Shown: one piece after another, positions 1-63,912 of the stretch
Numbering within the stretch: the first letter of the stretch is position 1
Layout: each line of letters starts with the position of its first letter
DNA from: an uncultured Chromatiaceae bacterium
GTDB taxonomy: Bacteria > Pseudomonadota > Gammaproteobacteria > Tenderiales > Tenderiaceae
NCBI GenBank assembly: GCA_947259785.1
Contig: CAMYNQ010000002.1
Location: 1-63,912 of the forward strand
DNA: 63,912 bases
Direction of reading: 5' to 3'
Translations under genes and position numbers: made by a program
Notes under the pieces: generated by a model
Told to the model about the DNA's origin: nothing
The model's database searches: none
Seen by the model: only the letters and a program-made list of their open reading frames with translations

Positions 1-5
1 TAAAT

Positions 6-302
6 TTGTCCTTCATTGTGATTGTTTCTTTTGTGCTTCTGTTTTGGTGGAACACACTAGGGATCAAGCAGCTTGCCTATCAGGCTGCCCGGGATCATTG
101 TGAAGAGCAAGGAGTGCAGCTACTTGATCAAAGCGTAATGCTAAAACGGGTGCGTTTAAAGCGTAATAATGCTGGTGGCCTTTCTCTGTTGCGTGTGTTT
201 GCTTTCGAGTTTGCTTCGACTGGGGACGAGAGGTACCACGGCGAGGTGAGTTCGTTGGGGCGGGTACCCGTCGGGGTCAAGCTTGATGTGCACCGTATCT
301 GA
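6..302 (+). CDS. DUF3301 family membrane-anchored protein
   Basis: A protein of about 98 residues with an N-terminal hydrophobic segment (residues 2-16), then a basic/aromatic region containing CEEQGVQLLDQSV and KRVRLKR, the pattern of the gammaproteobacterial DUF3301 family. Its function is unknown. The first in-frame start visible is a TTG at base 6. The frame stays open to the window edge, so the true start may lie upstream and the gene may be slightly longer. The length fits the family. Confidence 0.75.
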   Translation: MSFIVIVSFVLLFWWNTLGIKQLAYQAARDHCEEQGVQLLDQSVMLKRVRLKRNNAGGLSLLRVFAFEFASTGDERYHGEVSSLGRVPVGVKLDVHRI

Positions 303-551
303 TTTTAACCTTAGCAGTTGAAATTTCTTAGCGCTTAATTTCCTTTAAGTCATGTTTTTTTGATGCCTTAACGCCCTAGTTATGTTCGGTGGTGTGACGC
401 AAATACCATTCTGTTCATGCAAGTTAGTGCGGGCAATCTATTATGACCCTCTATAATATATAAGCATATTAGTTGTTTTTTCTATAGAATTAGTCTATTT
501 GGCAACTTGCTGATATATCTAAAATAAACTCAAAGTCCCAGGGGGCTAGTT

Positions 552-1412
552 ATGAAGTCACTACGGTTTTTGAATCACGGTATGGCAGGTTTTATGCTGG
601 TTTGTTCTGCATTAGCTGGGCAGGTGGTGGCGGAAGATGCGCTGCCCATCTCAGAGGAGGCTTATTGGGGTGAGGTGCCGGTGATAATGTCGGCGACGCG
701 TATTGCCCAGTCTGTGACTGATGCGCCTGTGGCGGTGACGGTGATTGACAGGCGCATGATCGAGGCCTCGGGGGCGCGTGAAATTCCAGAGTTGTTTCGA
801 ATGGTGCCTGGTTTCATCGTCGGCTACCACGATGGCCATACCCCTTCGGTGAGTTATCACATGTCCGATGAGCGTTATTCTCGCCGCTTGCAGGTGTTGG
901 TGGATGGGCGATCCATTTACACCACTGCGATAGGCGCGGTGCCGTGGGCAACTCTGCATATCACTATGGATGATATCGAGCGAATTGAGGTGGTGCGAGG
1001 ACCCAATTCCGCTAGTTATGGCGCTAATTCATTTTTGGCTGTGATCAATATCATTACCCGTGAGGCAGTGCTGGATTATGGTACTTCTGTAAAGACCAAT
1101 CTAGGTGATGATGGTGTGCATGAGTTGTTTCTGCGTCACGGTGGTGGTGGCGGCAAACTCGATTACCGTGTCACGGCCGGCTTTATTCAAGATGATGGTT
1201 TTGATGATCGGCTTGATTACAAACGTACTCAGCTTGTCTCATTACGGGCTGATTATCAGATCAGCAGTTCTGATGTGCTTAGTTTTCAGGGTGGCGTGGC
1301 GACTGGTCCGAGGGGGGTGGAAAATCGTTTTGCCCCTGACTTGAGTGTCGATCGTGAAAAACGCTGCTTAACCACCATGAGCATATCAAGTGGCAGCGCA
1401 ATCTGGGTTTGA
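552..1412 (+). pseudogene. TonB-dependent receptor, N-terminal part (signal peptide and plug), frameshifted
   Basis: The N-terminal part has a signal peptide (residues 1-27, ending VVA) and a TonB-dependent receptor plug with VIMSATRIAQSV, VLVDGRSIY and IERIEVVRGPNSASYGANSF, followed by the first barrel strands. The reading frame is lost near base 1362. After DRE the frame runs into an unrelated tail and stops at 1412, while the frame one base back continues as LLNHHEHIKWQRN into the rest of the barrel. Adding one A to the run GAAAAAC (about 1357-1363) joins the halves into one receptor of about 680 residues. The family imports siderophores, cobalamin or other ligands across the outer membrane; the ligand here is unknown. 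A real inactivation, a phase-variable tract and a sequencing error cannot be told apart here. Confidence 0.85.
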
Positions 1413-2590
1413 ACGAAAGCCTGTCAGTGCAGTTCTATCATATCTTTCAGCGTAATTTTGAGACCTTTTATACCGGCGCTTACTCTATCGCCGGAGTTAC
1501 ATTGGCCCCCAATTATGTTGATTTCAGTCGTCGTACCGATCGTTATGATTTGGAGCTGCAACATAATGTCAATCTGACAGGGACTGTGCGTGTTGCTTGG
1601 GGAGTTGGTGTTCGCGATGACCAGGTTTGGGGGGCAGAGAACTTGATGGGTGATGAGGAGATTCATAATCACCTTAAACATGGTTTTATCAACTTGGAGT
1701 GGGCTCCTGAAGGTGACTGGTTGGTGAATGCCGGGGTCATGGTGGAGGACTACAGCACCACCGGCACCGAAGTATCGCCACGACTGGGCATTAATTACCA
1801 CCTGTCACCTGGCCAGAGTCTACGATTGACGGGTTCAAAGGCTATTCGAGCGCCATCCATGTTTGAGTATGCAGCTGATTATGGCATTTACAATGCTCAG
1901 CTAGATCCATCAGGAACTATGAATCTGTTGTTTTGGAAAGGCACTCAGCAGACAGACGTTGAAAAAGTTACTTCATATGAATTTGGTTATCACCTGGCAC
2001 CGTTACAGGGGGATTTCTCACTAGATTTCAAACTGTTCCATGATGAGTTGAGTGACCTGGTTTTCAAAGTGGGTACAGGCAACTGTGTTACGAGTCATTG
2101 CGATACTTTTCTAAATAGTTATGCCTTCATTATTCAGGGGGCTGAACTGGAGGCAAAATTTACCTTTGTTGACAGTTCTGCGCTTTATTTTGCGTATTCT
2201 TATGTCGATATGAAAGATAATAGCAGTCCGGCATTAGGCGTCGATCCAATGATGGCGCCTGAACACTCTTTCAGTCTGCTTTACATGATGGATCTTGATC
2301 GGGGCGTTAGTGCCGGGGCTGGTTTCTATTTTACCGATAGGATTCAAGGCTGGGAATCAAGTCAACCAGAAGAAGTGCGTGATCCAGTTAGACGACTGGA
2401 TCTAAAAGTTACAAGGCAGCTGGATCTGTTTGGTTACGAGACGGAACTTGCTTTGGCTGCTCGGAATGTTTTGGGTAAATACGAAGAAATGGAAGTGTTG
2501 TCTCATGACTCAAGTTTTCCAGAACTAAACGAGGTAGATTCATCGGCATATGTATCAGTAAAGATCCAATTCGATAGATCAAGGCTTTAA
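1409..2590 (+). pseudogene. TonB-dependent receptor, C-terminal beta-barrel part
   Basis: The second half of the receptor that starts at 552. It shows alternating aromatic beta strands, LRLTGSKAIRAPSMFEYA (typical of TonB receptor barrels) and a final strand YVSVKIQFDRSRL. The real coding frame enters from about base 1362, so the apparent start at 1409 is not a genuine initiation site. The binding-protein gene at 2632 follows after 41 bases, which suggests both were transcribed together as a transport or sensing pair. Confidence 0.85.
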
Positions 2591-2631
2591 ACCGTGGGGG
2601 CGGGTAGTGATGGATAGGCACGTATAGAGCA

Positions 2632-3546
2632 ATGTTGCTTAGAAGTGTAATTTGGACTGTGTTGCTGTTATTGGGTGTTTGCGCCAACGCCAATGCACGC
2701 CTACTGCTTTTGGCCAGTCAGGACAGCAGTCTTTATCGTTCTTTTCAGCAGGGCTTTGAGGCTGGGCTTACGTCTGCCAGTTTGGATCAGGGAATTACGT
2801 TTACCCTGGCGTCTGAATACAGGCCGGGTGCCCAGGCGAATTCTGGCAATATCATCATCGCAGCGGGTGTAGAGGCCGCCAAAAAAATAGCGACTATCAA
2901 GATTGGTGACAGCCGGGTAATTTACACGATGTTGCCGTTCAGTAGTTATCAGTGGCTACGTAAAAATAATATTCTGGTTGAAGGTCACCAGGTTTTGTTT
3001 GTTGATCAACCGCTAAATAGATTTGTTAATCTGGCCCAGATTGCTTTTCCCTCAATCAAGACATTAGGTTGTATGCATAGTAATGTGTCTGCCAAGCATA
3101 TGGATGACCTTATGCAGGTTACTGCAGCGCATAAAATACAGTTAAACGATGTTGCTCTGCAGTCAGGTCGGCGGCTGACAAAAATACTGGATAAACTGAT
3201 GCTTGATAGTGATGTGGTCTTGGCTTTGCCTGATCCATTTTTATTTAACCGCCGCAGTGTTCAATCTTTATTATTGGCCAGCCTGCGACGTAAAACCCCT
3301 TTGATTGCCTACTCTGAATCGTATGTTAAAGCCGGGGCTTTGTTGGCTTTGTATTCTTCTCCTGAGCAGATCGGTCAGCATACGGCTGAGCTGGTGAATT
3401 GCATAATGGAAGGGTGTGCTGTGGATAGTCAGGAAAATTATCCCAGATATTTTTCTGTGCAGGTCAATAATGTCGTAGCCCGTCAAATGGGCTACACGCT
3501 GGCCCCAGCAAATGAATTGAAAAGCCTGCTTGAGTTATGGGAGTAG
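2632..3546 (+). CDS. ABC-transporter-type periplasmic binding protein (ABC_sub_bind-like)
   Basis: 304 residues with a signal peptide (cleavage near residue 22, CANANA). The rest has the two-lobed layout of the ABC_sub_bind family: LLLASQDSSLYRSFQQGFEAGL, IIAAGVEAAK, VVLALPDPFLFN, and TPLIAYSESYVKAGALLALYSSPEQIGQ, which is the best-conserved stretch. No permease or ATPase lies beside it. Homologues next to TonB-dependent receptors often act as orphan binding proteins, so a partner role with the upstream receptor is likely but inferred. The ligand is unknown. Confidence 0.75.
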   Translation: MLLRSVIWTVLLLLGVCANANARLLLLASQDSSLYRSFQQGFEAGLTSASLDQGITFTLASEYRPGAQANSGNIIIAAGVEAAKKIATIKIGDSRVIYTMLPFSSYQWLRKNNILVEGHQVLFVDQPLNRFVNLAQIAFPSIKTLGCMHSNVSAKHMDDLMQVTAAHKIQLNDVALQSGRRLTKILDKLMLDSDVVLALPDPFLFNRRSVQSLLLASLRRKTPLIAYSESYVKAGALLALYSSPEQIGQHTAELVNCIMEGCAVDSQENYPRYFSVQVNNVVARQMGYTLAPANELKSLLELWE

Positions 3547-3629
3547 TTGTTGTGTAAAACCGTAGTGTAGGTGTGATGGATTTGTAATTGCCCTTTGCTT
3601 AGCGGTTACTGGCAAGGCCGACGTTCATA

Positions 3630-3656
3630 AAGGTCTCAATTTGAGGCCTTTTTTTA
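3630..3656 (+). terminator. Intrinsic terminator after the binding-protein gene
   Basis: A 9-bp stem (AAGGTCTCA / TGAGGCCTT, one G-T pair) with a 3-base loop, followed by a T tract. It closes the TonB receptor/binding-protein unit before trmO. Confidence 0.85.
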
Positions 3657-3707
3657 TGCTAGTGTTAACTGCGTCTAGGGTTTGGAGCTGTTTAGAATCA
3701 AATTGTT

Positions 3708-4433
3708 ATGGGGTTTTCGGTCGAGCCTATTGGAGTTATTCACTCCTGTTTTAAAGACAAGTTTGGTGTGCCGCGGCAGCCTGGGTTGGTGAGTGTTGCT
3801 GACGGTTGGCTGGAACTGTTTGTGCCGTATAACCGTGCCGAAGCCTTTAGTGGGCTTGAGGGTTTCTCCCATATCTGGATTACCTTTGTGTTTCACCATT
3901 GTCTTGATCAAGGCGCACGGTTGAGTGTGCGACCACCGCGTTTAGGGGGTAATCGCAAGGTTGGTGTGTTCGCTAGCCGAGCCACTCATCGCCCCAATCC
4001 CGTCGGTATTTCTGTGGCCGAGTTGGTAGGGATCGAGCAGGATAAAGGCGGTTTGTGTCTGCAGCTGCGGGGAATTGATCTGATTGATGGTACCCCCGTG
4101 CTGGATATCAAACCGTATGTTCCCTATTCGGACTCTATTCCTGAGGCGTTGGCGGATTATGCTCAGCAACCGCCAACCGCCAGCTTTGATGTGGTATTTT
4201 CGGCCAAGGCCGAGCCGCAGTGCGAGAAGTTTAGCCGGCGTTGGCCGGCGTTGCGACAGTTAATCGTCGAGGTGCTGGCACTGGATCCAAGGCCAGCTTA
4301 TCTTGCCGGTCATTCGGTTGAAAAACCGTTTGCCGTTAGGCTGTATGAGCTTGATGTCCGCTGGCGGGTGAAGGATGAATATGTGGTTGAGGTAATATCG
4401 ATTGAGCATGATGACAAATGTCTATTTGATTGA
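3708..4433 (+). CDS. trmO: tRNA (N6-threonylcarbamoyladenosine(37)-N6)-methyltransferase TrmO
   Basis: 241 residues matching TrmO (YaeB/TsaA). It has the N-terminal EPIGVIHS, PRQPGLV, LEGFSHIWITFVFH, the RPPRLGG segment, and the signature ASRATHRPNPVGIS. TrmO is a SAM-dependent enzyme with a small beta-barrel fold that N6-methylates t6A37 in tRNA-Thr(GGU), which tunes decoding. Length and C-terminal extension fit the gammaproteobacterial form. It is a single gene after a terminator and has its own ATG. Confidence 0.93.
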   Translation: MGFSVEPIGVIHSCFKDKFGVPRQPGLVSVADGWLELFVPYNRAEAFSGLEGFSHIWITFVFHHCLDQGARLSVRPPRLGGNRKVGVFASRATHRPNPVGISVAELVGIEQDKGGLCLQLRGIDLIDGTPVLDIKPYVPYSDSIPEALADYAQQPPTASFDVVFSAKAEPQCEKFSRRWPALRQLIVEVLALDPRPAYLAGHSVEKPFAVRLYELDVRWRVKDEYVVEVISIEHDDKCLFD

Positions 4434-4617
4434 TATATATGGAGTTTGATTGGGATGTGGTGCTGAAAATAAAATTGCGGCATTCTGAAAGGGCATTTCT
4501 GGTAATATGTGCAGCCAAAAAAATAATAATGTAGGGAAGGGGTGTGTCGCTTCGAAACAGTCCCCCGTTGATATTGTCCGCCGGCAATCGCGGCGAAATA
4601 ACAAAAAATAGTTAGAT

Positions 4618-5133
4618 ATGCAAAATAAGGAAAGTTTTACTCGGGATGAGCTGCTGACCTGCGGTCGTGGTGAATTGTTTGGTGAAGGTAATGCTCAGTT
4701 GCCATTGCCGCCGATGCTGATGTTTGATCGCATCACCAAAATCTCCAATGAGGGCGGTTCTAACGGCAAGGGGCAGATCATTGCCGAACTGGATATCAAC
4801 CCCGATCTCTGGTTCTTCGATTGCCATTTTCAGGGCGATCCGGTTATGCCTGGTTGTCTCGGTCTCGATGCCATGTGGCAGCTGATCGGCTTCTTTCTTG
4901 GTTGGAATGGTGGTCCTGGACGCGGCCGTGCCCTGGGTGTGGGTGAGGTCGGTTTTCGCGGTCAGGTTACGCCTGATAAAAAATTGGTGACCTACCGCAT
5001 CGATATGACCCGCGTCATCATGCGCAAGCTCTATATGGGCGTTGGCAATGCTGAAATGGAAGTCGATGGCAGGGTGATCTACACTGCCAAGGACCTGCGA
5101 GTTGGTTTGTTTACCTCAACTGAAAATATGTAA
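4618..5133 (+). CDS. fabA: 3-hydroxydecanoyl-ACP dehydratase/isomerase FabA
   Basis: 171 residues, the usual FabA length. The active-site His70 is in [12 protein letters not shown] and Asp84 is in LGLDAMW, at the same numbers as the E. coli enzyme. FabA dehydrates 3-hydroxydecanoyl-ACP and isomerises trans-2 to cis-3-decenoyl-ACP, the entry to anaerobic unsaturated fatty acid synthesis in the cytosol. fabB follows after 2 bases, forming the classic fabAB operon. Confidence 0.97.
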
Positions 5134-5135
5134 AG

Positions 5136-6362
5136 GTGTCATCAGTGAGACGAGTAGTTGTCACAGGACTGGGAATTGTTTCAAGTATTGGTAATAACCA
5201 AGATGAAGTGACGGAATCATTAAAGTCAGGACGTTCGGGCATTGAATACTGTGAAAAGTTTGCCGAGATGGGTTTTCGTTCTCATGTATATGGCTCAATC
5301 AATATCGATATTGAGGCACTGATCGACCGCAAGAAACGCCGTTTCATGGGTGATGCCGCGGCCTATAATTACATTGCCATGGCTCAAGCTATCGGTGATG
5401 CCGGCTTGAGTGACGAGCAGGTCTCCAACCCGCGCACTGGTGTGGTGGTGGGTTCCGGTGGTGCCTCCCATGCGAATACGGTTGCTGGAGCTGATACCTT
5501 GCGTGAAAAGGGGATCCGCCGTGTCGGACCCTATATGGTTCCCAAGACCATGGGCAGCACCACCTCGGCCAATTTGGCCACCGCCTTCAAAATTAAAGGT
5601 GTGAACTATTCAATGAGTTCGGCTTGTTCCACCAGTGCTCATTGCATTGGCAACGCTATGGAACAAATTCAGTTTGGTAAACAGGATATGGTCTTTGCCG
5701 GTGGTGCCGAAGAGCTGGGCTGGGAAGGTTCAATGATGTTTGATGCTATGGGTGCGCTGTCTTCCAAATACAACGAAGTGCCTGAAAAAGCCTCGCGTGC
5801 CTATGACGCCGACCGCGATGGTTTCGTCATCTCGGGCGGTGGCGGTGTGCTGGTGTTGGAAGAGCTAGAGCATGCTAAGGCCCGCGGTGCCAAAATTTAT
5901 GCCGAGCTGGTTGGTTACGGTGCCACCTCTGATGGTTTTGATATGGTGCAGCCGTCCGGTGAAGGCGCAGTACGATGCATGCAGTTGGCTCTGGAGGGGG
6001 TTGAGGGCAAGGTTGACTACATTAATGCCCACGGTACTAGCACTCCGGCCGGTGATATGAAAGAGCTGCAGGCGATGCGTGAAGTCTTTGGTGATGAGAT
6101 GCCAGCGGTTAGTTCAACCAAGTCGCTGACGGGGCATGCCCTGGGGGCGGCTGGCGTCAATGAAGCTATCTATTCGCTGCTGATGATGAAACACGATTTC
6201 CTCTGTGCTTCAGCCAATATCGAGAACTTGGATGAAGCAGCCGAAGGCATGCCGATCCTGCGCCAGCGCAAGGATAATGCGGGTGCCAACATTATGCTTT
6301 CCAACAGCTTTGGTTTTGGTGGGACTAACGCCTGTCTGGTGTTCCGGCGCTATAGTGATTAG
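5136..6362 (+). CDS. fabB: 3-oxoacyl-ACP synthase I FabB
   Basis: 408 residues. The KAS I catalytic triad is visible as Cys164 (SSACSTSAH), His299 ([11 protein letters not shown]) and His334 (TGHALGAAG). FabB elongates cis-unsaturated acyl-ACPs made by FabA. The start is a GTG two bases after the fabA stop; it gives the normal N-terminus ([14 protein letters not shown]), and a second GTG three codons later is possible. Tight spacing implies translational coupling with fabA. Confidence 0.97.
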
Positions 6363-6393
6363 TGATTTCACCAACGTCTTTTAATCTTAATGG

Positions 6394-6420
6394 CCCGGAT
6401 GGAGCGCAGCGAAGTCCGGG
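6394..6420. repeat. REP-like palindrome downstream of fabB
   Basis: A hairpin-forming sequence with arms CCCGGA / TCCGGG around GGAGCGCAGCGAAG. This resembles short repetitive extragenic palindromes with a CCCGGAT...GCGCAGC core seen in many Proteobacteria. It has no proper T tract, so it is at best a weak terminator or an mRNA end stabiliser. Confidence 0.6.
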
Positions 6421-6486
6421 TTTATTGATTTTAATATCAGCATATATTTTTCAGATTCCACTGTGTTTCATCCAGGTTAGCTGCTA

Positions 6487-8658
6487 ATGCAATCACTACA
6501 ACAGTTTTTCGTCACCACCCCGAAGGGTATGGTGGCTGTATTGATGTCCGAGTTGGAGCAGCTGGGGGCGGTTGAGCTGCGTGAGCAACCCGCGGGTGTG
6601 GAATTCAAGGGTGGACTGGAAACCGCCTATCGTGTCTGTCTCTGGTCGCGTTGCGCCGGCCGGGTGTTAATGCCTTTGGGGCGGTTTGCCGCCGATTCGG
6701 CTGAGGCCTTGTATGAGGCCGTGCAGCAAATTGATTGGCAGCAACATCTATCGGGCCGTAGCACCTTGGCGGTGGATTTTACCGGCCGTTCAGATGCCAT
6801 TCACCATAGTCAGTTTGGTGCCCTCAAGGTCAAAGATGCCATCGTCGATCAGCTGCGTGAAACCACTGGCGGGCGCCCCAATATTGACGTTGAGCAGCCG
6901 GATTTGCGTATCAACGCCCATCTGTATCGGGATGAAATCAGCATTGCCATCGATCTCTCCGGCGACAGTCTGCATCGACGCGGCTATCGACAAGAGGGTG
7001 GCGCGGCACCGCTGAAAGAACACCTGGCCGCGGCAATTTTGTTGCGTGCCGGCTGGGCTGAGATTGCAGCGGCCGGCGGCGGCCTGGTGGATCCTATGTG
7101 TGGTTCCGGCACCCTCCTGATCGAGGCGGCGATGATTGCAGCCGATATTGCTCCGGGCCTGTTACGGCAGCACTACGGTTTCCTGGCTTGGCCTCAGCAT
7201 GATGCTGATTTATGGCAGGGGCTGCTGAATGAGGCGCAGCAGCGCCGTCATCAGGGCTTGAAAAAAATAGTGCCTATCGTTGGTTATGACACCCACCCCA
7301 AGGCAATTCAGTTCGCTCAGGTGAATATTACCGCGGCAGGTCTGGAGGATCACATCCGCATTGCTAGACGTGATGTGGCCGAATTGAGTTGTCCTGCGTC
7401 GGTGGCCAAGGGTCTGCTGGTGGTCAATCCGCCTTATGGTGAACGCTTGGGTGAGCGAGATACACTTGAACCTGTCTATCAGTTGTTAGGTGAGCGCATT
7501 AAGCGCGAATTCAGCGGCTGGCAGGCAGCGGTGTTCACTGGTAATCCTGAACTGGCCAAGTTGATGGGTATTCGTGCCCAGAAACAGCACAATATGTTTA
7601 ATGGCCCGTTGCCATGTAAGCTGCTGCGTTTTGATGTCCAGCCGCAATGGTTTATGTCTGAGCAACGTGGTCCACGCCCAGCCAAACAGGAGGACCTGGG
7701 GCCGGGGGCCGAGATGCTGGCCAATCGGCTACGTAAGAATCTGAAACAGCTGGGCCGCTGGGCCAAGCGTGACGAGGTCAGCTGCTATCGTCTCTATGAT
7801 GCCGATCTACCTGAATACGCCGTGGCGATTGATCTTTATCAGGGTGAGCAAACCTGGGTTCATGTGCAGGAATATGAGGCGCCTAAATCAATCGATGTCA
7901 AAAAGGCCAAGTTTCGCCTGCGCGAAGCGATGACGGTGATCCCTGAAGTACTAGGGCTGCCGCAGGAGAATATTTACTTCAAGGTGCGTAAGCAGCAAAA
8001 GGGATCTGCACAGTACACTCGCCAGGCTGAAGAGAAGCAGTTTTTCGAGGTTGAGGAGTACGGTGCTTATTTCCTGGTCAACTTTGCAGATTACCTCGAC
8101 ACCGGCCTGTTTCTCGATCATCGCATTACCCGCAAGTTGGTGAGTGAGATGGCCAAAGGCAAGCGTTTTCTCAACCTGTTTGCCTACACTGGCACGGCTA
8201 CTGTTCATGCTGCCCGCGGTGGGGCTAAATTCACTTTAACGGTGGATATGTCCAACACTTATCTCGATTGGGCCCGCCGCAATATGGAGTTGAATGGCTT
8301 TAATGGCGATGAACATCAGTACCTACAGACCGATTGCCTGGAGTGGTTAGAGCAGGGTGGAGTCTATAAAAGGGCCAAGTTCGACCTGATCTTTCTTGAT
8401 CCGCCGACCTTCTCCACCTCCAAACGCATGAGTGATACCTTTGATGTCCAGCGTGATCATGTTCATCTGATCGAGTCGGCCATGGCCATGCTCGAAAAGG
8501 GGGGTGATTTGATTTTTTCTAATAATTTCAGAAAGTTCAAGCTTGATTCTATGTTGACTGATAAATATACAGTCGAAGATTGGTCGGCCAAAACCCTGCC
8601 CAAAGACTTCGCCCGTAATCCCAAAATCCACGGTTGTTGGCACATTCGCCACAGATAA
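6487..8658 (+). CDS. rlmL: Bifunctional 23S rRNA methyltransferase RlmKL (m2G2445 / m7G2069)
   Basis: 723 residues, the length of the fused RlmKL. The order is a THUMP domain (about 45-155), an RlmL methyltransferase with SAM motif VDPMCGSGTLLIEA and catalytic VVNPPYGERLG, then a C-terminal RlmK Rossmann methyltransferase with FLNLFAYTGTATVHAA and LIFLDPPTFSTSKRM. RlmL makes m2G2445 and RlmK makes m7G2069 in 23S rRNA during 50S assembly. The gene stands alone between two intergenic palindromes. Confidence 0.96.
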   Translation: MQSLQQFFVTTPKGMVAVLMSELEQLGAVELREQPAGVEFKGGLETAYRVCLWSRCAGRVLMPLGRFAADSAEALYEAVQQIDWQQHLSGRSTLAVDFTGRSDAIHHSQFGALKVKDAIVDQLRETTGGRPNIDVEQPDLRINAHLYRDEISIAIDLSGDSLHRRGYRQEGGAAPLKEHLAAAILLRAGWAEIAAAGGGLVDPMCGSGTLLIEAAMIAADIAPGLLRQHYGFLAWPQHDADLWQGLLNEAQQRRHQGLKKIVPIVGYDTHPKAIQFAQVNITAAGLEDHIRIARRDVAELSCPASVAKGLLVVNPPYGERLGERDTLEPVYQLLGERIKREFSGWQAAVFTGNPELAKLMGIRAQKQHNMFNGPLPCKLLRFDVQPQWFMSEQRGPRPAKQEDLGPGAEMLANRLRKNLKQLGRWAKRDEVSCYRLYDADLPEYAVAIDLYQGEQTWVHVQEYEAPKSIDVKKAKFRLREAMTVIPEVLGLPQENIYFKVRKQQKGSAQYTRQAEEKQFFEVEEYGAYFLVNFADYLDTGLFLDHRITRKLVSEMAKGKRFLNLFAYTGTATVHAARGGAKFTLTVDMSNTYLDWARRNMELNGFNGDEHQYLQTDCLEWLEQGGVYKRAKFDLIFLDPPTFSTSKRMSDTFDVQRDHVHLIESAMAMLEKGGDLIFSNNFRKFKLDSMLTDKYTVEDWSAKTLPKDFARNPKIHGCWHIRHR

Positions 8659-8780
8659 CCAGCCCCACCTTTTTATATCTCCGCAAGTTCAATGGAATAG
8701 GCTTCCTATTCGTCTATTGTTGCAGAAGTCCACTTTAAAGCATTGTTAATTAAGGTCGATAGTCTTTTCGTGGGCTGTCT

Positions 8781-8797
8781 CCGCCAGCGTGTGGCGG
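8781..8797. repeat. Short perfect hairpin before the VWA gene
   Basis: A perfect 6-bp stem CCGCCA / TGGCGG with loop GCGTG and no T tract. It lies in the 182-base gap between rlmL and the VWA gene. Its role is unknown. Confidence 0.45.
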
Positions 8798-8840
8798 GAT
8801 TGTGAGCGGAGCGATGAATGGATTCATGTGGAGCGTCTAA

Positions 8841-10892
8841 ATGAAATTTAGGATTGCGGTGCTGTTTTGCTTGGGGGTATGGACAACTCCGTTTGCCATG
8901 GCGGCGGAAAATATTTCTGCCGAGACAGAGGAGGTCAGCGATGTTCGTGTTCTGATTGATATGTCTGGCAGCATGAAAAAGAATGACCCCAAAAATCTTC
9001 GTGTCCCTGCTTTACGTCTGATTACCCAATTGATGCCTGAAGGCCAGCAGTCTGGTGTTTGGTCTTTTGGGCAATACGTCAATATGTTGGTCAAGCAGGA
9101 CAAAGTGGATGCAGCCTGGAAAGAAAATGCTTATAAAGTTGCTGAGGGTATTAACTCAAAAGGCCTGTTTACCAATATAGAATCCGTATTAGAAAAATCC
9201 ACCTGGGACTGGAAAACCCCGGATGACAAGATCAATCGCAGCATCATCTTGTTGACCGATGGTGTGGTGGATATCTCAAAAGTTGCTGATAAAAATGCCG
9301 AGTCACGCAGCCGTATCCTCAATGAAATTGTGCCGCGCCTAAAGCAGGCCGGTGTCACTGTGCATAGCATTGCCCTGTCGGATGATGCCGACAAGGCCTT
9401 TTTGCGTCAGTTGTCATCTTCAACCGAGGGTTGGAATGAAATCGCCAAAGACGCCTCACAGCTGGAACGTATCTTCCTCAAATTGTTTGAGAAGTCTGTG
9501 CCGGTTGAAACCCTGCCGATGACGGACAATCGAATTCTGGTGGATGACAGCATTAAAGAATTAACCTTGCTGGTGTTTAGAAAAGAGGGGGCGCAAACGG
9601 CTACCCTGTCTTCGCCCAACGGAGAGAAGCTCAATCACCATACTGAGCAGGATGGGCTGCGCTGGCGTCATGAGGAACGTTATGACCTGATTACCATTGA
9701 TAAGCCGATGGCAGGTGAGTGGGGCGTGGATGCCGAGCTTGATCCTGATAACCGGGTGATGGTGGTGACGGATCTGAAAGTGCGTGCCAGTAGATTACCA
9801 AATTTGATGCTGGTAGAGGATGCGGCCTCCTTTTATGTCGAACTGGCAGAAAAGGGCGAGACTATTCGTAAGCCCGAGTTTCTTGATTTTGTAAACATTT
9901 CACTGGAAAGGTCGAGCCACGATGAACATCAAAAAACGATTCAGGTGACTGATGATGGTGCTGGCCTAGACAAAAAGGCTCATGATGGTCGTTTCAGTAC
10001 CAAGGTTGGTGGTCAGCTGACGGCCGGTGAATATGTTTATGAAATGCAGGTCGATGGCATGACCTTTAAACGTTCCAAGAAAAGCAGTCTTCGCGTTGTC
10101 GATAAACCCATCGCCGTGACTGTCAAAGAGGAAAAGGCAGGTGATCCTGCGCAATACTCTCTAACGCTGACACCTTTTGTCGAATTGATAGACCCCGACT
10201 CACTCCTACTTGAAACCACGGTGGAAAAACAAGGCGGGTCTGCCAAGGCAATCAATATTCCTCGCGCTGGGCCGGGCGAGTGGCGCCTGGATATGAAGGT
10301 CAAGGCGGGTGATATCTATGATGTAAAAATTGCCATGCAGGCAGAGAGAAAAGATGGTCGACAGGTCAATTATGATCTGGGCAGTTTTCAGCTTGGCAGT
10401 GGCTCGGTAGATGTGGCCTTTGATCATTCGGATGAGCCGCCGGCTGATGCAGAGAAAGTGATTGCCAAGGCGATGGCTGATGCCGGCCTGAAACCGCCAA
10501 TGGCGCATGATGAGTCATCGGTAGAAGACAAGCATGCCGTTGCCGCAGATAAGCATGCAGCAACTGAAAATGAGCCTCCAACAGAAGACAAGCATGCTAC
10601 TGATGAACACCCGGCAGAAGATGAGCATGCAGAAGCAACAGATGAAGAGCATGCAGATGAAGAAGCGTCTGCCGAAGGTGGGGATGAACCTGGTGACGAA
10701 TCGCCTAACTGGATTATGGTGGCGGTCAAAATTATTGGCTTGAATGGCGTGTTGGCGGGGCTTGGTTTCTTTGCTTATCGTAAATGGTTTCGGACGCCTA
10801 AAGACCCTGAAGTGGAAGATGAGACAGATAATAAGGACGATGATGCAAAGGATGACGAAGTAAAGGAGGCCAAGGGCGATGATAAAGATTGA
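8841..10892 (+). CDS. VWA domain-containing membrane protein (TIGR03503-like)
   Basis: 683 residues. A signal peptide (1-22, ending AMA-A) is followed by a von Willebrand A domain (about 34-220) with a MIDAS motif D40-M-S42-G-S44, IILLTDGVVD and IALSDD. A beta-rich middle region follows, then an acidic low-complexity stretch rich in EDKHA (about 550-620), a transmembrane helix (about 632-652) and an acidic cytoplasmic tail. This layout matches the TIGR03503 family of unknown function. It overlaps the next gene by 14 bases, so the two are probably co-translated. A metal-dependent adhesion or assembly role in the periplasm is inferred from the domain only. Confidence 0.85.
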   Translation: MKFRIAVLFCLGVWTTPFAMAAENISAETEEVSDVRVLIDMSGSMKKNDPKNLRVPALRLITQLMPEGQQSGVWSFGQYVNMLVKQDKVDAAWKENAYKVAEGINSKGLFTNIESVLEKSTWDWKTPDDKINRSIILLTDGVVDISKVADKNAESRSRILNEIVPRLKQAGVTVHSIALSDDADKAFLRQLSSSTEGWNEIAKDASQLERIFLKLFEKSVPVETLPMTDNRILVDDSIKELTLLVFRKEGAQTATLSSPNGEKLNHHTEQDGLRWRHEERYDLITIDKPMAGEWGVDAELDPDNRVMVVTDLKVRASRLPNLMLVEDAASFYVELAEKGETIRKPEFLDFVNISLERSSHDEHQKTIQVTDDGAGLDKKAHDGRFSTKVGGQLTAGEYVYEMQVDGMTFKRSKKSSLRVVDKPIAVTVKEEKAGDPAQYSLTLTPFVELIDPDSLLLETTVEKQGGSAKAINIPRAGPGEWRLDMKVKAGDIYDVKIAMQAERKDGRQVNYDLGSFQLGSGSVDVAFDHSDEPPADAEKVIAKAMADAGLKPPMAHDESSVEDKHAVAADKHAATENEPPTEDKHATDEHPAEDEHAEATDEEHADEEASAEGGDEPGDESPNWIMVAVKIIGLNGVLAGLGFFAYRKWFRTPKDPEVEDETDNKDDDAKDDEVKEAKGDDKD

Positions 10893-12501
10893 TCCCACCT
10901 TGCTGATTATTATTGCCGAGGTTGTTGTTGGCCTGGTAGTGATTCTCGGAGCGGCCCTGCTTTTTTTCATCAAGCGTAGAAAAGCCGATAAACAGGCGGT
11001 TGCCGAGTTGCAGGCACGTTTGAAAGGTAACTCAGGCAAGCGCCAGGAGATGTTTGAAGAGGTTCTCGCAAAAACTGGCGGTGACGAGGAAGACAGCGAA
11101 GAAATGCTGGCCGAGAAGAAGGGGACGGCAAAAGAATGGGTTGATAAGGAAAATGATTTTTACAACCGTTTGGTTGAGATGTACATGCAACGTAATTCTA
11201 GCGCCCTGAAAAGTCTGGATAAGTTGATGCATGAATATACCTCTTCTTACCTGGACGTGGTTTCGCTAATGCGTGAACGGGTTGATGTAGAGCAGACCGT
11301 GCTTTCAGATGAGCTTGCGCAGCAACTTGCGCGTATGGAGGCGGATGGTAAAAAGCTTATTTCTGAAATTGATAGTCTTAAGGGTGAAAATCAACGTTTA
11401 TCGACTGAACTTGAAAAGGCCAATGCCGAGATTGATCAGGCTATGCATGAATATAGCCGTATGGCAGTGACAGGTGCTGCTAATAAAAAAGTGGCTACGG
11501 TAAGCAAAACTGAGCCGATTAAAGAAGCTGTTGCGCCAGTCTCAGGTGTTGAGACTGAAAATGATGCAGAGGTGGTGGTTGATGAGTTGGCGGTAGAGCC
11601 TGAAGCAGGTTTGGACACTTTGGCAAAAGCAGATAGTGAAGAGCCTGTGTCTGACCCGCTCTCTGAACTGGAAGCAGAGTTGCAAACTGAGATGGAGTCT
11701 GTTGTGCCTGAAATGGTGGCTGAACAGGCTGCTGAACAGGTAGAGGCCTCTGCCGACGATGAATTGGTAGATATGTCGATGCTGGATGATTTTGGGGTTG
11801 AAACAACCGCAGTGGACAACCTGGACGAATTGATCGAAGCAGCCGAGTCTAAGACAGTTGAAATCTCTGACGAGGTGAGCGAAGTAGCTGAGCCTGAGGC
11901 GGTTGAGGTTCCCGGTGAAGTAATCGAAGTCGCCGAGCCTGAGGCGGTTGAGGTCGCAGATGAAGTGACCGTAGTAGCTGAGCCTGAGGCGGTTGAGGTT
12001 CCCGATGAAGTAATCGAAGTCGCTGAGCCTGAGGCGGTTGAGGTCGCAGATGAGGTAATCGAAGTCGCTGAGCCTGAGGCGGTTGAGGTCGCAGATGAGG
12101 TAATCGAAGTCGCTGAGCCTGAGGCTGTTGAGATTCCAGAAGAAATAAAGCCTGAAGAAGAGTCTTTGGAAGACGTGGTTTTGCATGCGATGGCAGAAGA
12201 GAGCGCAGCACAAAAAGCCGAGGCTGACGCCGCGCTTGAGGTTGATGAGGAAAATCCAGCGAAGGTCATTGATCTGGCAAAAGATGATGACATCGTGCTG
12301 TCGGCCTTCGCTGAAAATGTCGACGAGTCAGATGTGGATCAGATGCCAGAGACTCAGGCTGGCGATGGCAGTGTTATTGATGAGGATTATCTGTTGGCGC
12401 AGCTGGCCGAGATTGAAGACAGTGATGAGTTCGGCAGCCTCGAAGGTTTTGGTGAGGCAGCAGAGCCTGTCGAGGACGAAGCTAAAAAACCAGCCAGTTA
12501 A
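10879..12501 (+). CDS. Membrane-anchored coiled-coil protein with acidic repeats
   Basis: 540 residues and no recognised family. There is one N-terminal transmembrane helix (about 7-31), then basic residues, a coiled-coil-like region (about 40-200, with QLARMEADGKKLISEIDSL) and a very acidic C-terminal half. Residues about 337-425 hold six tandem copies of a 15-residue unit, VAEPEAVEVADEVIE and variants. Since it overlaps the upstream VWA gene by 14 bases, it probably works with that protein at the inner membrane. Its stop lies 5 bases from the convergent epmB stop. Confidence 0.75.
   Translation: MIKIDPTLLIIIAEVVVGLVVILGAALLFFIKRRKADKQAVAELQARLKGNSGKRQEMFEEVLAKTGGDEEDSEEMLAEKKGTAKEWVDKENDFYNRLVEMYMQRNSSALKSLDKLMHEYTSSYLDVVSLMRERVDVEQTVLSDELAQQLARMEADGKKLISEIDSLKGENQRLSTELEKANAEIDQAMHEYSRMAVTGAANKKVATVSKTEPIKEAVAPVSGVETENDAEVVVDELAVEPEAGLDTLAKADSEEPVSDPLSELEAELQTEMESVVPEMVAEQAAEQVEASADDELVDMSMLDDFGVETTAVDNLDELIEAAESKTVEISDEVSEVAEPEAVEVPGEVIEVAEPEAVEVADEVTVVAEPEAVEVPDEVIEVAEPEAVEVADEVIEVAEPEAVEVADEVIEVAEPEAVEIPEEIKPEEESLEDVVLHAMAEESAAQKAEADAALEVDEENPAKVIDLAKDDDIVLSAFAENVDESDVDQMPETQAGDGSVIDEDYLLAQLAEIEDSDEFGSLEGFGEAAEPVEDEAKKPAS
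11887..12156 (+). repeat. Six tandem 45-bp repeats in the acidic coiled-coil gene
   Basis: The core GCTGAGCCTGAGGCGGTTGA recurs every 45 bases at 11887, 11932, 11977, 12022, 12067 and 12112 with few changes. Each copy encodes 15 residues. High DNA identity implies recent expansion, so copy number may vary between strains. Confidence 0.9.
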
Positions 12502-12506
12502 GTGCG

Positions 12507-13511
12507 TTATAAAGGTTGTTTGTAAGGGGTCTGGGCTATCTCTTCGACCAGTTGTGGCACGAGATAGCCAGGCAATATCTTGCGAACCTCTGTGAGTAGA
12601 TGTCTGGCGGTTTTTCTTTCGACGTCAAAATGGGCGGCCCCCTGTACCTTGTCCAACAGATGCAGGTAGTAAGGTAATACACCGGTCTCGAATAGCCGCT
12701 CACTGAGTTGGCTGAGTGCTTCAATATTGTCGTTCACACCGCGTAATAAGACGGCTTGGTTAAGAAGTGTAACCCCGGCAGATTTTAGCTTTGTCATTGC
12801 TGTGCCTACCTCGTCGTCAAACTCATTGGCGTGGTTGCTGTGTATAACCATGACGGTGTTTAACCGCGTTTTTGTCAGCCATTCCAGCATGGCGGCATTG
12901 ATCCGTTGTGGCAGAACAATCGGGTAGCGGCTATGGATGCGCAGGCGTTTTAGTTGCGGCAATCGTTCCAGCATAGCGACCAGTTGCGATAGCTGTGTGT
13001 CAGCCAATGAGAGTGGGTCTCCGCCACTGAGTATGACTTCGTTAATGTTGCTGTCCTTGGCGATCTCATCGCACATCTCTTGCCACTGTGATGGCCTGCT
13101 GCTTTGTTCGCTATAGGGGAAGTGACGCCTGAAACAATAACGGCAATGAATGGCGCAGGCGGCGGTGGTCATGATCAACACCCGGCCCTGGTATTTTTGT
13201 AGCAGTCCACGATTGATGATGGCGTCGTGATCACCGACCGGGTCAAGGCCGAAGCCGGGGATTTCGTTAAGCTCTGCATCCAGTGGCAGCACTTGCCTTA
13301 ATAGTGGGTCGTTGGGATCGCCTTTTTGCATGCGGCTGACGAAGCTGTGTGGCACGCGCAAGGGAAATTGTTGAGTCATTGCGCTGCTGCTAGGCAATAA
13401 TTCAGTGGGCAAATTCAGTTGTCTGAGTAATTCGGCAGGATCGCGAATGGCCTCGGCCAGGGCTTGCTGCCAGCTGTTTTGTGTTTGTTGAATAAGTTTG
13501 TGCTGTAACAT
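12507..13511 (-). CDS. epmB: EF-P (R)-beta-lysylation protein EpmB (lysine 2,3-aminomutase)
   Basis: 334 residues. A radical SAM CxxxCxxC motif is present at Cys119, Cys123 and Cys126 (CAIHCRYC), plus EVILSGGDPLSL, and the PLP/lysine aminomutase fold follows. EpmB converts L-alpha-lysine to (R)-beta-lysine, which EpmA then attaches to EF-P. It is transcribed divergently from efp at 13626, with 114 bases between the starts. It is shorter than clostridial lysine 2,3-aminomutases, as expected for EpmB. Confidence 0.95.
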   Translation of the reverse strand: MLQHKLIQQTQNSWQQALAEAIRDPAELLRQLNLPTELLPSSSAMTQQFPLRVPHSFVSRMQKGDPNDPLLRQVLPLDAELNEIPGFGLDPVGDHDAIINRGLLQKYQGRVLIMTTAACAIHCRYCFRRHFPYSEQSSRPSQWQEMCDEIAKDSNINEVILSGGDPLSLADTQLSQLVAMLERLPQLKRLRIHSRYPIVLPQRINAAMLEWLTKTRLNTVMVIHSNHANEFDDEVGTAMTKLKSAGVTLLNQAVLLRGVNDNIEALSQLSERLFETGVLPYYLHLLDKVQGAAHFDVERKTARHLLTEVRKILPGYLVPQLVEEIAQTPYKQPL

Positions 13512-13625
13512 GGGGCCGATTTTGTCTAAAATAGCGCGTTTTCCGGGAGCGTGTCCGGCCTTGGCTGTGGATAGCGAAGGTTGGCAAGTATAGCCCGGTT
13601 GGCAAGTTGAGAAAAAGAGGACGAT

Positions 13626-14195
13626 ATGGCGACCTATAGCACCAATGAATTTAAGAGTGGTTTGAAGATCATGATAGAAAATGATCCCTGCACAATCGTC
13701 GAAAATGAGTTTGTTAAGCCGGGCAAGGGTCAGGCATTTAGCCGGGTCAAGATCCGTAATCTGAAAACCGGCCGGGTCGTCGAACGCACCTTTAAATCCG
13801 GTGAGTCGGTTGAAGCTGCGGACGTGATGGACACTGATATGCAGTATCTCTATAACGACGGCGAGTTCTGGTACTTCATGGTTCCGGATACCTTCGAGCA
13901 GTATCCCGCTACCAAAGAGGCTGTCGGTGAGGCTGCGCAGTGGATCAAGGGCGAAGAGACTTGTGTTGTGACCCTGTGGAACGATGTGCCGTTGGCCGTT
14001 GCGCCCCCCAATTTTGTTGACTTGGCGGTAAGCGAGACCGATCCTGGTTTGCGTGGCGATACCTCTGGTGGTGGTGGCAAACCGGCGACATTGGAAACGG
14101 GCGCCGTGGTGCGTGTGCCATTGTTTATCAATATCGGTGAGGTGTTGAGAATTGATACCCGCACTGGCGACTATGTCTCCCGCGCCAAGGATTAG
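13626..14195 (+). CDS. efp: Elongation factor P
   Basis: 189 residues with the three EF-P beta-barrel domains. The modified lysine is Lys34 in the loop KPGKGQAF. The C-terminal signature is [24 protein letters not shown], whose family function is to bind the ribosome E site and rescue polyproline stalls. The SD AAAGAGGACG precedes the ATG. epmA follows after 12 bases and epmB is divergent, so the factor and its full lysylation system are together. Confidence 0.97.
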
Positions 14196-14209
14196 GTCAG
14201 CTAATCCTT
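14187..14209 (+). promoter_or_regulatory. Hairpin linking the efp stop to the epmA start
   Basis: A perfect 9-bp inverted repeat AAGGATTAG / CTAATCCTT with loop GTCAG. The left arm contains the efp stop codon TAG (14193-14195). The right arm contains the first two bases of the TTG that starts epmA (14208-14210). When folded, the stem would hide the start and the SD-like AAGGA, so ribosomes terminating on efp could open it. It has no T tract and is not a terminator. Confidence 0.7.
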
Positions 14210-15185
14210 GAGTAATAATTCTGATTGGCGGCCAACAGCGCCGCTGGAAAATATGAAATTGCGTGCCCGGATCTTGGCTGAGATCCGGGCCTTTTTTTCT
14301 ACGCGTGATGTGATGGAGGTGGAAACGCCGCTGCTGTCATTGGCGGGTTCAACCGATCCCTATCTGGAAAGCTTTACCAGTCACTATCAAGGCCCGCTGT
14401 TTGCTGCAGGCCAGACTGTCTATCTACAGACATCGCCCGAATTTGCTATGAAACGCTTGTTGGCAGCGGGCAGTGGACCTATCTATCAAATCTGTAAGGC
14501 CTTTCGTAATGGCGAGGCCGGTGGTCAGCATAGTCCTGAATTCACCATGCTGGAGTGGTACCGGCCAGGTTTTGATCATCATGTGTTGATGGATGAAGTC
14601 GAAGCCTTGGTTGGTACCGTTTTAAAGACCGGAGCGGCCAAACGGATCACATACCGCGGCCTATTTCTCGAACACGTCGGGCTTGACCCGTTTAAGCTTT
14701 CAGCCGCAGATGCCCGTGCTTGTCTGCAAGCCCGCAATACTAATCCGCCTGAACTGGCTGATGCTGCGATTGATGATTGGCTGTCGCTAATCATGACGCA
14801 TGTCATCGAGCCTGCGCTTGGGGCCGGACTGGTATTTGTTCATGGCTTTCCCGCTTCTCAGGCGATGCTTGCCAGGGTGGTGTCAACCGACGAGCCGCCA
14901 GTGGCGCAGCGCTTTGAGCTTTACATCAATGGCATGGAGTTGGCCAATGGCTTTTACGAACTGGCAGATGCGGTTGAGCAGCGGCGACGTTTCGAGGCCG
15001 ACTTACAGCAGCGTCAACAACTGGGCTTAACTGAGGTTTGTATGAATCAGGCATTGATTGATGCCTTGGAATACGGTCTGCCGGATTGTTCAGGTGTTGC
15101 TCTTGGTGTGGATCGTCTACTGATGTTGGCAGCAGGGGCTGAAAATATTGATGAGGTGTTGGCATTTCCTGTTAATCGCAGCTAG
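14208..15185 (+). CDS. epmA: EF-P--(R)-beta-lysine ligase EpmA
   Basis: 325 residues, a class II lysyl-tRNA-synthetase-like core without an anticodon domain (GenX/PoxA/YjeA). Visible motifs are VMEVETPLLS, QTSPEFAMKRLLAAG, FRNGEAGGQHSPEFTMLEWYRPG and GVALGVDRLLML. It ligates (R)-beta-lysine to Lys34 of EF-P. The start is a TTG at 14208, chosen because it restores the family N-terminus (DWRPTAPLENMKLRARIL); the next Met is at residue 16. The TTG lies in a hairpin shared with the efp stop, suggesting translational coupling. Confidence 0.95.
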   Translation: MSNNSDWRPTAPLENMKLRARILAEIRAFFSTRDVMEVETPLLSLAGSTDPYLESFTSHYQGPLFAAGQTVYLQTSPEFAMKRLLAAGSGPIYQICKAFRNGEAGGQHSPEFTMLEWYRPGFDHHVLMDEVEALVGTVLKTGAAKRITYRGLFLEHVGLDPFKLSAADARACLQARNTNPPELADAAIDDWLSLIMTHVIEPALGAGLVFVHGFPASQAMLARVVSTDEPPVAQRFELYINGMELANGFYELADAVEQRRRFEADLQQRQQLGLTEVCMNQALIDALEYGLPDCSGVALGVDRLLMLAAGAENIDEVLAFPVNRS

Positions 15186-15429
15186 TCTATTTTTCGTGTC
15201 GGGAAAATTAACAGTTGTTATATGCTGATTGAAATATTTGTATAAACCAATGGGGTTATGTTTGTTGAAACTGTTTATTTCTTCGCTAATCCATTGAGTG
15301 TTAATGTAAATATGACGTGCCTTTAATTAATTTACCCCGAACATGGTTTTGGCGTGAATTATGCGTATGAATAGCAATCGATGGGATTGAGGTTAGTTAA
15401 TCTAGGCATATGGAGGCTTGGAGGTTTAG

Positions 15430-15738
15430 ATGGAAAAGCGTTGGGCCGCAAGGCGAGATGTGCAGATCAGTGTTGATCTGAAATGTAAGGATGTCGAGGT
15501 TGTAAATTGCCAGACTCGTGACGTCAGTTTAAGTGGTGCCTTTGTTGAAGTGCAGCAAGTACAGCCGTCGATTGATGCGGCGCTTGATCTTGTTTTTCGG
15601 TTGGGTGAGCCGGGTCGCCAAACCAAGTACAAGGTGCAGGCCAAGGTCGCCCGAACCACAGGTGACGGTATTGGTGTAATGTTTGAGGAGCTTGGCGTGT
15701 CTTCTTTTCGTTCGCTTAGGGAAGTGTTGAGTAACTGA
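15430..15738 (+). CDS. PilZ domain protein
   Basis: 102 residues, a single PilZ domain. It has the basic motif RRDVQ near the N-terminus and DVSLSGAFVE, matching the RxxxR and D/NxSxxG c-di-GMP-binding motifs. Stand-alone PilZ proteins act as c-di-GMP effectors for surface or motility functions; the partner is unknown. The stop abuts the convergent psd stop (15739), so the two messages share a terminating region. A 244-base gap before it shows no other gene. Confidence 0.88.
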   Translation: MEKRWAARRDVQISVDLKCKDVEVVNCQTRDVSLSGAFVEVQQVQPSIDAALDLVFRLGEPGRQTKYKVQAKVARTTGDGIGVMFEELGVSSFRSLREVLSN

Positions 15739-16608
15739 TCAAGCGTTTGATCTTATTTGACCGATTGACTGTCCCATTTTGACTGTTTGGTCTGCTTGTA
15801 GGCCCTTATCCCAGTTCATCTGTTCAGGGCCGAATAACAAAACGACGGTGGAGCCCATATTAAATCTCCCTAGCTCTGCGCCTTTTTCAAGTGAGATATC
15901 AGGCAAGTTCTTGCCGATGAAATGTTCAAACGGGCGGAATGTTTGCTCGCCATAATTACCGCTCCAGACAGTCTCGATACCTGCGACAAAAATCGCTCCC
16001 ACCAAAATCACCGCCATCGGCCCATGCCCTGTTTCATAAATCGTCACCATCCGTTCATTGCGGGCGAATAGCCCCGGAATGGTGCGGGTTGTGGCAGGAT
16101 TGACGCTGAATAGTCGGCCAGGCACATAGACGGTTTCCGATAGTTTGCCGGTCAGGGGCATGTGGATGCGGTGGTAATCCCGTGGTGACAGATAGATGGT
16201 GGCAAATTGGCCGCCGGCAAAGCGCTCTTGCAGGTGGTCGAGTCCCCCCAGCAGGGTCTTGAGGCTATAGTTATGGCCCTTGGCCTGATAGACCCGGCCA
16301 TCCTCAATGGGCCCCAGCTGACTGATGGTGCCATCCACAGGGCAGGCGATGGCGTCGACTTCGCTGGCAATGGGGCGTGCCTCTGGCTTCAGTGGGCGGG
16401 TGAAAAACTCATTGAAGTGTTGATAGCTGTCCAGGTCTTGCTCGGCAGCAATGCTCATGTCGATGTCAAAACGTTTGATGATGAAGCGGGTAAAGGCGAG
16501 TTTGAATGGTCGCCAGCGACAACGGGTGACCCAGAACATCAGCTTTGATAGCAGGTGATGGGGCAACGGATATTGAATTAGGGCTGTTAAGCGATCGCTT
16601 AGTGACAT
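15739..16608 (-). CDS. psd: Phosphatidylserine decarboxylase proenzyme
   Basis: 289 residues. It has FFTRPLKPEARPI, CPVDGTISQLG, YHRIHMPLTGKL and the autocleavage site MGST near residue 252, where Ser253 becomes the pyruvoyl group. The enzyme decarboxylates phosphatidylserine to phosphatidylethanolamine at the inner membrane. Length and motifs are normal for the bacterial type I enzyme. Confidence 0.96.
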   Translation of the reverse strand: MSLSDRLTALIQYPLPHHLLSKLMFWVTRCRWRPFKLAFTRFIIKRFDIDMSIAAEQDLDSYQHFNEFFTRPLKPEARPIASEVDAIACPVDGTISQLGPIEDGRVYQAKGHNYSLKTLLGGLDHLQERFAGGQFATIYLSPRDYHRIHMPLTGKLSETVYVPGRLFSVNPATTRTIPGLFARNERMVTIYETGHGPMAVILVGAIFVAGIETVWSGNYGEQTFRPFEHFIGKNLPDISLEKGAELGRFNMGSTVVLLFGPEQMNWDKGLQADQTVKMGQSIGQIRSNA

Positions 16609-16689
16609 AGTGGTTAGTGTTCAGACTATTCAGGCTGGCGTATCCTACCCTATTAAATGAGATTAATAAAATTCAGGGAGGTTGATGAA

Positions 16690-17175
16690 ATGGATCTTCT
16701 TCAGCAAGCAGAGCGGCTCGGTGAGGCGCTGAGCAGGCAGGGACTAATGGTGGCCACTGCTGAGTCTTGTACCGGTGGTTGGGTGGCGCAGGTTATGACC
16801 GCAGTGAAAGGTAGCTCAGCCTGGTTCGAGCGTGGTTTCGTTACTTATAGCAATGAGTCCAAGCAGGAGATGCTGGCAGTCTCTGCCGTTACCCTGGCAC
16901 AGTTCGGGGCGGTGTCTGAAGAGGTTGTGGTTGAAATGGCTTTGGGGGCTTTACAGCACAGTCGGGCGCAACTGGCTGTGGCCATCAGTGGTGTGGCCGG
17001 ACCGGGCGGTGGTTCGATCGAAAAACCTGTTGGCACGGTTTGTTTTGGCTGGGCCAGAGAGGGAGGCGGGGTGAGTAGTCGCAGACAGTATTTTGAAGGT
17101 GGTCGTGAGGCAGTGCGCCGTCAAGCTGTGGTTATGGCCATGCAAGGCTTGTCTGACTTGATTGGCGATGATTAG
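16690..17175 (+). CDS. pncC: Nicotinamide-nucleotide amidohydrolase PncC (CinA C-terminal domain)
   Basis: 161 residues from the ATG at 16690, chosen because SD GGGAGG lies 8 bases upstream; an in-frame ATG at 16657 has no such site. Motifs ATAESCTGGWVAQ, GSSAWFERGFVTYSN and AVAISGVAGPGGGS match stand-alone CinA-C/PncC. It deamidates NMN to NaMN to recycle the by-product of NAD-dependent DNA ligase. Placement just before thpR and recA is common in gammaproteobacteria. Confidence 0.93.
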   Translation: MDLLQQAERLGEALSRQGLMVATAESCTGGWVAQVMTAVKGSSAWFERGFVTYSNESKQEMLAVSAVTLAQFGAVSEEVVVEMALGALQHSRAQLAVAISGVAGPGGGSIEKPVGTVCFGWAREGGGVSSRRQYFEGGREAVRRQAVVMAMQGLSDLIGDD

Positions 17176-17701
17176 AACTGAGCGACTCTTTTTTGCGCTC
17201 TGGCCAGAGCCTGAGCAGCAAAAGGCGTGGGCTGCAATGGCGAGTGAGCTGTTGCCTGCAGGGGGTGGCCGACTAGTGCCTGCCGCGAACCTTCATATGA
17301 CCCTGCTTTATATTGGCGGGGTTGGGGCAGAGCAATGTAAGGCGCTGAAGGCGATGGCGGATGGAATCAGCTTCAGCCCATTTGTACTGCGGTTGGATAA
17401 GTTCGGTTATTGGCGCAAGCCTCGAGTGTGGTGGTGGGGGGCAAGTCAAACACCAGAGGCCTTGCATGGGTTGGTTGGGTCGCTGCAAGCAGGGGCGCGG
17501 CGCTGTGGGATTGGGATTGATCCACGGCCCTATAAGGCGCATATGACCCTGGCCCGTAAAGTTGTCCGTGCGCCGGAGCAAGTTGACATTCAGTCTTGTG
17601 ACTGGGCGGTTGATCATTTCGCGCTGCTGCGTTCTGTTTCGACACCAACAGGTGTTCATTATGAGCCGTTGCAATACTGGTCAGCACAGCAAAAGGGCTG
17701 A
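17168..17701 (+). CDS. thpR: RNA 2',3'-cyclic phosphodiesterase ThpR
   Basis: About 177 residues of the 2H phosphoesterase family. The two catalytic HxT motifs are HMTLLYIG and HMTLARKV. The family opens 2',3'-cyclic phosphates on RNA ends (formerly 2'-5' RNA ligase). The start is taken as the ATG at 17168, which overlaps the pncC stop (ATGATTAG); a TTG two codons earlier is also possible. The overlap means coupled translation with pncC. Confidence 0.9.
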   Translation: MIRTERLFFALWPEPEQQKAWAAMASELLPAGGGRLVPAANLHMTLLYIGGVGAEQCKALKAMADGISFSPFVLRLDKFGYWRKPRVWWWGASQTPEALHGLVGSLQAGARRCGIGIDPRPYKAHMTLARKVVRAPEQVDIQSCDWAVDHFALLRSVSTPTGVHYEPLQYWSAQQKG

Positions 17702-17735
17702 TTTAAATGGTATTTTTTGAGCTGTAAAGCAGACG

Positions 17736-17783
17736 TTGCCAGTCGGATTGTTTGCTTGTATAGTACTGTACGAATGAACAGTT
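17736..17783 (+). promoter_or_regulatory. recA promoter with LexA (SOS) box
   Basis: A sigma70 promoter TTGCCA (17736-17741), a 17-base spacer and TATAGT (17759-17764). Overlapping the expected start site is CTGT-N8-ACAG at 17766-17781, the LexA consensus spacing (CTGT, ACGAATGA, ACAG). recA starts at 17814. LexA would therefore block recA directly and SOS damage would induce it. Confidence 0.92.
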
Positions 17784-17813
17784 AATCTTGAATTTATTTA
17801 GCGGAGAGTAAAT

Positions 17814-18854
17814 ATGGATGATAACAAGCGTAAGGCGCTAAACGCAGCGTTGGGCCAGATCGAACGTCAGTTTGGTAAGGGTTCTATTATGCGTATGGGT
17901 GATGAAGGCGTGGTACGCAATATCGATGCCGTATCTACTGGTTCGCTGGGGCTGGATGTGGCGCTGGGAATAGGTGGTCTGCCGCGTGGTCGTGTCATCG
18001 AAATCTACGGTCCTGAGTCTTCCGGTAAAACCACGATGACCCTGCATGTCGTTGCTGAGATGCAGAAGCTGGGTGGCACAGCGGCCTTTGTTGATGCCGA
18101 GCATGCACTTGATCCTAGTTATGCCGAAAAGCTGGGTGTGAATGTGGATGAGCTGTTGGTATCGCAGCCGGACACAGGTGAGCAGGCGTTGGAAATCGTC
18201 GACATGCTGGTGCGCTCCGCTGCGGTTGACGTGGTGGTTGTCGACTCGGTAGCGGCCTTGACACCCAAGGCTGAGATTGAAGGTGATATGGGCGATACTC
18301 ATGTTGGTCTGCAGGCCCGCTTGATGTCACAGGCGTTGCGTAAGCTGACCGCCAATATTAAACGCTCCAATACGATGGTGATCTTCATTAATCAGATTCG
18401 TATGAAGATTGGTGTCATGTTTGGGTCGCCTGAAACCACCACTGGCGGTAACGCACTTAAATTTTATTCTTCGGTTCGTCTTGATATTCGCCGCATTGGC
18501 GCAATCAAAAAGGGTGACGAGGTTCTGGGTAACGAGACCCGCGTTAAAGTGGTTAAGAATAAAGTAGCGCCTCCATTTAAACAGGTTCAATTCGATATCC
18601 TCTATGGCGAAGGCATTTCGCGTGAGGGTGAGATTATTGACATGGGTGTTAATGAAGGCTTTGTCGATAAATCGGGTGCTTGGTATAGCTATGACGGTAC
18701 GCGTATTGGTCAGGGTAAGGACAATGTGCGTAATTTCCTTAAGGAACACCCTGATATGGCCAAGGAAATTGAGGATAAGGTTCGTGCCAAGCTGCTGGTA
18801 AAGGCAGCTCCGAAGGCCGATGAAGAGCCAACTGAGTTGAAGGCTGAGGCTTAG
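17814..18854 (+). CDS. recA: Recombinase RecA
   Basis: 346 residues. The Walker [10 protein letters not shown] (about 66-74), the Walker B region [10 protein letters not shown], and the L1/L2 loop segments including [26 protein letters not shown] are all present. RecA forms ATP-dependent filaments on ssDNA, promotes strand exchange and triggers LexA cleavage. The SD GCGGAGAG lies upstream. It is regulated by the LexA box at 17766 and followed by an intrinsic terminator. Confidence 0.98.
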
Positions 18855-18882
18855 CTTAAACCAGTGAGTATGATGTTTTATA

Positions 18883-18904
18883 ACGCCCCGAAAGGGGCGT
18901 TTTT
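18883..18904 (+). terminator. Intrinsic terminator after recA
   Basis: A stem ACGCCCC / GGGGCGT with a GAAA tetraloop followed by five T. It is a textbook rho-independent terminator between recA and recX, so recX expression needs read-through or its own promoter. Confidence 0.95.
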
Positions 18905-19012
18905 GGATTTAGTGTAATTGAAATATCAATAAGTTAGGTCATTGCTTCTTGCCTAAATGAGGACTTTTCTCTACCATCGGCGGCAAGGAATTCATCAAAA
19001 TATTTGGGGCGA

Positions 19013-19474
19013 ATGTCGGACTCTCAAAAGCAGGACTGTCAGGCAGCAGCAATAAGACTGCTGAGTCGGCGCGAGCACTCAAGCAAAGAGCTGAAACGGA
19101 AGTTGCTTGAACGTGAATTTGACTCCCACACAATTGATAACACACTGATTTCGTTGCAAGATGAAAATCTGCAGTCAGACGATCGTTTTGCCGAGTGTTA
19201 TGTGCGCTCCAAGGTTCAAAAAGGCGTCGGCCCGGTTCGTTTGCGACGTGATCTGCGTGAGCATGAGATCTGTGATGAAATGATTGATTGTTATTTGCAT
19301 GACCAGCAATGGCGGCAGTTGGCCGTTGAGGTGAGGCGAAAACGATTTGGTTCTGCCTTGCCAGAAAGCTTTGAAGAGCGTGCCAAACAGATGCGTTTTT
19401 TGCAGTATCGTGGTTTTAGTAGCGAGCAGATCAATGCGGCGATGAAACATGATGAATGGGAATTCAACGAGTAG
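19013..19474 (+). CDS. recX: Regulatory protein RecX
   Basis: 153 residues from the ATG at 19013; an upstream in-frame TTG at 19004 is less likely. The RecX family motifs AAIRLLSRREHSSKELKRKLLERE, VRSKVQKGVGPVRLRRDLREHEI and FLQYRGFSSEQINAAM span its three-helix repeats. RecX binds the RecA filament and limits its growth. It sits immediately downstream of recA, its usual partner. Confidence 0.95.
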   Translation: MSDSQKQDCQAAAIRLLSRREHSSKELKRKLLEREFDSHTIDNTLISLQDENLQSDDRFAECYVRSKVQKGVGPVRLRRDLREHEICDEMIDCYLHDQQWRQLAVEVRRKRFGSALPESFEERAKQMRFLQYRGFSSEQINAAMKHDEWEFNE

Positions 19475-19490
19475 GATGTAAAGAATTGCA

Positions 19491-22115
19491 ATGAAGAGTG
19501 CAGAAATTCGCCAGGCCTTTCTGGAATATTTTCGTGAGCACGGCCACACGGTGGTCGCCAGTAGCCCGTTAGTGCCCGGCAATGACCCGACCTTATTGTT
19601 CACCAATGCCGGCATGGTGCCGTTCAAAGAGACCTTTCTTGGTCTAGAGCAACGCCCCTATCACCGTGCTACATCAACGCAACGTTGCGTTCGTGCCGGT
19701 GGTAAACACAATGATTTAGAGAATGTCGGTTATACCGCTCGTCATCACACCTTCTTTGAAATGTTGGGCAACTTCAGCTTTGGCGATTATTTCAAGCGTG
19801 AAGCGATTCAGTACGCCTGGCAGTTTCTGACCCAGACTTTGAGCTTGCCAGCCGAAAAACTGTGGGTGACAGTCTACGAAGATGACGATGAGGCGGCTGA
19901 AATCTGGCTCAAGGAGATTGGCGTTAGTCCCGGTCGCCTGACTCGTATCGGTGATAAGCCAGGCAAGAAATACGACAGCGATAATTTCTGGTCCATGGGC
20001 GATACCGGTCCCTGTGGTCCTTGTACTGAAATATTTTTTGATCATGGCCCTGATGTTGCCGGTGGCCCACCTGGTACGCCAGAAGAAGACGGCGATCGTT
20101 ACATCGAGATTTGGAACCTGGTCTTTATGCAGTACAACCGCGGAGCTGATGGAACCATGACACCGCTGCCTAAACCTTCGGTGGATACTGGTATGGGCAT
20201 GGAACGCCTGGCAGCCGTGATGCAAGGTGTGCATAGTAACTACGAGATTGATTTATTTCAGAACCTAATCAAGGCGGCAGCTGCAGCGGTGAATAGTTCT
20301 GATCTGGGCAATAATTCGCTCAAGGTTATTGCTGACCATATCCGTTCCTGCGCCTTTCTGATTGTTGATGGTGTGCTGCCGTCTAACGAAGGTCGCGGCT
20401 ACGTGTTGCGCCGCGTTATTCGTCGTGCCATTCGTCATGGTTACAAGCTGGGCATGAACGACCCCTTCTTTTATAAAATCGTTGCTGCGCTGGTAGCCGA
20501 GATGGGTGAGGCCTATCCAGAGCTAGTCAAAGCTCAGGCACAGGTTGAAAAAATTCTGCGTCTGGAAGAAGAGCGTTTCGCCGAAACCCTGGATCAGGGC
20601 ATGAAGATTCTCGAAGACGATATTGCTAAATTGTCAGGCAAGCAGATTCCTGGTGATGTAGTTTTTAAGCTGTATGACACTTATGGGTTTCCTGCTGATT
20701 TGACGGCCGATATTGCCCGTGAACGTGGCCTGACAGTCGATGAGACCGGCTTTGATAAAGAGATGCAAGCTCAGCGTGAGCGCGCCCGTGCCGCCAGTAG
20801 TTTCGGCACTGCATATCCCGGCAAACTCGATATCAATGCCGAGTCTGAATTTACCGGTTACGACCACCTGAATGATGAGGCAGAGGTTGTCGCTTTGTTC
20901 GTAGGCGAAAAGCCCGTTGATAACCTAAATGCCGGCCAAGAAGGGTTGGTGATTTTGTCGCAAACACCTTTTTATGCCGAATCTGGTGGTCAGGTTGGTG
21001 ACCAGGGCCAGCTGATTGCCAATAGCACTGCGTTTGAAGTTGTCGATTGTCAAAAGCAAGGCCAGCAGGGTGTTAATGCCCATATCGGTAAAGTCGTAGC
21101 AGGGTCGATTAAGCTGGGTGACAAGCTCAAGGCTGAAGTTGATGCAACACGGCGACAAGCAATAATTCTGAATCACTCAGCCACTCACTTGTTGCATGCG
21201 GCCTTGCGCCAGGTATTGGGTGAGCATGTGGCGCAGAAGGGTTCATTGGTAAAGGCGGACAGTTTGCGTTTTGATTTCTCTCACTTTGAGGCTCTGACCG
21301 CTGAAGAAATAGAGCAGGTCGAGCAATTGGTGAACCAGCAGATCCGTGCCAATGATGAAGTCGCCACCCGGCTGATGAATTATGATCAGGCGGTCGAGGC
21401 GGGCGCCATGGCGCTGTTCGGTGAGAAATATGGCGATGATGTCCGCGTATTAAGTATTGGTGAGTTCTCCACCGAGCTGTGTGGTGGTGTGCATGCCAAG
21501 CGTGCTGGCGATATTGGCCTATTCAAGATTATAGTCGAGGCGGGCACAGCAGCTGGTGTTCGCCGTATTGAGGCCGTAACGGGTCAAGCTGCGCTGGAAT
21601 ATGTTGGCGAAACAGAAAAGAATTTGGCAGGTATTGCTGGCCTGCTGAAATCAGGTCGTGATGATGCGGCAACTAAGGTTGAGCAGCTGATCGAGCGTAG
21701 CCGCAAGCTGGAAAAAGAACTTGACCAGCTCAAGGCCAAGCTGGCTAGCAGTCAGGGGTCGGATATGGCTAGCCAGGCAATTGAGATTGACGGTATTAAG
21801 ATTCTAGCGGCCAAGCTTGAGGGCGGTGATACCAAGGGGTTGCGCGACATTGTTGATCAACTCAAGAATAAGCTTGGTGCTGCAGCGGTGGTGCTGGCTA
21901 CAGTTGATGGCGATAAGGTTTCTCTGGCTGCAGGTGTGACTAAAGACGAAACCAAACGCATCAAGGCCGGTGAGTTGGTTAATCATGTCGCTCAACAGGT
22001 CGGCGGCAAGGGAGGGGGACGTCCCGATATGGCGATGGCGGGTGGCAATAATCCAGCGGCACTTGATGGGGCGCTGGCCTCGGTTGAGGCTTGGGTGCGA
22101 GCACAAATGAGCTGA
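19491..22115 (+). CDS. alaS: Alanine--tRNA ligase
   Basis: 874 residues, the normal AlaS length. It has the class II catalytic N-terminal part ([25 protein letters not shown]), then the editing domain with [12 protein letters not shown] and the zinc-type C-GGVHAKR segment, a coiled coil (about 715-745) and a C-terminal glycine-rich C-Ala domain ([15 protein letters not shown]). It charges tRNA-Ala and clears Ser/Gly mischarges. It starts 16 bases after recX. Confidence 0.98.
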
Positions 22116-22143
22116 TAAGCCTGTGCTTGCAGGTGATTTCTGC

Positions 22144-22173
22144 TGCGCAGTGCAGTAAACTGCGCACTTTTTT
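22144..22173 (+). terminator. Intrinsic terminator between alaS and lysC
   Basis: A perfect 8-bp stem TGCGCAGT / ACTGCGCA with a 7-base loop, then C and six T. It ends alaS transcription just before lysC. Confidence 0.9.
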
Positions 22174-22191
22174 AGATAACGCTGAAGTCAA

Positions 22192-23415
22192 ATGGCATTA
22201 ATCGTACAGAAATATGGTGGCACCTCGGTTGGTACGGTCGAGCGTATTGAAGCCGTCGCCGATAAAATCAAGGGCTGGCGCGATCAAGGTAATGATGTAA
22301 TCGTGGTGGTATCGGCCATGAGTGGCGAGACCAATCGCTTACTTGGTTTGGCTCATGAGATACAGGCTAACCCCGTGCCCCGTGAGCTAGATGTACTGCT
22401 CTCCACCGGCGAGCAAGTCACCATCGCCCTGTTGAGTATGGCGCTGGAAAAACGCGGTTGTTCGGCTCGTTCCTACACCGGTCACCAAGTCCACATTCGT
22501 ACCGACAACGTTCACAATAAGGCACGCATTCTTGATATTGACGATGCATCTATCCGTCGTGATCTAGATAAAGGTCGGGTGGTCGTTGTTGCTGGTTTTC
22601 AAGGCTCTGATGACGAGGGTAATATCACCACCTTAGGTCGTGGTGGTTCCGATACTTCGGCCGTCGCCCTGGCGGCAGCACTGAAAGCTGATGAATGTCA
22701 GATCTATACTGATGTCGATGGTGTCTATACCACTGACCCTCGCGTTGTCCCAGAGGCTCGTCGTCTTGAACGCATCACCTTTGAAGAAATGTTGGAAATG
22801 GCATCGCTAGGTTCTAAGGTGTTGCAAATTCGAGCAGTTGAATTCGCCGGAAAATACAATGTACCCCTGCGGGTACTGTCTAGTTTTAAAGAGGGTGAAG
22901 GCACCCTGATTACCTATGAGGAAGAGGAAATGGAAGAAGCGCTGATTTCCGGAATCGCCTTTAATCGCGACGAGGCCAAACTGACCATCGTTGGTGTGCC
23001 GGATCAACCTGGTGTCGCCTCGAAGATCTTGAGCCCGATCGGCAAGGCCAATATCGAAATTGATATGATCATCCAGAATGTCGGCGTTGATGGCACCACC
23101 GATTTTACCTTTACCGTACATCGCAATGATTACGACAAGGCACTTGCCGTGCTGGAACAGAGCAAGCAAGAGCTGGGTGCGCGTGAAGTTACTGGCGATA
23201 ATAAGATCGTTAAAATTTCACTGGTTGGAGTAGGCATGCGCTCACATGCGGGCATCGCTGGCACCATGTTTGAGGCCCTGGCAAATGAGGGGATTAACAT
23301 TCGCATGATCTCTACTTCCGAGATCAAGATTTCTGTTGTCGTTGATGAGAAGTACCTTGAGCTTGGTGTTAGAGCTTTGCATGCAGTCTTTGATTTGGAA
23401 AATAAGCCACAATAA
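22192..23415 (+). CDS. lysC: Aspartate kinase (lysine/threonine-sensitive type, ACT domains)
   Basis: 407 residues. It has an N-terminal kinase with KYGGTSVG, TTLGRGGSDTSAVALAAAL and YTDVDGVYTTDPR, followed by two ACT domains (about 265-405). It phosphorylates L-aspartate, the first step to lysine, threonine, methionine and diaminopimelate. The short monofunctional form with the alaS-lysC-csrA order is typical of pseudomonad-like gammaproteobacteria. Feedback control by the ACT domains is expected from the family. Confidence 0.96.
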   Translation: MALIVQKYGGTSVGTVERIEAVADKIKGWRDQGNDVIVVVSAMSGETNRLLGLAHEIQANPVPRELDVLLSTGEQVTIALLSMALEKRGCSARSYTGHQVHIRTDNVHNKARILDIDDASIRRDLDKGRVVVVAGFQGSDDEGNITTLGRGGSDTSAVALAAALKADECQIYTDVDGVYTTDPRVVPEARRLERITFEEMLEMASLGSKVLQIRAVEFAGKYNVPLRVLSSFKEGEGTLITYEEEEMEEALISGIAFNRDEAKLTIVGVPDQPGVASKILSPIGKANIEIDMIIQNVGVDGTTDFTFTVHRNDYDKALAVLEQSKQELGAREVTGDNKIVKISLVGVGMRSHAGIAGTMFEALANEGINIRMISTSEIKISVVVDEKYLELGVRALHAVFDLENKPQ

Positions 23416-23433
23416 ATCAATGAGTTGTAGCGA

Positions 23434-23449
23434 GGGCCATCGCTGGCCC
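23434..23449 (+). terminator. Possible weak terminator after lysC
   Basis: A perfect 6-bp GC-rich stem GGGCCA / TGGCCC with loop TCGC, lacking a clear T run. It could slow transcription or protect the lysC 3' end. Confidence 0.4.
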
Positions 23450-23602
23450 CTGATTTCCTTTCGCAGGGTATTGAATTCTAGCTTTTTCTTCAGTTATTAG
23501 ATTGATGGTCGATAACTTAATGCAAGATAGGTGGGACAGCCTGGTTGAGTAGTAACTGCTTAACAGATGGACCTACAGAATTATGCAGACAAGGAGATCG
23601 AT

Positions 23603-23827
23603 ATGCTGATATTGACCCGGCGTGTGGGAGAGACGCTGATCATTGGAGATAACGTCACAGTGACTGTGCTTGGCGTTAAAGGCAACCAGGTAAGGATAGG
23701 CGTAAACGCTCCTAAAGAAGTATCCGTCCACCGTGAAGAAATCTATCAGCGCATTCAGCAGGAAAAAGCTGATGAGCAAGCTTCAGACAGTCAGGCCGAT
23801 TCCCAAGAAGCCTCTGGAAATTCATAA
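23603..23827 (+). CDS. csrA: Carbon storage regulator CsrA/RsmA
   Basis: 74 residues starting [16 protein letters not shown], with [27 protein letters not shown]. CsrA dimers bind GGA motifs in mRNA leaders and control biofilm, carbon storage and motility. The ATG at 23603 is chosen over an upstream in-frame ATG (23567) because SD AAGGAG lies 9 bases before it and the protein then has the universal N-terminus. The C-terminal tail is a little longer than in E. coli. Confidence 0.96.
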
Positions 23828-23956
23828 ACTCTCAAGAATCATCCTTAAATAACAAAAAGATACTTTACTGCCAGTGCATCAAACGGTATCCTTACGCCCG
23901 CGTGTTTAGGGATGCTCGCTGAGTGATTTGTGATCAGCTATAATCCCACGCAGAAC

Positions 23957-24046
23957 GGAGAGCTGGCCGAGTGGCTGAAGGCGCACCCCTGCTAAGGGTG
24001 TATAGGGGTAACTCTATCGAGGGTTCGAATCCCTCGCTCTCCGCCA
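23957..24046 (+). tRNA. tRNA-Ser (anticodon GCT)
   Basis: 90 bases with acceptor stem GGAGAGC / GCTCTCC, discriminator G and encoded CCA. The anticodon loop CTGCTAA gives anticodon GCT. A long variable arm is present, as required for serine tRNA, and the T arm has GGTTCGAATC. Confidence 0.97.
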
Positions 24047-24133
24047 TTTTTGAACCAAGAAATATATTTCCTGTTTCAAATGGTTATCTTGACAGATAGT
24101 GTCATTGTCGGGATAATCCCGACCTCAAAATAA

Positions 24134-24210
24134 GCGCCCGTAGCTCAGCTGGATAGAGTACCTGGCTACGAACCAGGCGGTCGCACGTTCGAATCGTGCC
24201 GGGCGCGCCA
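24134..24210 (+). tRNA. tRNA-Arg (anticodon ACG)
   Basis: 77 bases with acceptor stem GCGCCCG / CGGGCGC and encoded CCA. The anticodon loop CTACGAA gives ACG, normally edited to ICG. It lies 87 bases after tRNA-Ser, so both are probably in one transcript. The DNA just past its 3' end changes character (structured repeats, then an IS). Confidence 0.97.
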
Positions 24211-24227
24211 TATTTAGTAACAAAATC

Positions 24228-24261
24228 AGCCGGTTAGAGAGTTTCTCTGATCGGCTTTTTT
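24228..24261 (+). terminator. Intrinsic terminator of the tRNA operon
   Basis: A 13-bp stem AGCCGGTTAGAGA / TCTCTGATCGGCT (with G-T pairs) with a 3-base loop and six T. It ends the tRNA-Ser/tRNA-Arg transcript. Confidence 0.92.
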
Positions 24262-24357
24262 GTGTCCGAAATAACCGTGCGGTCATTTTGCGGACACCTT
24301 GCCAAATGCTGGTCTCGTCGCGACTTCGGTACTGTCAGGGTGGGCGTTTGGCAAGCC
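24262..24357. repeat. Two nested palindromes between tRNA-Arg and the IS3 element
   Basis: The first hairpin (24262-24297) has arms GTGTCCG / CGGACAC with inner AAAT/ATTT and ACCG/CGGT pairings. The second (24299-24357) is a perfect CTTGCCAAA / TTTGGCAAG pair enclosing about 41 bases that include the palindrome GTCGCGAC. The function is unknown. The position next to a tRNA 3' end suggests remnants of an integrated element. Confidence 0.55.
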
Positions 24358-24365
24358 CCTAGTAT

Positions 24366-25475
24366 TCTAGACACCTTATAGCGTTACAATTAACGCAACA
24401 ATGAGGTGTGAAAAATGAGCGGAAAACGCTATCCAGATGAATTTAAAATAGAAGCAGTCAAACAGGTGGTTGATCGAGGTTATAAAGTTGGCGAAGTAGC
24501 GAAGCGGTTAGGTGTTACCACAAAAAGCCTGCATGACTGGATTAAGAAGTACGGTGACACCGGGACGCAACATCAGACTATCACCAGCCAGCAAGATGAA
24601 CTTCGTCGCCTCAAGGCTGAGCTGAGGCGAGTCACTGAAGAGCGAAACATCTTAAAGGAGGCCGCCGCGTTCTTTGCAAGCGAGTCAAAGAAAAGTACGC
24701 GTACATAAAATCACGACTCAATAAATATTCAATTGCAGCCATGTGTCGTGTGTTTCAAATTCAGCGTAGTGGTTTCTATGCTTGGCTCAAGCAGCCTTTG
24801 AGTGATCGTGCAATCGAGGATAAACGGCTCCTTGGGTATATCAAGCAATTCTGGCTGGAAACTGGGTGTTCATATGGATACAGAAATATCACCCTGGATT
24901 TAAAAGATCAGGGTGAAACCTGTGGCAAAAACCGCGTGTACAGAGTGATGAGTAATGCTGGCATACAGGCACAACGTGGCTACAAACGGCATCGAGGTTT
25001 TAAGGGTGGTGACTTAAGCCATGTTGCACCCAACACATTAAATCGTGACTTTAAAGTGCATCAGCCTAACCAAGTGTGGGTCACCGATTTCACCTATATC
25101 CGCACACATGAAGGCTGGCTGTATTTGACGATTGTATTAGATTTGTTCTCCCGCCAGATTGTTGGCTGGAGTATGAAAAACAACCCAAAGGCTGATCTTG
25201 TGATCGATGCGTTGCTGATGGCTTTGTGGCGTCGAAAACCGAAAGCTAAAGTAATGATACATTCCGATCAGGGCGTGCAATACACCTGTTCTGACTGGCG
25301 CAAGTTTTTATCTGATAACAACTTAGAAGCCAGTATGAGTCGGCGGGGAAACTGTCACGATAATGCCGTCGCAGAAAGCTTCTTCTCGCTGCTCAAGACG
25401 GAACGCATCAAGCGGAAGATATTTAAAACCAGGGCTGAGGCTAGATCCGAAATATTTAATTATATTGAGTCCTCT
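24366..25475 (+). mobile_element. Truncated IS3-family insertion sequence
   Basis: Contains orfA and a truncated orfB of an IS3-type element. The left end is placed near TCTAGACACCTTATAGCG (about 24366), just upstream of orfA, on the basis of usual spacing; this edge is uncertain. The right end is missing: OrfB departs from the family sequence after EIFNYIE (about 25470), and no matching inverted repeat follows. The copy is therefore not expected to transpose. Confidence 0.75.
24415..24708 (+). CDS. IS3-family transposase OrfA
   Basis: 97 residues: a helix-turn-helix (YPDEFKIEAVKQVVDRGYKVGEVAKRLGVTTKSLHDWIKKYG) and a leucine-zipper-like coiled coil (ELRRLKAELRRVTEERNILKEAAAFFA). OrfA binds the IS ends. 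The A-rich stretch near 24690 would allow the usual -1 frameshift into OrfB, whose frame reads KRVKEKYAYIKSRL across the junction. Confidence 0.9.
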   Translation: MSGKRYPDEFKIEAVKQVVDRGYKVGEVAKRLGVTTKSLHDWIKKYGDTGTQHQTITSQQDELRRLKAELRRVTEERNILKEAAAFFASESKKSTRT

Positions 25476-25520
25476 ATACAGTTTTCGGCAAAGTCAGCTA
25501 CGGAGCCGCTAACAATATAG
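24741..25520 (+). pseudogene. IS3-family transposase OrfB, C-terminally truncated
   Basis: An rve-type integrase core with HTH_21 (GFYAWLKQPLSDRAIEDKRLL), VWVTDFTYIRT (first Asp), MIHSDQGVQYTC (second Asp) and SRRGNCHDNAVAESFFSLLKTE (catalytic Glu). The coding frame really begins upstream by frameshift from OrfA. The normal ending (about 30 residues, FYN-x-RRH-type) is replaced after residue 243 by foreign sequence ending SATEPLTI, so the transposase is probably inactive. On the minus strand the replaced stretch reads as a short protein-like fragment ending in VADFAENCIEDS, perhaps part of an interrupted gene. Confidence 0.85.
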
Positions 25521-25602
25521 CCGTCATCGCCACTACGAAGGGGTTCAAGTGCACCAGTTAAGTTATTCCCTTAAGAATGCTGCACCTGTAATAAAGTTCT
25601 AC

Positions 25603-25788
25603 CTATTCTGTGTCCTCTAGGTCTTCAATCTCTTCAAACCAAAAGGATAAGGTAGCCTGGTTAATGCTGCATGCTGAGAACAGCTCCGATAGCTCTCCAT
25701 CTATAAAGTCTATTTCATATTCCTCTACTGGCTTCTTCTGCTTTGATGCTGTGTTATTTCGGAATTGATCCAAAGACAATAGTTGCAT
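25603..25788 (-). CDS. Small hypothetical acidic protein divergent from the ArsR gene
   Basis: About 61 residues from the ATG at 25788 (67 if the in-frame ATG at 25806 is used). It is acidic and has no recognised family: EEYEIDFIDGELSELFSACSINQATLSFWFEEIEDLEDTE. It could be an independent gene under the same ArsR operator, which overlaps its start, or a chance ORF in the junction left by the IS. No convincing SD was seen. Confidence 0.35.
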   Translation of the reverse strand: MQLLSLDQFRNNTASKQKKPVEEYEIDFIDGELSELFSACSINQATLSFWFEEIEDLEDTE

Positions 25789-25802
25789 TATAGTGCAACT
25801 AT
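25765..25802 (+). promoter_or_regulatory. ArsR operator overlapping promoter and start codon
   Basis: A perfect 9-bp inverted repeat ATAGTTGCA-TTATAG-TGCAACTAT (25779-25802). It covers a candidate -10 TATAGT (25789-25794) that sits 18 bases from a -35-like TTGATC (25765-25770). Expected initiation (about 25801) coincides with the ATG at 25801, suggesting a leaderless or near-leaderless message. Repression by the adjacent ArsR protein is the natural reading. Confidence 0.75.
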
Positions 25803-26202
25803 GCAAATGATTATTATCCAGCCCGAAGCATTTTTCCAGGCCCTGGCCGACGAGGTCCGTCTGCGGATCATCCGCCTGATGGTGGCGAGCGGTGAGGAGT
25901 CTTGTCTATGTGAACTGGTGGACAGTCTGCTGGAACCCTCGTACAAACTTTCCCGTCACCTGAAGATTCTGCGCCAGGCCGGTCTGCTGACTTCTCAAAA
26001 AGAGGGACGCTGGGTCTATCACCGCCTGGTGGTGGAGCCTCCTTACCTGGAGCTGCTGTACGCCACAGTGCAGGCACTGCCTGACCCAGGTGGGGTCTAC
26101 AGTGCAGATTTAAAACGTTTCCGAGAACGCCTTTGTCTGCGCGAAGGCGGGCGTTGTAGGATCGGCATCCAGTCTGATGGATTCAAGGTGGAGGTGGAGT
26201 AA
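25801..26202 (+). CDS. ArsR/SmtB-family metalloregulator
   Basis: 133 residues from the ATG at 25801. It is a winged helix with FQALADEVRLRIIRLM, ESCLCELVDSL and YKLSRHLKILRQAGLLTSQKEGRWVYHRL. The CLC pair in the helix before the recognition helix resembles the As(III)-sensing CxC of ArsR. Members dissociate from DNA on metal(loid) binding. It starts inside its own probable operator and is followed after 2 bases by the CDF gene, so it likely controls the four-gene operon and itself. Confidence 0.9.
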   Translation: MQMIIIQPEAFFQALADEVRLRIIRLMVASGEESCLCELVDSLLEPSYKLSRHLKILRQAGLLTSQKEGRWVYHRLVVEPPYLELLYATVQALPDPGGVYSADLKRFRERLCLREGGRCRIGIQSDGFKVEVE

Positions 26203-26204
26203 CT

Positions 26205-26819
26205 ATGTCCGGTTGTGGTTGTGAAATAGAGATCGAAGACAAAGCGCAAAGCCGCACACTGATTATCTTACTGGCCATCAATGGCGTGATGTTTGTCGCT
26301 GAAATCATCGCCGGTGTCGTCGCTGACTCGACAGCCTTGATTGCCGATTCGCTGGATATGCTCGCTGACGCTTCGGTCTATGCGATTGGTCTATACGCCG
26401 TGGGCAGAAGTCTGCTGGTCAAAGCAAGGGCCGCCCATATCAGTGGTGTTTTTCAGGTGCTGTTGGGGTTGGGCGTTTTGTTCGATATTGTGCGCCGCAC
26501 AATCGTTGGCAGTGAACCGGAATCACTGATGATGATGACGGTGGGCCTAGTGGCGTTGATCGCGAACAGTATTTGCCTGATGCTGATCTATAAACACCGC
26601 CAGGGTGAGGTACACATGCGGGCCAGTTGGATATTTTCCAAAAACGATGTCATCGCCAACCTGGGTGTGATAGGCGGTGGTGTGCTGGTGGCGTGGCTAG
26701 GGTCACCCTGGCCTGATCTGATTATTGGCTTGGTGATTGCGGTAATTGTAGTGCGAGGTGGGGTTCTCATTATCAAAGATGCCAACAACGGGAAGGAGGA
26801 ACAGGGGGCAAAGGCGTGA
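26205..26819 (+). CDS. CDF-type cation efflux membrane protein lacking the C-terminal domain
   Basis: 204 residues, about six transmembrane helices and no cytoplasmic metallochaperone-like domain. The N-terminus has a CGCE motif. TM2 carries DSLDMLAD, where the usual HxxxD is DxxxD (D51, D55), and TM5 reads SKNDVIAN. This places it in a short CDF-like cation transporter group often next to ArsR regulators. The metal is not determinable. The stop overlaps the SCO start (GTGA). Confidence 0.85.
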   Translation: MSGCGCEIEIEDKAQSRTLIILLAINGVMFVAEIIAGVVADSTALIADSLDMLADASVYAIGLYAVGRSLLVKARAAHISGVFQVLLGLGVLFDIVRRTIVGSEPESLMMMTVGLVALIANSICLMLIYKHRQGEVHMRASWIFSKNDVIANLGVIGGGVLVAWLGSPWPDLIIGLVIAVIVVRGGVLIIKDANNGKEEQGAKA

Positions 26820-27454
26820 GTGGAAAATCACGACAGACGATGCAAGGCGCAGTCAGGCAAAAAATGTTGCCGATGGTTATTGCTGTGACCTGTATTGCTG
26901 CCATTGCTGCGAGCTTCATTTGGTGGTGGCAAACAAAAGCTCCGCCTATCCCCGAACACCTGCAAAACATGGGCGGTGATTTTACCTTGCAATCGGCGGA
27001 TGGACCGGTGGCTTTGCAAGGCTTTCGCGGCAAGGTTGTGCTGATCTATTTTGGTTATACCCACTGCCCCGATGCCTGCCCCATGACCATGGCCAACTGG
27101 GCCAGTGCATTCCAACGCTTGACTGAGAAAGAACGGGCACGGGTTAGGGGGTTGCTGGTCAGCGTTGATCCGGAGCGTGACACGCCCGAAACGCTCAAGG
27201 AGTACGCCACTTTTTTTCATTCCAATATCATCGGTGTGACCGGCACACTAGACGCGTTGAGGGACATCACCGGGCTCTATCGTTCCGACTTTGTCGTCGA
27301 AAAAGAGGGAGAGTCTGAAGACTACGAAGTGGGCCACATGTCCTTCGTCTACGTGATTGATCCCCAAGGCAAGGTGAGAGGCTTGCTGGCCCATGACAGT
27401 CCGCTGCAGGATGTCATCGAGCAGATTCGCAACGCGTTACGAGTGGCGTCATGA
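26816..27454 (+). CDS. SCO1/SenC-family thioredoxin-fold protein
   Basis: 212 residues starting at a GTG that overlaps the previous stop. A membrane anchor (about 18-38) is followed by a thioredoxin-like domain with the copper/thiol motif CPDAC in GYTHCPDACPMTM, SVDPERDTPE and the conserved His in VGHMSFVYVIDPQG. The family delivers copper to cytochrome c oxidase CuA or acts as a thiol reductase. In an ArsR/CDF operon it may instead help with metal or redox stress; that is an inference. Confidence 0.9.
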   Translation: MSGKSRQTMQGAVRQKMLPMVIAVTCIAAIAASFIWWWQTKAPPIPEHLQNMGGDFTLQSADGPVALQGFRGKVVLIYFGYTHCPDACPMTMANWASAFQRLTEKERARVRGLLVSVDPERDTPETLKEYATFFHSNIIGVTGTLDALRDITGLYRSDFVVEKEGESEDYEVGHMSFVYVIDPQGKVRGLLAHDSPLQDVIEQIRNALRVAS

Positions 27455-27497
27455 GTGTTAAGCCGGGAAAATCCAGCATCTCACAGGGAGAAAGGTA

Positions 27498-28112
27498 GTG
27501 AGCAGAAAGAGCCACTGGGATACAGTTTATAAAGGAAAAGCGGACAATGAGGTGAGCTGGTATCAAAGCAAACCTGAACTGTCGTTGAGGTTGATTGCGG
27601 ACTCAGGCATGTCACGCTCAGGCAGTATCATTGATGTTGGTGGCGGAGCATCTCTGCTGGTTGATTATCTTGTTCATGATGGTTTTAAAAATATCACCGT
27701 ACTTGATATTTCCAGTGCCGCGCTTCGTGTTGCCCAAAAGCGCTTGGGAGAAAGCGCGAAATCTGTCGATTGGATTGAGGCGGATATCACTCAGTTTCAG
27801 TGCGCACAGGCATTCGACCTTTGGCATGACAGGGCGGTATTTCATTTTCTGATTCAGGCGTCAGATCGAAAAAAATATATCGATCTTTTGCATCAGGCGA
27901 TCAGGCCGGGAGGTCACCTTATCATCGCCGCCTTCGCTATCGGCGGGCCGAAAAAATGCAGCGGTCTCGATATTGTTCAGTATGATGCGGCGAAGTTATC
28001 CCGAGAGTTGGGAGAGGCGTTCATTCTTGTAGAACAGGAGGATGAAGCACATATCACGCCCGGCGGGAAGGTGCAGGCGTTTGGGTACTATCGCTTTAAG
28101 AAGCAGGGATAA
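27498..28112 (+). CDS. Class I SAM-dependent methyltransferase
   Basis: 204 residues starting at a GTG with SD AAAGG. The N-terminus SHWDTVYKGKADNEVSWYQ and SAM motif SIIDVGGGASLLVDYL are followed by FDLWHDRAVFHFL and PGGHLIIAAFAIGGPKKCSGL. These mark a Rossmann methyltransferase subgroup commonly found beside ArsR or metal-resistance genes, with some resemblance to thiopurine/metalloid methyltransferases. The substrate is unknown. It is the last gene of the ArsR-CDF-SCO operon. Confidence 0.85.
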   Translation: MSRKSHWDTVYKGKADNEVSWYQSKPELSLRLIADSGMSRSGSIIDVGGGASLLVDYLVHDGFKNITVLDISSAALRVAQKRLGESAKSVDWIEADITQFQCAQAFDLWHDRAVFHFLIQASDRKKYIDLLHQAIRPGGHLIIAAFAIGGPKKCSGLDIVQYDAAKLSRELGEAFILVEQEDEAHITPGGKVQAFGYYRFKKQG

Positions 28113-28385
28113 AATAGATGGGAGCGGGTCTGTTCGCCCCCCGCGGACATCATGGACGACGAGAAGCGAGCTGTTAACATAAAACTTCACGCCTTTATCG
28201 GGTAGCAGGAGGTTTAGGAGCTCACCATATCGTCCTTGCCGCACCAACCTTTTTTGAAAGAGTGGGGTTTAACTTCGACCTGTATCTGCAAAGCCAGGGA
28301 GTGATATCAATGCAATGATGACCAATGCTGGAATGTTAATAAGCATTTTTCTGATTTCTCGTTCTCCTTAGGTTACACGAACAGA

Positions 28386-31300
28386 TTAAAAGCGATATCC
28401 CACGCCGACATCCCAGGCATTCACCGCAGTATCGTCAAAGCGATAACTGCGCCATCCAAGCCTTACGGGCAGCTGGTCTGTTGCCATTGCCTCAACACCT
28501 AGGGCAAACCGCACGCCCATGCCGTTCTCACTAAATACACGGCTAACGTTACTCCCGCCCAGTTGATATTCGGCCTGCCAGATGAATGCCCCTATGCTGG
28601 CCTGAAAGCTCAACCAATGAGATGTCTGCCAACCTTTACCGACTGAGAGTGTCCAGAAGTCGGCGGTGGCTGGATAGACGTTGGCTATGTTATTCACGAA
28701 ATCATCTACGTCAACCGCCGTGCCGTTGATGCTCGTAGATACCTCGCCTGCATCTGCATATTCCAGCTCGATCTGCACATTGTTTTGCAGCCTATAACCA
28801 ACATAGACGGACAGGCCGTTACGGTTCAGGTCAGTTTGGCTGACATTCCCGGTCAGCCCCAGATTTTCGAGTTCACGATTGAAGTCATCACTGCGATCCT
28901 TGCCCGATACCTTGAGATAACTCACGCCGACATAATCCGGCCAGTAATCCGCAGCGACGGGTTCCTCGGGTGGCATACCAATCGCAGCGGCCTGCGCCAA
29001 ATTTGGTAAACAAATCATGGCAACGGCAATGGCGCCATATCGGCGTGAACGGCGGATAAGCAACAGCGCGCCCAGCACACTCAATAGCCATGGGCTGAAG
29101 GCACCACCGCCGGTGATGGTAATATTGACAGGTTCTAGGACACGCACGGCTACGCCGCCGGGGTCCTGCACCTGTTGATTGGCTGCATTGTCGGCATCGT
29201 TGGGGCCTCCGTCCTCAATGGTCAATTGTATGCACCAGTGGTCTTCGCTCAGACCAGCGCTGTAGGTGCTGTCACCGGGCGGCGGACAATAGCCTTCGGC
29301 CCCTGCGGTGGAGGCCAGGCTGTTATTGCCATCCTCAACGAAGGTGGCCCAGCCGCTCGGCTGCAACTTGCGATAAAGCGCATCCGCCGGTATCGCCACT
29401 TGCTGCGGGATGACCACACTCACCGACTGACCAGCAATGGGCAGATCGCTCACTTCAAAGTCAAACAGGCTACCGTCATAAGCATACTCATCATCGGCGA
29501 AGGCGCCGGCGCCGCCATTGGCATGTGAACCAATCTCGGCTGTCGTCACCTTGGCTTTGTTGTCGCCGGTACGAAAGGCGACCTCGCCCAGCTTCAGGCT
29601 CAGCCCCGGTTCGGTCTCGAGCACAAACTGGTCGGCGATACCGGCCTGCGCCTGCAGGGCGTTGACCTGGAGGGCGGAGTGATCCAGATAATCGGGCACG
29701 CCGTCACTGTCGCTGTCGCCCGAGCCTTCCACGTTGTCATTGCTGCCATCGCTATCCGAGTCAGTCGCTGCCAGTGTCGGCAGCGCGGCCAGCACTCTGA
29801 CAATCAATTCAGCAGTGTCGCTCAGGTTACCGTTGCTGTTGTCGATAACGGTGACCCGCAGCGTATAGATGCCGATGGTGGTTGGGCTGAAGGTGAAGGC
29901 ATCAACGGCACCGTCACTATCGCTTAGAGCGTTGTCGGTGGCGCTCCAGTCATAGGTATGGGTATCGCCCGGATTGGGATCGGCTACTGAGGCAGTCACA
30001 ACCACATCGGCCGCACCCTGCTCAACCAAGCGCGTAGAACCCGCACCCTGATCGGCCGACAGTGTCACAGCGGGGGCGACATTGCCTTCCTGGATCCGCA
30101 TGGTGTGGCTGGACTTCGGTCCAACCACAGCGTTGGTCGGTGAAGCGCCCAGCGTGACAATCAGGGTTTCCATGCCCTCGGCAACGTCTGCATCGACAAT
30201 GTTAACGGTTACGTCCGTCGACTGACCGGAAGCTATCACTATGTCGCTACTGACCAGATCGTGGTCAGTGCTATCGGCGGTTCCAGATATGCTAATTGGC
30301 ACTGCTACCGGATAGCTCACTGCCGGGCCGTTGAGAATCACCTTGAAGGTCGCAGCGGCCCCTTCGGCCGTGGTCTGGTCTTTACTTAGTTCCACCAGCG
30401 GTACCACATTTACCATCTGGCTTGCGGTCGCGGTGTTACCGGCAGTGTCGGTAGCACTCCAGGTCACGGTGTTAGCACCAGGACGGAAATAGGCCGGCGC
30501 ATCGGAGCTGACGCTCACACTGCCGTCCAGTGCGTCGTTGGCACTTGCCGTACCGACGTCTACTGGCGTGAATAACCCAACTGCATCAACGGTGATATCC
30601 GCTGGCACGCTGATCACCGGCGGGTAATCATCGGCGCCAGCATCGGTAGCGGCGACGGATTCGTCATAGTTGCTGACACCGTCACCATCGAGGTCGCTAT
30701 TTCGGTCGGCGGCACTCAATTTATTAAGACCATTGGCATCCTCGTAGCTATTGCTCATGCCGTCGCCATCGATGTCGGGATCACTGCCATCGACAACTGC
30801 ATCGTTATCGAGGTCTCCCTGCACAGCGCTGGTTGTGGCGCTGGTCACTGTTTCACTTGTACCGCCACCATCGCTGTAACTCGCGACTACGCTGATGGCA
30901 GCGCCGACATCGGCCCGCACCAGGGTGTAGTTTGCACTGGTGGCGCCGGCGATTGTGCTGTCGTTACGTTTCCACTGATAGTTGAATGTGCCCAAACCAT
31001 CGGCATCTGACACAGCGGAGGCATCGGCACTCAATTGCAGATGCTCGATGGCGCTACCATTGATGGTGACCGAGCCTACGGGTGAATCATTAGAGCTACT
31101 TATGCTGATTTCTGCCGTTGATATTGCGCCGGCATGATCATCATTATCCACCGCCATAAAGCTAATTCTGCGATTTGTAGTATCCGGCAGGTCTGACGTG
31201 TTGTTGTAGCGGATCGACTGCATCAACATCTCAATGGTTGCCGCGACTGCCGAGCCATCATTAACCGAAATAGTTAACTCGCCAGTTCCACTGTTATATG

Positions 31301-34300
31301 CACCAATGGTGACCTCTTCATCATTAACCTTCGGGACATCCACGCCATAAGTAGAAACCAAGCTCTCGGCCGCACCACCATCAGGACGATTAATCAATGT
31401 CACGGTCAACGACTTAAAGCTACCATCATCACTAATGGTGCTATCGCTGTCTGCTGCCGCAACAGCGCCACCATCTTCAGAAAAACTGCCGTGGTAACTG
31501 CCGTTGGTTGCACCACTGCTGTCATCGCCATCGAGATCGATGATTGGAGCACGTAGCAAGGTCACGAAGACATTTTGATCGGCTGAAGTGGCACTTCCGC
31601 CATCGCCATCATTAACAGTGATGCGTACTGTTCTGGTATTGGTATTCAAGGTTCCCGCGTCGATATCGCGATATTGCAGCGCGGAGAGCAGATCTCGCAC
31701 GCGGGTAAGGGTGGCATTGGCATTGAGCGCAACCCCCAGAACGTTGCCTCCTGCACCGCCGGCAAAAGTACCTATAGATACGCTATTAGATACGTCATCA
31801 GTGTGGATCACGTTACTACCCGAGGTGGATATATTGCCCACAGAGCCGATTTGCAGCAGGTCTTCACTATTTTCGGCGTTGATAGTGATGCTTGCAGTTA
31901 CATTGCCACCGCTGAAATTGGCAGAGTCGATATCACTCAAGGCGGCATTACCATTGGCATCCAGCACGACAGCATTGCCACCTATACTGAAGCTCACACT
32001 ATCACCATTAAGATGGGTGATCGTAGGCGCATCATTCACCGGCGTAATGGCAATGGTTGCGCTTGCACTGCCGACAGACAAGCCGCCGCCAGAACTATTT
32101 GTAGCCGCCTGTACAGAGAAGACACCATCGGCAGTTCTATTGATGGCCGGGGTAAACTTCAGTCCGGCATTGCCTTCCGCGATGGTGATGAGTCTATTGT
32201 TGCTGATGGGCGTAATGCCGTTATTTTTATACAGCGTCCCGCCAGTGACACCCGTGATCTTGAAGTGGGTCACCTCATCACCGTCATTGATATTACGACT
32301 GATTACCAAGCCAGCGCTGCTTTGAGTATCTTCATTCGTGCTGGCATTGGTCACGCTAGGCACATCACCGATGGCTGTAATGGTAATCGTCGCCGTTGCG
32401 CTGCCTGCAGACAAACCACCGCCAGAACCATCAGTGCCTGCTTGTACATTAAAACTGCCTGAGCCAAAACTGTTGGCTGTCGGGGTAAACTTCAGCCCGG
32501 CATTACCTTCGGCAACGGTGATGAAGCTGTTGTTGCTGATAGACGTTGTGCCGTTATTTTTATACAGCGTCCCACCAGTGATATTGGTGATTTTGAAATG
32601 GGTCACCTCATTGGTGTCATTAATGTTGCGACTGATCACCAGACCACTTGTGCTTTGTGTATCCTCATTGGTCGACGTATTCGTCACTCTAGGTGTGTCG
32701 CCTACCGGTGAAATGGTAATAGTCGCCATTGCACTGCCCACAGACAAACCAACGTCAGATTCATTTGTAGCAGACTGAACATTAAACGAACCGTTGCTAC
32801 TGCTGTTCGCTGTTGGAGTAAACTTCAGCCCGGCATCGCCTTCAGCAAAGGTGATGAAGCTATCATCGTCAATAGCAGTGGTGCCATCATTTTTGTACAG
32901 CGTCCCACCAGTGATATTGGTGATCTTGAAATGGGTCACCTCTGTACCGTCATTCACGTTGCGACTAATCACCAGACCAGTTGTGCTTTGCGTATCCTCA
33001 TTGGTCGACGTATTCGTCACTCTAGGTGTGTCGCCTATCGGTGTAATGGTAATGGTCGCCGTTGCACTGCCCGCAGACAAACCGCCGCCAGACCCATCTG
33101 TGCCGGCCTGCACATCAAAACTGCCTGAGCTAAGACTGTTGACTGTCGGCGTAAACTTCAGTCCGGCATTGCCTTCGACGAAGGTAATAAAACTATTATT
33201 AGCAATGGCAGTGGTGCCATCATTTTTATACAGCGTACCGCCGCTGATACTGCTGATCTTGAAGTGGGTCACCTCATTGCCGTCATTAATGTTACGGCTG
33301 ATCACCAGACCAGTTGTGCTTTGCGTATCCTCATTGGTCGACGTATTCGTCACACTGGGTGTGTCGCCTATCGGTGTAATAGTAATGGTCGCCGTTGCAC
33401 TGCCGACAGACAACCCACTGCCAACAACATCCGTAGCGGCCTGAACATTAAACGAACCGTTGCTACTGCTGTTTGCTGTTGGGGTAAACTTTAGTCCGGC
33501 ATTGCCTTCAGCGACAGTAATAAAGCTATTATTGGCAATGGCAGTGGTGCCATCATTTTTATACAGCGTTCCACCAGTGATACTGTTGATCTTGAAATGG
33601 GTCACCTCATTGCCGTCATTAATGTTACGACTAATCACGAGGCCACCTGTGCTTTGCGTATCCTCACTGGTCGACGTATTCGTCACTCTAGGTGTGTCGC
33701 CTACCGGTGAAATGGTAATGGTCGCCGTTGCACTGACTGCAGACAACCCACTGCCAACATCATCCGTAGCGGCCTGAACATTAAACGAACCGTTGCTACT
33801 GCTGTTCGCTGTTGGGGTAAACTTCAGTCCGGCATTGCCTTCGACGAAGGTAATAAAACTATTATTGGCAATGGCAGTGGTGCCATCATTTTTGTACAGC
33901 GTCCCACCAGTGATATTGGTGATCTTGAAATGGGTCACCTCTGTACCGTCATTCACGTTGCGACTGATCACCAGACCAGTTGTGCTTTGCGTATCTTCAA
34001 TCGTGCTGGCATTGGTCACGCTAGGACCATCACCAATAACCGTAATGGTAATGGTCGCCGTTGCACTGCCCGCAGACAAACCACTGCCAACACCATCCAT
34101 AGCGGCCTGAACATCAAATGAACCGTTGCTACTGCTGTTTTCTGTTGGAGTAAACTTCAGCCCGGCATTGCCTTCGGCGACGGTGATGAAGCTATCATCG
34201 TCAATAGCAGTGGTGCCATCATTTTTGTACAGCGTCCCACCAGTGATATTGGTGATCTTGAAATGGGTCACCTCTGTACCGTCATTCACGTTGCGACTAA

Positions 34301-37300
34301 TCACCAGACCAGTTGTGCTTTGCGTATCCTCATTGGTCGACGTATTCGTCACTCTAGGTGTGTCGCCTATCGGTGTAATGGTAATGGTCGCCGTTGCACT
34401 GCCCGCAGACAAACCGCCGCCAGACCCATCTGTGCCGGCCTGCACATCAAAACTGCCTGAGCTAAGACTGTTGACTGTCGGCGTAAACTTCAGTCCGGCA
34501 TTGCCTTCGACGAAGGTAATAAAACTATTATTAGCAATGGCAGTGGTGCCATCATTTTTATACAGCGTACCGCCGCTGATACTGCTGATCTTGAAGTGAG
34601 TCACCTCTGTACCGTCATTCACGTTGCGACTAATCACCAGACCAGTTGTGCTTTGCGTATCTTCATCCGTGCTGGTATTGGTCACGCTAGGCGCATCACC
34701 AATGACTGTAATGGTAATGGTCGCTGTTGCACTGCCGACAGACAACCCACTGCCAACATCATCCGTAGCGGCCTGAACATTAAACGAACCGTTGTTGTTG
34801 CTGTTCGCTGTTGGAGTAAACTTCAGTCCGGCATTGCCCTCGGGGAAGGTAATAAAACTATTATTGGCAATGGCAGTGGTTCCATCATTTTTATACAGCG
34901 TCCCGCCAGTGATACCCGTGATCTTGAAGTGGGTAACCTCGTTACCGTCATTGGCATTTCGACTGATTACCAAGCCAGCGCTGCTTTGCGTATCTTCATT
35001 CGTGTTGGCATTGGTCACGCTAGGCACATCAGCAATGGCTGCAATGCTTATCGTCGCCGTTACGCTGCCTGCAGACAAACCACCGCCAGAACCATCTGTG
35101 CTTGCCTGTACATTAAAACTGCCTGAGCTAATGCTGTTTGCAGTCGGAGTAAACTTCAATCCGGCATTGCCTTCGGCGAAGGTGATGAAGCTATTGTTGC
35201 TGATGGGCGTTGTGCCGTTGTTTTGATACAGCGCCCCGCCAGTGATATCGGTGATCTTGAAGTGGGTCACCTCGGTGCTGTCATTGGTATTACGACTAAT
35301 CACCAGGCCAGCGCTGCTTTGCTGATCTTCATCCGTGCTGGCATTGGTCACGCTAGGTACATCACCAATGGCTGTAATAGTAATCGTCGCCGTTGTACTG
35401 CCTGCAGATAAACCACCGCCAGAATCATCTGTGCCTGCCTGCACCTCAAAACTGCCTGAGCTAATGCTGTTTGCAGTCGGAGTAAACTTCAATCCGGCAT
35501 TACCTTCAGCGAAGGTGATGAAGCTATTATTGCTGATAGGCGTTGTGCCATCATTCTTATACAGCGTACCGCCGCTGATATTGGTGATCTTGAAGTGGGT
35601 CACCTCGGTGCCATCATTGGTATTTCGACTGATTACCAAGCCACTTGTGCTTTGCGTATCTTCATTCGTGCTGGCATTGGTCACACTTGGCGTATCCGCA
35701 GTTGCTGACACCGTAATCGTTGCCGTGGCAGTGCCTGTAGAGAGGCCACCACCAATAGCATCCGTTGCCGCTTGAATATCAAACGAACCATTGATATTGC
35801 TGTTGGCTGTTGGGGTAAACTTCAGCCCGGCATTGCCTTCGGCAACGGTGATGAAGCTGTTGTTGCTGATGGGCGTTGTGCCGTTATTTTTAAACAGCGT
35901 CCCGCCAGTGATATCGGTGACCTTAAAATGGGTCACCTCATTGCCATCATTTACATTACGACTGATCACCAGCCCCGATGTGGTTTGGGTATCTTCATTG
36001 GTTGAAGCCCCTGTTACACTGGGTGTATCGCCTATAGGTGTAATGATAATCGTCGCCGTTGTACTGCCTGCAGATAAACCACCGCCAGAACCATCTGTGC
36101 CTGCCTGCACCTCAAAACTGCCTGAGCTAATGCTGTTTGCAGTCGGAGTAAACTTCAATCCGGCATTACCTTCAGCGAAGGTGATGAAGCTATTATTGCT
36201 GATAGGCGTTGTGCCATCATTCTTATACAGCGTACCGCCGCTGATATTGGTGGTCTTGAAATGGGTCACCTCGGTGCCATCATTGGTATTTCGACTGATT
36301 ACCAAGCCACTTGTGCTTTGCGTATCTTCATTCGTGCTGGCATTGGTCACACTTGGCGTATCCGCAGCTGCTGACACCGTAATCGTTGCCGTGGCAGTGC
36401 CTGTAGAGAGGCCACCACCAATAGCATCCGTTGCCGCTTGAATATCAAACGAACCATTGATATTGCTGTTGGCTGTTGGGGTAAACTTCAGCCCGGCATT
36501 GCCTTCGGCAACAGTGATGAAGCTATTGTTGCTTATGGGCGTTGTGCCGTTGTTTTGATACAGCGTACCGCCGCTGATACCGGTGATCTTGAAGTGGGTC
36601 ACCTCGGTGCCATCATTGGTATTTCGACTGATTACCAAGCCACTTGTGCTTTGCGTATCTTCATTCGTGCTGGCATTGGTCACACTTGGCGTATCCGCAG
36701 TTGCTGACACCGTAATCGTTGCCGTGGCAGTGCCTGTAGAGAGGCCACCACCAATAGCATCCGTTGCCGCTTGAATATCAAACGAACCATTGATATTGCT
36801 GTTGGCTGTTGGGGTAAACTTCAGCCCGGCATTGCCTTCGGCAACGGTGATGAAGCTGTTGTTGCTGATGGGCGTTGTGCCGTTATTTTTAAACAGCGTC
36901 CCGCCAGTGATATCGGTGACCTTAAAATGGGTCACCTCATTGCCATCATTTACATTACGACTGATCACCAGCCCCGATGTGGTTTGGGTATCTTCATTGG
37001 TTGAAGCCCCTGTTACACTGGGTGTATCGCCTATAGGTGTAATGATAATCGTCGCCGTTGTACTGCCTGCAGATAAACCACCGCCAGAACCATCTGTGCC
37101 TGCCTGCACCTCAAAACTGCCTGAGCTAATGCTGTTTGCAGTCGGAGTAAACTTCAATCCGGCATTACCTTCAGCGAAGGTGATGAAGCTATTATTGCTG
37201 ATAGGCGTTGTGCCATCATTCTTATACAGCGTACCGCCGCTGATATTGGTGGTCTTGAAATGGGTCACCTCGGCATCGTCATTTACATTACGACTGATCA

Positions 37301-38663
37301 CCAGGCCAGCGCTGCTTTGAATATCTTCGTTAGTGGTCGTATCGGTAACGTTCGGTATATCCGCTACTGCAGTGATATCCACATTTACGGTTCCCAAAGA
37401 GATATCTGTCCCACCACCGCTACCGGTATTACCAGCATCGTTGGCAGTAAGCGTTAAAATAGCGGCATTATTACCCGTTGCATTGCTGGCACCGGTGTAT
37501 TTAATGTTTGATGTGGTATCCAGGAAGGTATCAATATTGACTACAGTGCCGGTCAAGGTAATGGTAGTCGTGCCGGAACCAGCGATTGTTACGCCACCCC
37601 CAGAGGTGGCGGTCAGGGTGCCTGTTCCGGCAGCAATGGTCAGGGTGATGCTGGCCGATGCAGAATCCACATCACTCAGGGTGGCGGCGCTGAGATCCAC
37701 ATTGCTTGCGGTATCTTCGGTAACGGTGACCATTGCTGGCAATGAAGCGATGGTCGGATCATCGTTGACGGCAGTCACACTGGTTTCCACTGAAACTCCG
37801 GCGGCAGACACCTTTGACGTATCGTCGTCAGAGGTGGTGTCAAAGGTTTGTTGGGTAGCATCACTGGTAAAGGTGGTGGCGCTGGAGTTATCCACGGCAT
37901 ACACCGTTAAGGAACCAGGTGTGCCGTTATAGTGATTAAAAGGTACGAAGCGGAGTTTTGAAGTGCTAGGCAGTAGCAGGGCAGATGAAGTAGAGACTGT
38001 GCCAATGTCAAACCAGGTACTGCCGTCAGTAGTATATTCCCAGTCCCCTTCCACACCGGTTGAAGAGGCGTCTGCAGTCACTGCAATCCCCGCCATGCTG
38101 CTACTCGGATCAACATCGCTGAAACTGGCATCCAGCAAAGAGGTGACAGTTGTGCCTGCAGGTGAGGCGGCGTCTTCATTAACCGGCGCAAGGGTCGTTC
38201 CAGCATTGAATGATGGAGCGTCATTGATTGATGTGGCCGTGATTTGAGTCGCGCTATCGGCAGAGCCATCCTGCGTGCCATCATTGGGTGTCAGTGTAAA
38301 CGTAGTTACCACCGTAGAACCGACAGCCACCTGGTTGGCCGTCGGCGTAAACACGATGCCTTGCAGATTAATGGTTGCAGTGTCGGGCGCTGCGGATGTC
38401 ACCGTGTAGTTGCCTGCAATCCCTGTTATCCCTGTGCCACTTAATGTGCCATTCGCCGCGGTATAGATAATGGTTACACTAACATTATCAATATCGGGGT
38501 CTGATACCGTTACGTCGCTGAATGGATTGGTTGTTGTATTGTCATTAACAGCGCCGGCAGAGGTGCCGACGAGAGTAGGGGCAGCCGCTAGACTGGTTTC
38601 TGAAAGCATCATTAACATCATAGATGTAAACAAAAAACTTATAGATGATCTTGATTTATTCAT
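28386..38663 (-). CDS. Giant repetitive surface protein with anchor-U-like region, GlyGly-CTERM-like segment and C-terminal beta-barrel
   Basis: 3,425 residues. A signal peptide (cleavage near SLAAA, residue 28) is followed by cadherin/Ig-like beta domains (about 28-430) and then sixteen tandem repeats of exactly 111 residues (about 432-2207), each with a TNEDTQS-type start, EVTHFK, GTLYKN and AEGNAGLKFTPTANS. Next come more bacterial cadherin-like domains, an Asp-rich calcium-type stretch (about 2624-2668), HYR-, Calx-beta- and PKD-like domains (about 2690-2960), and a choice-of-anchor-U-like region (about 2964-3164). At about 3180-3206 lies a Gly-rich, hydrophobic, Arg-rich sorting-type segment. 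After it comes a second hydrophobic stretch ending AQAAA, and residues about 3222-3425 form an OmpA-like barrel ending in the outer-membrane signature VGVGYRF. Probably a calcium-dependent adhesin; binding target unknown. Confidence 0.9.
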   Translation of the reverse strand: MNKSRSSISFLFTSMMLMMLSETSLAAAPTLVGTSAGAVNDNTTTNPFSDVTVSDPDIDNVSVTIIYTAANGTLSGTGITGIAGNYTVTSAAPDTATINLQGIVFTPTANQVAVGSTVVTTFTLTPNDGTQDGSADSATQITATSINDAPSFNAGTTLAPVNEDAASPAGTTVTSLLDASFSDVDPSSSMAGIAVTADASSTGVEGDWEYTTDGSTWFDIGTVSTSSALLLPSTSKLRFVPFNHYNGTPGSLTVYAVDNSSATTFTSDATQQTFDTTSDDDTSKVSAAGVSVETSVTAVNDDPTIASLPAMVTVTEDTASNVDLSAATLSDVDSASASITLTIAAGTGTLTATSGGGVTIAGSGTTTITLTGTVVNIDTFLDTTSNIKYTGASNATGNNAAILTLTANDAGNTGSGGGTDISLGTVNVDITAVADIPNVTDTTTNEDIQSSAGLVISRNVNDDAEVTHFKTTNISGGTLYKNDGTTPISNNSFITFAEGNAGLKFTPTANSISSGSFEVQAGTDGSGGGLSAGSTTATIIITPIGDTPSVTGASTNEDTQTTSGLVISRNVNDGNEVTHFKVTDITGGTLFKNNGTTPISNNSFITVAEGNAGLKFTPTANSNINGSFDIQAATDAIGGGLSTGTATATITVSATADTPSVTNASTNEDTQSTSGLVISRNTNDGTEVTHFKITGISGGTLYQNNGTTPISNNSFITVAEGNAGLKFTPTANSNINGSFDIQAATDAIGGGLSTGTATATITVSAAADTPSVTNASTNEDTQSTSGLVISRNTNDGTEVTHFKTTNISGGTLYKNDGTTPISNNSFITFAEGNAGLKFTPTANSISSGSFEVQAGTDGSGGGLSAGSTTATIIITPIGDTPSVTGASTNEDTQTTSGLVISRNVNDGNEVTHFKVTDITGGTLFKNNGTTPISNNSFITVAEGNAGLKFTPTANSNINGSFDIQAATDAIGGGLSTGTATATITVSATADTPSVTNASTNEDTQSTSGLVISRNTNDGTEVTHFKITNISGGTLYKNDGTTPISNNSFITFAEGNAGLKFTPTANSISSGSFEVQAGTDDSGGGLSAGSTTATITITAIGDVPSVTNASTDEDQQSSAGLVISRNTNDSTEVTHFKITDITGGALYQNNGTTPISNNSFITFAEGNAGLKFTPTANSISSGSFNVQASTDGSGGGLSAGSVTATISIAAIADVPSVTNANTNEDTQSSAGLVISRNANDGNEVTHFKITGITGGTLYKNDGTTAIANNSFITFPEGNAGLKFTPTANSNNNGSFNVQAATDDVGSGLSVGSATATITITVIGDAPSVTNTSTDEDTQSTTGLVISRNVNDGTEVTHFKISSISGGTLYKNDGTTAIANNSFITFVEGNAGLKFTPTVNSLSSGSFDVQAGTDGSGGGLSAGSATATITITPIGDTPRVTNTSTNEDTQSTTGLVISRNVNDGTEVTHFKITNITGGTLYKNDGTTAIDDDSFITVAEGNAGLKFTPTENSSSNGSFDVQAAMDGVGSGLSAGSATATITITVIGDGPSVTNASTIEDTQSTTGLVISRNVNDGTEVTHFKITNITGGTLYKNDGTTAIANNSFITFVEGNAGLKFTPTANSSSNGSFNVQAATDDVGSGLSAVSATATITISPVGDTPRVTNTSTSEDTQSTGGLVISRNINDGNEVTHFKINSITGGTLYKNDGTTAIANNSFITVAEGNAGLKFTPTANSSSNGSFNVQAATDVVGSGLSVGSATATITITPIGDTPSVTNTSTNEDTQSTTGLVISRNINDGNEVTHFKISSISGGTLYKNDGTTAIANNSFITFVEGNAGLKFTPTVNSLSSGSFDVQAGTDGSGGGLSAGSATATITITPIGDTPRVTNTSTNEDTQSTTGLVISRNVNDGTEVTHFKITNITGGTLYKNDGTTAIDDDSFITFAEGDAGLKFTPTANSSSNGSFNVQSATNESDVGLSVGSAMATITISPVGDTPRVTNTSTNEDTQSTSGLVISRNINDTNEVTHFKITNITGGTLYKNNGTTSISNNSFITVAEGNAGLKFTPTANSFGSGSFNVQAGTDGSGGGLSAGSATATITITAIGDVPSVTNASTNEDTQSSAGLVISRNINDGDEVTHFKITGVTGGTLYKNNGITPISNNRLITIAEGNAGLKFTPAINRTADGVFSVQAATNSSGGGLSVGSASATIAITPVNDAPTITHLNGDSVSFSIGGNAVVLDANGNAALSDIDSANFSGGNVTASITINAENSEDLLQIGSVGNISTSGSNVIHTDDVSNSVSIGTFAGGAGGNVLGVALNANATLTRVRDLLSALQYRDIDAGTLNTNTRTVRITVNDGDGGSATSADQNVFVTLLRAPIIDLDGDDSSGATNGSYHGSFSEDGGAVAAADSDSTISDDGSFKSLTVTLINRPDGGAAESLVSTYGVDVPKVNDEEVTIGAYNSGTGELTISVNDGSAVAATIEMLMQSIRYNNTSDLPDTTNRRISFMAVDNDDHAGAISTAEISISSSNDSPVGSVTINGSAIEHLQLSADASAVSDADGLGTFNYQWKRNDSTIAGATSANYTLVRADVGAAISVVASYSDGGGTSETVTSATTSAVQGDLDNDAVVDGSDPDIDGDGMSNSYEDANGLNKLSAADRNSDLDGDGVSNYDESVAATDAGADDYPPVISVPADITVDAVGLFTPVDVGTASANDALDGSVSVSSDAPAYFRPGANTVTWSATDTAGNTATASQMVNVVPLVELSKDQTTAEGAAATFKVILNGPAVSYPVAVPISISGTADSTDHDLVSSDIVIASGQSTDVTVNIVDADVAEGMETLIVTLGASPTNAVVGPKSSHTMRIQEGNVAPAVTLSADQGAGSTRLVEQGAADVVVTASVADPNPGDTHTYDWSATDNALSDSDGAVDAFTFSPTTIGIYTLRVTVIDNSNGNLSDTAELIVRVLAALPTLAATDSDSDGSNDNVEGSGDSDSDGVPDYLDHSALQVNALQAQAGIADQFVLETEPGLSLKLGEVAFRTGDNKAKVTTAEIGSHANGGAGAFADDEYAYDGSLFDFEVSDLPIAGQSVSVVIPQQVAIPADALYRKLQPSGWATFVEDGNNSLASTAGAEGYCPPPGDSTYSAGLSEDHWCIQLTIEDGGPNDADNAANQQVQDPGGVAVRVLEPVNITITGGGAFSPWLLSVLGALLLIRRSRRYGAIAVAMICLPNLAQAAAIGMPPEEPVAADYWPDYVGVSYLKVSGKDRSDDFNRELENLGLTGNVSQTDLNRNGLSVYVGYRLQNNVQIELEYADAGEVSTSINGTAVDVDDFVNNIANVYPATADFWTLSVGKGWQTSHWLSFQASIGAFIWQAEYQLGGSNVSRVFSENGMGVRFALGVEAMATDQLPVRLGWRSYRFDDTAVNAWDVGVGYRF
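32040..37367 (-). repeat. Sixteen tandem 333-bp repeats in the giant surface gene
   Basis: The motif GGTCACCTC (plus strand) recurs every 333 bases from about 32268 to 37263, sixteen times without a length change; the checked intervals are exactly 333. 16 x 333 = 5,328 bases. Larger blocks are almost identical: units 1-3 with units 4-6 (999-bp offset) and units 9-10 with 13-14 (1,332-bp offset), showing recent duplication of multi-unit blocks. Confidence 0.95.
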
Positions 38664-39349
38664 ACCTACACACCTTCAAACCAGTCTTCTGCTTCTAGTT
38701 GCAGAAGATCTTGTATCACCTTGTACTAACAGTAAAATTATATCGAAAACACAGGTCGCGACATCGCCAAAAACAAAAACCGCAAACACCACAAGCTTGC
38801 CCCGAAACAGGTTGTCAACCATTTCTAAAGAGGTTGCTTACAAACAATCGCTAACCTTTATATCCAACTCCAGCAGTCAGCTCTCAGGCATCACTGCCAG
38901 CACTTATTGCGATATTTTACCTCGTTTATACAAAACGGGCGACGGTGGCCGCTTAGTGGCTGCACTGCGAACCGCGCAGTCCTGAAAAAACAGTGCTTTA
39001 TCCTAATCATTCAAGAGCATATCGAGCCCCCTCATCATTAGATTGAAATGGAAACAGGCCAATCCTTGCCGGTATTTGTTCGCATTCCAGTGCGGAGTAT
39101 TGGCGCATGCTTGTCTGAGGGCGAAATACGAAGGTTGCTGTTAAGAGACGCTGATCGCACTTAGCTGAAAGTGTCGGGTTTTTGCCGCTCTAGTGGTGCC
39201 AGGCGGGCTATATTTAAATGGTAAATTTAAGGGTTGCAAGGTTTCCTGTAACCCTTTTTATATTTATTTAGTCCTTGAGATTAATGCTTAACTTACACTC
39301 TTCATGGGTAAAAAAATGACATTCAGAGTGGGTCTATATTTTTCCTAGC
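38664..39349. other. Intergenic region upstream of the giant gene
   Basis: About 690 bases between the giant gene start and the lipase stop. It must contain the giant gene promoter. I see no RNA gene, terminator or conserved ORF; the plus-strand ORF ending at 38985 has no protein-like features. Confidence 0.5.
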
Positions 39350-40192
39350 TTAAAACCCCTTAAGTTTTAACTCTCTTACCCAGTCGACATAGAGCATAGG
39401 GATGCTGATGTTGCTAACCCTGTCAGTTATAGAGTCGGTCATTTGCAGGTGCGAAACCTCCTCTGTGATACCGCGAAAGTCCCCCCATTGGCATGACTGC
39501 TCGGACACCATGCCATCATTATGGCCTTCATATTTCTTCAGCAAGCGATAGCTGATGGCGTATAGTGGGTCGTCAACTGCGCTCAGCATTTGTGCGCCGT
39601 AACTCTGATACAACACCCCATCGGCATCAATAATTTCTTCATTAAATGCCTTCATGTATTTATGGCTAAGCTGTTTAATGGCCAAACTGCTGTCTGGGTT
39701 TTTGTCACCCATAAAACGGGCAAATAAATTCACCAGCGCATACACGGCAGTTTTATCTTCTGGCATATAGTGGCAAACAATATCGGCAATACAGGTGCCA
39801 TAGTGGGGCGTGCAGACTGTGGTCAGGCTGGCAACCTTGTTTGCCATACCTAGTTTTGAAATGGCATACCGGGCATCCAATCCGCCCTTAGAATGGGCAA
39901 TAATGTTGACCTTTTTGGCATGGGTTTCGGTCAGGATGGACTCAATCCGGTTTTTAAGCTGCTTGGCATTATTCTCAAACGAAGACCATGCCTCAGCCTC
40001 GCCGAGAAATACTCTGGCTCCGCCATGGTGTAAATATTCAGGAATTCGGCCCCAAGATGAGATAACCATGTCGTCGCGATAAGCAATGCCATGTACAAGC
40101 AGGATCGGGTATTTGGTGTTACAACTATTGGCCTCAACACTTTTTAAAAAGTGGCCTGAAAAATGGTCGGCGAATTTCCGAAAATTAAACAT
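39350..40192 (-). CDS. Lipase/esterase-like alpha/beta hydrolase
   Basis: 280 residues with the oxyanion segment YPILLVHGI and the nucleophile elbow AHSKGGLDARY, an AxSxG variant of GxSxG. Candidate acid and histidine residues are in SAVDDPLYA and SHLQMTD. The pattern (HGI..., SKGG-LD-R, CTPHYGT) fits the triacylglycerol lipase/esterase family near lipase family I. There is no clear signal peptide, so the location is uncertain. The substrate is unknown, and no chaperone gene (lipase foldase) lies nearby. Confidence 0.82.
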   Translation of the reverse strand: MFNFRKFADHFSGHFLKSVEANSCNTKYPILLVHGIAYRDDMVISSWGRIPEYLHHGGARVFLGEAEAWSSFENNAKQLKNRIESILTETHAKKVNIIAHSKGGLDARYAISKLGMANKVASLTTVCTPHYGTCIADIVCHYMPEDKTAVYALVNLFARFMGDKNPDSSLAIKQLSHKYMKAFNEEIIDADGVLYQSYGAQMLSAVDDPLYAISYRLLKKYEGHNDGMVSEQSCQWGDFRGITEEVSHLQMTDSITDRVSNISIPMLYVDWVRELKLKGF

Positions 40193-40310
40193 GGCGCTTA
40201 AGCTTGTAGGTACCGGTTCTCAAAATATGTAGAGTTAATAACACCATCTGCCCCGCTTGTTCCAATCCACCTCTCAGTGCCGGAATAGATTGTCTTTTTG
40301 TTACGTTCCG

Positions 40311-40625
40311 CTATCTAAGTAATTCTCCTGGACTGTAAAGCAGGCCACGCTCAGATAAGCCCGGTCGGTGTCTATCTTGCTGATAACAATTATCTGTTAT
40401 GTAGCCTTGTGGTGTGGGATTTCCAGCATATCCCCAAAGTCCACTATTTATGTCCAACCAATAGTCGCCATTTTCAATTGGCCCACAATGAACCTGTTCC
40501 AAATGTTGGATTTGTTCAAGACCAAGTCGCTGGCCATTTACAATGATAGTTTTCTCAGCGTAGACGCAGGTTGCACTGAAAACCAGGATAAGTCCTGCCA
40601 AATAATGTACGTTAGCCATTTTCAT
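40311..40625 (-). CDS. Small secreted hypothetical protein
   Basis: 104 residues from the ATG at 40625, chosen because SD AAAGGAG precedes it and it begins a proper signal peptide (cleavage near CVYA-E). The mature part contains GPIENGDYWLDINSGLWGYAGNP, a YW-D---G-WG pattern seen in many small secreted proteobacterial proteins of unknown function. There are three or four cysteines in total, two of which could pair. Confidence 0.65.
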   Translation of the reverse strand: MKMANVHYLAGLILVFSATCVYAEKTIIVNGQRLGLEQIQHLEQVHCGPIENGDYWLDINSGLWGYAGNPTPQGYITDNCYQQDRHRPGLSERGLLYSPGELLR

Positions 40626-41029
40626 CGCATGATCTCCTTTGAAATACATGTGATGCTTGCGTAACCCATTGCGCGGGATACAACCATCTAAATCAACTAT
40701 AGGAAACTCCATACGGCTTTTCTATTTTTCTCATTCCTTCTATCCGTATTGGCCTACTACACCTTGCCTTTGTTAAAAGGCATTAAATACGTAAGCGAGA
40801 AGAAAAACAGCACTCGGTAACGGTTAGCGCTGTTTAAGTGCCATGTGGTGACAATCTATAGTCCGATAGAAATATGCCGTTACTGCCTATTCACGGACTA
40901 ACCCCCCCTTGAACTAGAGGTTTACAGCAGTGGTTATTCACTCGTATAAGCAGTTAATTTGTTATATGGAAATAAACTGTTATATCGGGTAATTCTGCCT
41001 GTAATTGGCTTGCTAAAGTAGGGAAATGT
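40626..41029. other. Intergenic region with no recognised feature
   Basis: About 400 bases between a minus-strand small gene and the plus-strand GGDEF pseudogene. It would hold both promoters. No RNA gene or strong palindrome was seen. Confidence 0.4.
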
Positions 41030-42529
41030 ATGAGGTTGGGCTCTAAAATTATACTTGGGTATGTATTGCCTGCCTGTCTCGTCATCGTGCTTGGTGTTGT
41101 CAACTATCAGGCTACAGAGCGCATCGAGCAGCAAAATGCATTGGTGGTTGGCATAGTGATGCCCAATATTCAGGCCCTGCAAAAGATAGAAACCGGTGGC
41201 CTGCGTATTATCGCTATTACCAGTGAATTGATCTAGATGCATGGCTAAGACATTAATGTTTTTGATACCGAGTATTCAATCAGCCAAAGCGCACGAAACT
41301 TAGGAACTGAAACTCGAAACAGAAAATCTGCAGCGAGGCCTAATTGGAGACAAGCAAAACAGTATTTTTGGCAGCGGAATCGCCTTTGTCAGCGTTATTT
41401 TGCTCGGTTTGTTTTTGGCTCGTTCAGTCAGTCGGCCGATAATTGAGCTGAAAGATGCAGCGGTCGCTCTGGGGCAGGGTGATTTGAATGCGCGAGTCAA
41501 AATTAGATCAAATGATGAAGTGGGCACTCTGGCCGGTTCATTTAATGTCATGGGTGATGAGCTGGGTATGGCCGCGACCGTATTCGAAAATACCAGCGAA
41601 GCGATACTGATAACGGATGCCAATGCCAATATTGTTGCGGCCAATAAAGCGTTTGAATCTATCACCGGCTATCAGGAAACGGAGGTGGTTGGTAATAAGC
41701 CAGGCCATATTAAATCCAACCGCCATGATAAATCGTTTTATCAACAGCTATGGTCAGAATTGCTTGATACCGGGGTGTGGCGTGGTGAGCTCTGGAATCA
41801 GCGCAAGAATGGTGAACAGTTTCCTGTCTGGCAATCGATTCGTGCAATTGAAAATAAAAATGGTGATGTTAGTCATTATGTATCGGTATTTTCCGATATC
41901 AGTGCGCTCAAACAGTTACAGGAGAAGCTCGATTATCTAGTCTACCATGACCCGCTAACCGGCTTGCCCAACCGCCTGTTGTTTGAAGATCGGCTTGAAC
42001 AAGCGCTTAAACATGGCAAACGCGAAACCCATGATGTCGTACTGTTTTTTTGGATATGGATCGGTTAAAAAATATCAATGACAGTCTGGGACACCCGGTT
42101 GGGGATGCCTTGCTAGTGGAAATTTCGAAATGTTTGAATAAGCTGGTGTGGCAAGAGGACACCGTTGCCCGTTTGGGGGTGATGAATTTGTTGTCATTCT
42201 AAAACGGATTGAAAAACCGAAAGATGGGGCCAAATTGGCGCACAAGATTCTCGACGCCTTTAATGAGTCGATTGTGACAGAAGGCCACGAATTACTTGTC
42301 ACCTTGAGTATCGGTATTAGCCAGTATCCGGTTGACGGGAGGGAGGCGCACGCTGGTCAGAAATGGTGATTCGGCACTCTACTGAGCCAAGGAAGAGGGG
42401 CGTAATTGCTCGCAGTTTTACACCTCGGAGATGACCACAAATGTAGCTGCAAAGTTAATGACGGAAACGGCGCTGAGAGCAGAGCAATTAACACTATATT
42501 ACCAGCCATTTAATGTCACAACGCGCTAG
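41030..42529 (+). pseudogene. Degraded HAMP-PAS-GGDEF-EAL signalling protein
   Basis: Remnant of a membrane c-di-GMP enzyme. It has an N-terminal TM and sensor start (MRLGSKIILGYVLPACLVIV), stops at 41234 and 41301, then TM plus HAMP (LGLFLARSVSRPI), PAS (VFENTSEAILITDAN...) and GGDEF starting HDPLTGLPNRLLFEDRL. One base is missing in the T7 run near 42046 and one in the G5 run near 42176, where RLG-GDEF would be restored. A stop then interrupts SALY-AKEEGRN, and the EAL start (LYYQPFNV) ends at 42529. At least five lesions mean it is dead. Confidence 0.88.
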
Positions 42530-42609
42530 TCAAAACTATGCATTTTAGTGCAAAACTTCAGTATTTTAATATGAATACATCGTGTAGCGACACATTGCTT
42601 CATCGCGGT

Positions 42610-42656
42610 GCGACTTTCAGTCGCAGTTAAAACAACCTATGGACTTTCAGTCCATA
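42610..42656. repeat. Twin TTTCAGTC hairpins
   Basis: Two perfect hairpins, GCGACT-TTC-AGTCGC (42610-42624) and TATGGACT-TTC-AGTCCATA (42638-42656), share the core GACTTTCAGTC. The second covers the stop codon of the sugar dehydrogenase gene. This looks like a REP-type paired palindrome and may act as a bidirectional weak terminator. Confidence 0.6.
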
Positions 42657-43867
42657 GTCGCTGAGTTCTTTGTCTGTTTCCGCAAACGAAATAGTCCATG
42701 GGTCTCGCTGTCGCTGCTGAAATAGAGCGCCCCATCGGGGCCAATTGCCACGCCCACCGGTCGTGCCCACCGGTTTCCATTAGCTAACTGGAAGCCTGTC
42801 ACTAACTCATCGACCCTTAGTGCTACACCATTATGAAAACGCACTACAACTAGTTTTGGATGCCGTCGAGTTGAAGGCAAGCCGATAAAACCACCCAGCG
42901 GCTGGGTGCCCCAAGAACCGCGCAGAGCAACAATGGCATCATGCTGCAGAGATTTATCCATCGCCCCAGCCGGCACAAACACCACCGCCATAGGTGCATT
43001 TCGCGATGCAAAAGTAACTACCGGTTGCTGCACATCAGTGATTGGCCGTGGTGGCGGGCTGTCGATGCAATCGTCACGTTTGATTTTCTTGCCGTCATAC
43101 CAAAACCATGGCATGCCGTGAAAAGAGCCGGGTAATAAACGACTGAAATATTCAGGCGGCAGATTAAAACCATGATGATCCGGGCCATTGTTGCTGGCAT
43201 AGAGTTCTTTAGTTTGAGGATGCCAGGCAAAACCAATTGGATTACGCAAGCCACTGGCAAAGGTTTGCCATTGTGCTTGATCATTAGATTCATCCAGCAC
43301 CAAAACACCACCACGGCGTTTATCAAACGGGTAGGACTCATCCAGATATTCTGCACTGCAATTACCAGTAATGCCTAAACTGACATAGACTCTTCCATCT
43401 GGTCCTACAGCAACAGTGCGACTGGAATGGCCGCCACCGCCGGGCAAGGCTGCCAACAACTTAACCGACCTAGGAGGAATGGATTCTTGGCCTGGTTGAT
43501 ATGGGGCAACATAGATGCCGTCAGTTTTGGCAATCAGGATTTCACCAGGACGAAACGCAACGCTGTGCGGGTAACCGCCAGTACGCAGTAATACCTGTGG
43601 CTGAGTGTAGGGTGGCGTTAAACGATAGATATAACCAGACTTAGCACCAATAAACAGATCGCCATTAGTGGCAAAACTTAACAGGCGTGGGCCTTTTAAT
43701 TTGTCGCTTAACAATTCCAGGGTGTAACCAATAGGTAAACGCACGGAATAATTTTTACCGTTAATCGCTACAGATTGATCAACTCTTTCAAGCGCAGCAG
43801 GTGGGGCCGCCTGGCTAGCGACAGTGCTAAATAACAGAATGAAAAGAGCGCGAACCATTCGAGTCAT
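42647..43867 (-). CDS. PQQ-dependent sugar dehydrogenase-family (glucose/sorbosone) beta-propeller protein
   Basis: 406 residues with a signal peptide (cleavage near SQA-A, about 21). The rest is a six-bladed propeller of the GSDH/L-sorbosone dehydrogenase type: GPRLLSFATNGDLFIGAKSG, GGGGHSSRTVAVGPDGRVYVSLG, RNPIGFAWHPQTKELYASNNGPDHHG and RPVGVAIGPDGALYFSSD. It probably oxidises a sugar or aldose in the periplasm if PQQ is available. No PQQ synthesis genes are in the window and the substrate is unknown. Confidence 0.85.
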   Translation of the reverse strand: MTRMVRALFILLFSTVASQAAPPAALERVDQSVAINGKNYSVRLPIGYTLELLSDKLKGPRLLSFATNGDLFIGAKSGYIYRLTPPYTQPQVLLRTGGYPHSVAFRPGEILIAKTDGIYVAPYQPGQESIPPRSVKLLAALPGGGGHSSRTVAVGPDGRVYVSLGITGNCSAEYLDESYPFDKRRGGVLVLDESNDQAQWQTFASGLRNPIGFAWHPQTKELYASNNGPDHHGFNLPPEYFSRLLPGSFHGMPWFWYDGKKIKRDDCIDSPPPRPITDVQQPVVTFASRNAPMAVVFVPAGAMDKSLQHDAIVALRGSWGTQPLGGFIGLPSTRRHPKLVVVRFHNGVALRVDELVTGFQLANGNRWARPVGVAIGPDGALYFSSDSETHGLFRLRKQTKNSATMD

Positions 43868-44084
43868 ACCCCTGGAAAAAGACGGAATTACGACTAGTTA
43901 AATGAGCAGTGGAAAATTTTAAGCCTTATGATGAATAGGGAAGCCTTCCATATTGCTTGAATGACGACTGTGGATTGTTCCCAGAGTTTTAAAAATTAGT
44001 CACTATTTTTCTGTCCTGAGTCATTACACCTTAGTTAAAAAAATAATCAATAGCGAGGCCTAGTTGGTTGTGACTGCTGCTTGA

Positions 44085-45581
44085 TCAATTCTCTACGGGG
44101 CACTCATGAGTCATCTCATAGTCGCCTTTGTCATTCAGGCTTTCAATCCGTACGGTGAACCCCCATAGGCGCGACAGGTGTTTTAGGGTTTCGCCGGTTT
44201 GCTCGTTTAATGGTCTTCTATTGTGGGTCTCGTAGCGCAGAGTCATTGATCTGTCGCCGCGCATGTCTACATTGTAGACCTGTAGGTTAGGTTCGCGGCT
44301 GCCGAGGTTGTAATGCTCTGAAAGGGCGTGGCGAATATGACGATAACCGTTGTCGTCGTGTATGGCGGATACCGTGAGTGTGTTTTCGTTGTCGTCATCC
44401 AATACCGAGAACAGCTTAAGGTTCCTGATAACGTTGGGTGACAGGTATTGCGAGATGAAGCTCTCATCCTTGAAATTACGCATGGCAAAGTCCAATACTT
44501 TTAGCCAGTCACCGCCGGCAATGTCAGGAAACCAGTGTTTATCTTCATCGGTTGGATGCTCGCAGATCCTTCTCAGATCCTGAAAGATATTAAAGCCAAG
44601 AGTGTAGGGGTTCAGGCCGCTATAAAATTGGCTGTCAAACGGTGGCTGATAAATGACATTGGTATGTGACTGGAGGAATTCCATCATAAAACCATCGTTT
44701 ACCAGGCCTTCGTCATAAAGCTTGTTGAGCAGGGTGTAATGCCAGAATGTGGCCCAGCCTTCATTCATCACCTGGGTTTGCCGTTGGGGATAAAAATATT
44801 GGGCAATCTTCCTTACGATGCGAACGATCTCACGTTGCCATGTTTCGAGGATGGGGGAGTTTTTCTCAATAAAGTAGAGCAGGTTTTCTTGTGGCTCTTC
44901 AGGCCATACCTTGGCCTTTTGCTCTGAACTGTCCTTCTCAGAACTTGGCAGTGTTCGCCATAGATCATTTACCTGTGATTGTAGGTAATCTTCACGTTCC
45001 CTTTGATTGCCTTCTTCACCGTGGAGGGAGACCTTTTGCTGGCGTTTATACCTGTCAACACCAAAGTTCATTAAGGCATGGCATGAATCGATAAGTTGCT
45101 CGACTTCCTCTGCGCCATAACGCTGTTCACATTTGGATACATAATTTTTTGCAAACAGTAGGTAGTCAACGATTGAGTCGGCGACAGTCCAAGATCTAAA
45201 TAAATAATTGTTTTTGAAAAATGAGTTGTGACCATATGAGGCATGGGCAATCACCAGTGCCTGCATGGGCATAGTATTTTCTTCCATCAGGTAGGCAATG
45301 CAGGGGTCTGAGTTAATGACTATTTCATAGGCCAGCCCCATATGACCGCGTTTATAGTTTTGTTCAACGCTTAAAAATTGTTTTCCGAATGACCAGTGAT
45401 GATAACCGACCGGCATGCCGACGGTCGAGTAGGCGTCCATCATTTGCTCTGCTGAGATAACCTCAATCTGGTTGGGATAGGTATCTAGGCCAAATTCCGC
45501 GGCGATTCTGGCTATCTCACGGTCATAGTCGAGCAGCAGGTCAAAGGTCCATTCCGAGGTTTCTGATATATATTTACTCAT
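44085..45581 (-). CDS. SpoVR family protein
   Basis: 498 residues matching the SpoVR/YcgB family: [58 protein letters not shown] and [18 protein letters not shown]. The family is tied to spore cortex formation in Bacillus and to stationary-phase or stress responses in Gram-negatives; its biochemistry is unknown. The start overlaps the yeaH-type stop by 4 bases, so the two are translationally coupled. Third gene of the prkA-yeaH-spoVR operon. Confidence 0.95.
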
Positions 45582-46843
45582 GATGCATTCTTTTCAAAAA
45601 GTCTTTTAAAGACGGGATATATCTCAGAAATTTCGGTGAGTTTCTGCATGGCAAAGTTTGGGCATGTCGCCGATACATTTTCATACTCGAACCATAGGTT
45701 GCCGATAGGTGTGTCTTCATTGATTTCGATGTAGGCATAGTATTGTAAAAACGGCATGATTGAATTGACCAGCAGGTCTCGGCAGACGGGCGAATCATCT
45801 GTCCAGTTGTCACCATCAGAGGCCTGTGCGGCATAGATATTCCACTCTGAGGTCGGGTAGCGCTGCTGGATGATGTCGCGCATCATTTTTAGGGCGCTGG
45901 AGACAACGGTGCCGCCGGTTTCGCGGGAATAAAAGAATTCCTCTTCATTCACCTCTTTGGCAATGGTGTGATGGCGGATAAAGACTAGTTCGATATGCTC
46001 ATATGAGCGGGTTAGAAACAAGTAGAGCAGGGTGAAAAAGCGCTTGGCGACATCTTTTTCGAATTCCCCCATCGAGCCTGATACATCCATAAGGCAAAAC
46101 ATAACGGCTTGGGTGGTGGGTACGGGTTCATCGATACGGTTGTTGTAACGCAGGTCAAAGGTATCGATGTAGGGGATTTTTTTTATTTTCGCCCTTAGCT
46201 CAGCGATTTCATCTTCTAGACGGCTTATCCGGCCCAAGTCTGGAGCCGCTGATGACTTTTCTTTTAATAAAGCCTCTTCAAGCGGTTTGATCTGATTACG
46301 GTATGGGCCAGATAGCGCGATTCTTCGCGCCAGAGAGCCTTTCATTGATCTGATAACGTTGATGTTTGATGGTGTGCCGCTGGTGGTGTAACCGGCACGC
46401 ACCTTCTTGAACTGCATTTCCTTGGCGAGCTGAGTTTTTATCATATTGGGCAATTCAAGATCTTCAAAGAAAAGGTCCATGAATTCTTCCCGTGACAGGG
46501 TGAAGCTAAACTCATCCTCTCCTTCGCCAGAATCGCTGGCTTGCTTGCCACCTTTTCCTGCACCTTCTTTGGGACGGTCGATAGAATCGCCGCGGGTAAA
46601 TTCTTTGTTGCCTGGGTATACGCCGTCTCTAACGCCACCCTGGCCGGTGCCAAAGGTGGGTTCGGAGATGTCTTTTGCGGGGATGTTTACACTTTCGCCA
46701 TGTTCCATATCGGCGATGCTGCGTTTAGCGACCGCTTCTTCAACGGCTTTTTTCAGGTGCCTTTTATAACGCCGAATAAATTTCTGGCGGTTAACCGCAC
46801 TTTTATTTTTACCGTTTACACGCCGGTCTATTATTTGGCTCAC
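45578..46843 (-). CDS. YeaH/YhbH family (DUF444) VWA-like protein
   Basis: 421 residues. The N-terminal basic segment ([21 protein letters not shown]) is followed by a linker and a VWA-like domain with MIDAS-type motif [18 protein letters not shown] and [14 protein letters not shown]. Always encoded with PrkA and SpoVR, it is thought to work with the PrkA kinase in stress adaptation. The gap to prkA is 37 bases. Confidence 0.94.
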
Positions 46844-46880
46844 TGTCCATCACCTTATGGGGTTGTGTGTGGCACTGGAT

Positions 46881-48803
46881 CTATGACGATTTCCGTGTTC
46901 TTAGATGCCATTCACACAGCAACCTTACCTGCTTAGGTGTGTAGCCTTTTGAGACCATTCTATCGACAAACTCTTTGTGTTTCTGTTGGTCCTCGGTTGA
47001 GGATTTAGCACTAAATGAAATGACCGGCAGAATATCTTCGGTGGTGGAGAACATCTTCTTCTCAATCACGCCGCGAATCTTTTCATAGCTGGTCCAAACC
47101 GGGTTTTTACCCTCATTGTTGGCACGTGCGCGTAAGGTGAAGTTGACAATCTCGTTTCTGAAATCCTTGGGATTACTAATGCCGGCCGGTTTTTCAATTT
47201 TTTCCAACTCGTCATTCAATGCTGCGCGGTCAAGCATTTCACCGGTGTCTGGGTCTCTGAATTCAGAATCCTGAATCCAGTAATCGGCATAGGTGACATA
47301 ACGATCAAAAACATTCTGACCATACTCGCTATATGATTCGAGGTAGGCAGTTTGAAGCTCTTTGGTAATGAACTCTGAATAATTGGTGGCCAGATAACCT
47401 TTCAGGAAGCCAATGTACTTATCTCTGATTTCAGGTGCGTACTGCTCTTGTTCTACCTGTTGTTCAAGGATGTAGAGCAAGTGAACAGGATTAGCCGCTA
47501 CTTCAGTGTGGTCATAGTTAAATACCTTTGACAAAATCTTGAATGCAAACCGGGTAGACAGCCCCGTCATGCCTTCGTCGGGACCGGCAGCATCCTTGTA
47601 TTCCTGTATCGACTTGGCTTTCGGGTCAATATCTTTTAGGTTTTCGCCGTCATAGATCCGCATTTTTGAGAATATGCTGGAATTCTCGGGTTCTACCAGA
47701 CGTGTCAGAGCAGCAAATTGCGCCATCATCTCCAGGGTGTCAGGTGCACATGGCGCATCTTTCAGCGAACTTTCCCTAAGCAGTTTTTCATAGATCTTTA
47801 CTTCTTCGGAAACACGTAGGCAGTAAGGCACCTTGACGATATAGATTCGATCAAGGAAGGCCTCATTGTTTTTGTTGTTTTTAAAAGAAGTCCATTCAGA
47901 TTCATTGGAATGCGCAAGAATAACGCCATTAAAAGGGATGGCAGGGAAGCCTTCCGTACCCTTATAGTTACATTCCTGAGTGGCGGTGAGCAGGGGGTGC
48001 AATACCTTGATAGGGGCTTTGAACATCTCCACGAACTCAAGCATGCCCTGGTTGGCCTGGCACAGGCCGCCTGAAAAACTATAAGCGTCAGGGTCATCCT
48101 GCGAATACTGCTCCAGCATTCTGATATCAACCTTGCCCACCAATGCTGAAATATCCTGGTTGTTTTCATCACCGGGTTCTGTTTTGGCAATACCAACCTG
48201 TTGCAATACCGATGGGGTTAGTTTTACGACTCTGAATTTAGATAGGTCACCATTGTGTTCATGCAGACGCTTCACAGCCCATGGTGACATGATGCCTGGC
48301 AAATAACGGCGTTCTATGCCGTAGTCTTCTTCGAGAATTTTGCCATCTTCATCTGGTGAAAACAGTCCCAGTGGCGACTCATTCACCGGCGAGCCCTTAA
48401 TGGCATAGAAGGGGATTTTTTCCATCAATGATTTTAGTTTTTCTGCCAACGACGATTTGCCCCCACCAACGGGGCCGAGCAGATAGAGGATCTGTTTCTT
48501 CTCTTCCAAGCCTTGAGCGGCATGTTTGTAGAAAGAAACAATTTGCTCAATGGTTTCTTCCATGCCGTAAAACTCTTTAAAGGCTGGATAGATTTTAATG
48601 ACCTTGTTAGAAAAGATTCGGCTGAGCCTGGGATCATCACGTGTATCGACAAGCTCAGGTTCGCCAATAGCCATTAGCATGCGTTCCGCTGCTGTTGCAT
48701 ATACAGAGGGGTCTGACTTACAGAGATCCAGATACTCCTGGAGACTCATCTCATCCTCTTTGGCTTCCTCGTATCGTTCTTGAAACTGATTGAAGATACT
48801 CAT
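46881..48803 (-). CDS. PrkA family AAA+ serine protein kinase (YeaG-like)
   Basis: 640 residues. The PrkA AAA domain has Walker A GPVGGGKSSLAEKL (about 110-123), followed by FNGVILAHSNESEW, and a C-terminal PrkA kinase-like region (about 390-630). E. coli YeaG is a kinase needed for nitrogen-starvation survival. This first gene of a prkA-yeaH-spoVR operon runs divergently from the sigma54-driven cluster at 49372, which fits a nitrogen-stress neighbourhood. Confidence 0.95.
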   Translation of the reverse strand: MSIFNQFQERYEEAKEDEMSLQEYLDLCKSDPSVYATAAERMLMAIGEPELVDTRDDPRLSRIFSNKVIKIYPAFKEFYGMEETIEQIVSFYKHAAQGLEEKKQILYLLGPVGGGKSSLAEKLKSLMEKIPFYAIKGSPVNESPLGLFSPDEDGKILEEDYGIERRYLPGIMSPWAVKRLHEHNGDLSKFRVVKLTPSVLQQVGIAKTEPGDENNQDISALVGKVDIRMLEQYSQDDPDAYSFSGGLCQANQGMLEFVEMFKAPIKVLHPLLTATQECNYKGTEGFPAIPFNGVILAHSNESEWTSFKNNKNNEAFLDRIYIVKVPYCLRVSEEVKIYEKLLRESSLKDAPCAPDTLEMMAQFAALTRLVEPENSSIFSKMRIYDGENLKDIDPKAKSIQEYKDAAGPDEGMTGLSTRFAFKILSKVFNYDHTEVAANPVHLLYILEQQVEQEQYAPEIRDKYIGFLKGYLATNYSEFITKELQTAYLESYSEYGQNVFDRYVTYADYWIQDSEFRDPDTGEMLDRAALNDELEKIEKPAGISNPKDFRNEIVNFTLRARANNEGKNPVWTSYEKIRGVIEKKMFSTTEDILPVISFSAKSSTEDQQKHKEFVDRMVSKGYTPKQVRLLCEWHLRTRKSS

Positions 48804-49314
48804 TGCCGCTCACCTCGCTAAGTTGTTCTGTCCCTAAATCTATAGTCTGTAATTGCACCTTATGACAGTTCTCAACTAATTTGGCTTTCCATGTTATCTG
48901 TGGATAGGGAAAGCATGTTGTATCCAAACCAATGCACGGTTGAGAGCAATCGCAGGATTTTCAAAAATCTATAATATTTATCGGCACACTTCATATAAGT
49001 CGTTAATGCCAATATATCTACTAAATCAGAGTGTCGTCTCGCTAATAGAGTTCAATCTAATTTTTGTGGTGTTTTTGTTGCGACCGCTGTTGGGCTTTCT
49101 GTTTTGAATAGAGTTACGCAGATGTGGGTATATCTGAATTGTTTATAAACGTAGTTTTAGTCTGAAAAAATATATATCAGAAGTGTCTTTTGTGTGCATA
49201 ATTTTAAATACCTGCGTTTGGTTGGTGCATACATACATTGTGCTGCGATGATAGTTACATGATTTTAAATTAAAACATTTTTAAATCATCTACTTATAAA
49301 AGATATCAGTGTGC
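48804..49314. other. Divergent intergenic region between prkA and the sigma54 cluster
   Basis: About 510 bases, AT-rich. It holds an imperfect AT palindrome (TGATTTTAAAT ... TTTTTAAATCA, 49259-49289) just upstream of the sigma54 promoter, which could be a bend or activator/IHF-like site. I found no clear NtrC dyad, only half-sites such as TGCACC (48856) and GGTGCA (49225). Confidence 0.4.
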
Positions 49315-49330
49315 TGGCACAGCTGTTGCA
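49315..49330 (+). promoter_or_regulatory. Sigma54 promoter of the flavoprotein/cytochrome operon
   Basis: TGGCACAGCTGTTGCA matches the -24/-12 consensus TGGYRYRNNNNTTGCW at every position, with GG-N10-GC spacing. The expected start is about 49341, leaving a 31-base leader before the ATG at 49372 and thus no room for an ANTAR leader. Confidence 0.88.
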
Positions 49331-49371
49331 ATTCATTAAATCAAACACTTTGGTGAGATGGTTAAACAACG

Positions 49372-51360
49372 ATGCCAATTACGAAACAACAATATCAGTA
49401 CCCGGCTTCTGAGTTGAATAATGTCTGTGTAGTGGTTGTTGGCACTGGGCCGGTTGGTATGCGCACCGTACAGGAGTTGTTTCGACTAAAACCAGATCAA
49501 AAAATTGTGATTTACGGAGATGAACCATGGGAGCCCTATAACCGCGTTCGTTTGACGCAGATGCTGGCAGGTCATTCTACCTGGGCTGATATCTTTCAAT
49601 CCTTAAAACTGCCTGAGCAGGCCAGCATAGAAAAGCGTTACAACTGTTCCGTGGTTGGCATTGATCCTGAGGCTAAAAAGGTGACTGATGCCGCAGGTGG
49701 CTCGCAAAATTATTCAAAATTAGTACTGGCTTTAGGTTCCAGGCCTCACATACCAAATATAACCGGTGTTGGTCTCGATGGTGTTTTTACGCTCCGTAAT
49801 ATGTCTGATGTTCAGGGGCTGTTGGCGCGGCGCGTCCGCAGCCGGAAGACGTTGGTCATTGGTGGTGGTCTGTTGGGCATAGAAGCCGCCAAGGCTTTGC
49901 AGCGCAGTCATGTTGAGGTCTCGATTATTGAGCACGGCAGTCGTTTAATGGAGCGGCAGCTAGATGATGCTGCCTCCGAATTCATTCGCGAATATGTACT
50001 GGAATTGGGTATTAAGGTCTATCTAGCTGATGGCGTACAACAGATATTGGGTGAGCGTCTGGTTCAGGGGGTGCGTTTGCGCAGTGGCCGTGAACTCGAT
50101 TTCGATACAATAGTCATTGCCAGCGGCATTATTCCCAACACCAAACTGGCACGTGAGTCTGGTATTGCCGTTGGCCGGGGCATTCGTGTTGATGACACAC
50201 TGCAAACCTCGGTACCTGATATCTATGCTGTTGGTGAGTGCACGGAACATCGAGGTCAAATATATGGACTGGTGGCCCCAGGACTTGAACAGGCCTCTGT
50301 TGCCGCCCACCACATTTTGGCTAAAAAGGCTGTTTACAAAGGCAGCATTGCGGCAGCCCACCTTAAAGTCGTTGGCAAAAGTGTGTTCAGCATTGGTTGT
50401 GTCAGTGATGTAGATATTGGCAATCTTGATGAGCAGATTTCATATCGTTCCACAGCGAATGATAGCTATAGAAAATTAGTCATTCGCCATAACAAGCTCG
50501 TGGGAGCTGTCGCGATTGGTGAATGGAATGAAGTTGGTCGTATTCAGGAGGCTGTTGTTTCAAACCGCCATGTTTGGCCTTGGCACAAATTACGCTTTAA
50601 ACGAACTGGGGAACTATGGCCAGCACAGGTCAGTGATGATATTCGTCGGTGGCCGGTTTCTGCCGCCGTTTGCAACTGCACTGGCGTGACTCGTGGTGCG
50701 TTGAGTGCGGCAGTGGCTGGTGGTTGTCAAACAGTGGCACAACTGGCTGAGTGTACGGGGGCTTCGACAGTGTGTGGCACATGTAAGCCTAAGTTGGCAC
50801 AACTGCTTGGCCAGCAGGTAGAGCCAGTTGAGCAGAAGGCTATGAGGCCACTAATGATCATGTCAATTGCGGCACTGCTTGTGGCTGGTTTGACTGCGCT
50901 AGTTGAGCCAATAACAAATGCAAAAACAGTGCAGGGTGGCTGGCATGTGAGTCAATTGTGGCATGACAGCTGGGCCAAGCAGGTAACCGGTTTTGGTCTG
51001 TTGGGTGTTACGGCTATTGCCTTGCTGATCTCGTTGAGAAAACGGTTATCTAAATTTGCGCTATTTGATTTTTCATATTGGCGTGTCCTGCACGCAGGGC
51101 TGGGGCTGGTTACGCTGTTGCTGTTATTGCTGCACACAGGCTTGCGTTTTGGTGACAACCTCAATTTTTATCTGATGTTCTGTTTTGTCGGTATTGTAAT
51201 TGTCGGGACGGTCGCTGGGGTTGTTACTGCGTATGAGGGGGGCAAGACCAGTCTGGTGATTGGCCGCTGGCGTCGTTGCTCTACTTGGGCACATATTTTT
51301 CTATTTTGGCCTTTGCCGGTGTTGCTTGGCTTTCACATTCTTAAGTCGTATTACTACTAG
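49372..51360 (+). CDS. NirB-like FAD/BFD oxidoreductase fused to a membrane cytochrome-b-like domain
   Basis: 662 residues. The N-terminal pyridine-nucleotide-disulfide oxidoreductase part has FAD motif VVGTGPVG (23-30), YNRVRLTQML, LVLALGSRPHIPNI, a second nucleotide motif VIGGGLLGIEAAK and DIYAVGECTEH. It resembles the first half of the nitrite reductase large subunit NirB. A BFD-like [2Fe-2S] domain follows with Cys434, Cys436, Cys468 and Cys471 (CNC...CGTC). The siroheme/4Fe4S reductase half of NirB is absent. Instead residues about 490-662 form roughly five transmembrane helices with histidines (LHAGLG, LLHTGLRF, WAHIFLFW, FHILK) that could ligate heme b. It probably moves electrons between NAD(P)H or a quinone and the adjacent multiheme cytochrome. 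Driven by a sigma54 promoter; the cytochrome gene follows after 8 bases. Confidence 0.8.
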   Translation: MPITKQQYQYPASELNNVCVVVVGTGPVGMRTVQELFRLKPDQKIVIYGDEPWEPYNRVRLTQMLAGHSTWADIFQSLKLPEQASIEKRYNCSVVGIDPEAKKVTDAAGGSQNYSKLVLALGSRPHIPNITGVGLDGVFTLRNMSDVQGLLARRVRSRKTLVIGGGLLGIEAAKALQRSHVEVSIIEHGSRLMERQLDDAASEFIREYVLELGIKVYLADGVQQILGERLVQGVRLRSGRELDFDTIVIASGIIPNTKLARESGIAVGRGIRVDDTLQTSVPDIYAVGECTEHRGQIYGLVAPGLEQASVAAHHILAKKAVYKGSIAAAHLKVVGKSVFSIGCVSDVDIGNLDEQISYRSTANDSYRKLVIRHNKLVGAVAIGEWNEVGRIQEAVVSNRHVWPWHKLRFKRTGELWPAQVSDDIRRWPVSAAVCNCTGVTRGALSAAVAGGCQTVAQLAECTGASTVCGTCKPKLAQLLGQQVEPVEQKAMRPLMIMSIAALLVAGLTALVEPITNAKTVQGGWHVSQLWHDSWAKQVTGFGLLGVTAIALLISLRKRLSKFALFDFSYWRVLHAGLGLVTLLLLLLHTGLRFGDNLNFYLMFCFVGIVIVGTVAGVVTAYEGGKTSLVIGRWRRCSTWAHIFLFWPLPVLLGFHILKSYYY

Positions 51361-51368
51361 GTTGCACC

Positions 51369-52715
51369 ATGAAGCATGCAAATATGAAATGGTGGATCTT
51401 GTGGTTGTTCAGTAGTCTTAGCTTGGCTGGTTATTTTGCTTATGCACTGGTTATGGGCGAAGACAAAACGGTTTACCTACCCGGTGATAGTAGTCATGGG
51501 CATTATCAAATCGAAATGGCATGTAATAGTTGCCACGGCGAAGCCTTTGATGACCAGGAGGTCATGCAAACGGCCTGTGTCAATTGTCATGCTGATGAAC
51601 TTAAGAGGGTGGATGACTCACACCCAAAACGTAAATTTACCGACCCGCGCAACGCAGATCGCGTTGCTATTTTGGATGCACGCTATTGCATCACTTGTCA
51701 CAGTGAGCATGACCAGGAAATCACTGCTGACATGGGCGTGACCCTGGCAAGTGATTTCTGTGCTTTATGCCACGAAAATATTGCTACTGATCGTGTTAGC
51801 CATAAGCTTTTACCATTTGATGGTTGTGCTAGTGCCGGCTGCCACAATTATCACGATAACAAAGCGCTTTACGAAGACTTCCTTGTTAAACATGCCAACG
51901 AACCAGTTGTCATGGCTGAGCCAAAAGTCGCTGAACGTAATTATTCTGACTGGGTGGTAAAGGTAGAGGGCAGGAAACCAACATCGCTGACACGGAGTGA
52001 TGTCGATGCCCCTTCAGAGATAGAGCTTGATCCGTTGGAAATGAGTCGTTGGCAGGGATCTGCTCATGCTCGCGGCGGTATTAACTGTTCAGGTTGTCAT
52101 GTTGATGACAATAAGTGGCTAAGAAAACCTGGATTAGCCATTTGCCAAACCTGTCATAACTCGGAAACAGAGGGTTTTAAACAGGGAAAACATGGCATGC
52201 GCATTGCCGTTGGTCTCGATCCGCTGAGGCCAAAAGATGCGCGTCTGGCCATGAATAAAGATGTCCACAACAGTCAGTTAGCTTGTAATAGCTGTCATGA
52301 GGGCCATGCCTATTATATTAAAAAAGCCGCAGCTGAAGCTTGTCTTGCTTGTCATGATGATGGGCATAGCAAGGCATATCTAAGATCTAAACACAATATT
52401 CTTTGGCAGCAGGAGATCGAGGGTTTAATTGATCCAGGTCAGGGTGTCTCCTGTGCTACCTGCCACATGCCTCGCCAACGGGTCCGTAGTCAAGGTCATG
52501 AGCGGGTAATGGTTAGTCATAATCAAAACCTCAATCTGCGTCCCAATGAAAAGATGCTGCGTGGTGTTTGTATGAATTGTCATGGCTATGAATTTTCGGT
52601 CAATGCATTGGCCGATGTTGAATTAGTAAAAACAAATTTCAATGGTAAACCGAAAGTGATGATTGAAAGCGTCAAGATGGCGCTGAAACGCGAACGGACT
52701 GAGAAATCTGAGTAG
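51369..52715 (+). CDS. Membrane-anchored undecaheme cytochrome c
   Basis: 448 residues. An N-terminal anchor (about 8-29) precedes ten CxxCH heme sites (Cys52, 70, 107, 131, 240, 259, 306, 325, 362 and 401) and one CX4CH site (Cys153-Cys158-His159), eleven in all. The C-terminal half, with DVHNSQLACNSCH, SKAYLRSKHNILWQQE and GVSCATCHMPR, resembles periplasmic multiheme reductases of the NrfA/HAO superfamily, but no CxxCK site is present. It could be a nitrogen-oxide reductase or an electron carrier. Its operon partner is the membrane flavoprotein upstream; the substrate is inferred only from context. Confidence 0.85.
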   Translation: MKHANMKWWILWLFSSLSLAGYFAYALVMGEDKTVYLPGDSSHGHYQIEMACNSCHGEAFDDQEVMQTACVNCHADELKRVDDSHPKRKFTDPRNADRVAILDARYCITCHSEHDQEITADMGVTLASDFCALCHENIATDRVSHKLLPFDGCASAGCHNYHDNKALYEDFLVKHANEPVVMAEPKVAERNYSDWVVKVEGRKPTSLTRSDVDAPSEIELDPLEMSRWQGSAHARGGINCSGCHVDDNKWLRKPGLAICQTCHNSETEGFKQGKHGMRIAVGLDPLRPKDARLAMNKDVHNSQLACNSCHEGHAYYIKKAAAEACLACHDDGHSKAYLRSKHNILWQQEIEGLIDPGQGVSCATCHMPRQRVRSQGHERVMVSHNQNLNLRPNEKMLRGVCMNCHGYEFSVNALADVELVKTNFNGKPKVMIESVKMALKRERTEKSE

Positions 52716-52758
52716 TAAATCCAAATCGACGTTTAATTTAATCCACCATAGGAGAAGT

Positions 52759-53346
52759 ATGATGAAATATGTAAATAAGGCGATAGCCGTCGTGACTCTG
52801 GCAAGTTCAACGCTTTTACTGAGCGCTTGTGGTGACGAGCCGTCAACCGCAGCGCCTGTTGGTGTGTCGCCGCAAAAGATGTCTGATGCGCTGCATGCGG
52901 TAATGGAAGCCGATCGCGCCATCTATACCAAAAAGGTCATTGCCAGATTAGTGAAGCAAGAAAAACTGATTAAGGCCAGCGAACACTGGGAAGATGAAAA
53001 GGCTTTGCCACTGCCGGCGCAAATGTTCCGCATGGGCTCTGAACGTGTGGCTGAAAATACTTCTGACTTCAGTTACTCGTTGATATCAGCCTGGCCAATC
53101 AATAAGCAGAATGAACCCAAGACCGACGCTGAGAAAGAGGGCTTGAAGTATATCGAGGATAATCCGGGTAAAAATTTTTATAAGACTGAAAGTTTAGGTG
53201 GGCAGGCCTATTTCACTGCGATTTACCCTGATGTGGCGGTCGCTGCGCCCTGTGCCGATTGCCATAACGATCACAAAGATTCACCTAAGACTGATTTCAA
53301 AATTGGTGACACCATGGGCGGTGTAGTGATTCGCATACCTTTATAA
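52759..53346 (+). CDS. DUF3365 (Tll0287-like) heme lipoprotein
   Basis: 195 residues with a lipoprotein signal (LLLSAC, lipid Cys near 25) and a DUF3365 domain: ADRAIYTKKVIARL, LPLPAQMFRMGSE, SLISAWPINKQNEPKTDAEKEGL and a c-type heme site CADCHN near the end. Such domains are PAS-like heme sensors or small electron carriers. SD GGAGAAG precedes the start. It follows the undecaheme gene by 43 bases and ends at an intrinsic terminator, so it completes a three-gene redox operon. Confidence 0.85.
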   Translation: MMKYVNKAIAVVTLASSTLLLSACGDEPSTAAPVGVSPQKMSDALHAVMEADRAIYTKKVIARLVKQEKLIKASEHWEDEKALPLPAQMFRMGSERVAENTSDFSYSLISAWPINKQNEPKTDAEKEGLKYIEDNPGKNFYKTESLGGQAYFTAIYPDVAVAAPCADCHNDHKDSPKTDFKIGDTMGGVVIRIPL

Positions 53347-53368
53347 ATCTAAACTGGGCGTTATAAAC

Positions 53369-53403
53369 ATCCCTAGGCTGAGTAAATCTGTCTAGGGATT
53401 TTT
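53369..53403 (+). terminator. Intrinsic terminator after the redox operon
   Basis: A perfect 8-bp stem ATCCCTAG / CTAGGGAT with a 15-base loop and a T run. It ends the flavoprotein-cytochrome-DUF3365 transcript. Confidence 0.9.
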
Positions 53404-53525
53404 GTGTGCACAGATGATGGATATACGCGTTAATTTGGTGCGACAGCAGAATTTAATTATTTGTAAATAGATGTTGTTGTATATATCTTGTTGTTTAGTA
53501 AAAGAAAATTAAAAAAATTTTACAG

Positions 53526-53541
53526 TGGAATGGTTTTTGCG
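53526..53541 (+). promoter_or_regulatory. Candidate sigma54 promoter of the ANTAR regulator
   Basis: TGGAATGGTTTTTGCG keeps GG-N10-GC and TTGC but differs from TGGYRYRNNNNTTGCW at two positions (A for Y, G for W). The expected start is about 53552, upstream of the ATG at 53594. It is weaker than the other three sites; a partial NtrC-like half-site lies near 53407. Confidence 0.5.
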
Positions 53542-53593
53542 ATGGGTTTATATAGGTAACTAGATAAAGTAAAAGTGGAATAGCAGGTTTACT

Positions 53594-54172
53594 ATGAATA
53601 TAAGACTGATGCTGGTCTATCAATCCAGACAACGACAGCAGCTTTTGCAACAGGCTGCAGACGAAAGTGGCTATCAGGTGGCAGTATGTGTTGCGCTGGA
53701 TGCTGATCTTCAACAAACGCTGCAGGCAGCTCAGGCAGATGTCATCATCTTTGATATTGATCAACCTGATCAACAATTGTTGGCCCGCACGCATAACCTG
53801 AATCAGCTGCATGCCATACCGATTATCATGTTTGCTGAACGGGGCGACCAAAAAACAATCATAGAGGCGGTTAATGCCGGGGTCACTTCTTATGTGGTTG
53901 ATGGCCTGCAGCCTAAGCGTCTGCGGCCGATTGTAGAAGCAGCCATGGCCCGTTTTAAGGCCTTTCAATCGTTACGCCAAGAGTTGCAGGAGACCAAGAG
54001 CAAACTGGAAGACCGTAAACATATCGACAAGGCCAAGGGCATCCTGATCCAGCAAAAAAACATCAGTGAGGATCAGGCTTATCAGGCGCTACGTAAACTG
54101 GCCATGGATAGGAACATCAAGCTTGGTGACGCGGCCTGTAATGTCATTGCCATGGCTGATATTTTTAAATGA
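53594..54172 (+). CDS. ANTAR-domain response regulator (NasT-like antiterminator)
   Basis: 192 residues. The N-terminal receiver-like domain (1-120) lacks the paired acidic residues of true receivers (LVYQSRQRQQ in their place) but has FDIDQPD at the phospho-site position. A coiled linker (125-140) leads to a C-terminal ANTAR domain: LEDRKHIDKAKGILIQQKNISEDQAYQALRKLAMDRN. ANTAR proteins bind tandem hexaloop hairpins and prevent terminator formation. NasT is held by the nitrate sensor NasS until nitrate is present. No nasS is adjacent, so the partner is elsewhere or different. Its targets are the leaders at 54364 and 55966. Confidence 0.92.
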   Translation: MNIRLMLVYQSRQRQQLLQQAADESGYQVAVCVALDADLQQTLQAAQADVIIFDIDQPDQQLLARTHNLNQLHAIPIIMFAERGDQKTIIEAVNAGVTSYVVDGLQPKRLRPIVEAAMARFKAFQSLRQELQETKSKLEDRKHIDKAKGILIQQKNISEDQAYQALRKLAMDRNIKLGDAACNVIAMADIFK

Positions 54173-54205
54173 TCGCCCTGTGTGCAATATGTTTTTGCGA
54201 CAAAG

Positions 54206-54254
54206 TGCACGGCAATAGTGCAGTAAGTTTTTAATGTTGCACTTTGATGGCGCT
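54206..54254 (+). promoter_or_regulatory. Pair of NtrC-like enhancer sites
   Basis: Site 1, TGCACGGCAATAGTGCA (54206-54222), is a perfect TGCAC-N7-GTGCA dyad. Site 2, TGCACTTTGATGGCGCT (54238-54254), is a weaker copy. Their centres lie 32 bp apart and at about -140 and -108 from the predicted sigma54 start (54354), the same placement as the two strong NtrC sites of E. coli glnAp2. Confidence 0.75.
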
Positions 54255-54327
54255 CTCATTTCTTCGTAAACAAAAAAATTTCTATCGAGGCGATTAATAT
54301 TAACTAAAAACAACTAGATAGAAAAAG

Positions 54328-54343
54328 TGGTACGGGCTTTGCT
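54328..54343 (+). promoter_or_regulatory. Sigma54 promoter of the porin gene
   Basis: TGGTACGGGCTTTGCT fits TGGYRYRNNNNTTGCW fully, with GG-N10-GC. The predicted start at about 54354 lies 10 bases before the first ANTAR hairpin, so the leader RNA begins right at the regulatory structure. Confidence 0.88.
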
Positions 54344-54363
54344 ATCTAACTGATTATGAACTT

Positions 54364-54463
54364 GCTGGCTAATGGTGGCTAGCGGGGAATTAAAAAATAC
54401 TTTGGACAACGACGTCCACTCGTTTGGCAGCTCCCTAACTGCCAGCGTGTGGGCGTTTTTTTT
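54364..54463 (+). promoter_or_regulatory. ANTAR antitermination leader of the porin gene
   Basis: Hairpin P1 is GCTGGCT-[AATGGT]-GGCTAGC (54364-54383) and P2 is GGAC-[AACGAC]-GTCC (54404-54417). Both loops are six bases with A at position 1 and G at position 4, the ANTAR-binding signature. The P2 right arm is shared with the 5' arm of the terminator (CGTCCACTCG, 54413-54422, pairing with CGTGTGGGCG, 54446-54455), followed by eight T. Protein-stabilised P2 therefore excludes the terminator. Confidence 0.9.
54413..54463 (+). terminator. Regulated intrinsic terminator before the porin gene
   Basis: The outer stem CGTCCACTCG / CGTGTGGGCG (one mismatch, one G-T) carries an inner GGCAG / CTGCC stem and is followed by T8 (54456-54463). 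It is mutually exclusive with ANTAR hairpin P2. It would stop the transcript 25 bases before the porin ATG in the absence of the antiterminator. Confidence 0.9.
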
Positions 54464-54488
54464 GTTGTAATTTTGAGGAAGGACTTAG

Positions 54489-55718
54489 ATGAAAACAGTA
54501 ATGGGCTTTAAGAAAAAAATCACTCCTGCACTATTAGTGGCATCAGCTTTGGCGGGCAGCAATGTTTCGACAGCAAGTGCCGCAACACTGGCTGAAGCCA
54601 TATCGGACGGTAAGGCAGGGCTGGATTTGCGCTACCGTTTTGAAACGGTTGATCAAGACGGTGCTAGCAATGATGCAACAGCTTCAACGCTGAAAACTCG
54701 TCTTAACTATGCCACTGGTGATTACAACGATTTCAGTGCCTTTATCGAATTTGATGACGTCATGGCCCTGGGTGATGTTGAATATAATGATGCAACCGGG
54801 TCTGCGACGGCCCAAACCAGCTATCCAGTAGTGGCTGACCCAGAAGGTACCGAAGTAAATCAGGCCAAAATCAGTTACAAGGGCGTTGATGACACAACCA
54901 TGACCTTGGGACGTCAGCGGGTAATTTTTGATAATGCCCGTTTTATTGGCAACGTTGGCTGGCGTCAAAATGAGCAGACCTATGATGCCTTCACGATAGC
55001 CAATACTTCACTGGCAGATACCAGCATCGTTTATGGTTATGTCACTAACGTCAATCGCATCTTTGGTGAAGCCTCGACAAAGGGTGATATTGATACAGAA
55101 ACTCACCTTGTGAATATCGCCTACAGCGGTCTTGAAGCCGGCAAGCTGACTGGTTATGGTTATTTTTTAGATCTACTTGATTCACCCGCGGCATCGAATT
55201 CAACGCTTGGCCTTCGTTTTGCCGGTGGTACAAAAGTAAGCGAGGCCGCTAAGGTGCTCTACACCCTAGAGTTCGCTAACCAGTCTGATTACTCGGATGG
55301 TGCCTCAACGATTGATGCCGATTACAGTTTGATCGAGGTAGGTGGAAAGGCCGGTGGTGTAACCGCCAAGCTGGGTGTTGAAACTCTGAGTGGCGACGGA
55401 ACCTATGCTTTTAGTACACCACTGGCCACGGCGCATGCCTTTAATGGCTGGGCTGATAAATTTTTAGGCACACCGGCCAATGGTCTGGTTGATGCCTATG
55501 TCAGTGTTGGCGGCAAGGTTTCGGGTGTGAAGCTGGTGGCTGTGTATCATGATTTTACTTCCGATACTGGCAGCACCGACTACGGCACAGAGTTTGATTT
55601 GTTGGCGGCCAAGAAGATTGGCAACTATACCGTGTTAGCTAAATACGCCAGTTACTCAGCTGATAGCTTTGCCACTGACACAGACAAGCTATGGTTGATG
55701 GGTCAGGCTAAATTCTAA
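54489..55718 (+). CDS. Outer-membrane porin (alginate-export/OprD-like barrel)
   Basis: 409 residues. A signal peptide (cleavage near TASA-A, about 32) is followed by a barrel with LRYRFETVDQDGA, LKTRLNYATGDYNDFSAFIEFDDV, VNQAKISYKG and TLGRQRVIFDNARFIGNVGWRQNEQTYDA, a pattern of the alginate_exp-type porin family. It ends in a terminal aromatic (LMGQAKF). It is preceded by the NtrC-sigma54 promoter and ANTAR leader, so its likely role is uptake of nitrate or another N source across the outer membrane. That substrate is inferred from regulation, not sequence. Confidence 0.85.
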   Translation: MKTVMGFKKKITPALLVASALAGSNVSTASAATLAEAISDGKAGLDLRYRFETVDQDGASNDATASTLKTRLNYATGDYNDFSAFIEFDDVMALGDVEYNDATGSATAQTSYPVVADPEGTEVNQAKISYKGVDDTTMTLGRQRVIFDNARFIGNVGWRQNEQTYDAFTIANTSLADTSIVYGYVTNVNRIFGEASTKGDIDTETHLVNIAYSGLEAGKLTGYGYFLDLLDSPAASNSTLGLRFAGGTKVSEAAKVLYTLEFANQSDYSDGASTIDADYSLIEVGGKAGGVTAKLGVETLSGDGTYAFSTPLATAHAFNGWADKFLGTPANGLVDAYVSVGGKVSGVKLVAVYHDFTSDTGSTDYGTEFDLLAAKKIGNYTVLAKYASYSADSFATDTDKLWLMGQAKF

Positions 55719-55740
55719 GCCGTTAGCACCAATCAACCTG

Positions 55741-55823
55741 GGCCGGTATGGATGCCTCATGTTATGCGCATGCTTAAAGCAAATGCTGCGCATGATTATG
55801 AGGCAATCCCTACCGGCCTTTTT
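55741..55823 (+). terminator. Long nested hairpin terminator after the porin gene
   Basis: A 78-base hairpin: outer GGCCGGTA / TACCGGCC, middle GGATGCCTCAT / ATGAGGC-A-ATCC, inner ATGCGCA / TGCGCAT, then five T. It is much longer than an ordinary terminator and may also protect the porin mRNA 3' end. Confidence 0.85.
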
Positions 55824-55931
55824 CTTTCTGCTCAAATATAGTGCTAAGCATTTCCCTTAAAGCAGGGCCCTAGCTGGTTCATAATTATAAAGTTCTTTTT
55901 AAATAACAAGTTAGTGATGTTTTGTTGTTAT

Positions 55932-55947
55932 TGGCATAGTGGTTGCA
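55932..55947 (+). promoter_or_regulatory. Sigma54 promoter of the nitrate transport operon
   Basis: TGGCATAGTGGTTGCA matches TGGYRYRNNNNTTGCW at every position with GG-N10-GC spacing. The predicted start is about 55958. I did not find a clean NtrC dyad in the 100 bases upstream, which is occupied by the porin terminator. Confidence 0.88.
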
Positions 55948-55965
55948 TTAGTTTATTCAAGACAA

Positions 55966-56127
55966 GGCCCAACGTAGGGTTAGCTAAACAAAACAACGGT
56001 TAGGCTCCAACGGCGGACACTAAACCGGAAAATAAAAAACAGTCGCGGCCAGAGTAGGGCCTGAACAGGACAACGACGTCCATCGGCAACACGCTATCAG
56101 TGTGTCTGCGGGTGGGCGTTTTTTTTT
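55966..56127 (+). promoter_or_regulatory. Extended ANTAR leader of the nitrate transport operon
   Basis: Four hairpins with A1/G4 loops. H1 is GGCCC-[AACGTA]-GGGTT (55966-55981). H2 is a longer stem closed by CGGTT/AACCG and ending TCC-[AACGGC]-GGA (55997-56027). H3 is GGCC-[AGAGTAG]-GGCC (56047-56061, a seven-base loop). H4 is GGAC-[AACGAC]-GTCC (56068-56081), identical in stem and loop to P2 of the porin leader. The H4 right arm overlaps the terminator 5' arm. H3+H4 is the likely antiterminator pair; H1+H2 look like a second ANTAR pair. Confidence 0.85.
56077..56127 (+). terminator. Regulated intrinsic terminator before the nitrate-binding protein gene
   Basis: CGTCCATC (56077-56084) pairs with GGGTGGGCG (56110-56118) including G-T pairs. 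An inner GCA..ACAC / GTGT..TGC stem is present, followed by nine T (56119-56127). It excludes H4 of the ANTAR leader. Confidence 0.88.
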
Positions 56128-56155
56128 GATTTGTAAACGTAAACGGAGTGGAACA

Positions 56156-57574
56156 ATGAAGTTGGAAACACAAACACAGATGAACCTGACTTGCCGGGGT
56201 TTTATGAAAAAGGCATCGGCTGCCGTGCTGTCAGCAATGATGGTGATGGGCGGTTCTGTTATTTTGCCAGGCAGTGCAGCCTATGCGATTGATGATCTGG
56301 AAAAGGAGGATCTGAAAATTGGTTTTATCAAACTGACAGACATGGCGCCCTTGGCGATTGCCTATGAAAAGGGTTTCTTCGAAGATGAAGGTCTGTACGT
56401 CACTCTGGAAGCGCAGGCCAACTGGAAGGTGTTGCTTGACCGTGTTATCGATGGCGAGCTTGACGGTGCCCACATGCTGGCCGGTCAACCGTTGGGTGCA
56501 ACCATTGGTTTTGGTACCCAGGATCACATCATCACTGCCTTCTCCATGGACCTGAATGGTAATGCCATCACTGTTTCCAACAAGGTCTGGGGCGAGATGA
56601 AAAAACACATTCCGCATGAAGGCGGCAAACCCGTTCACCCCATCAAGGCTGATGCACTGAAACCTGTGATTGAGCAATACAAAGACGCAGGCAAGCCTTT
56701 CAAGATGGGCATGGTGTTCCCAGTCTCTACCCATAACTATGAGCTTCGTTACTGGTTGGCTGCGGGTGGTATCCACCCAGGTTATTACGCACCACACAAG
56801 GGCGATACCTCAGGCACCATCGATGCAGAAGCGTTGTTGTCTGTAACGCCACCACCACAAATGCCATCGACTATGGAGGCCGGCACGATTGATGGATACT
56901 GCGTCGGTGAACCCTGGAACCAGCAGGCTGTATTTAAGGGCATAGGTGTGCCGGTGGTGACCGATTATGAGATCTGGAAAGACAACCCTGAAAAAGTATT
57001 TGGTGTCAGCAAGAAGTGGGCAGATAAAAACCCCAACACGCATATTGCTGTCGTCAAGGCCATGATCCGTGCTGCCAAATGGTTGGATGACAATAACAAC
57101 GCCAATCGTCCTGAGGCGGTTAAAATTCTGTCACAGCCAAACTATGTGGGTGCTGACTACGACGTAATCGCCAACTCCATGACCGGTACTTTTGAGTATG
57201 AGAAGGGTGACAAGCGTGCGGTGCCAGACTTCAATGTCTTCTTTCGTTATAACGCCACCTATCCCTATTACTCAGATGCAATCTGGTACCTGACGCAGAT
57301 GCGTCGTTGGGGTCAGGTGGCGGATGAGAAGCCGGATAGCTGGTTCATGGATATCGCCAAGAAAGTTTATCGTCCAGACATTTATACAATCGCTGCGAAA
57401 GAACTGATTGCCGAAGGCAAGATTGCTGCAAGCGAGTTTCCGGACTTTGCCAAGGAAGATGGTTTTCGTGCGCCACAAACGCACTTCATCGATGGCATTA
57501 CCTATGACGGTAAAAAACCGAATGACTATCTGAAGAAATTCAATATTGGCCTGAAGGGTAGTGAAAAGATCTAA
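56156..57574 (+). CDS. nrtA: Nitrate ABC transporter substrate-binding protein (NrtA-like)
   Basis: 472 residues from the ATG at 56156. A GTG at 56102 would start inside the leader terminator and is rejected. The signal-type N-terminus (about residues 20-45, ending AYA) is followed by the NrtA/CmpA/NasF fold: [100 protein letters not shown]. The family binds nitrate (or bicarbonate in CmpA) in the periplasm. The ANTAR and sigma54 control supports nitrate. Confidence 0.93.
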
Positions 57575-57645
57575 AGCAAGTTCTCCCCCTCCCGTTAGGA
57601 GGGGGAATTAAAGCCTAACCCCAACACTTGAAGCAGGGTGAAGTA

Positions 57646-58665
57646 ATGAAAACCAAAATTATCAACACGCTCGAAATGACTGGTCTCTCATGGCTGGTGC
57701 CCGTGGTGCGTTTGAGCAGCGGAGAAAATCCACGTGACCAACTCAACGAAATGATGACAGTGATTGGTCTGCCGCTGATCGCCATCGCCGCCTTTTTGTT
57801 TATCTGGGCCGGTGCCGCTGCCCAGGTTAAAACCAGCCTGGGTGAACTGCCGGGTCCGAGTCAGGTATGGCAACAGGCCCAAGGCTTGTATGAAGAACAC
57901 CTGGCCGAGCGTGAAAAAGAGGCGGCCTTTTATGAACGCCAGGAACAACGCAATGCCAAGAAACTGGCCAAGAACCCTGATGCTGAAATCAAGGTGCGTG
58001 ATTATACCGGTCGCGACACGTTTATCGACCAAATATGGACCAGCTTGGGCACTGTCTTTACAGGATTCTTTTTTGGCGCACTGATTGCCATTCCCATCGG
58101 TGTCGCCTGTGGTCTGAGCCAAAAACTCTATGGCGCCATCAGTCCACTGGTGCAGATATTCAAACCCGTATCACCACTGGCCTGGCTCCCCATCGTGACC
58201 ATGATTGTTAGTGCTGTTTACATCACTGACGATCCTATGTTCGAAAAGGCCTTTATTACCTCGGCCATCACGGTGACGCTGTGTTCGCTGTGGCCAACGC
58301 TGATTAACACGGCTGTCGCTGTCGCCTCAATCGACAAAGACTTGATCAATGTTGGCCGTGTGATTCGTCTGCATTGGTTAACTCAGGTATTCAAAATTGC
58401 CATCCCCGCTGCACTGCCAATGATCTTTACTGGCCTGCGTATCTCACTGGGTATCGGCTGGATGGTATTGATTGCCGCTGAGATGCTGGCGCAAAACCCA
58501 GGCCTGGGCAAGTTCGTCTGGGATGAATTCCAGAATGGCAGTTCCAATTCCCTGGGCCGCATCATGGTCGCGGTGATTAGCATAGGCCTGATTGGTTTCT
58601 TGTTGGACTGGATGATGATGACACTGCAAAAAGTGTTGTCACATGACAAGACTGCAGGTGCTTAA
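57646..58665 (+). CDS. nrtB: Nitrate ABC transporter permease (NrtB-like)
   Basis: 339 residues from the ATG at 57646; a TTG at 57628 is less likely. A first TM (about 32-50) is followed by a charged segment of about 60 residues (EEHLAEREKEAAFYERQEQRNAKKLAKNPDAEIK), then the BPD_transp_1 core: SLGTVFTGFFFGALIAIPIGVACGL, KPVSPLAWLPIVTM, and GLRISLGIGWMVLIAAEMLAQNPGLGKFVWDEFQNG with the EAA-loop-like signature. It pairs with NrtA and the ATPase downstream. The gap after nrtA is 71 bases. Confidence 0.93.
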   Translation: MKTKIINTLEMTGLSWLVPVVRLSSGENPRDQLNEMMTVIGLPLIAIAAFLFIWAGAAAQVKTSLGELPGPSQVWQQAQGLYEEHLAEREKEAAFYERQEQRNAKKLAKNPDAEIKVRDYTGRDTFIDQIWTSLGTVFTGFFFGALIAIPIGVACGLSQKLYGAISPLVQIFKPVSPLAWLPIVTMIVSAVYITDDPMFEKAFITSAITVTLCSLWPTLINTAVAVASIDKDLINVGRVIRLHWLTQVFKIAIPAALPMIFTGLRISLGIGWMVLIAAEMLAQNPGLGKFVWDEFQNGSSNSLGRIMVAVISIGLIGFLLDWMMMTLQKVLSHDKTAGA

Positions 58666-58700
58666 TTGCCTAAGGGTAAAAGTGTCAATTAAAAAAATAT

Positions 58701-58725
58701 GTAGTGCGGATTTCAGCCGCCCTAC
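58701..58725. repeat. REP-like palindrome between nrtB and the ATPase gene
   Basis: Arms GTAGTGCGG / CCGCCCTAC with TTTCAG between them, one mismatch. The GTAG-GCGG...CCGC-CTAC layout is common in proteobacterial intergenic repeats. It may adjust the relative amounts of permease and ATPase mRNA. Confidence 0.55.
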
Positions 58726-58756
58726 AAGATGATCAAAGAGATTAGAGGGCAACACA

Positions 58757-59620
58757 ATGTCAGTAGTACAAATGTTGAAAACAGAAGCAATAGTTGATGA
58801 GGCTATGGACAAGCCAAGAGAACACTACCAGCGAGCGTTCCTTGATCTCAGCGGAATCTCAATTGAGTTCCCCACCAAAAAGGGGCCATTCAAAGCGCTG
58901 GACAACGTCAACCTGAAGATTGCCAAGGGTGAGTTTGTTTCCATTATTGGTCACTCCGGTTGCGGTAAATCAACGGTTTTGAACATCGTTGCCGGTCTTT
59001 ACAAGGCGACAACCGGTGGTGTGATTCTTAACGGTAAAGAGGTGGACGAACCCGGGCCTGATCGGGCAGTAGTGTTTCAGAATCATTCACTGTTGCCATG
59101 GCTGACCTGTTATCAGAATGTTGAGATTGCGGTGAAGGCCATCTTTAAGGGCAAAAAGAGCAAACTTGAGATGAAGCAGTGGATTGAACACAATCTGCAC
59201 CTTGTGCACATGGATCATGCCATGCACAAATATCCGGCTGAAATTTCTGGCGGCATGAAACAGCGTATCGGTATTGCCCGGGCATTGGCGATGGAGCCAA
59301 CGGTACTGCTGATGGATGAGCCTTTTGGTGCCCTGGACGCCCTGACCCGTGCCCATCTGCAAGATTCGGTGATGGAGATTCAGGCTGATCTTAATAGCAC
59401 CGTCATCATGATTACCCATGATGTCGATGAGTCTGTGTTGTTGTCAGACAAAATTGTGATGATGACAAATGGCCCGGCGGCAACGGTTGGCGAGGTATTG
59501 AACATCGAGTTGGAACGGCCGCGTAATCGGTTGGAACTGGCAGATGACCCGCAATACAACAAATATCGCGCCGAGGTGTTGAAGTTTCTTTATGAGCGTC
59601 AACGTCGACCACAGGAGTAG
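58757..59620 (+). CDS. nrtD: Nitrate ABC transporter ATP-binding protein (NrtD/NasD-like)
   Basis: 287 residues. Walker A GHSGCGKST, Q-loop FQNHSLLPWLT, signature SGGMKQRIGIARALAMEP, Walker B VLLMDEPFGALD and H-loop MITHDVDESVLLSDKI are all present. It lacks the NrtA-like C-terminal sensor domain found in cyanobacterial NrtC, so one ATPase gene probably serves as a homodimer. It powers nitrate import with NrtA and NrtB, and is the last gene of the operon. Confidence 0.93.
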   Translation: MSVVQMLKTEAIVDEAMDKPREHYQRAFLDLSGISIEFPTKKGPFKALDNVNLKIAKGEFVSIIGHSGCGKSTVLNIVAGLYKATTGGVILNGKEVDEPGPDRAVVFQNHSLLPWLTCYQNVEIAVKAIFKGKKSKLEMKQWIEHNLHLVHMDHAMHKYPAEISGGMKQRIGIARALAMEPTVLLMDEPFGALDALTRAHLQDSVMEIQADLNSTVIMITHDVDESVLLSDKIVMMTNGPAATVGEVLNIELERPRNRLELADDPQYNKYRAEVLKFLYERQRRPQE

Positions 59621-59647
59621 TGGGTGATTTAAATTCTGTAGTCGCCC

Positions 59648-60905
59648 CACTAGTGTCCCGTTAAGAAATAAATGAAGAGGCCTGATTCAATCTTGAATTA
59701 GCACAATAGATTTATCACAACTCATTGACACCAAAAGAAGAGTCAGGCCATAGCACATAATAATGTGTTGATTTCTAACTACTAAGACATGAATTCGAAA
59801 GCCTGGCAAAACAACATCATTCAGGGCGAGCATTCTGTAAAGCCCCGTGCTGGTCACAGTTTGTGACGATGATAGTAGCTCAGCTTTGAGGCCGGAACAG
59901 TCTTCGTGATACGGTTGAGGGCCTGTCATCCCAGGCCCATCGCCTCTATCATTTGGGTTGCAGTAAGTTGTCTCGATCAAACCTATCGCGAATCAATGTC
60001 CCCCCCTATGAGCTGTCCCAAGCGCTCTTCGGTAAACTGTTGGCACGTTGCCAATCAATGGCGCCCGGGATGGGTTTCGTTTCAAAAACAAATTGATCTC
60101 CCTGGATGCATCGACGATTGACCTATATTTAGAGGTGGTTCCCTGGGCACGTTTTCGCAGCACCAAGGGGGCTGTGAAACTGTATATCGGTCTGAACCAT
60201 GACGGCTATCTGCCGGAGTTCATTAAAATCACGGATGGTAAAACCAGTGATATTGCCGCAGTGCCTAGCTTTGCCTTTCCCAAAGGAAGCAGCGTCGTTT
60301 GTGACCGGGGATACAATGACTGTTCATAATATAACAAATTGAAAACAAAGGGTTTTTTTATATTTAACACGTCAGAAAAGCACTGCTAAATACCGGGTTG
60401 TGGAGCGTTGAGAAGTTTGCATGAAGCAAAGGCTAAGCAGTGACCAGACAATAAGATTTACCGGTGTTCAGACGCAGAAGAAATATCTTGCCCCAATCCG
60501 TCGAATTGGCTATCGATGCCCTGAGGTAGACAGACGCTATATCTTTTTAACCAATAACTTCTCCCTATCGGCTCACACTATCACGAATATCTATAAGTTA
60601 CGCTGGCAGGTGGAGCTTTTTTCAAATAGCTAAAACAAAACCTGAAAATTAAACGTTTTGTCGGCACCACGAGAAATGCCGTGATGACACAGGTTTGGAT
60701 TGCCATGTGCGCCTATCGGCTGATCGCCTTCATCAAGTTGCAATCAAAGGTTGGAAAAAGCATGCAGCAGACACTCCGGCTATACCTGCTTAATCTATTG
60801 GTGAAAATCGTGAGCTATTCTCATTCTTGCAAGGTGCCCCGCCTATGATCAAAGTGAGGACACGAGACAAGTGGAATTTTGGTCAAAGTTAACGGGATAC
60901 CAGTG
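59648..60905. mobile_element. Decayed IS4-family element with both inverted repeats
   Basis: The ends are CACTAGTGTCCCGTTAA (59648-59664) and the inverse of CACTGGTATCCCGTTAA (60889-60905), 15 of 17 matching. The 1.26-kb interior holds fragments of an IS4-type transposase. No target duplication is visible. It separates the nitrate operon from the next genes. Confidence 0.8.
59930..60880 (+). pseudogene. IS4-family transposase remnant
   Basis: Pieces in several frames: SQAHRLYHLGCSKLSRSNLSRINVPP-like (about 59930-60010), then LISLDASTIDLYLEVVPWARFRSTKGAVKLYIGLNHDGYLPEFIKITDGKTSD (DDE first Asp) with VVCDRGYND (second Asp), then ITNIYKLRWQVELF (the YREK-like segment) interrupted by a stop, then NLKIKRFVGTTRNAVMTQVWIAMCAYRLIAFIK. 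The N-terminus is lost and several stops interrupt it. Confidence 0.82.
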
Positions 60906-61123
60906 ATTTAATAAACACCGTTATCAATCGCATCATGATCACCAATATTGGGTTTGAAGTTTCTTCGAGAAAGGTGATTAAGTCACATACAACTGCCTTG
61001 CTCCTATTTATATTAAAGGAAATAGCCAAAAACGTATAAGTCAAAACAGGGCTATGTAAAGAAATATGCAGGTGAAAAGGTATGGAAACTAAATTTCTAA
61101 CTTAGCAACGAGGAAAACTTCAA

Positions 61124-61684
61124 ATGTATAAAAAGCTATTGGCAATCACTGTGAGTTCGTTGGCACTAAACATGAGTGCGAGTGCTGAAGAAAAGGACTG
61201 GAACTGGTTTGCGGGTGCCGATGACGACTATGTGATGGAATCGACGGCGTCAATTTTGGTGGGCAGTATGTCACCCACAGACGGTATCTCAGGCAATATC
61301 ACGGGTATTGAACTTGCGTTTAACTGCCCACTGCTGCAACCTCCAGCAAATAAAATACGTCAACAACTAAGCTATGCCCAATACGATGAGGACGGTACAG
61401 AAGTGACTAGCATTGAGATCAATCCTCACTATGTCACTGAGATTAGTCCCGGTCTATCTATTGGCGCTGGTCCAGGGCTAGGCTACGTTTCCGTTGATAA
61501 TGCCGTCAAAGATACCAGTTTGTTCGCACTACAAGTTGGTGGCAGCTTGCATTACAAGGTATCAGATCCTTTGTTTTTAGGGGCCGATGTGCGCTATCAA
61601 TTGACAAATAACAAGAACCTTGGCGGATCAATACAAGGTATGGATAACTGGGGCGTTGCGCTCAAAGCTGGAGTTAATTTCTAA
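61124..61684 (+). CDS. Small outer-membrane beta-barrel protein
   Basis: 186 residues with a signal peptide (cleavage near SASA-E, 22). The rest alternates polar and hydrophobic residues with glycine turns ([31 protein letters not shown]) and ends in a C-terminal Phe (ALKAGVNF), typical of an eight-stranded OMP barrel (OMP_b-brl type). The function is unknown. SD GAGGAAAA precedes it. The next gene overlaps its stop by one base. Confidence 0.75.
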
Positions 61685-61890
61685 TGATGAATATAGATCG
61701 CATTGTTTTCGCCTTTGCCGGTACAGTGGTATTGGCTAGTTTGGCTTTGAGTCACTTCCACTCAGTCAATTGGCTATGGTTGACGGCCTTTGTTGGCGCT
61801 AACATGTTTCAGGCGGCATTCACTGGCTTTTGTCCACTGGCAAAAATTCTTAAATTCCTAGGTAATAAACCTGGTGCAGCATTTGGCTAG
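61684..61890 (+). CDS. DUF2892 (YgaP-type) membrane protein
   Basis: 68 residues with two transmembrane helices. [20 protein letters not shown] and [29 protein letters not shown] match the DUF2892 inner-membrane domain, normally found alone or at the end of rhodaneses. Its Cys in GFCPL is conserved in the family. The start overlaps the previous stop (TAATG), so the pair is coupled. A role in sulfur handling is suggested by the family only. Confidence 0.88.
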
Positions 61891-61976
61891 GATTAAGTAC
61901 CACCTGGTCATTACTGAATGGCAAGTTTGTTTGATGTCACCGTTCATTTCGTCAATCTACTAAAGAGGACATTACA

Positions 61977-62336
61977 ATGAAAAAACTAATAATTGTTTCT
62001 GCATTTGCCTGTTTCTTGATTGTCCCGACACCTGCAATATTGGCCGACAGCGATAACCAGACACAGTCTCAAAATCAGGAAGGAATCTACGGTAGCCAGC
62101 TGATGACAGCAGAAGAGCGCAATGAATATCGAAAAAAGATACGCTCCGCCAAAACCGCTAAAGAAAGAGAACAAATTCGCAACGAACATCATCAACTGAT
62201 GCTGAAAAGAGCTAAACAGCAGGGCGTAACCATACCGGATAAACCGCCTGCGATGGGCGCTCATCGTGGCATGCAATCTGAAGGGGCCATGAGGCCAAGA
62301 GGTGGCATGGGCCCCGGCGGGGGACAAGGTCGCTAA
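61977..62336 (+). CDS. Secreted hypothetical protein with YRKKIRSAKTAKEREQIR motif
   Basis: 119 residues with a signal peptide (cleavage near ILA-D, 23). The mature part has IYGSQLMTAEERNEYRKKIR, AKTAKEREQIRNEHHQLMLKRAKQQG and a Gly/Arg/Met-rich tail. The GSQLMT..ER..YR pattern recurs in small periplasmic proteins of many Proteobacteria; the function is unknown. The SD AGAGGAC precedes the start. Confidence 0.72.
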   Translation: MKKLIIVSAFACFLIVPTPAILADSDNQTQSQNQEGIYGSQLMTAEERNEYRKKIRSAKTAKEREQIRNEHHQLMLKRAKQQGVTIPDKPPAMGAHRGMQSEGAMRPRGGMGPGGGQGR

Positions 62337-62464
62337 GCGCCGAAGCTTTATATTTTGTTCTGCCAAGGCTGGTCAGGGGTTCCCACTCGGCGAAACCATA
62401 ACCGTTAATGAAACAGCCTTGGCTAAATAAACCAAATCAGATTCATCAAGTCAGGAGAATTAAT

Positions 62465-63061
62465 ATGCTACTGAAAGCTGGTATTTCTACTCTCGTTTTA
62501 TCCCTGGGTATGACCTTTGCAAACATGAGTTCAAGCGTCGCCGACAGCAGCCCTCAACACCAAGCCGCTGCGAAAACCAGCCAGGAGTTTGTTCAGCAAC
62601 TGGGGCGTACCATGAAAGCTGAGATGAAGAGTAACGGTCCAGTGGTCGCCATAAAGGTTTGTAGCGAAATGTCGCCAAAGATGGCAGGCGACATTTCTCG
62701 CCAAAAAGGCTGGAAAGTCACTCGTGTAGGCACCCGTGTGCGCAATCCCATGCTTGCCACGCCAGATGCATGGGAACAAAAGGTGTTGGCTCAGTTTCAG
62801 GCTCGTGCCAATAGCGGCGAATCATTTCAAAATATGGCTTACTCAGAATGGGTCGATGAGCCCAACGGAAAACATTTTCGTTTCATGAAGGCCATTGGCG
62901 TGAAACCAGGATGCCTGACCTGTCATGGCAGCCAATCAGACATTCCAGAAGCAGTGAAGTCCATACTGCGCGAACGTTATCCCCATGACCAGGCGACTGA
63001 TTATAAGGTAGGCGACCTGAGGGGTGCAGTCAGCATTAAACAGCCGTCCAATAAGATGTAA
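62465..63061 (+). CDS. DUF3365 periplasmic heme protein
   Basis: 198 residues from the ATG at 62465, chosen for SD CAGGAGAA and the signal peptide it begins (cleavage near SVA-D, about 28). DUF3365 features are AIKVCSEMSPKMAGDISRQKGWKVTRVGTRVRNPML, PDAWEQKVLAQF and the heme site CLTCHG near the end, followed by GDLRGAVSI. It is the second DUF3365 protein in the window but only distantly similar to that at 52759. A sensor or small electron carrier role is inferred. Confidence 0.88.
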   Translation: MLLKAGISTLVLSLGMTFANMSSSVADSSPQHQAAAKTSQEFVQQLGRTMKAEMKSNGPVVAIKVCSEMSPKMAGDISRQKGWKVTRVGTRVRNPMLATPDAWEQKVLAQFQARANSGESFQNMAYSEWVDEPNGKHFRFMKAIGVKPGCLTCHGSQSDIPEAVKSILRERYPHDQATDYKVGDLRGAVSIKQPSNKM

Positions 63062-63101
63062 CTATTTTGTTAACACGCTAGCAAGATACTCTTGAAACTT
63101 T

Positions 63102-63120
63102 GCCGGGTATTTCCCCGGCA
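63102..63120 (+). terminator. Possible weak terminator after the DUF3365 gene
   Basis: A GC-rich hairpin GCCGGG / CCCGGC around TATTTC, without a following T run. Termination strength is doubtful. Confidence 0.35.
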
Positions 63121-63210
63121 ATACATTAGATCCGGCGCCAGAATCAGTAATTATGGCTGGATAACGGGGTATTAAAATCAGCTAAGAAAGTTTTTCTATA
63201 TAAAGCAACG

Positions 63211-63574
63211 ATGGAACAAATTTTTCCAGTTTTGACTTGCCAGGCCATGGATATCCGTAATGCTTTCTTTCAACCCAATAATTTATTGCGTCAAGGAACG
63301 GATCAAAGCAATGAAAATAAGCAAAGATTGTATGATTATCGTGGCTTCGTAAAAAATAATTTTTGGAGCAGAAGATCCGTATCTGAATAAATCAGCTGCG
63401 CAAGGGTTTCACGATCTATTTCTAAATACAATACTTTCATTAATCGATCAGGCTGCTCATTTTTTTCAACTAGACAGACCCAACCGGTTAGCAGAAGAAA
63501 TCTTAAGTCCGATAAAGCATAATTATATTTCTGAAGCCGTATTTCTTATTAGATCCAGGAGGCGTTTGCCCTGA
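63211..63574 (+). pseudogene. Possible frameshifted gene of unknown function
   Basis: The ATG at 63211 opens 59 codons (MEQIFPVLTCQAMDIRNAFF... YDYRGFVKNNFW) and stops at 63388. One base later in phase, a protein-like frame reads FGAEDPYLNKSAAQGFHDLFLNTILSLIDQAAHFF... SPIKHNYISEAVFLIRSRRRLP and stops at 63572. Removing one T from the TTTTT run near 63363 joins them into a protein of about 120 residues. I do not recognise the family. Confidence 0.4.
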
Positions 63575-63655
63575 TGATGCGAACGTATAAACTATAGGGC
63601 AATGATTCATCATCAAATCTGAGGTAGCAGCGTCATAAATTATTACCTGAAAATA

Positions 63656-63912
63656 TTGTTTATGCTGGTGGCATTGCATCCTGTAAGCATACAGGCACAA
63701 GAAATGTCGTTTCCTAGCACCAGGCCAACATCACTGGACGCATCCCTCAACAAAGAAATTGACCATGAAAAGGGGTTGCCGGCTACGGAGATCCGGGCAG
63801 AGCGGGCTTTCGCAGTAACTAGTGACGAAAAGACCGCGGAACATCCTTTCTATGGCCACGGCAGTAAGATGGGGTTTGCTGTGGATGGCATACAGGGCAA
63901 GGAATTGGTGCT
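63656..63912 (+). CDS. Partial secreted protein running off the right edge
   Basis: An open frame to the window end. It begins at a TTG (63656) or ATG (63662), giving a signal-like stretch LFMLVALHPVSIQAQE, then STRPTSLDASLNKEIDHEKGLP and HPFYGHGSKMGFAVDGIQGKELVL. The frame is open back to 63623 without a standard ATG, so the start is uncertain. The family is not recognised; the last segment resembles the start of a beta-sandwich domain. The 3' end is outside the window. Confidence 0.5.
   Translation, partial: MFMLVALHPVSIQAQEMSFPSTRPTSLDASLNKEIDHEKGLPATEIRAERAFAVTSDEKTAEHPFYGHGSKMGFAVDGIQGKELV

Follow-up and report, generated by a model that had tools for sequence, protein, structure and literature searches.

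Within a stretch of 63,912 nucleotides from an uncultured Chromatiaceae bacterium (referred to as the window) a gene for a NirB-like flavoprotein with a membrane domain is followed by a gene for a multiheme c-type cytochrome, both in the neighbourhood of nitrate uptake genes, which raises the question of where the electrons entering such a pair would go. The original prediction, made from the DNA sequence, was a new module serving as a periplasmic assimilatory reduction chain for nitrite or hydroxylamine. The module is apparently undescribed and unnamed so far, no account of it having been found among the open-licence PMC papers searched. The assimilatory role is not supported, and a tentative reading as an electron-export module is favoured here.

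Organisation of the gene cluster

The unit consists of three genes rather than two. The genes for the flavoprotein (FLAV) and the cytochrome (CYT) are accompanied by a third one (TLL), which lies directly 3' of CYT in 42 of 45 loci. The features of the locus are the following:

49315..49330, plus strand: sigma54-type promoter TGGCAC-AGCTG-TTGCA (N5 spacer), read in the sequence, about 42 bases 5' of the FLAV ATG
49372..51360, plus strand: gene 1, FLAV, NirB-half/BFD/membrane-domain flavoprotein, 662 aa (Pfam/NCBIfam and model)
49426..50562, plus strand: cytosolic FAD/NADH domain of FLAV, aa 19-397 (PF07992, PF00070, PF18267; Foldseek)
50668..50811, plus strand: BFD [2Fe-2S] domain of FLAV, aa 433-480, ligands C434, C436, C468 and C471 (PF04324)
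50842..51354, plus strand: five-TM domain of FLAV, aa 491-661, probable diheme cytochrome b, His 574/588 and 641/655 (His conservation; model helices)
51369..52715, plus strand: gene 2, CYT, membrane-anchored 11-heme c-type cytochrome, 448 aa (domains, motifs, alignment)
51825..51875, plus strand: CX4CH heme site of CYT in CxxxxCHNYHDNKALYE, aa 153-169; GCHNYHDNKALYE identical in 16/16 aligned homologues
52759..53346, plus strand: gene 3, TLL, lipoprotein-type Tll0287-like (DUF3365, sCache_heme) monoheme protein, 195 aa (PF11845, E 1.1e-20)
53594..54172, plus strand: context, NasT-like response regulator with ANTAR domain (PF03861, PF00072)
54489..55718, plus strand: context, outer-membrane porin of the Alginate_exp/Opr type (domain scans)
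56156..57574, plus strand: context, NrtA-like nitrate-binding protein (PF13379, E 1e-101)
57646..58665, plus strand: context, NrtB-like permease (TIGR01183 ntrB, E 2.7e-43, under the curated cut-off)
58757..59620, plus strand: context, NrtC/D-like ATPase, an ORF named from position and similarity, which recurs with NrtAB at other loci

The genes for the NasT-like regulator, the porin and the NrtABC proteins follow 3' of the trio in this order, and the predicted setting beside nitrate uptake genes is thereby borne out. An Rfam scan of positions 48780-63912 returned MIR6145 as the sole match, which is below threshold and was taken as chance. MtrCAB-type extracellular electron transfer was rejected, since the neighbouring porin is of an Opr-like kind and the recurrent neighbours include no MtrB-type barrel.

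The flavoprotein

FLAV retains the FAD and [2Fe-2S] half of NirB, as had been predicted. Its Pfam domains are Pyr_redox_2 (residues 20-312, E 5.6e-57), Rubredoxin_C (330-397) and Fer2_BFD (433-480), and the NirB model TIGR02374 is covered only at positions 1-469 of 794 (385 bits versus a cut-off of 578). NirB possesses a siroheme/[4Fe-4S] half, whereas FLAV carries instead a domain of five transmembrane (TM) helices at residues 491-661, seen both in the sequence and in the predicted model; a domain scan at this locus gave no match to NIR_SIR (PF01077). The predicted membrane domain in place of the siroheme half is thus confirmed. The four BFD cysteines are kept in 40-41 of 43 homologues. All Foldseek matches of the FLAV model are NADH reductases of the BphA4/TodA/CoADR type, a result that says nothing on the membrane part. 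Furthermore, in one genome (G292) the NADH domain is swapped for an unrelated FNR-type FAD/NAD reductase with cNMP domains; the BFD and the same membrane domain are retained and CYT is also present. This swap suggests that the cytosolic part serves to oxidise NAD(P)H.

The membrane domain is probably a diheme cytochrome b, because it contains four near-invariant histidines (574, 588, 641 and 655, kept in 42-43 of 43 homologues) with a 14-residue spacing within the pairs 574/588 and 641/655. Flavocytochromes of the NOX, ferric-reductase and cytochrome b561 types likewise combine a cytosolic FAD/NAD(P)H domain with a membrane domain in which two His pairs about 14 residues apart are suited to two stacked b hemes. 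The two His pairs expected of this class, spaced 13-14 residues in two TM helices, are found in FLAV as 574/588 and 641/655. However, FLAV has a FAD domain of NirB (Pyr_redox) type combined with a BFD cluster, its proposed acceptor is the partner 11-heme cytochrome, and the sequence match to these families is weak only. Among the membrane domains of 16 members compared with Pfam, DUF4405 was weakly matched in 5 (best 2e-5) and Ferric_reduct in 3 (9e-3), and a weak match to Ni_hydr_CYTB also occurs in homologues. The membrane domain of the window's FLAV gave no DUF4405 or Ferric_reduct match of its own, and the membrane-domain profile found no matches in the PDB.

The 11-heme cytochrome

CYT is the membrane-anchored undecaheme cytochrome that had been predicted, with a single N-terminal TM helix (residues 10-28). 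Of its 11 heme motifs, ten are CxxCH and the one at C153 is CX4CH, and each of them is kept in 43-44 of 45 homologues. Its most conserved stretch is formed by residues 153-169.

The NrfA/HAO-like segments proposed originally are real as local matches but unspecific. The CYT profile matches NrfA at 213-274 (E 1e-8), an HAO-like protein at 308-393 (E 9e-8) and octaheme nitrite reductase at 353-423 (E 8e-7); however, MtrA is matched as strongly as NrfA and HAO, and profile comparison revealed no end-to-end similarity to any of the three enzymes but single heme stretches only. CYT also differs from them in its 11 hemes, in its CX4CH motif and in the absence of CxxCK, the usual but not universal catalytic heme motif of NrfA, as every motif ends in CH. 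The best NCBIfam match is TIGR03508 of the DmsE/MtrA class, at 49 bits versus a cut-off of 192. The MtrA/DmsE decaheme cytochromes share with CYT a periplasmic multiheme chain, whereas CYT has 11 hemes, an inner-membrane anchor and no MtrB-type partner among the recurrent neighbours. Twelve conserved spare histidines for 11 hemes are compatible with a carrier as well as with an enzyme, since NrfA likewise has an unligated catalytic His. The AlphaFold2 model of CYT, built from 16 sequences, is poor (pLDDT 55), so that no vacant heme site is identifiable in it.

The third gene

TLL is by Pfam a stand-alone member of the Tll0287/sCache_heme family (75 bits to PF11845, gathering score 24.1), and its CxxCH is present in 41 of 41 sequences. 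The axial Cys reported for Tll0287 is without counterpart in TLL, whose cysteines are only those of the lipobox and the two of CxxCH. A preprint on sCache_heme found weak NO binding by the stand-alone protein that it tested (PMC12889525), which counts against the N-oxide reading given below.

Distribution and co-occurrence

The trio is conserved over Gammaproteobacteria, Alphaproteobacteria and Lentisphaerota, with Catenovulum agarivorans, Hahella ganghwensis and Jannaschia pagri as cultured carriers. It recurs at more than 40 loci and the gene arrangement is therefore not due to chance. In a class sample of 369 genomes the FLAV fusion and CYT occur in the identical set of 27, an obligate pairing that answers the proposed co-occurrence of both genes. 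The distances of the three families co-vary (Mantel r 0.49-0.71, 0 of 999 permutations).

Proposed function

The gene content, the obligate co-occurrence, the conserved cofactor ligands and the gene context are observations; heme b in the membrane domain, the direction of the electrons and an N-oxide as final acceptor are what we infer. The leading, still tentative, reading of the trio is a NADH-driven electron-export module, most likely for the handling of reactive N-oxides (NO/nitrite) during nitrate use. NADH would be oxidised at FAD in the cytosol. From FAD the electrons would pass via the BFD [2Fe-2S] cluster to a stack of two b hemes spanning the inner membrane, with His574/His641 as putative ligands on the cytosolic and His588/His655 on the periplasmic side. 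From there they would reach the anchored periplasmic 11-heme CYT, with the sCache_heme lipoprotein TLL as a possible redox partner or sensor. Electron supply from the inner membrane to multiheme cytochromes of the periplasm is also the task of CymA, NapC and NrfH, but their electrons come from quinol, whereas the entry here is a NADH flavoprotein fused to the membrane domain. The unit would work in parallel to cytosolic nitrate assimilation by NasA/NirBD, in many species alongside a cytosolic globin and a small cytochrome c, and its most likely job would be to bring reducing power to the periplasm for the removal of NO/nitrite arising in nitrate use.

A bolder version, which is rather unlikely, would make the NADH flavocytochrome b/11-heme complex itself the periplasmic reductase of NO, nitrite or hydroxylamine. 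CYT would then represent a new class of multiheme N-oxide reductases with its active heme at the invariant CX4CHNYHDN, and nitrate assimilation would be connected with the removal of N-oxides from the periplasm.

Nitrogen context and regulation

Nitrate/nitrite genes flank 18 of 45 loci and globins 24, both occurring together at 9, so that 33 loci have one or the other and 12 have neither; several contigs among the latter are short. Because the globins are cytosolic, they do not prove that NO is dealt with in the periplasm, and no globin gene lies at the locus in the window. The predicted sigma54 promoter is a perfect site in the window, and similar sites (p<0.05 versus shuffles) are present 5' of FLAV in 18 of 41 loci, where about 2 would be expected. 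Metal or sulfur neighbours are not consistent among the recurrent neighbour clusters; the original prediction had held that a location mainly in sulfur or metal operons devoid of nitrogen context would speak against it, and the 33 loci with N-oxide or globin genes show a different picture.

Alternatively, the trio might be a redox supply of the periplasm in general or a sink for electrons (peroxide, thiols, metals and NADH balance being examples), its nitrogen link being only regulatory or positional. The 12 loci lacking both neighbour types, a further copy in the source genome (C76) that adjoins neither, and the likeness of CYT to the broad DmsE/MtrA class agree with such a role. It nevertheless has a clearly smaller chance than N-oxide handling, as nitrate or globin neighbours and sigma54-like sites are well above chance and the recurrent clusters offer no consistent metal or sulfur partner.

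Relation to nitrate assimilation

NirB-half/BFD proteins are NADH-to-NasA donors in other nas systems. FLAV might accordingly act as a membrane-bound NasB/NasC-like donor to NasA or globin, with the b hemes and CYT tying it either to the quinone pool or to the periplasm, and 24 of 29 module genomes do have a NasA-like protein. Bradyrhizobium, in which Flp is required for NasC and for NO defence, is in line with such a donor; it also offers a precedent for the N-oxide reading, since NO made by its nitrate assimilation pathway is detoxified by a globin and a flavoprotein that are encoded along with it (PMC4724949). The narK-bjgb-flp-nasC operon resembles the present unit in its flavoprotein, nitrate assimilation and NasT regulation, and it includes a single-domain globin, while a globin occurs at 24 of 45 related loci, the window not included. 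Flp, however, is described as a cytoplasmic protein that acts on NasC/globin, and the operon is without membrane hemes or multiheme cytochrome. Electron import or donation within the cytosol appears improbable, since the periplasmic CYT would be superfluous yet is found in every fusion genome, a close NasA is missing from some module genomes and a ferredoxin-type reductase is encoded separately at four loci, either close to the globin or downstream. In two fairly complete genomes (G020, G189) the module is present although both NirB and a close NasA are missing; the module is therefore no strict component of nitrate assimilation, and these genomes also count against the leading reading.

The original prediction expected nirBD/nasB to be absent from carrier genomes and regarded a complete nirBD/nas system, combined with normal growth of the mutant, as contradicting it. 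At the genome level, targeted searches of the source genome detected such a system, with full-length NirB as a separate gene, NirD and NasA, and in the class sample NirB is present in 22 of 27 module genomes versus 144 of 342 without the module (Fisher p 8e-5), the opposite of replacement. That CYT reduces nitrite (or hydroxylamine) to ammonium in the periplasm, with the module as an assimilatory stand-in for NirBD, is thus the least probable reading: the NirB-derived electron-entry half, the local CYT matches to NrfA, octaheme nitrite reductase and HAO-like protein and the nitrate-uptake context favour it, but NirB, NirD and NasA coexist with the module, NirB is positively associated, and the matches are single heme stretches equalled by MtrA in a protein free of CxxCK.

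Implications

If electron export towards N-oxides is the true function, many marine bacteria would possess a direct route from NADH to a periplasmic multiheme cytochrome that bypasses the quinones and is tied to nitrate use. The electron-entry half of NirB would have been recruited onto a membrane heme wire, and some stand-alone sCache_heme proteins would obtain a function. Conservation of the trio and its occurrence in cultured organisms make the proposal directly testable. Furthermore, nitrate assimilation would be linked to the handling of nitrosative stress.

Gene organisation of the module

The draft genome carrying the window contig comprises 3.36 Mb in 296 contigs and is 95% complete. 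The module consists of three consecutive genes behind a promoter site:

about 42 bases 5' of the flavoprotein start: perfect sigma54 site
49372-51360: flavoprotein, 662 aa, with NirB-type FAD/NADH, Rubredoxin_C and BFD [2Fe-2S] domains
51369-52715: cytochrome, 448 aa, starting eight bases past the flavoprotein stop codon; a single TM helix at the N-terminus, 11 heme motifs including one CX4CH
52759-53346: lipoprotein-type Tll0287/DUF3365 protein with one CxxCH, 43 bases downstream of the cytochrome

The original prediction of a flavoprotein which keeps the FAD/[2Fe-2S] half of NirB and has a membrane domain in place of the siroheme half is borne out, as the NirB alignment is confined to positions 1-469 of 794 and the C-terminal remainder of 170 residues forms five TM helices. 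The membrane-anchored 11-heme cytochrome as the next gene was recovered as well, and so were the sigma54 promoter and the nitrate-uptake surroundings, in which genes for a NasT-like protein, a porin and NrtABC come after the third gene. Further features of the window are:

28386-38663, minus strand: 3425-aa ORF that may encode a giant surface protein; an OmpA-like membrane domain lies at its C-terminus (E 6e-6)
44085-48803, minus strand, divergent beside the module: three genes resembling the SpoVR/YcgB, YeaH and YeaG (PrkA) set; yeaG of E. coli responds to nitrogen starvation
55743-55817, directly after the porin: match to a miRNA family below the Rfam threshold (E 4e-4), probably a terminator-like hairpin
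59621-61123, after NrtC: about 1.5 kb without any ORF of at least 120 aa
62408-63061: another Tll0287/DUF3365 heme protein gene outside the module (217 aa, E 1.6e-27), at a distance of 9 kb from the first

Conservation of the trio

Of 369 genomes sampled from the class, 27 have cytochrome homologues; named records with homologues include Catenovulum agarivorans, Hahella ganghwensis, Motiliproteus, Filomicrobium, Jannaschia pagri and Lentisphaerales bins. In 43 of 45 distinct gene neighbourhoods the cytochrome gene is immediately preceded by the flavoprotein or its membrane domain, and in 42 it is immediately followed by the Tll0287 gene; contig ends account for at least two of the exceptions (upstream at L089, downstream at L050). 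A further search, with a profile of the membrane domain only, gave hits (E <1e-20) in precisely these 27 genomes and in no other of the 342, which confirms the co-occurrence of flavoprotein and cytochrome. Furthermore, the three proteins show correlated pairwise distances (Mantel r 0.49, 0.58 and 0.71; 0 of 999 permutations as high). Because of the shared genomes, the fixed neighbourhoods and the co-varying distances, the trio is a real, obligate module.

The window's genome has a second copy of the whole trio on contig C76 (L014 6880-10902), with no nitrate genes nearby and no sigma54-like site (identity 42% for the flavoprotein, 43-45% for the cytochrome and 64% for the third gene).

Proposed electron path

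Of 43 flavoproteins, 40-41 retain the four BFD cysteines. Two histidine pairs of the membrane domain, His574/His588 and His641/His655, each pair in a helix of its own, are kept in 42-43 of 43, and diheme cytochromes b show the same spacing of 14 residues. Some homologues of the domain show weak matches to the diheme cytochrome families DUF4405, Ferric_reduct and Ni_hydr_CYTB; the window's own domain matches none of these three. The positive residues RKR556-558 and RWRR (about 631-635) are compatible with a flavoprotein N-terminus predicted to be cytosolic. In the simplest path, electrons would pass from NADH via FAD, [2Fe-2S] and two b hemes to the 11-heme cytochrome, where both the direction of flow and the heme b content are inferred.

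A variant flavoprotein of 863 aa in the genome G292 (L098 7833-10424) carries, along with the same five-TM domain, two cNMP-binding domains, BFD and an FNR-type FAD/NAD reductase; this unrelated reductase stands where the NirB-type one would be, and the cytochrome is encoded on another contig. This natural reductase swap supports the cytosolic role. NADH-driven electron export to the periplasm is the most likely function of the module, and an architecture built for such export is considered probable.

Reductase or carrier

The NrfA/HAO-like segments proposed for the cytochrome exist as profile matches to NrfA, an octaheme nitrite reductase and an HAO-like protein, but each covers one short heme stretch, the stretches cannot be aligned to one common fold, and the match to MtrA is of similar strength (the 6r2q chain labelled cystathionine beta-synthase in the match table, which we take to be the MtrA chain). 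The CxxCK motif is absent from the cytochrome. Twelve conserved spare His for 11 hemes are compatible with a pure carrier as well as with an enzyme, and the AlphaFold model is too poor to choose between the two. The best candidate for a special site would be GCHNYHDNKALYE, which is invariant around the CX4CH heme.

Link to nitrogen oxides

Assimilatory nitrite reduction by the module, as first proposed, is not supported, since contig C67 of the same genome carries full-length NirB (960 bits), NirD and NasA together. Nor is NirB rarer in module genomes across the class: it is above cut-off in 22 of 27 versus 144 of 342 others (Fisher p 8e-5, relatedness not corrected for), so that the module travels with NirB and does not replace it. 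It is not strictly tied to nitrate assimilation either, because G020 (96% complete) and G189 (98% complete) have the module and lack NirB and a close NasA. Beyond NasA, the C67 locus (L015 4211-8452) encodes another molybdopterin oxidoreductase along with a 4Fe-4S/DmsC fusion, a combination that resembles a quinol-linked nitrate reductase; NnrS is encoded at the end of the contig.

Nitrate/nitrite genes (NasT, NrtA, NrtB, NrtC, NirB or NasA within the fetched stretch) were found at 18 of 45 loci, globins (PF00042 or PF01152) at 24 and at least one of the two at 33, counts that are not fully independent because some loci are closely related. The globin usually lies just downstream of the third gene and is often preceded by a small monoheme cytochrome c. 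Genome size gives a rough estimate of <1% for any one nitrate locus lying within 10 kb by random placement, and thus the proximity is not due to chance. Sigma54-like sites stand out 5' of the flavoprotein at 18 of 41 loci, against an expectation of about 2. A link of the module to nitrogen-oxide handling is well supported by this context.

Comparison with known systems

No Pfam or NCBIfam model above cut-off covers the whole fusion or the whole cytochrome, and no description was found in the open-licence literature, in agreement with the predicted novelty. A recent description assigns the family of the third gene to heme-bearing Cache domains, of which signalling forms bind NO tightly, whereas the stand-alone form tested binds it weakly and is thought to be redox-active (PMC12889525). 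In contrast to Tll0287, the module's third protein has no Cys able to serve as the axial ligand. The closest functional precedent is narK-bjgb-flp-nasC of Bradyrhizobium, where a flavoprotein and a globin guard against NO from nitrate assimilation (PMC4724949). The module is conserved and real and apparently has no existing name; that it exports electrons and does so towards a nitrogen-oxide target is, taken as a whole, a tentative reading to which we give slightly less than even chances.

Follow-up and report, generated by a model that had tools for sequence, protein, structure and literature searches.

A predicted ANTAR-responsive antitermination leader ahead of a porin gene in a putative nitrate-uptake cluster of an uncultured Chromatiaceae bacterium

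Our analysis of a stretch of 63,912 nucleotides from an uncultured Chromatiaceae bacterium (the window) indicates that positions 54361-54463 very probably act as a transcription-antitermination leader for the gene of a nitrate-uptake porin, with the ANTAR protein encoded from position 53594 as its switch. The in silico basis consists of RNA structures, covariation, covariance-model matches, conserved RNA-contact residues in the protein, and loss of the leader together with its regulator in relatives.

Structure of the porin leader

The two hairpins of the leader, P1 and P2 (Table 1), have six-base loops with A at position 1 and G at position 4, lie in the untranslated leader, and were found exactly where the original prediction had placed them. 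The 5' arm of the terminator that follows takes in the right arm and half of the loop of P2; this reuse of the second hairpin's right arm had also been proposed, and is borne out by the sequence, by folding of both states and by covariation of the shared arm (below). The fragment with P1 and P2 folds at -21.2 kcal/mol (z -4.7) and that from P2 to the U tract at -28.0 kcal/mol (z -3.8). The entire leader folds into P1 plus terminator (z -4.66; none of 200 shuffles was as good), so termination appears to be the default without protein; P2 is seen only in the fragment that lacks the 3' arm of the terminator, the two structures being mutually exclusive. In these folding models the arrangement fits an antiterminator that depends on a protein. 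A simple terminator scan misses the terminator; the interruption in its stem and a loop beyond the size limit of the scan are the probable reasons.

P1 and P2 are separated by 16 nt; in related leaders this linker ranges from 2 to 29 nt, and it is often long in related porin leaders too. Natural linkers of EutV targets measure 5-12 nt, and function suffered when the linker was 14 nt long or was extended by 20 nt (PMC3369931, PMC8934654). The linker here is outside that range, which weighs against the reading; the limit is known for EutV only, and the model built from related leaders accepts the site.

Table 1. Predicted features of the porin and nrtA region of the window
Feature	Position	Strand	Sequence or detail	Evidence
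Sigma-54-type promoter-like site before ANTAR gene	53526-53541	+	TGGAATGGTTTTTGCG	weak, p 0.03 vs shuffles
ANTAR regulator, NasT-like	53594-54172	+	pseudo-receiver + ANTAR domain, 192 aa	Pfam ANTAR 70 bits, Response_reg 38 bits
Sigma-54-type promoter before porin	54328-54343	+	TGGTACGGGCTTTGCT	p 0.001; also in G001, G002, G005
P1 hairpin	54361-54386	+	CTTGCTGGCT-AATGGT-GGCTAGCGGG, loop 54371-54376	sequence, folding, covariance model
P2 (antiterminator) hairpin	54403-54418	+	TGGAC-AACGAC-GTCCA, loop 54408-54413	sequence, folding, covariance model, covariation
Intrinsic terminator	54411-54457, U tract to 54463	+	5' arm GACGTCCAC 54411-54419, 3' arm 54449-54457	folding, P2/terminator covariation
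Outer-membrane porin (Alginate_exp / Opr-type)	54489-55718	+	409 aa	Pfam PF13372 32 bits; NCBIfam opr_proin_2 below cut-off
Sigma-54-type promoter of nrtA	55932-55947	+	TGGCATAGTGGTTGCA	p about 0.01; also in G001, G002, G003, G005, G007, G009
Extra ANTAR-type hairpin, nrtA leader	55966-55981	+	ggccc-AACGTA-gggtt	weak model match 55964-56003
Extra ANTAR-type hairpin, nrtA leader	56006-56017	+	tcc-AACGGC-gga	covariance model, hairpin count
Second ANTAR leader, before nrtA	56045-56082	+	degenerate P1 ggcc-AGAGTAG-ggcc, P2 ggac-AACGAC-gtcc	model match 20.6 bits
nrtA-leader terminator with U tract	56075-56128	+	overlaps nrtA-leader P2	fold of 56066-56131, -30.5 kcal/mol, z -5.3
nrtA-like nitrate-binding protein	56156-57574	+		Pfam NMT1_2 340 bits
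nrtB-like permease + nrtC/D-like ATPase	57628-59620	+		NCBIfam ntrB 148 bits (below cut-off), ntrCD 345 bits (above)

Covariance model and covariation

Leaders were collected from the regions 5' of relatives of the porin, nrtA and nirB-like genes, in related genomes and 80 named contigs, by a hairpin scanner that picks pairs of hexaloop hairpins with a U tract behind them and does not require terminator complementarity; three picks were excluded as mis-assigned (L039 and L092 before nirB-like genes and L138 before nrtA). A covariance model trained on 19 of these leaders, all from outside the window's own family, has its best match in the window (32.0 bits, E 1.2e-6), and likewise in the whole genome (E 6.1e-5), at positions 54364-54418, as expected if an ANTAR antitermination leader stands before the porin gene, which was the core of the original prediction. 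The leader before nrtA is second in the window; these two are the top two of the whole genome, and the search detected no other leader there. In 90 loci (1.18 Mb) every one of the 27 matches at E <= 0.01 is immediately 5' of a porin, nrtA or nirB-like gene; the 27 include some training leaders, those of G001, G002, G003 and G009, for example, not being among the latter. Weak matches within coding regions of G005 and G003 were judged to be due to chance. Rfam 15, at gathering and E-value thresholds, gave no ANTAR family match at the site or in the loci of four relatives with the same leaders, so this check, which the original prediction had proposed, carries no information: Rfam lacks a model that recognises such leaders.

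The compensatory changes anticipated across homologues are present in both stems: among 29 leaders, 86.5% of cells are paired, against 24-49% when the arms are slid, with 76 double-sided changes (the scanner partly selects for inner stem pairs and A1/G4, and not for outer pairs or the terminator arm). The right arm of P2 pairs with the left arm of P2 in 96.6% of cells and with the 3' arm of the terminator in 94.3%, the latter being the best of about ten registers, and there are double-sided changes in each.

The nrtA leader and the nitrate-uptake genes

The second leader, which the original prediction did not mention, has the same P2 loop and the same terminator 3' arm sequence as the porin leader. 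In ten of 20 nrtA leaders the 110 bases 5' of P1 contain another AAnG hexaloop hairpin, where 0.64 is expected from shuffles (8 of 18 without L138, whose P1 is mis-assigned, and L029, whose distance was counted from P2). At least three ANTAR-type hexaloop hairpins, well above chance, are present in each of the nrtA leaders of L030, L032, L075, L086, L120, L182 and L183. From the structure of EutV it has been proposed that a single dimer moves from one loop to the next (PMC8934654), and by analogy we suggest that the extra loops may be extra landing sites for the ANTAR dimer.

Since the porin gene stands directly before nrtABC, which itself has an ANTAR leader, the porin is most simply the step at the outer membrane in a transport regulon that it shares with nrtABC: an outer-membrane porin and an ABC transporter that together look like a single unit of nitrate uptake. 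The substrate of the porin is not indicated by matches in Pfam, PDB or NCBIfam; nitrate as what passes it is suggested by the neighbouring genes only. It had been thought unusual that the target is a porin and not a reductase or transport gene. The porin target stands; the contrast was overstated, given its place directly before nrtABC and the recurrence of porin leaders elsewhere. As the porin belongs to the nitrate-transport cluster, its control by ANTAR would be an extension and not a surprise. Less expected are the regulator without a NasS partner, its degenerate receiver, and the extra hexaloop hairpins in about half of the nrtA leaders.

Distribution, and loss with the regulator

Porin leaders occur in at least eight other loci, belonging to congeners, Halopseudomonas, other Gammaproteobacteria, an alphaproteobacterial MAG and a MAG labelled Verrucomicrobiales (G001, G002, Halopseudomonas oceani, Halopseudomonas pachastrellae, L078, L086, L088 and L134, of which L078 is the MAG labelled Verrucomicrobiales and L134 a Rhodobiaceae MAG); L038 and L113 have them with a divergent P1. 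About 80 of the 90 loci have a porin of the same family without such a leader, which weighs against the reading. In L034 (13459-13550) two ANTAR hairpins lie directly ahead of the porin start codon with no terminator, and these might act on translation. In G007 and G009 the leader is before the nirB-like gene (the G007 cluster runs on to the porin), and in G002 another (L198, G002:C230:3663-3729) precedes a formate/nitrite transporter (FNT) gene. Since leaders also precede nirB-like and FNT genes, it appears that ANTAR proteins control several transport genes, the porin among them. A Guanidine-I riboswitch (Rfam RF00442; L066 7377-7477, - strand) lies beside the nitrate-uptake cluster of Halopseudomonas oceani.

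Within the window's family, leaders are present in all six genomes that carry a NasT-type ANTAR gene (G000-G003, G007 and G009); G005, G006 and G008 lack both gene and leader, absence being weaker evidence in draft genomes, and G006 and G008 keep the porin. The genome of G005, which is of the same genus, is complete and has no ANTAR gene; its porin and nrtA genes are side by side and their sigma-54 sites are kept, and P1 and P2 have been lost from both leaders (L179). The 3' ends of its terminators (GGGCG or GGACGC plus U tract) can still be aligned; the porin terminator has lost its 5' arm, and on our reading of the alignment that of nrtA may keep about six pairs. G005 is thus, to judge from its genome, a natural knock-out.

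Promoters

The sigma-54-type promoters of Table 1 predict transcript starts at about 54355 for the porin, some six bases ahead of P1, and at about 55959 for nrtA. Sites similar to the one before the ANTAR gene were found by eye in the congeners G001 and G002, and a sigma-54-type site at 49315 before the nirB-like gene recurs before the same gene in congeners. The nas operon of Klebsiella is under NtrC control. By analogy with that operon we infer a logic in which nitrogen limitation would act at the promoter and nitrate at the leader.

The regulator

The ANTAR regulator gene that had been predicted some 190 bases upstream is there, its stop codon 191 bases before 54364, and it is the sole ANTAR gene found in a search of the genome. 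The residues of EutV that contact RNA (R142, K143, K147, K149, E160, Y164, R168 and M172) correspond to R141, K142, K146, K148, E159, Y163, R167 and M171 here, in an alignment against 6wsh/6ww6, whose chain numbering is that of the paper plus 2. The receiver keeps D54 and has lost the acidic pair (YQ) and the conserved lysine (D), so phosphorylation is unlikely.

A search for NasS in this genome, a 95% complete draft, turned up NrtA and, apart from it, a single unrelated lipoprotein of the same family, and no candidate was found in G001, G003, G009, G012, G020, G032 or G055; as positive controls, the same search found NasS beside NasT in Halovibrio, Alcanivorax and Microbulbifer. We therefore call the regulator NasT-like and not NasT. 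The C135 NMT1-like protein of the same genome was rejected as NasS (it has a lipoprotein-like N-terminus and a score of 63 bits only), and another candidate for NasS, a substrate-binding protein on contig C217 of G002, adjoins a cyanase-like gene and looks like a component of a cyanate transporter. Pfam finds no NIT domain in the protein, so it is not NasR; a NIT-domain search of the genome gave no matches, which is weak evidence, since the control genomes gave none either. Halopseudomonas has a single ANTAR protein, a nitrate sensor of the NIT-ANTAR (NasR-type) kind, which supports nitrate as the signal for porin leaders.

Proposed mechanism and alternatives

Nitrogen limitation would cause the sigma-54 promoter to start transcription at about 54355. 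With no active ANTAR protein the terminator would form and RNA polymerase would stop ahead of the porin gene. When the protein is active, most likely with nitrate or nitrite present, its dimer would sit on the A1/G4 hexaloops of P1 and P2 and hold P2, leaving the terminator without its 5' arm, so that the porin is made. Protein binding, read-through and nitrate as the signal are what we infer here from the in silico evidence. The same protein would also control nrtABC through the leader at 56045-56127, and entry of nitrate through the outer and inner membranes would be switched together.

A terminator between two co-directional genes could be an ordinary intrinsic terminator of the ANTAR gene, accompanied by chance hairpins, with the porin transcribed from elsewhere. 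This is very improbable: a sigma-54-type promoter stands between the ANTAR gene and the leader, as it does in congeners, and the dual hairpin is matched by a model trained on other families, covaries, and is lost together with the regulator. A rather unlikely reading, though far better than the last, accepts the ANTAR leader and denies that nitrate is its signal; the ANTAR protein would be constitutive or answer another cue, its synthesis driven by sigma-54/NtrC in a feed-forward response to nitrogen limitation. Neither NasS nor a NIT sensor was found in the genome (the NIT search also giving nothing in control genomes), the receiver lacks the acidic pair and conserved lysine, a sigma-54-like site lies ahead of the ANTAR gene, and loss of NasS in a NasS-NasT system leaves expression unregulated (PMC3795266). 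On the other hand, the targets are nitrate-uptake genes, homologous porin leaders occur with NIT-ANTAR nitrate sensors, and a sensor could be missed in a 95% complete draft genome. The preferred reading, a nitrate-responsive leader, can be carried further to a two-membrane nitrate-uptake regulon whose ANTAR protein would need neither NasS nor a NIT domain nor phosphorylation and would sense nitrate by some other route, and in which the three or four hexaloops of nrtA leaders are successive loading sites; we regard this extension as possible, if on balance doubtful.

Comparison with known ANTAR systems

As in the NasR/nasF leader of Klebsiella oxytoca, there are two A1/G4 hexaloop hairpins, a competing terminator, an ANTAR protein and nitrate-assimilation genes (PMC7496416, PMC3369931). 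Unlike NasR (NIT-ANTAR), the regulator here is a pseudo-receiver-ANTAR protein, and there is a separate leader for an outer-membrane porin, of which we found no counterpart for NasR/nasF in the literature searched. The NasS-NasT/nasA leader of Paracoccus denitrificans (also Azotobacter and Pseudomonas) shares the receiver-ANTAR protein and nitrate genes (PMC3795266) and differs in that NasS was not found here or in most related genomes examined, and in that the targets here are uptake genes. The EutV/eutP leader of Enterococcus faecalis is similar in its dual hexaloop, terminator overlap and conserved RNA-contact residues (PMC8934654); EutV is activated by phosphorylation, whereas the receiver here is without the residues needed for it, and the linker here is longer. 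Our literature search, which covered mainly papers open to all readers and, of the 2012 survey (PMC3369931), the article apart from its supplementary hit tables, found no report of ANTAR control of a porin.

With the porin leader, ANTAR antitermination would reach the passage of nutrients through the outer membrane. The leader also makes the porins of this family candidates for nitrate pores, and suggests that these bacteria use a single regulator to open their two membranes to nitrate. The regulators without NasS are natural material on how pseudo-receiver ANTAR proteins switch, as are the leaders with at least three hexaloops on the loop-to-loop movement of the ANTAR dimer proposed from the EutV structure (PMC8934654).

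Other features of the window

A conserved cluster at 49372-53346 encodes a Tll0287-like protein, a multihaem cytochrome c in which about ten CxxCH-type sites were counted by eye, and a NirB-like FAD/BFD protein that lacks a siroheme domain and has a membrane part. It has a strong sigma-54-type site, is linked to porin/nrtABC in several genera and is behind an ANTAR leader in G007 and G009; it is possibly an electron-transfer system for nitrate or nitrite. At about 32000-36700 of the window the sigma-54 scan picked up recurring 16-base strings, which point to a gene with long internal repeats.
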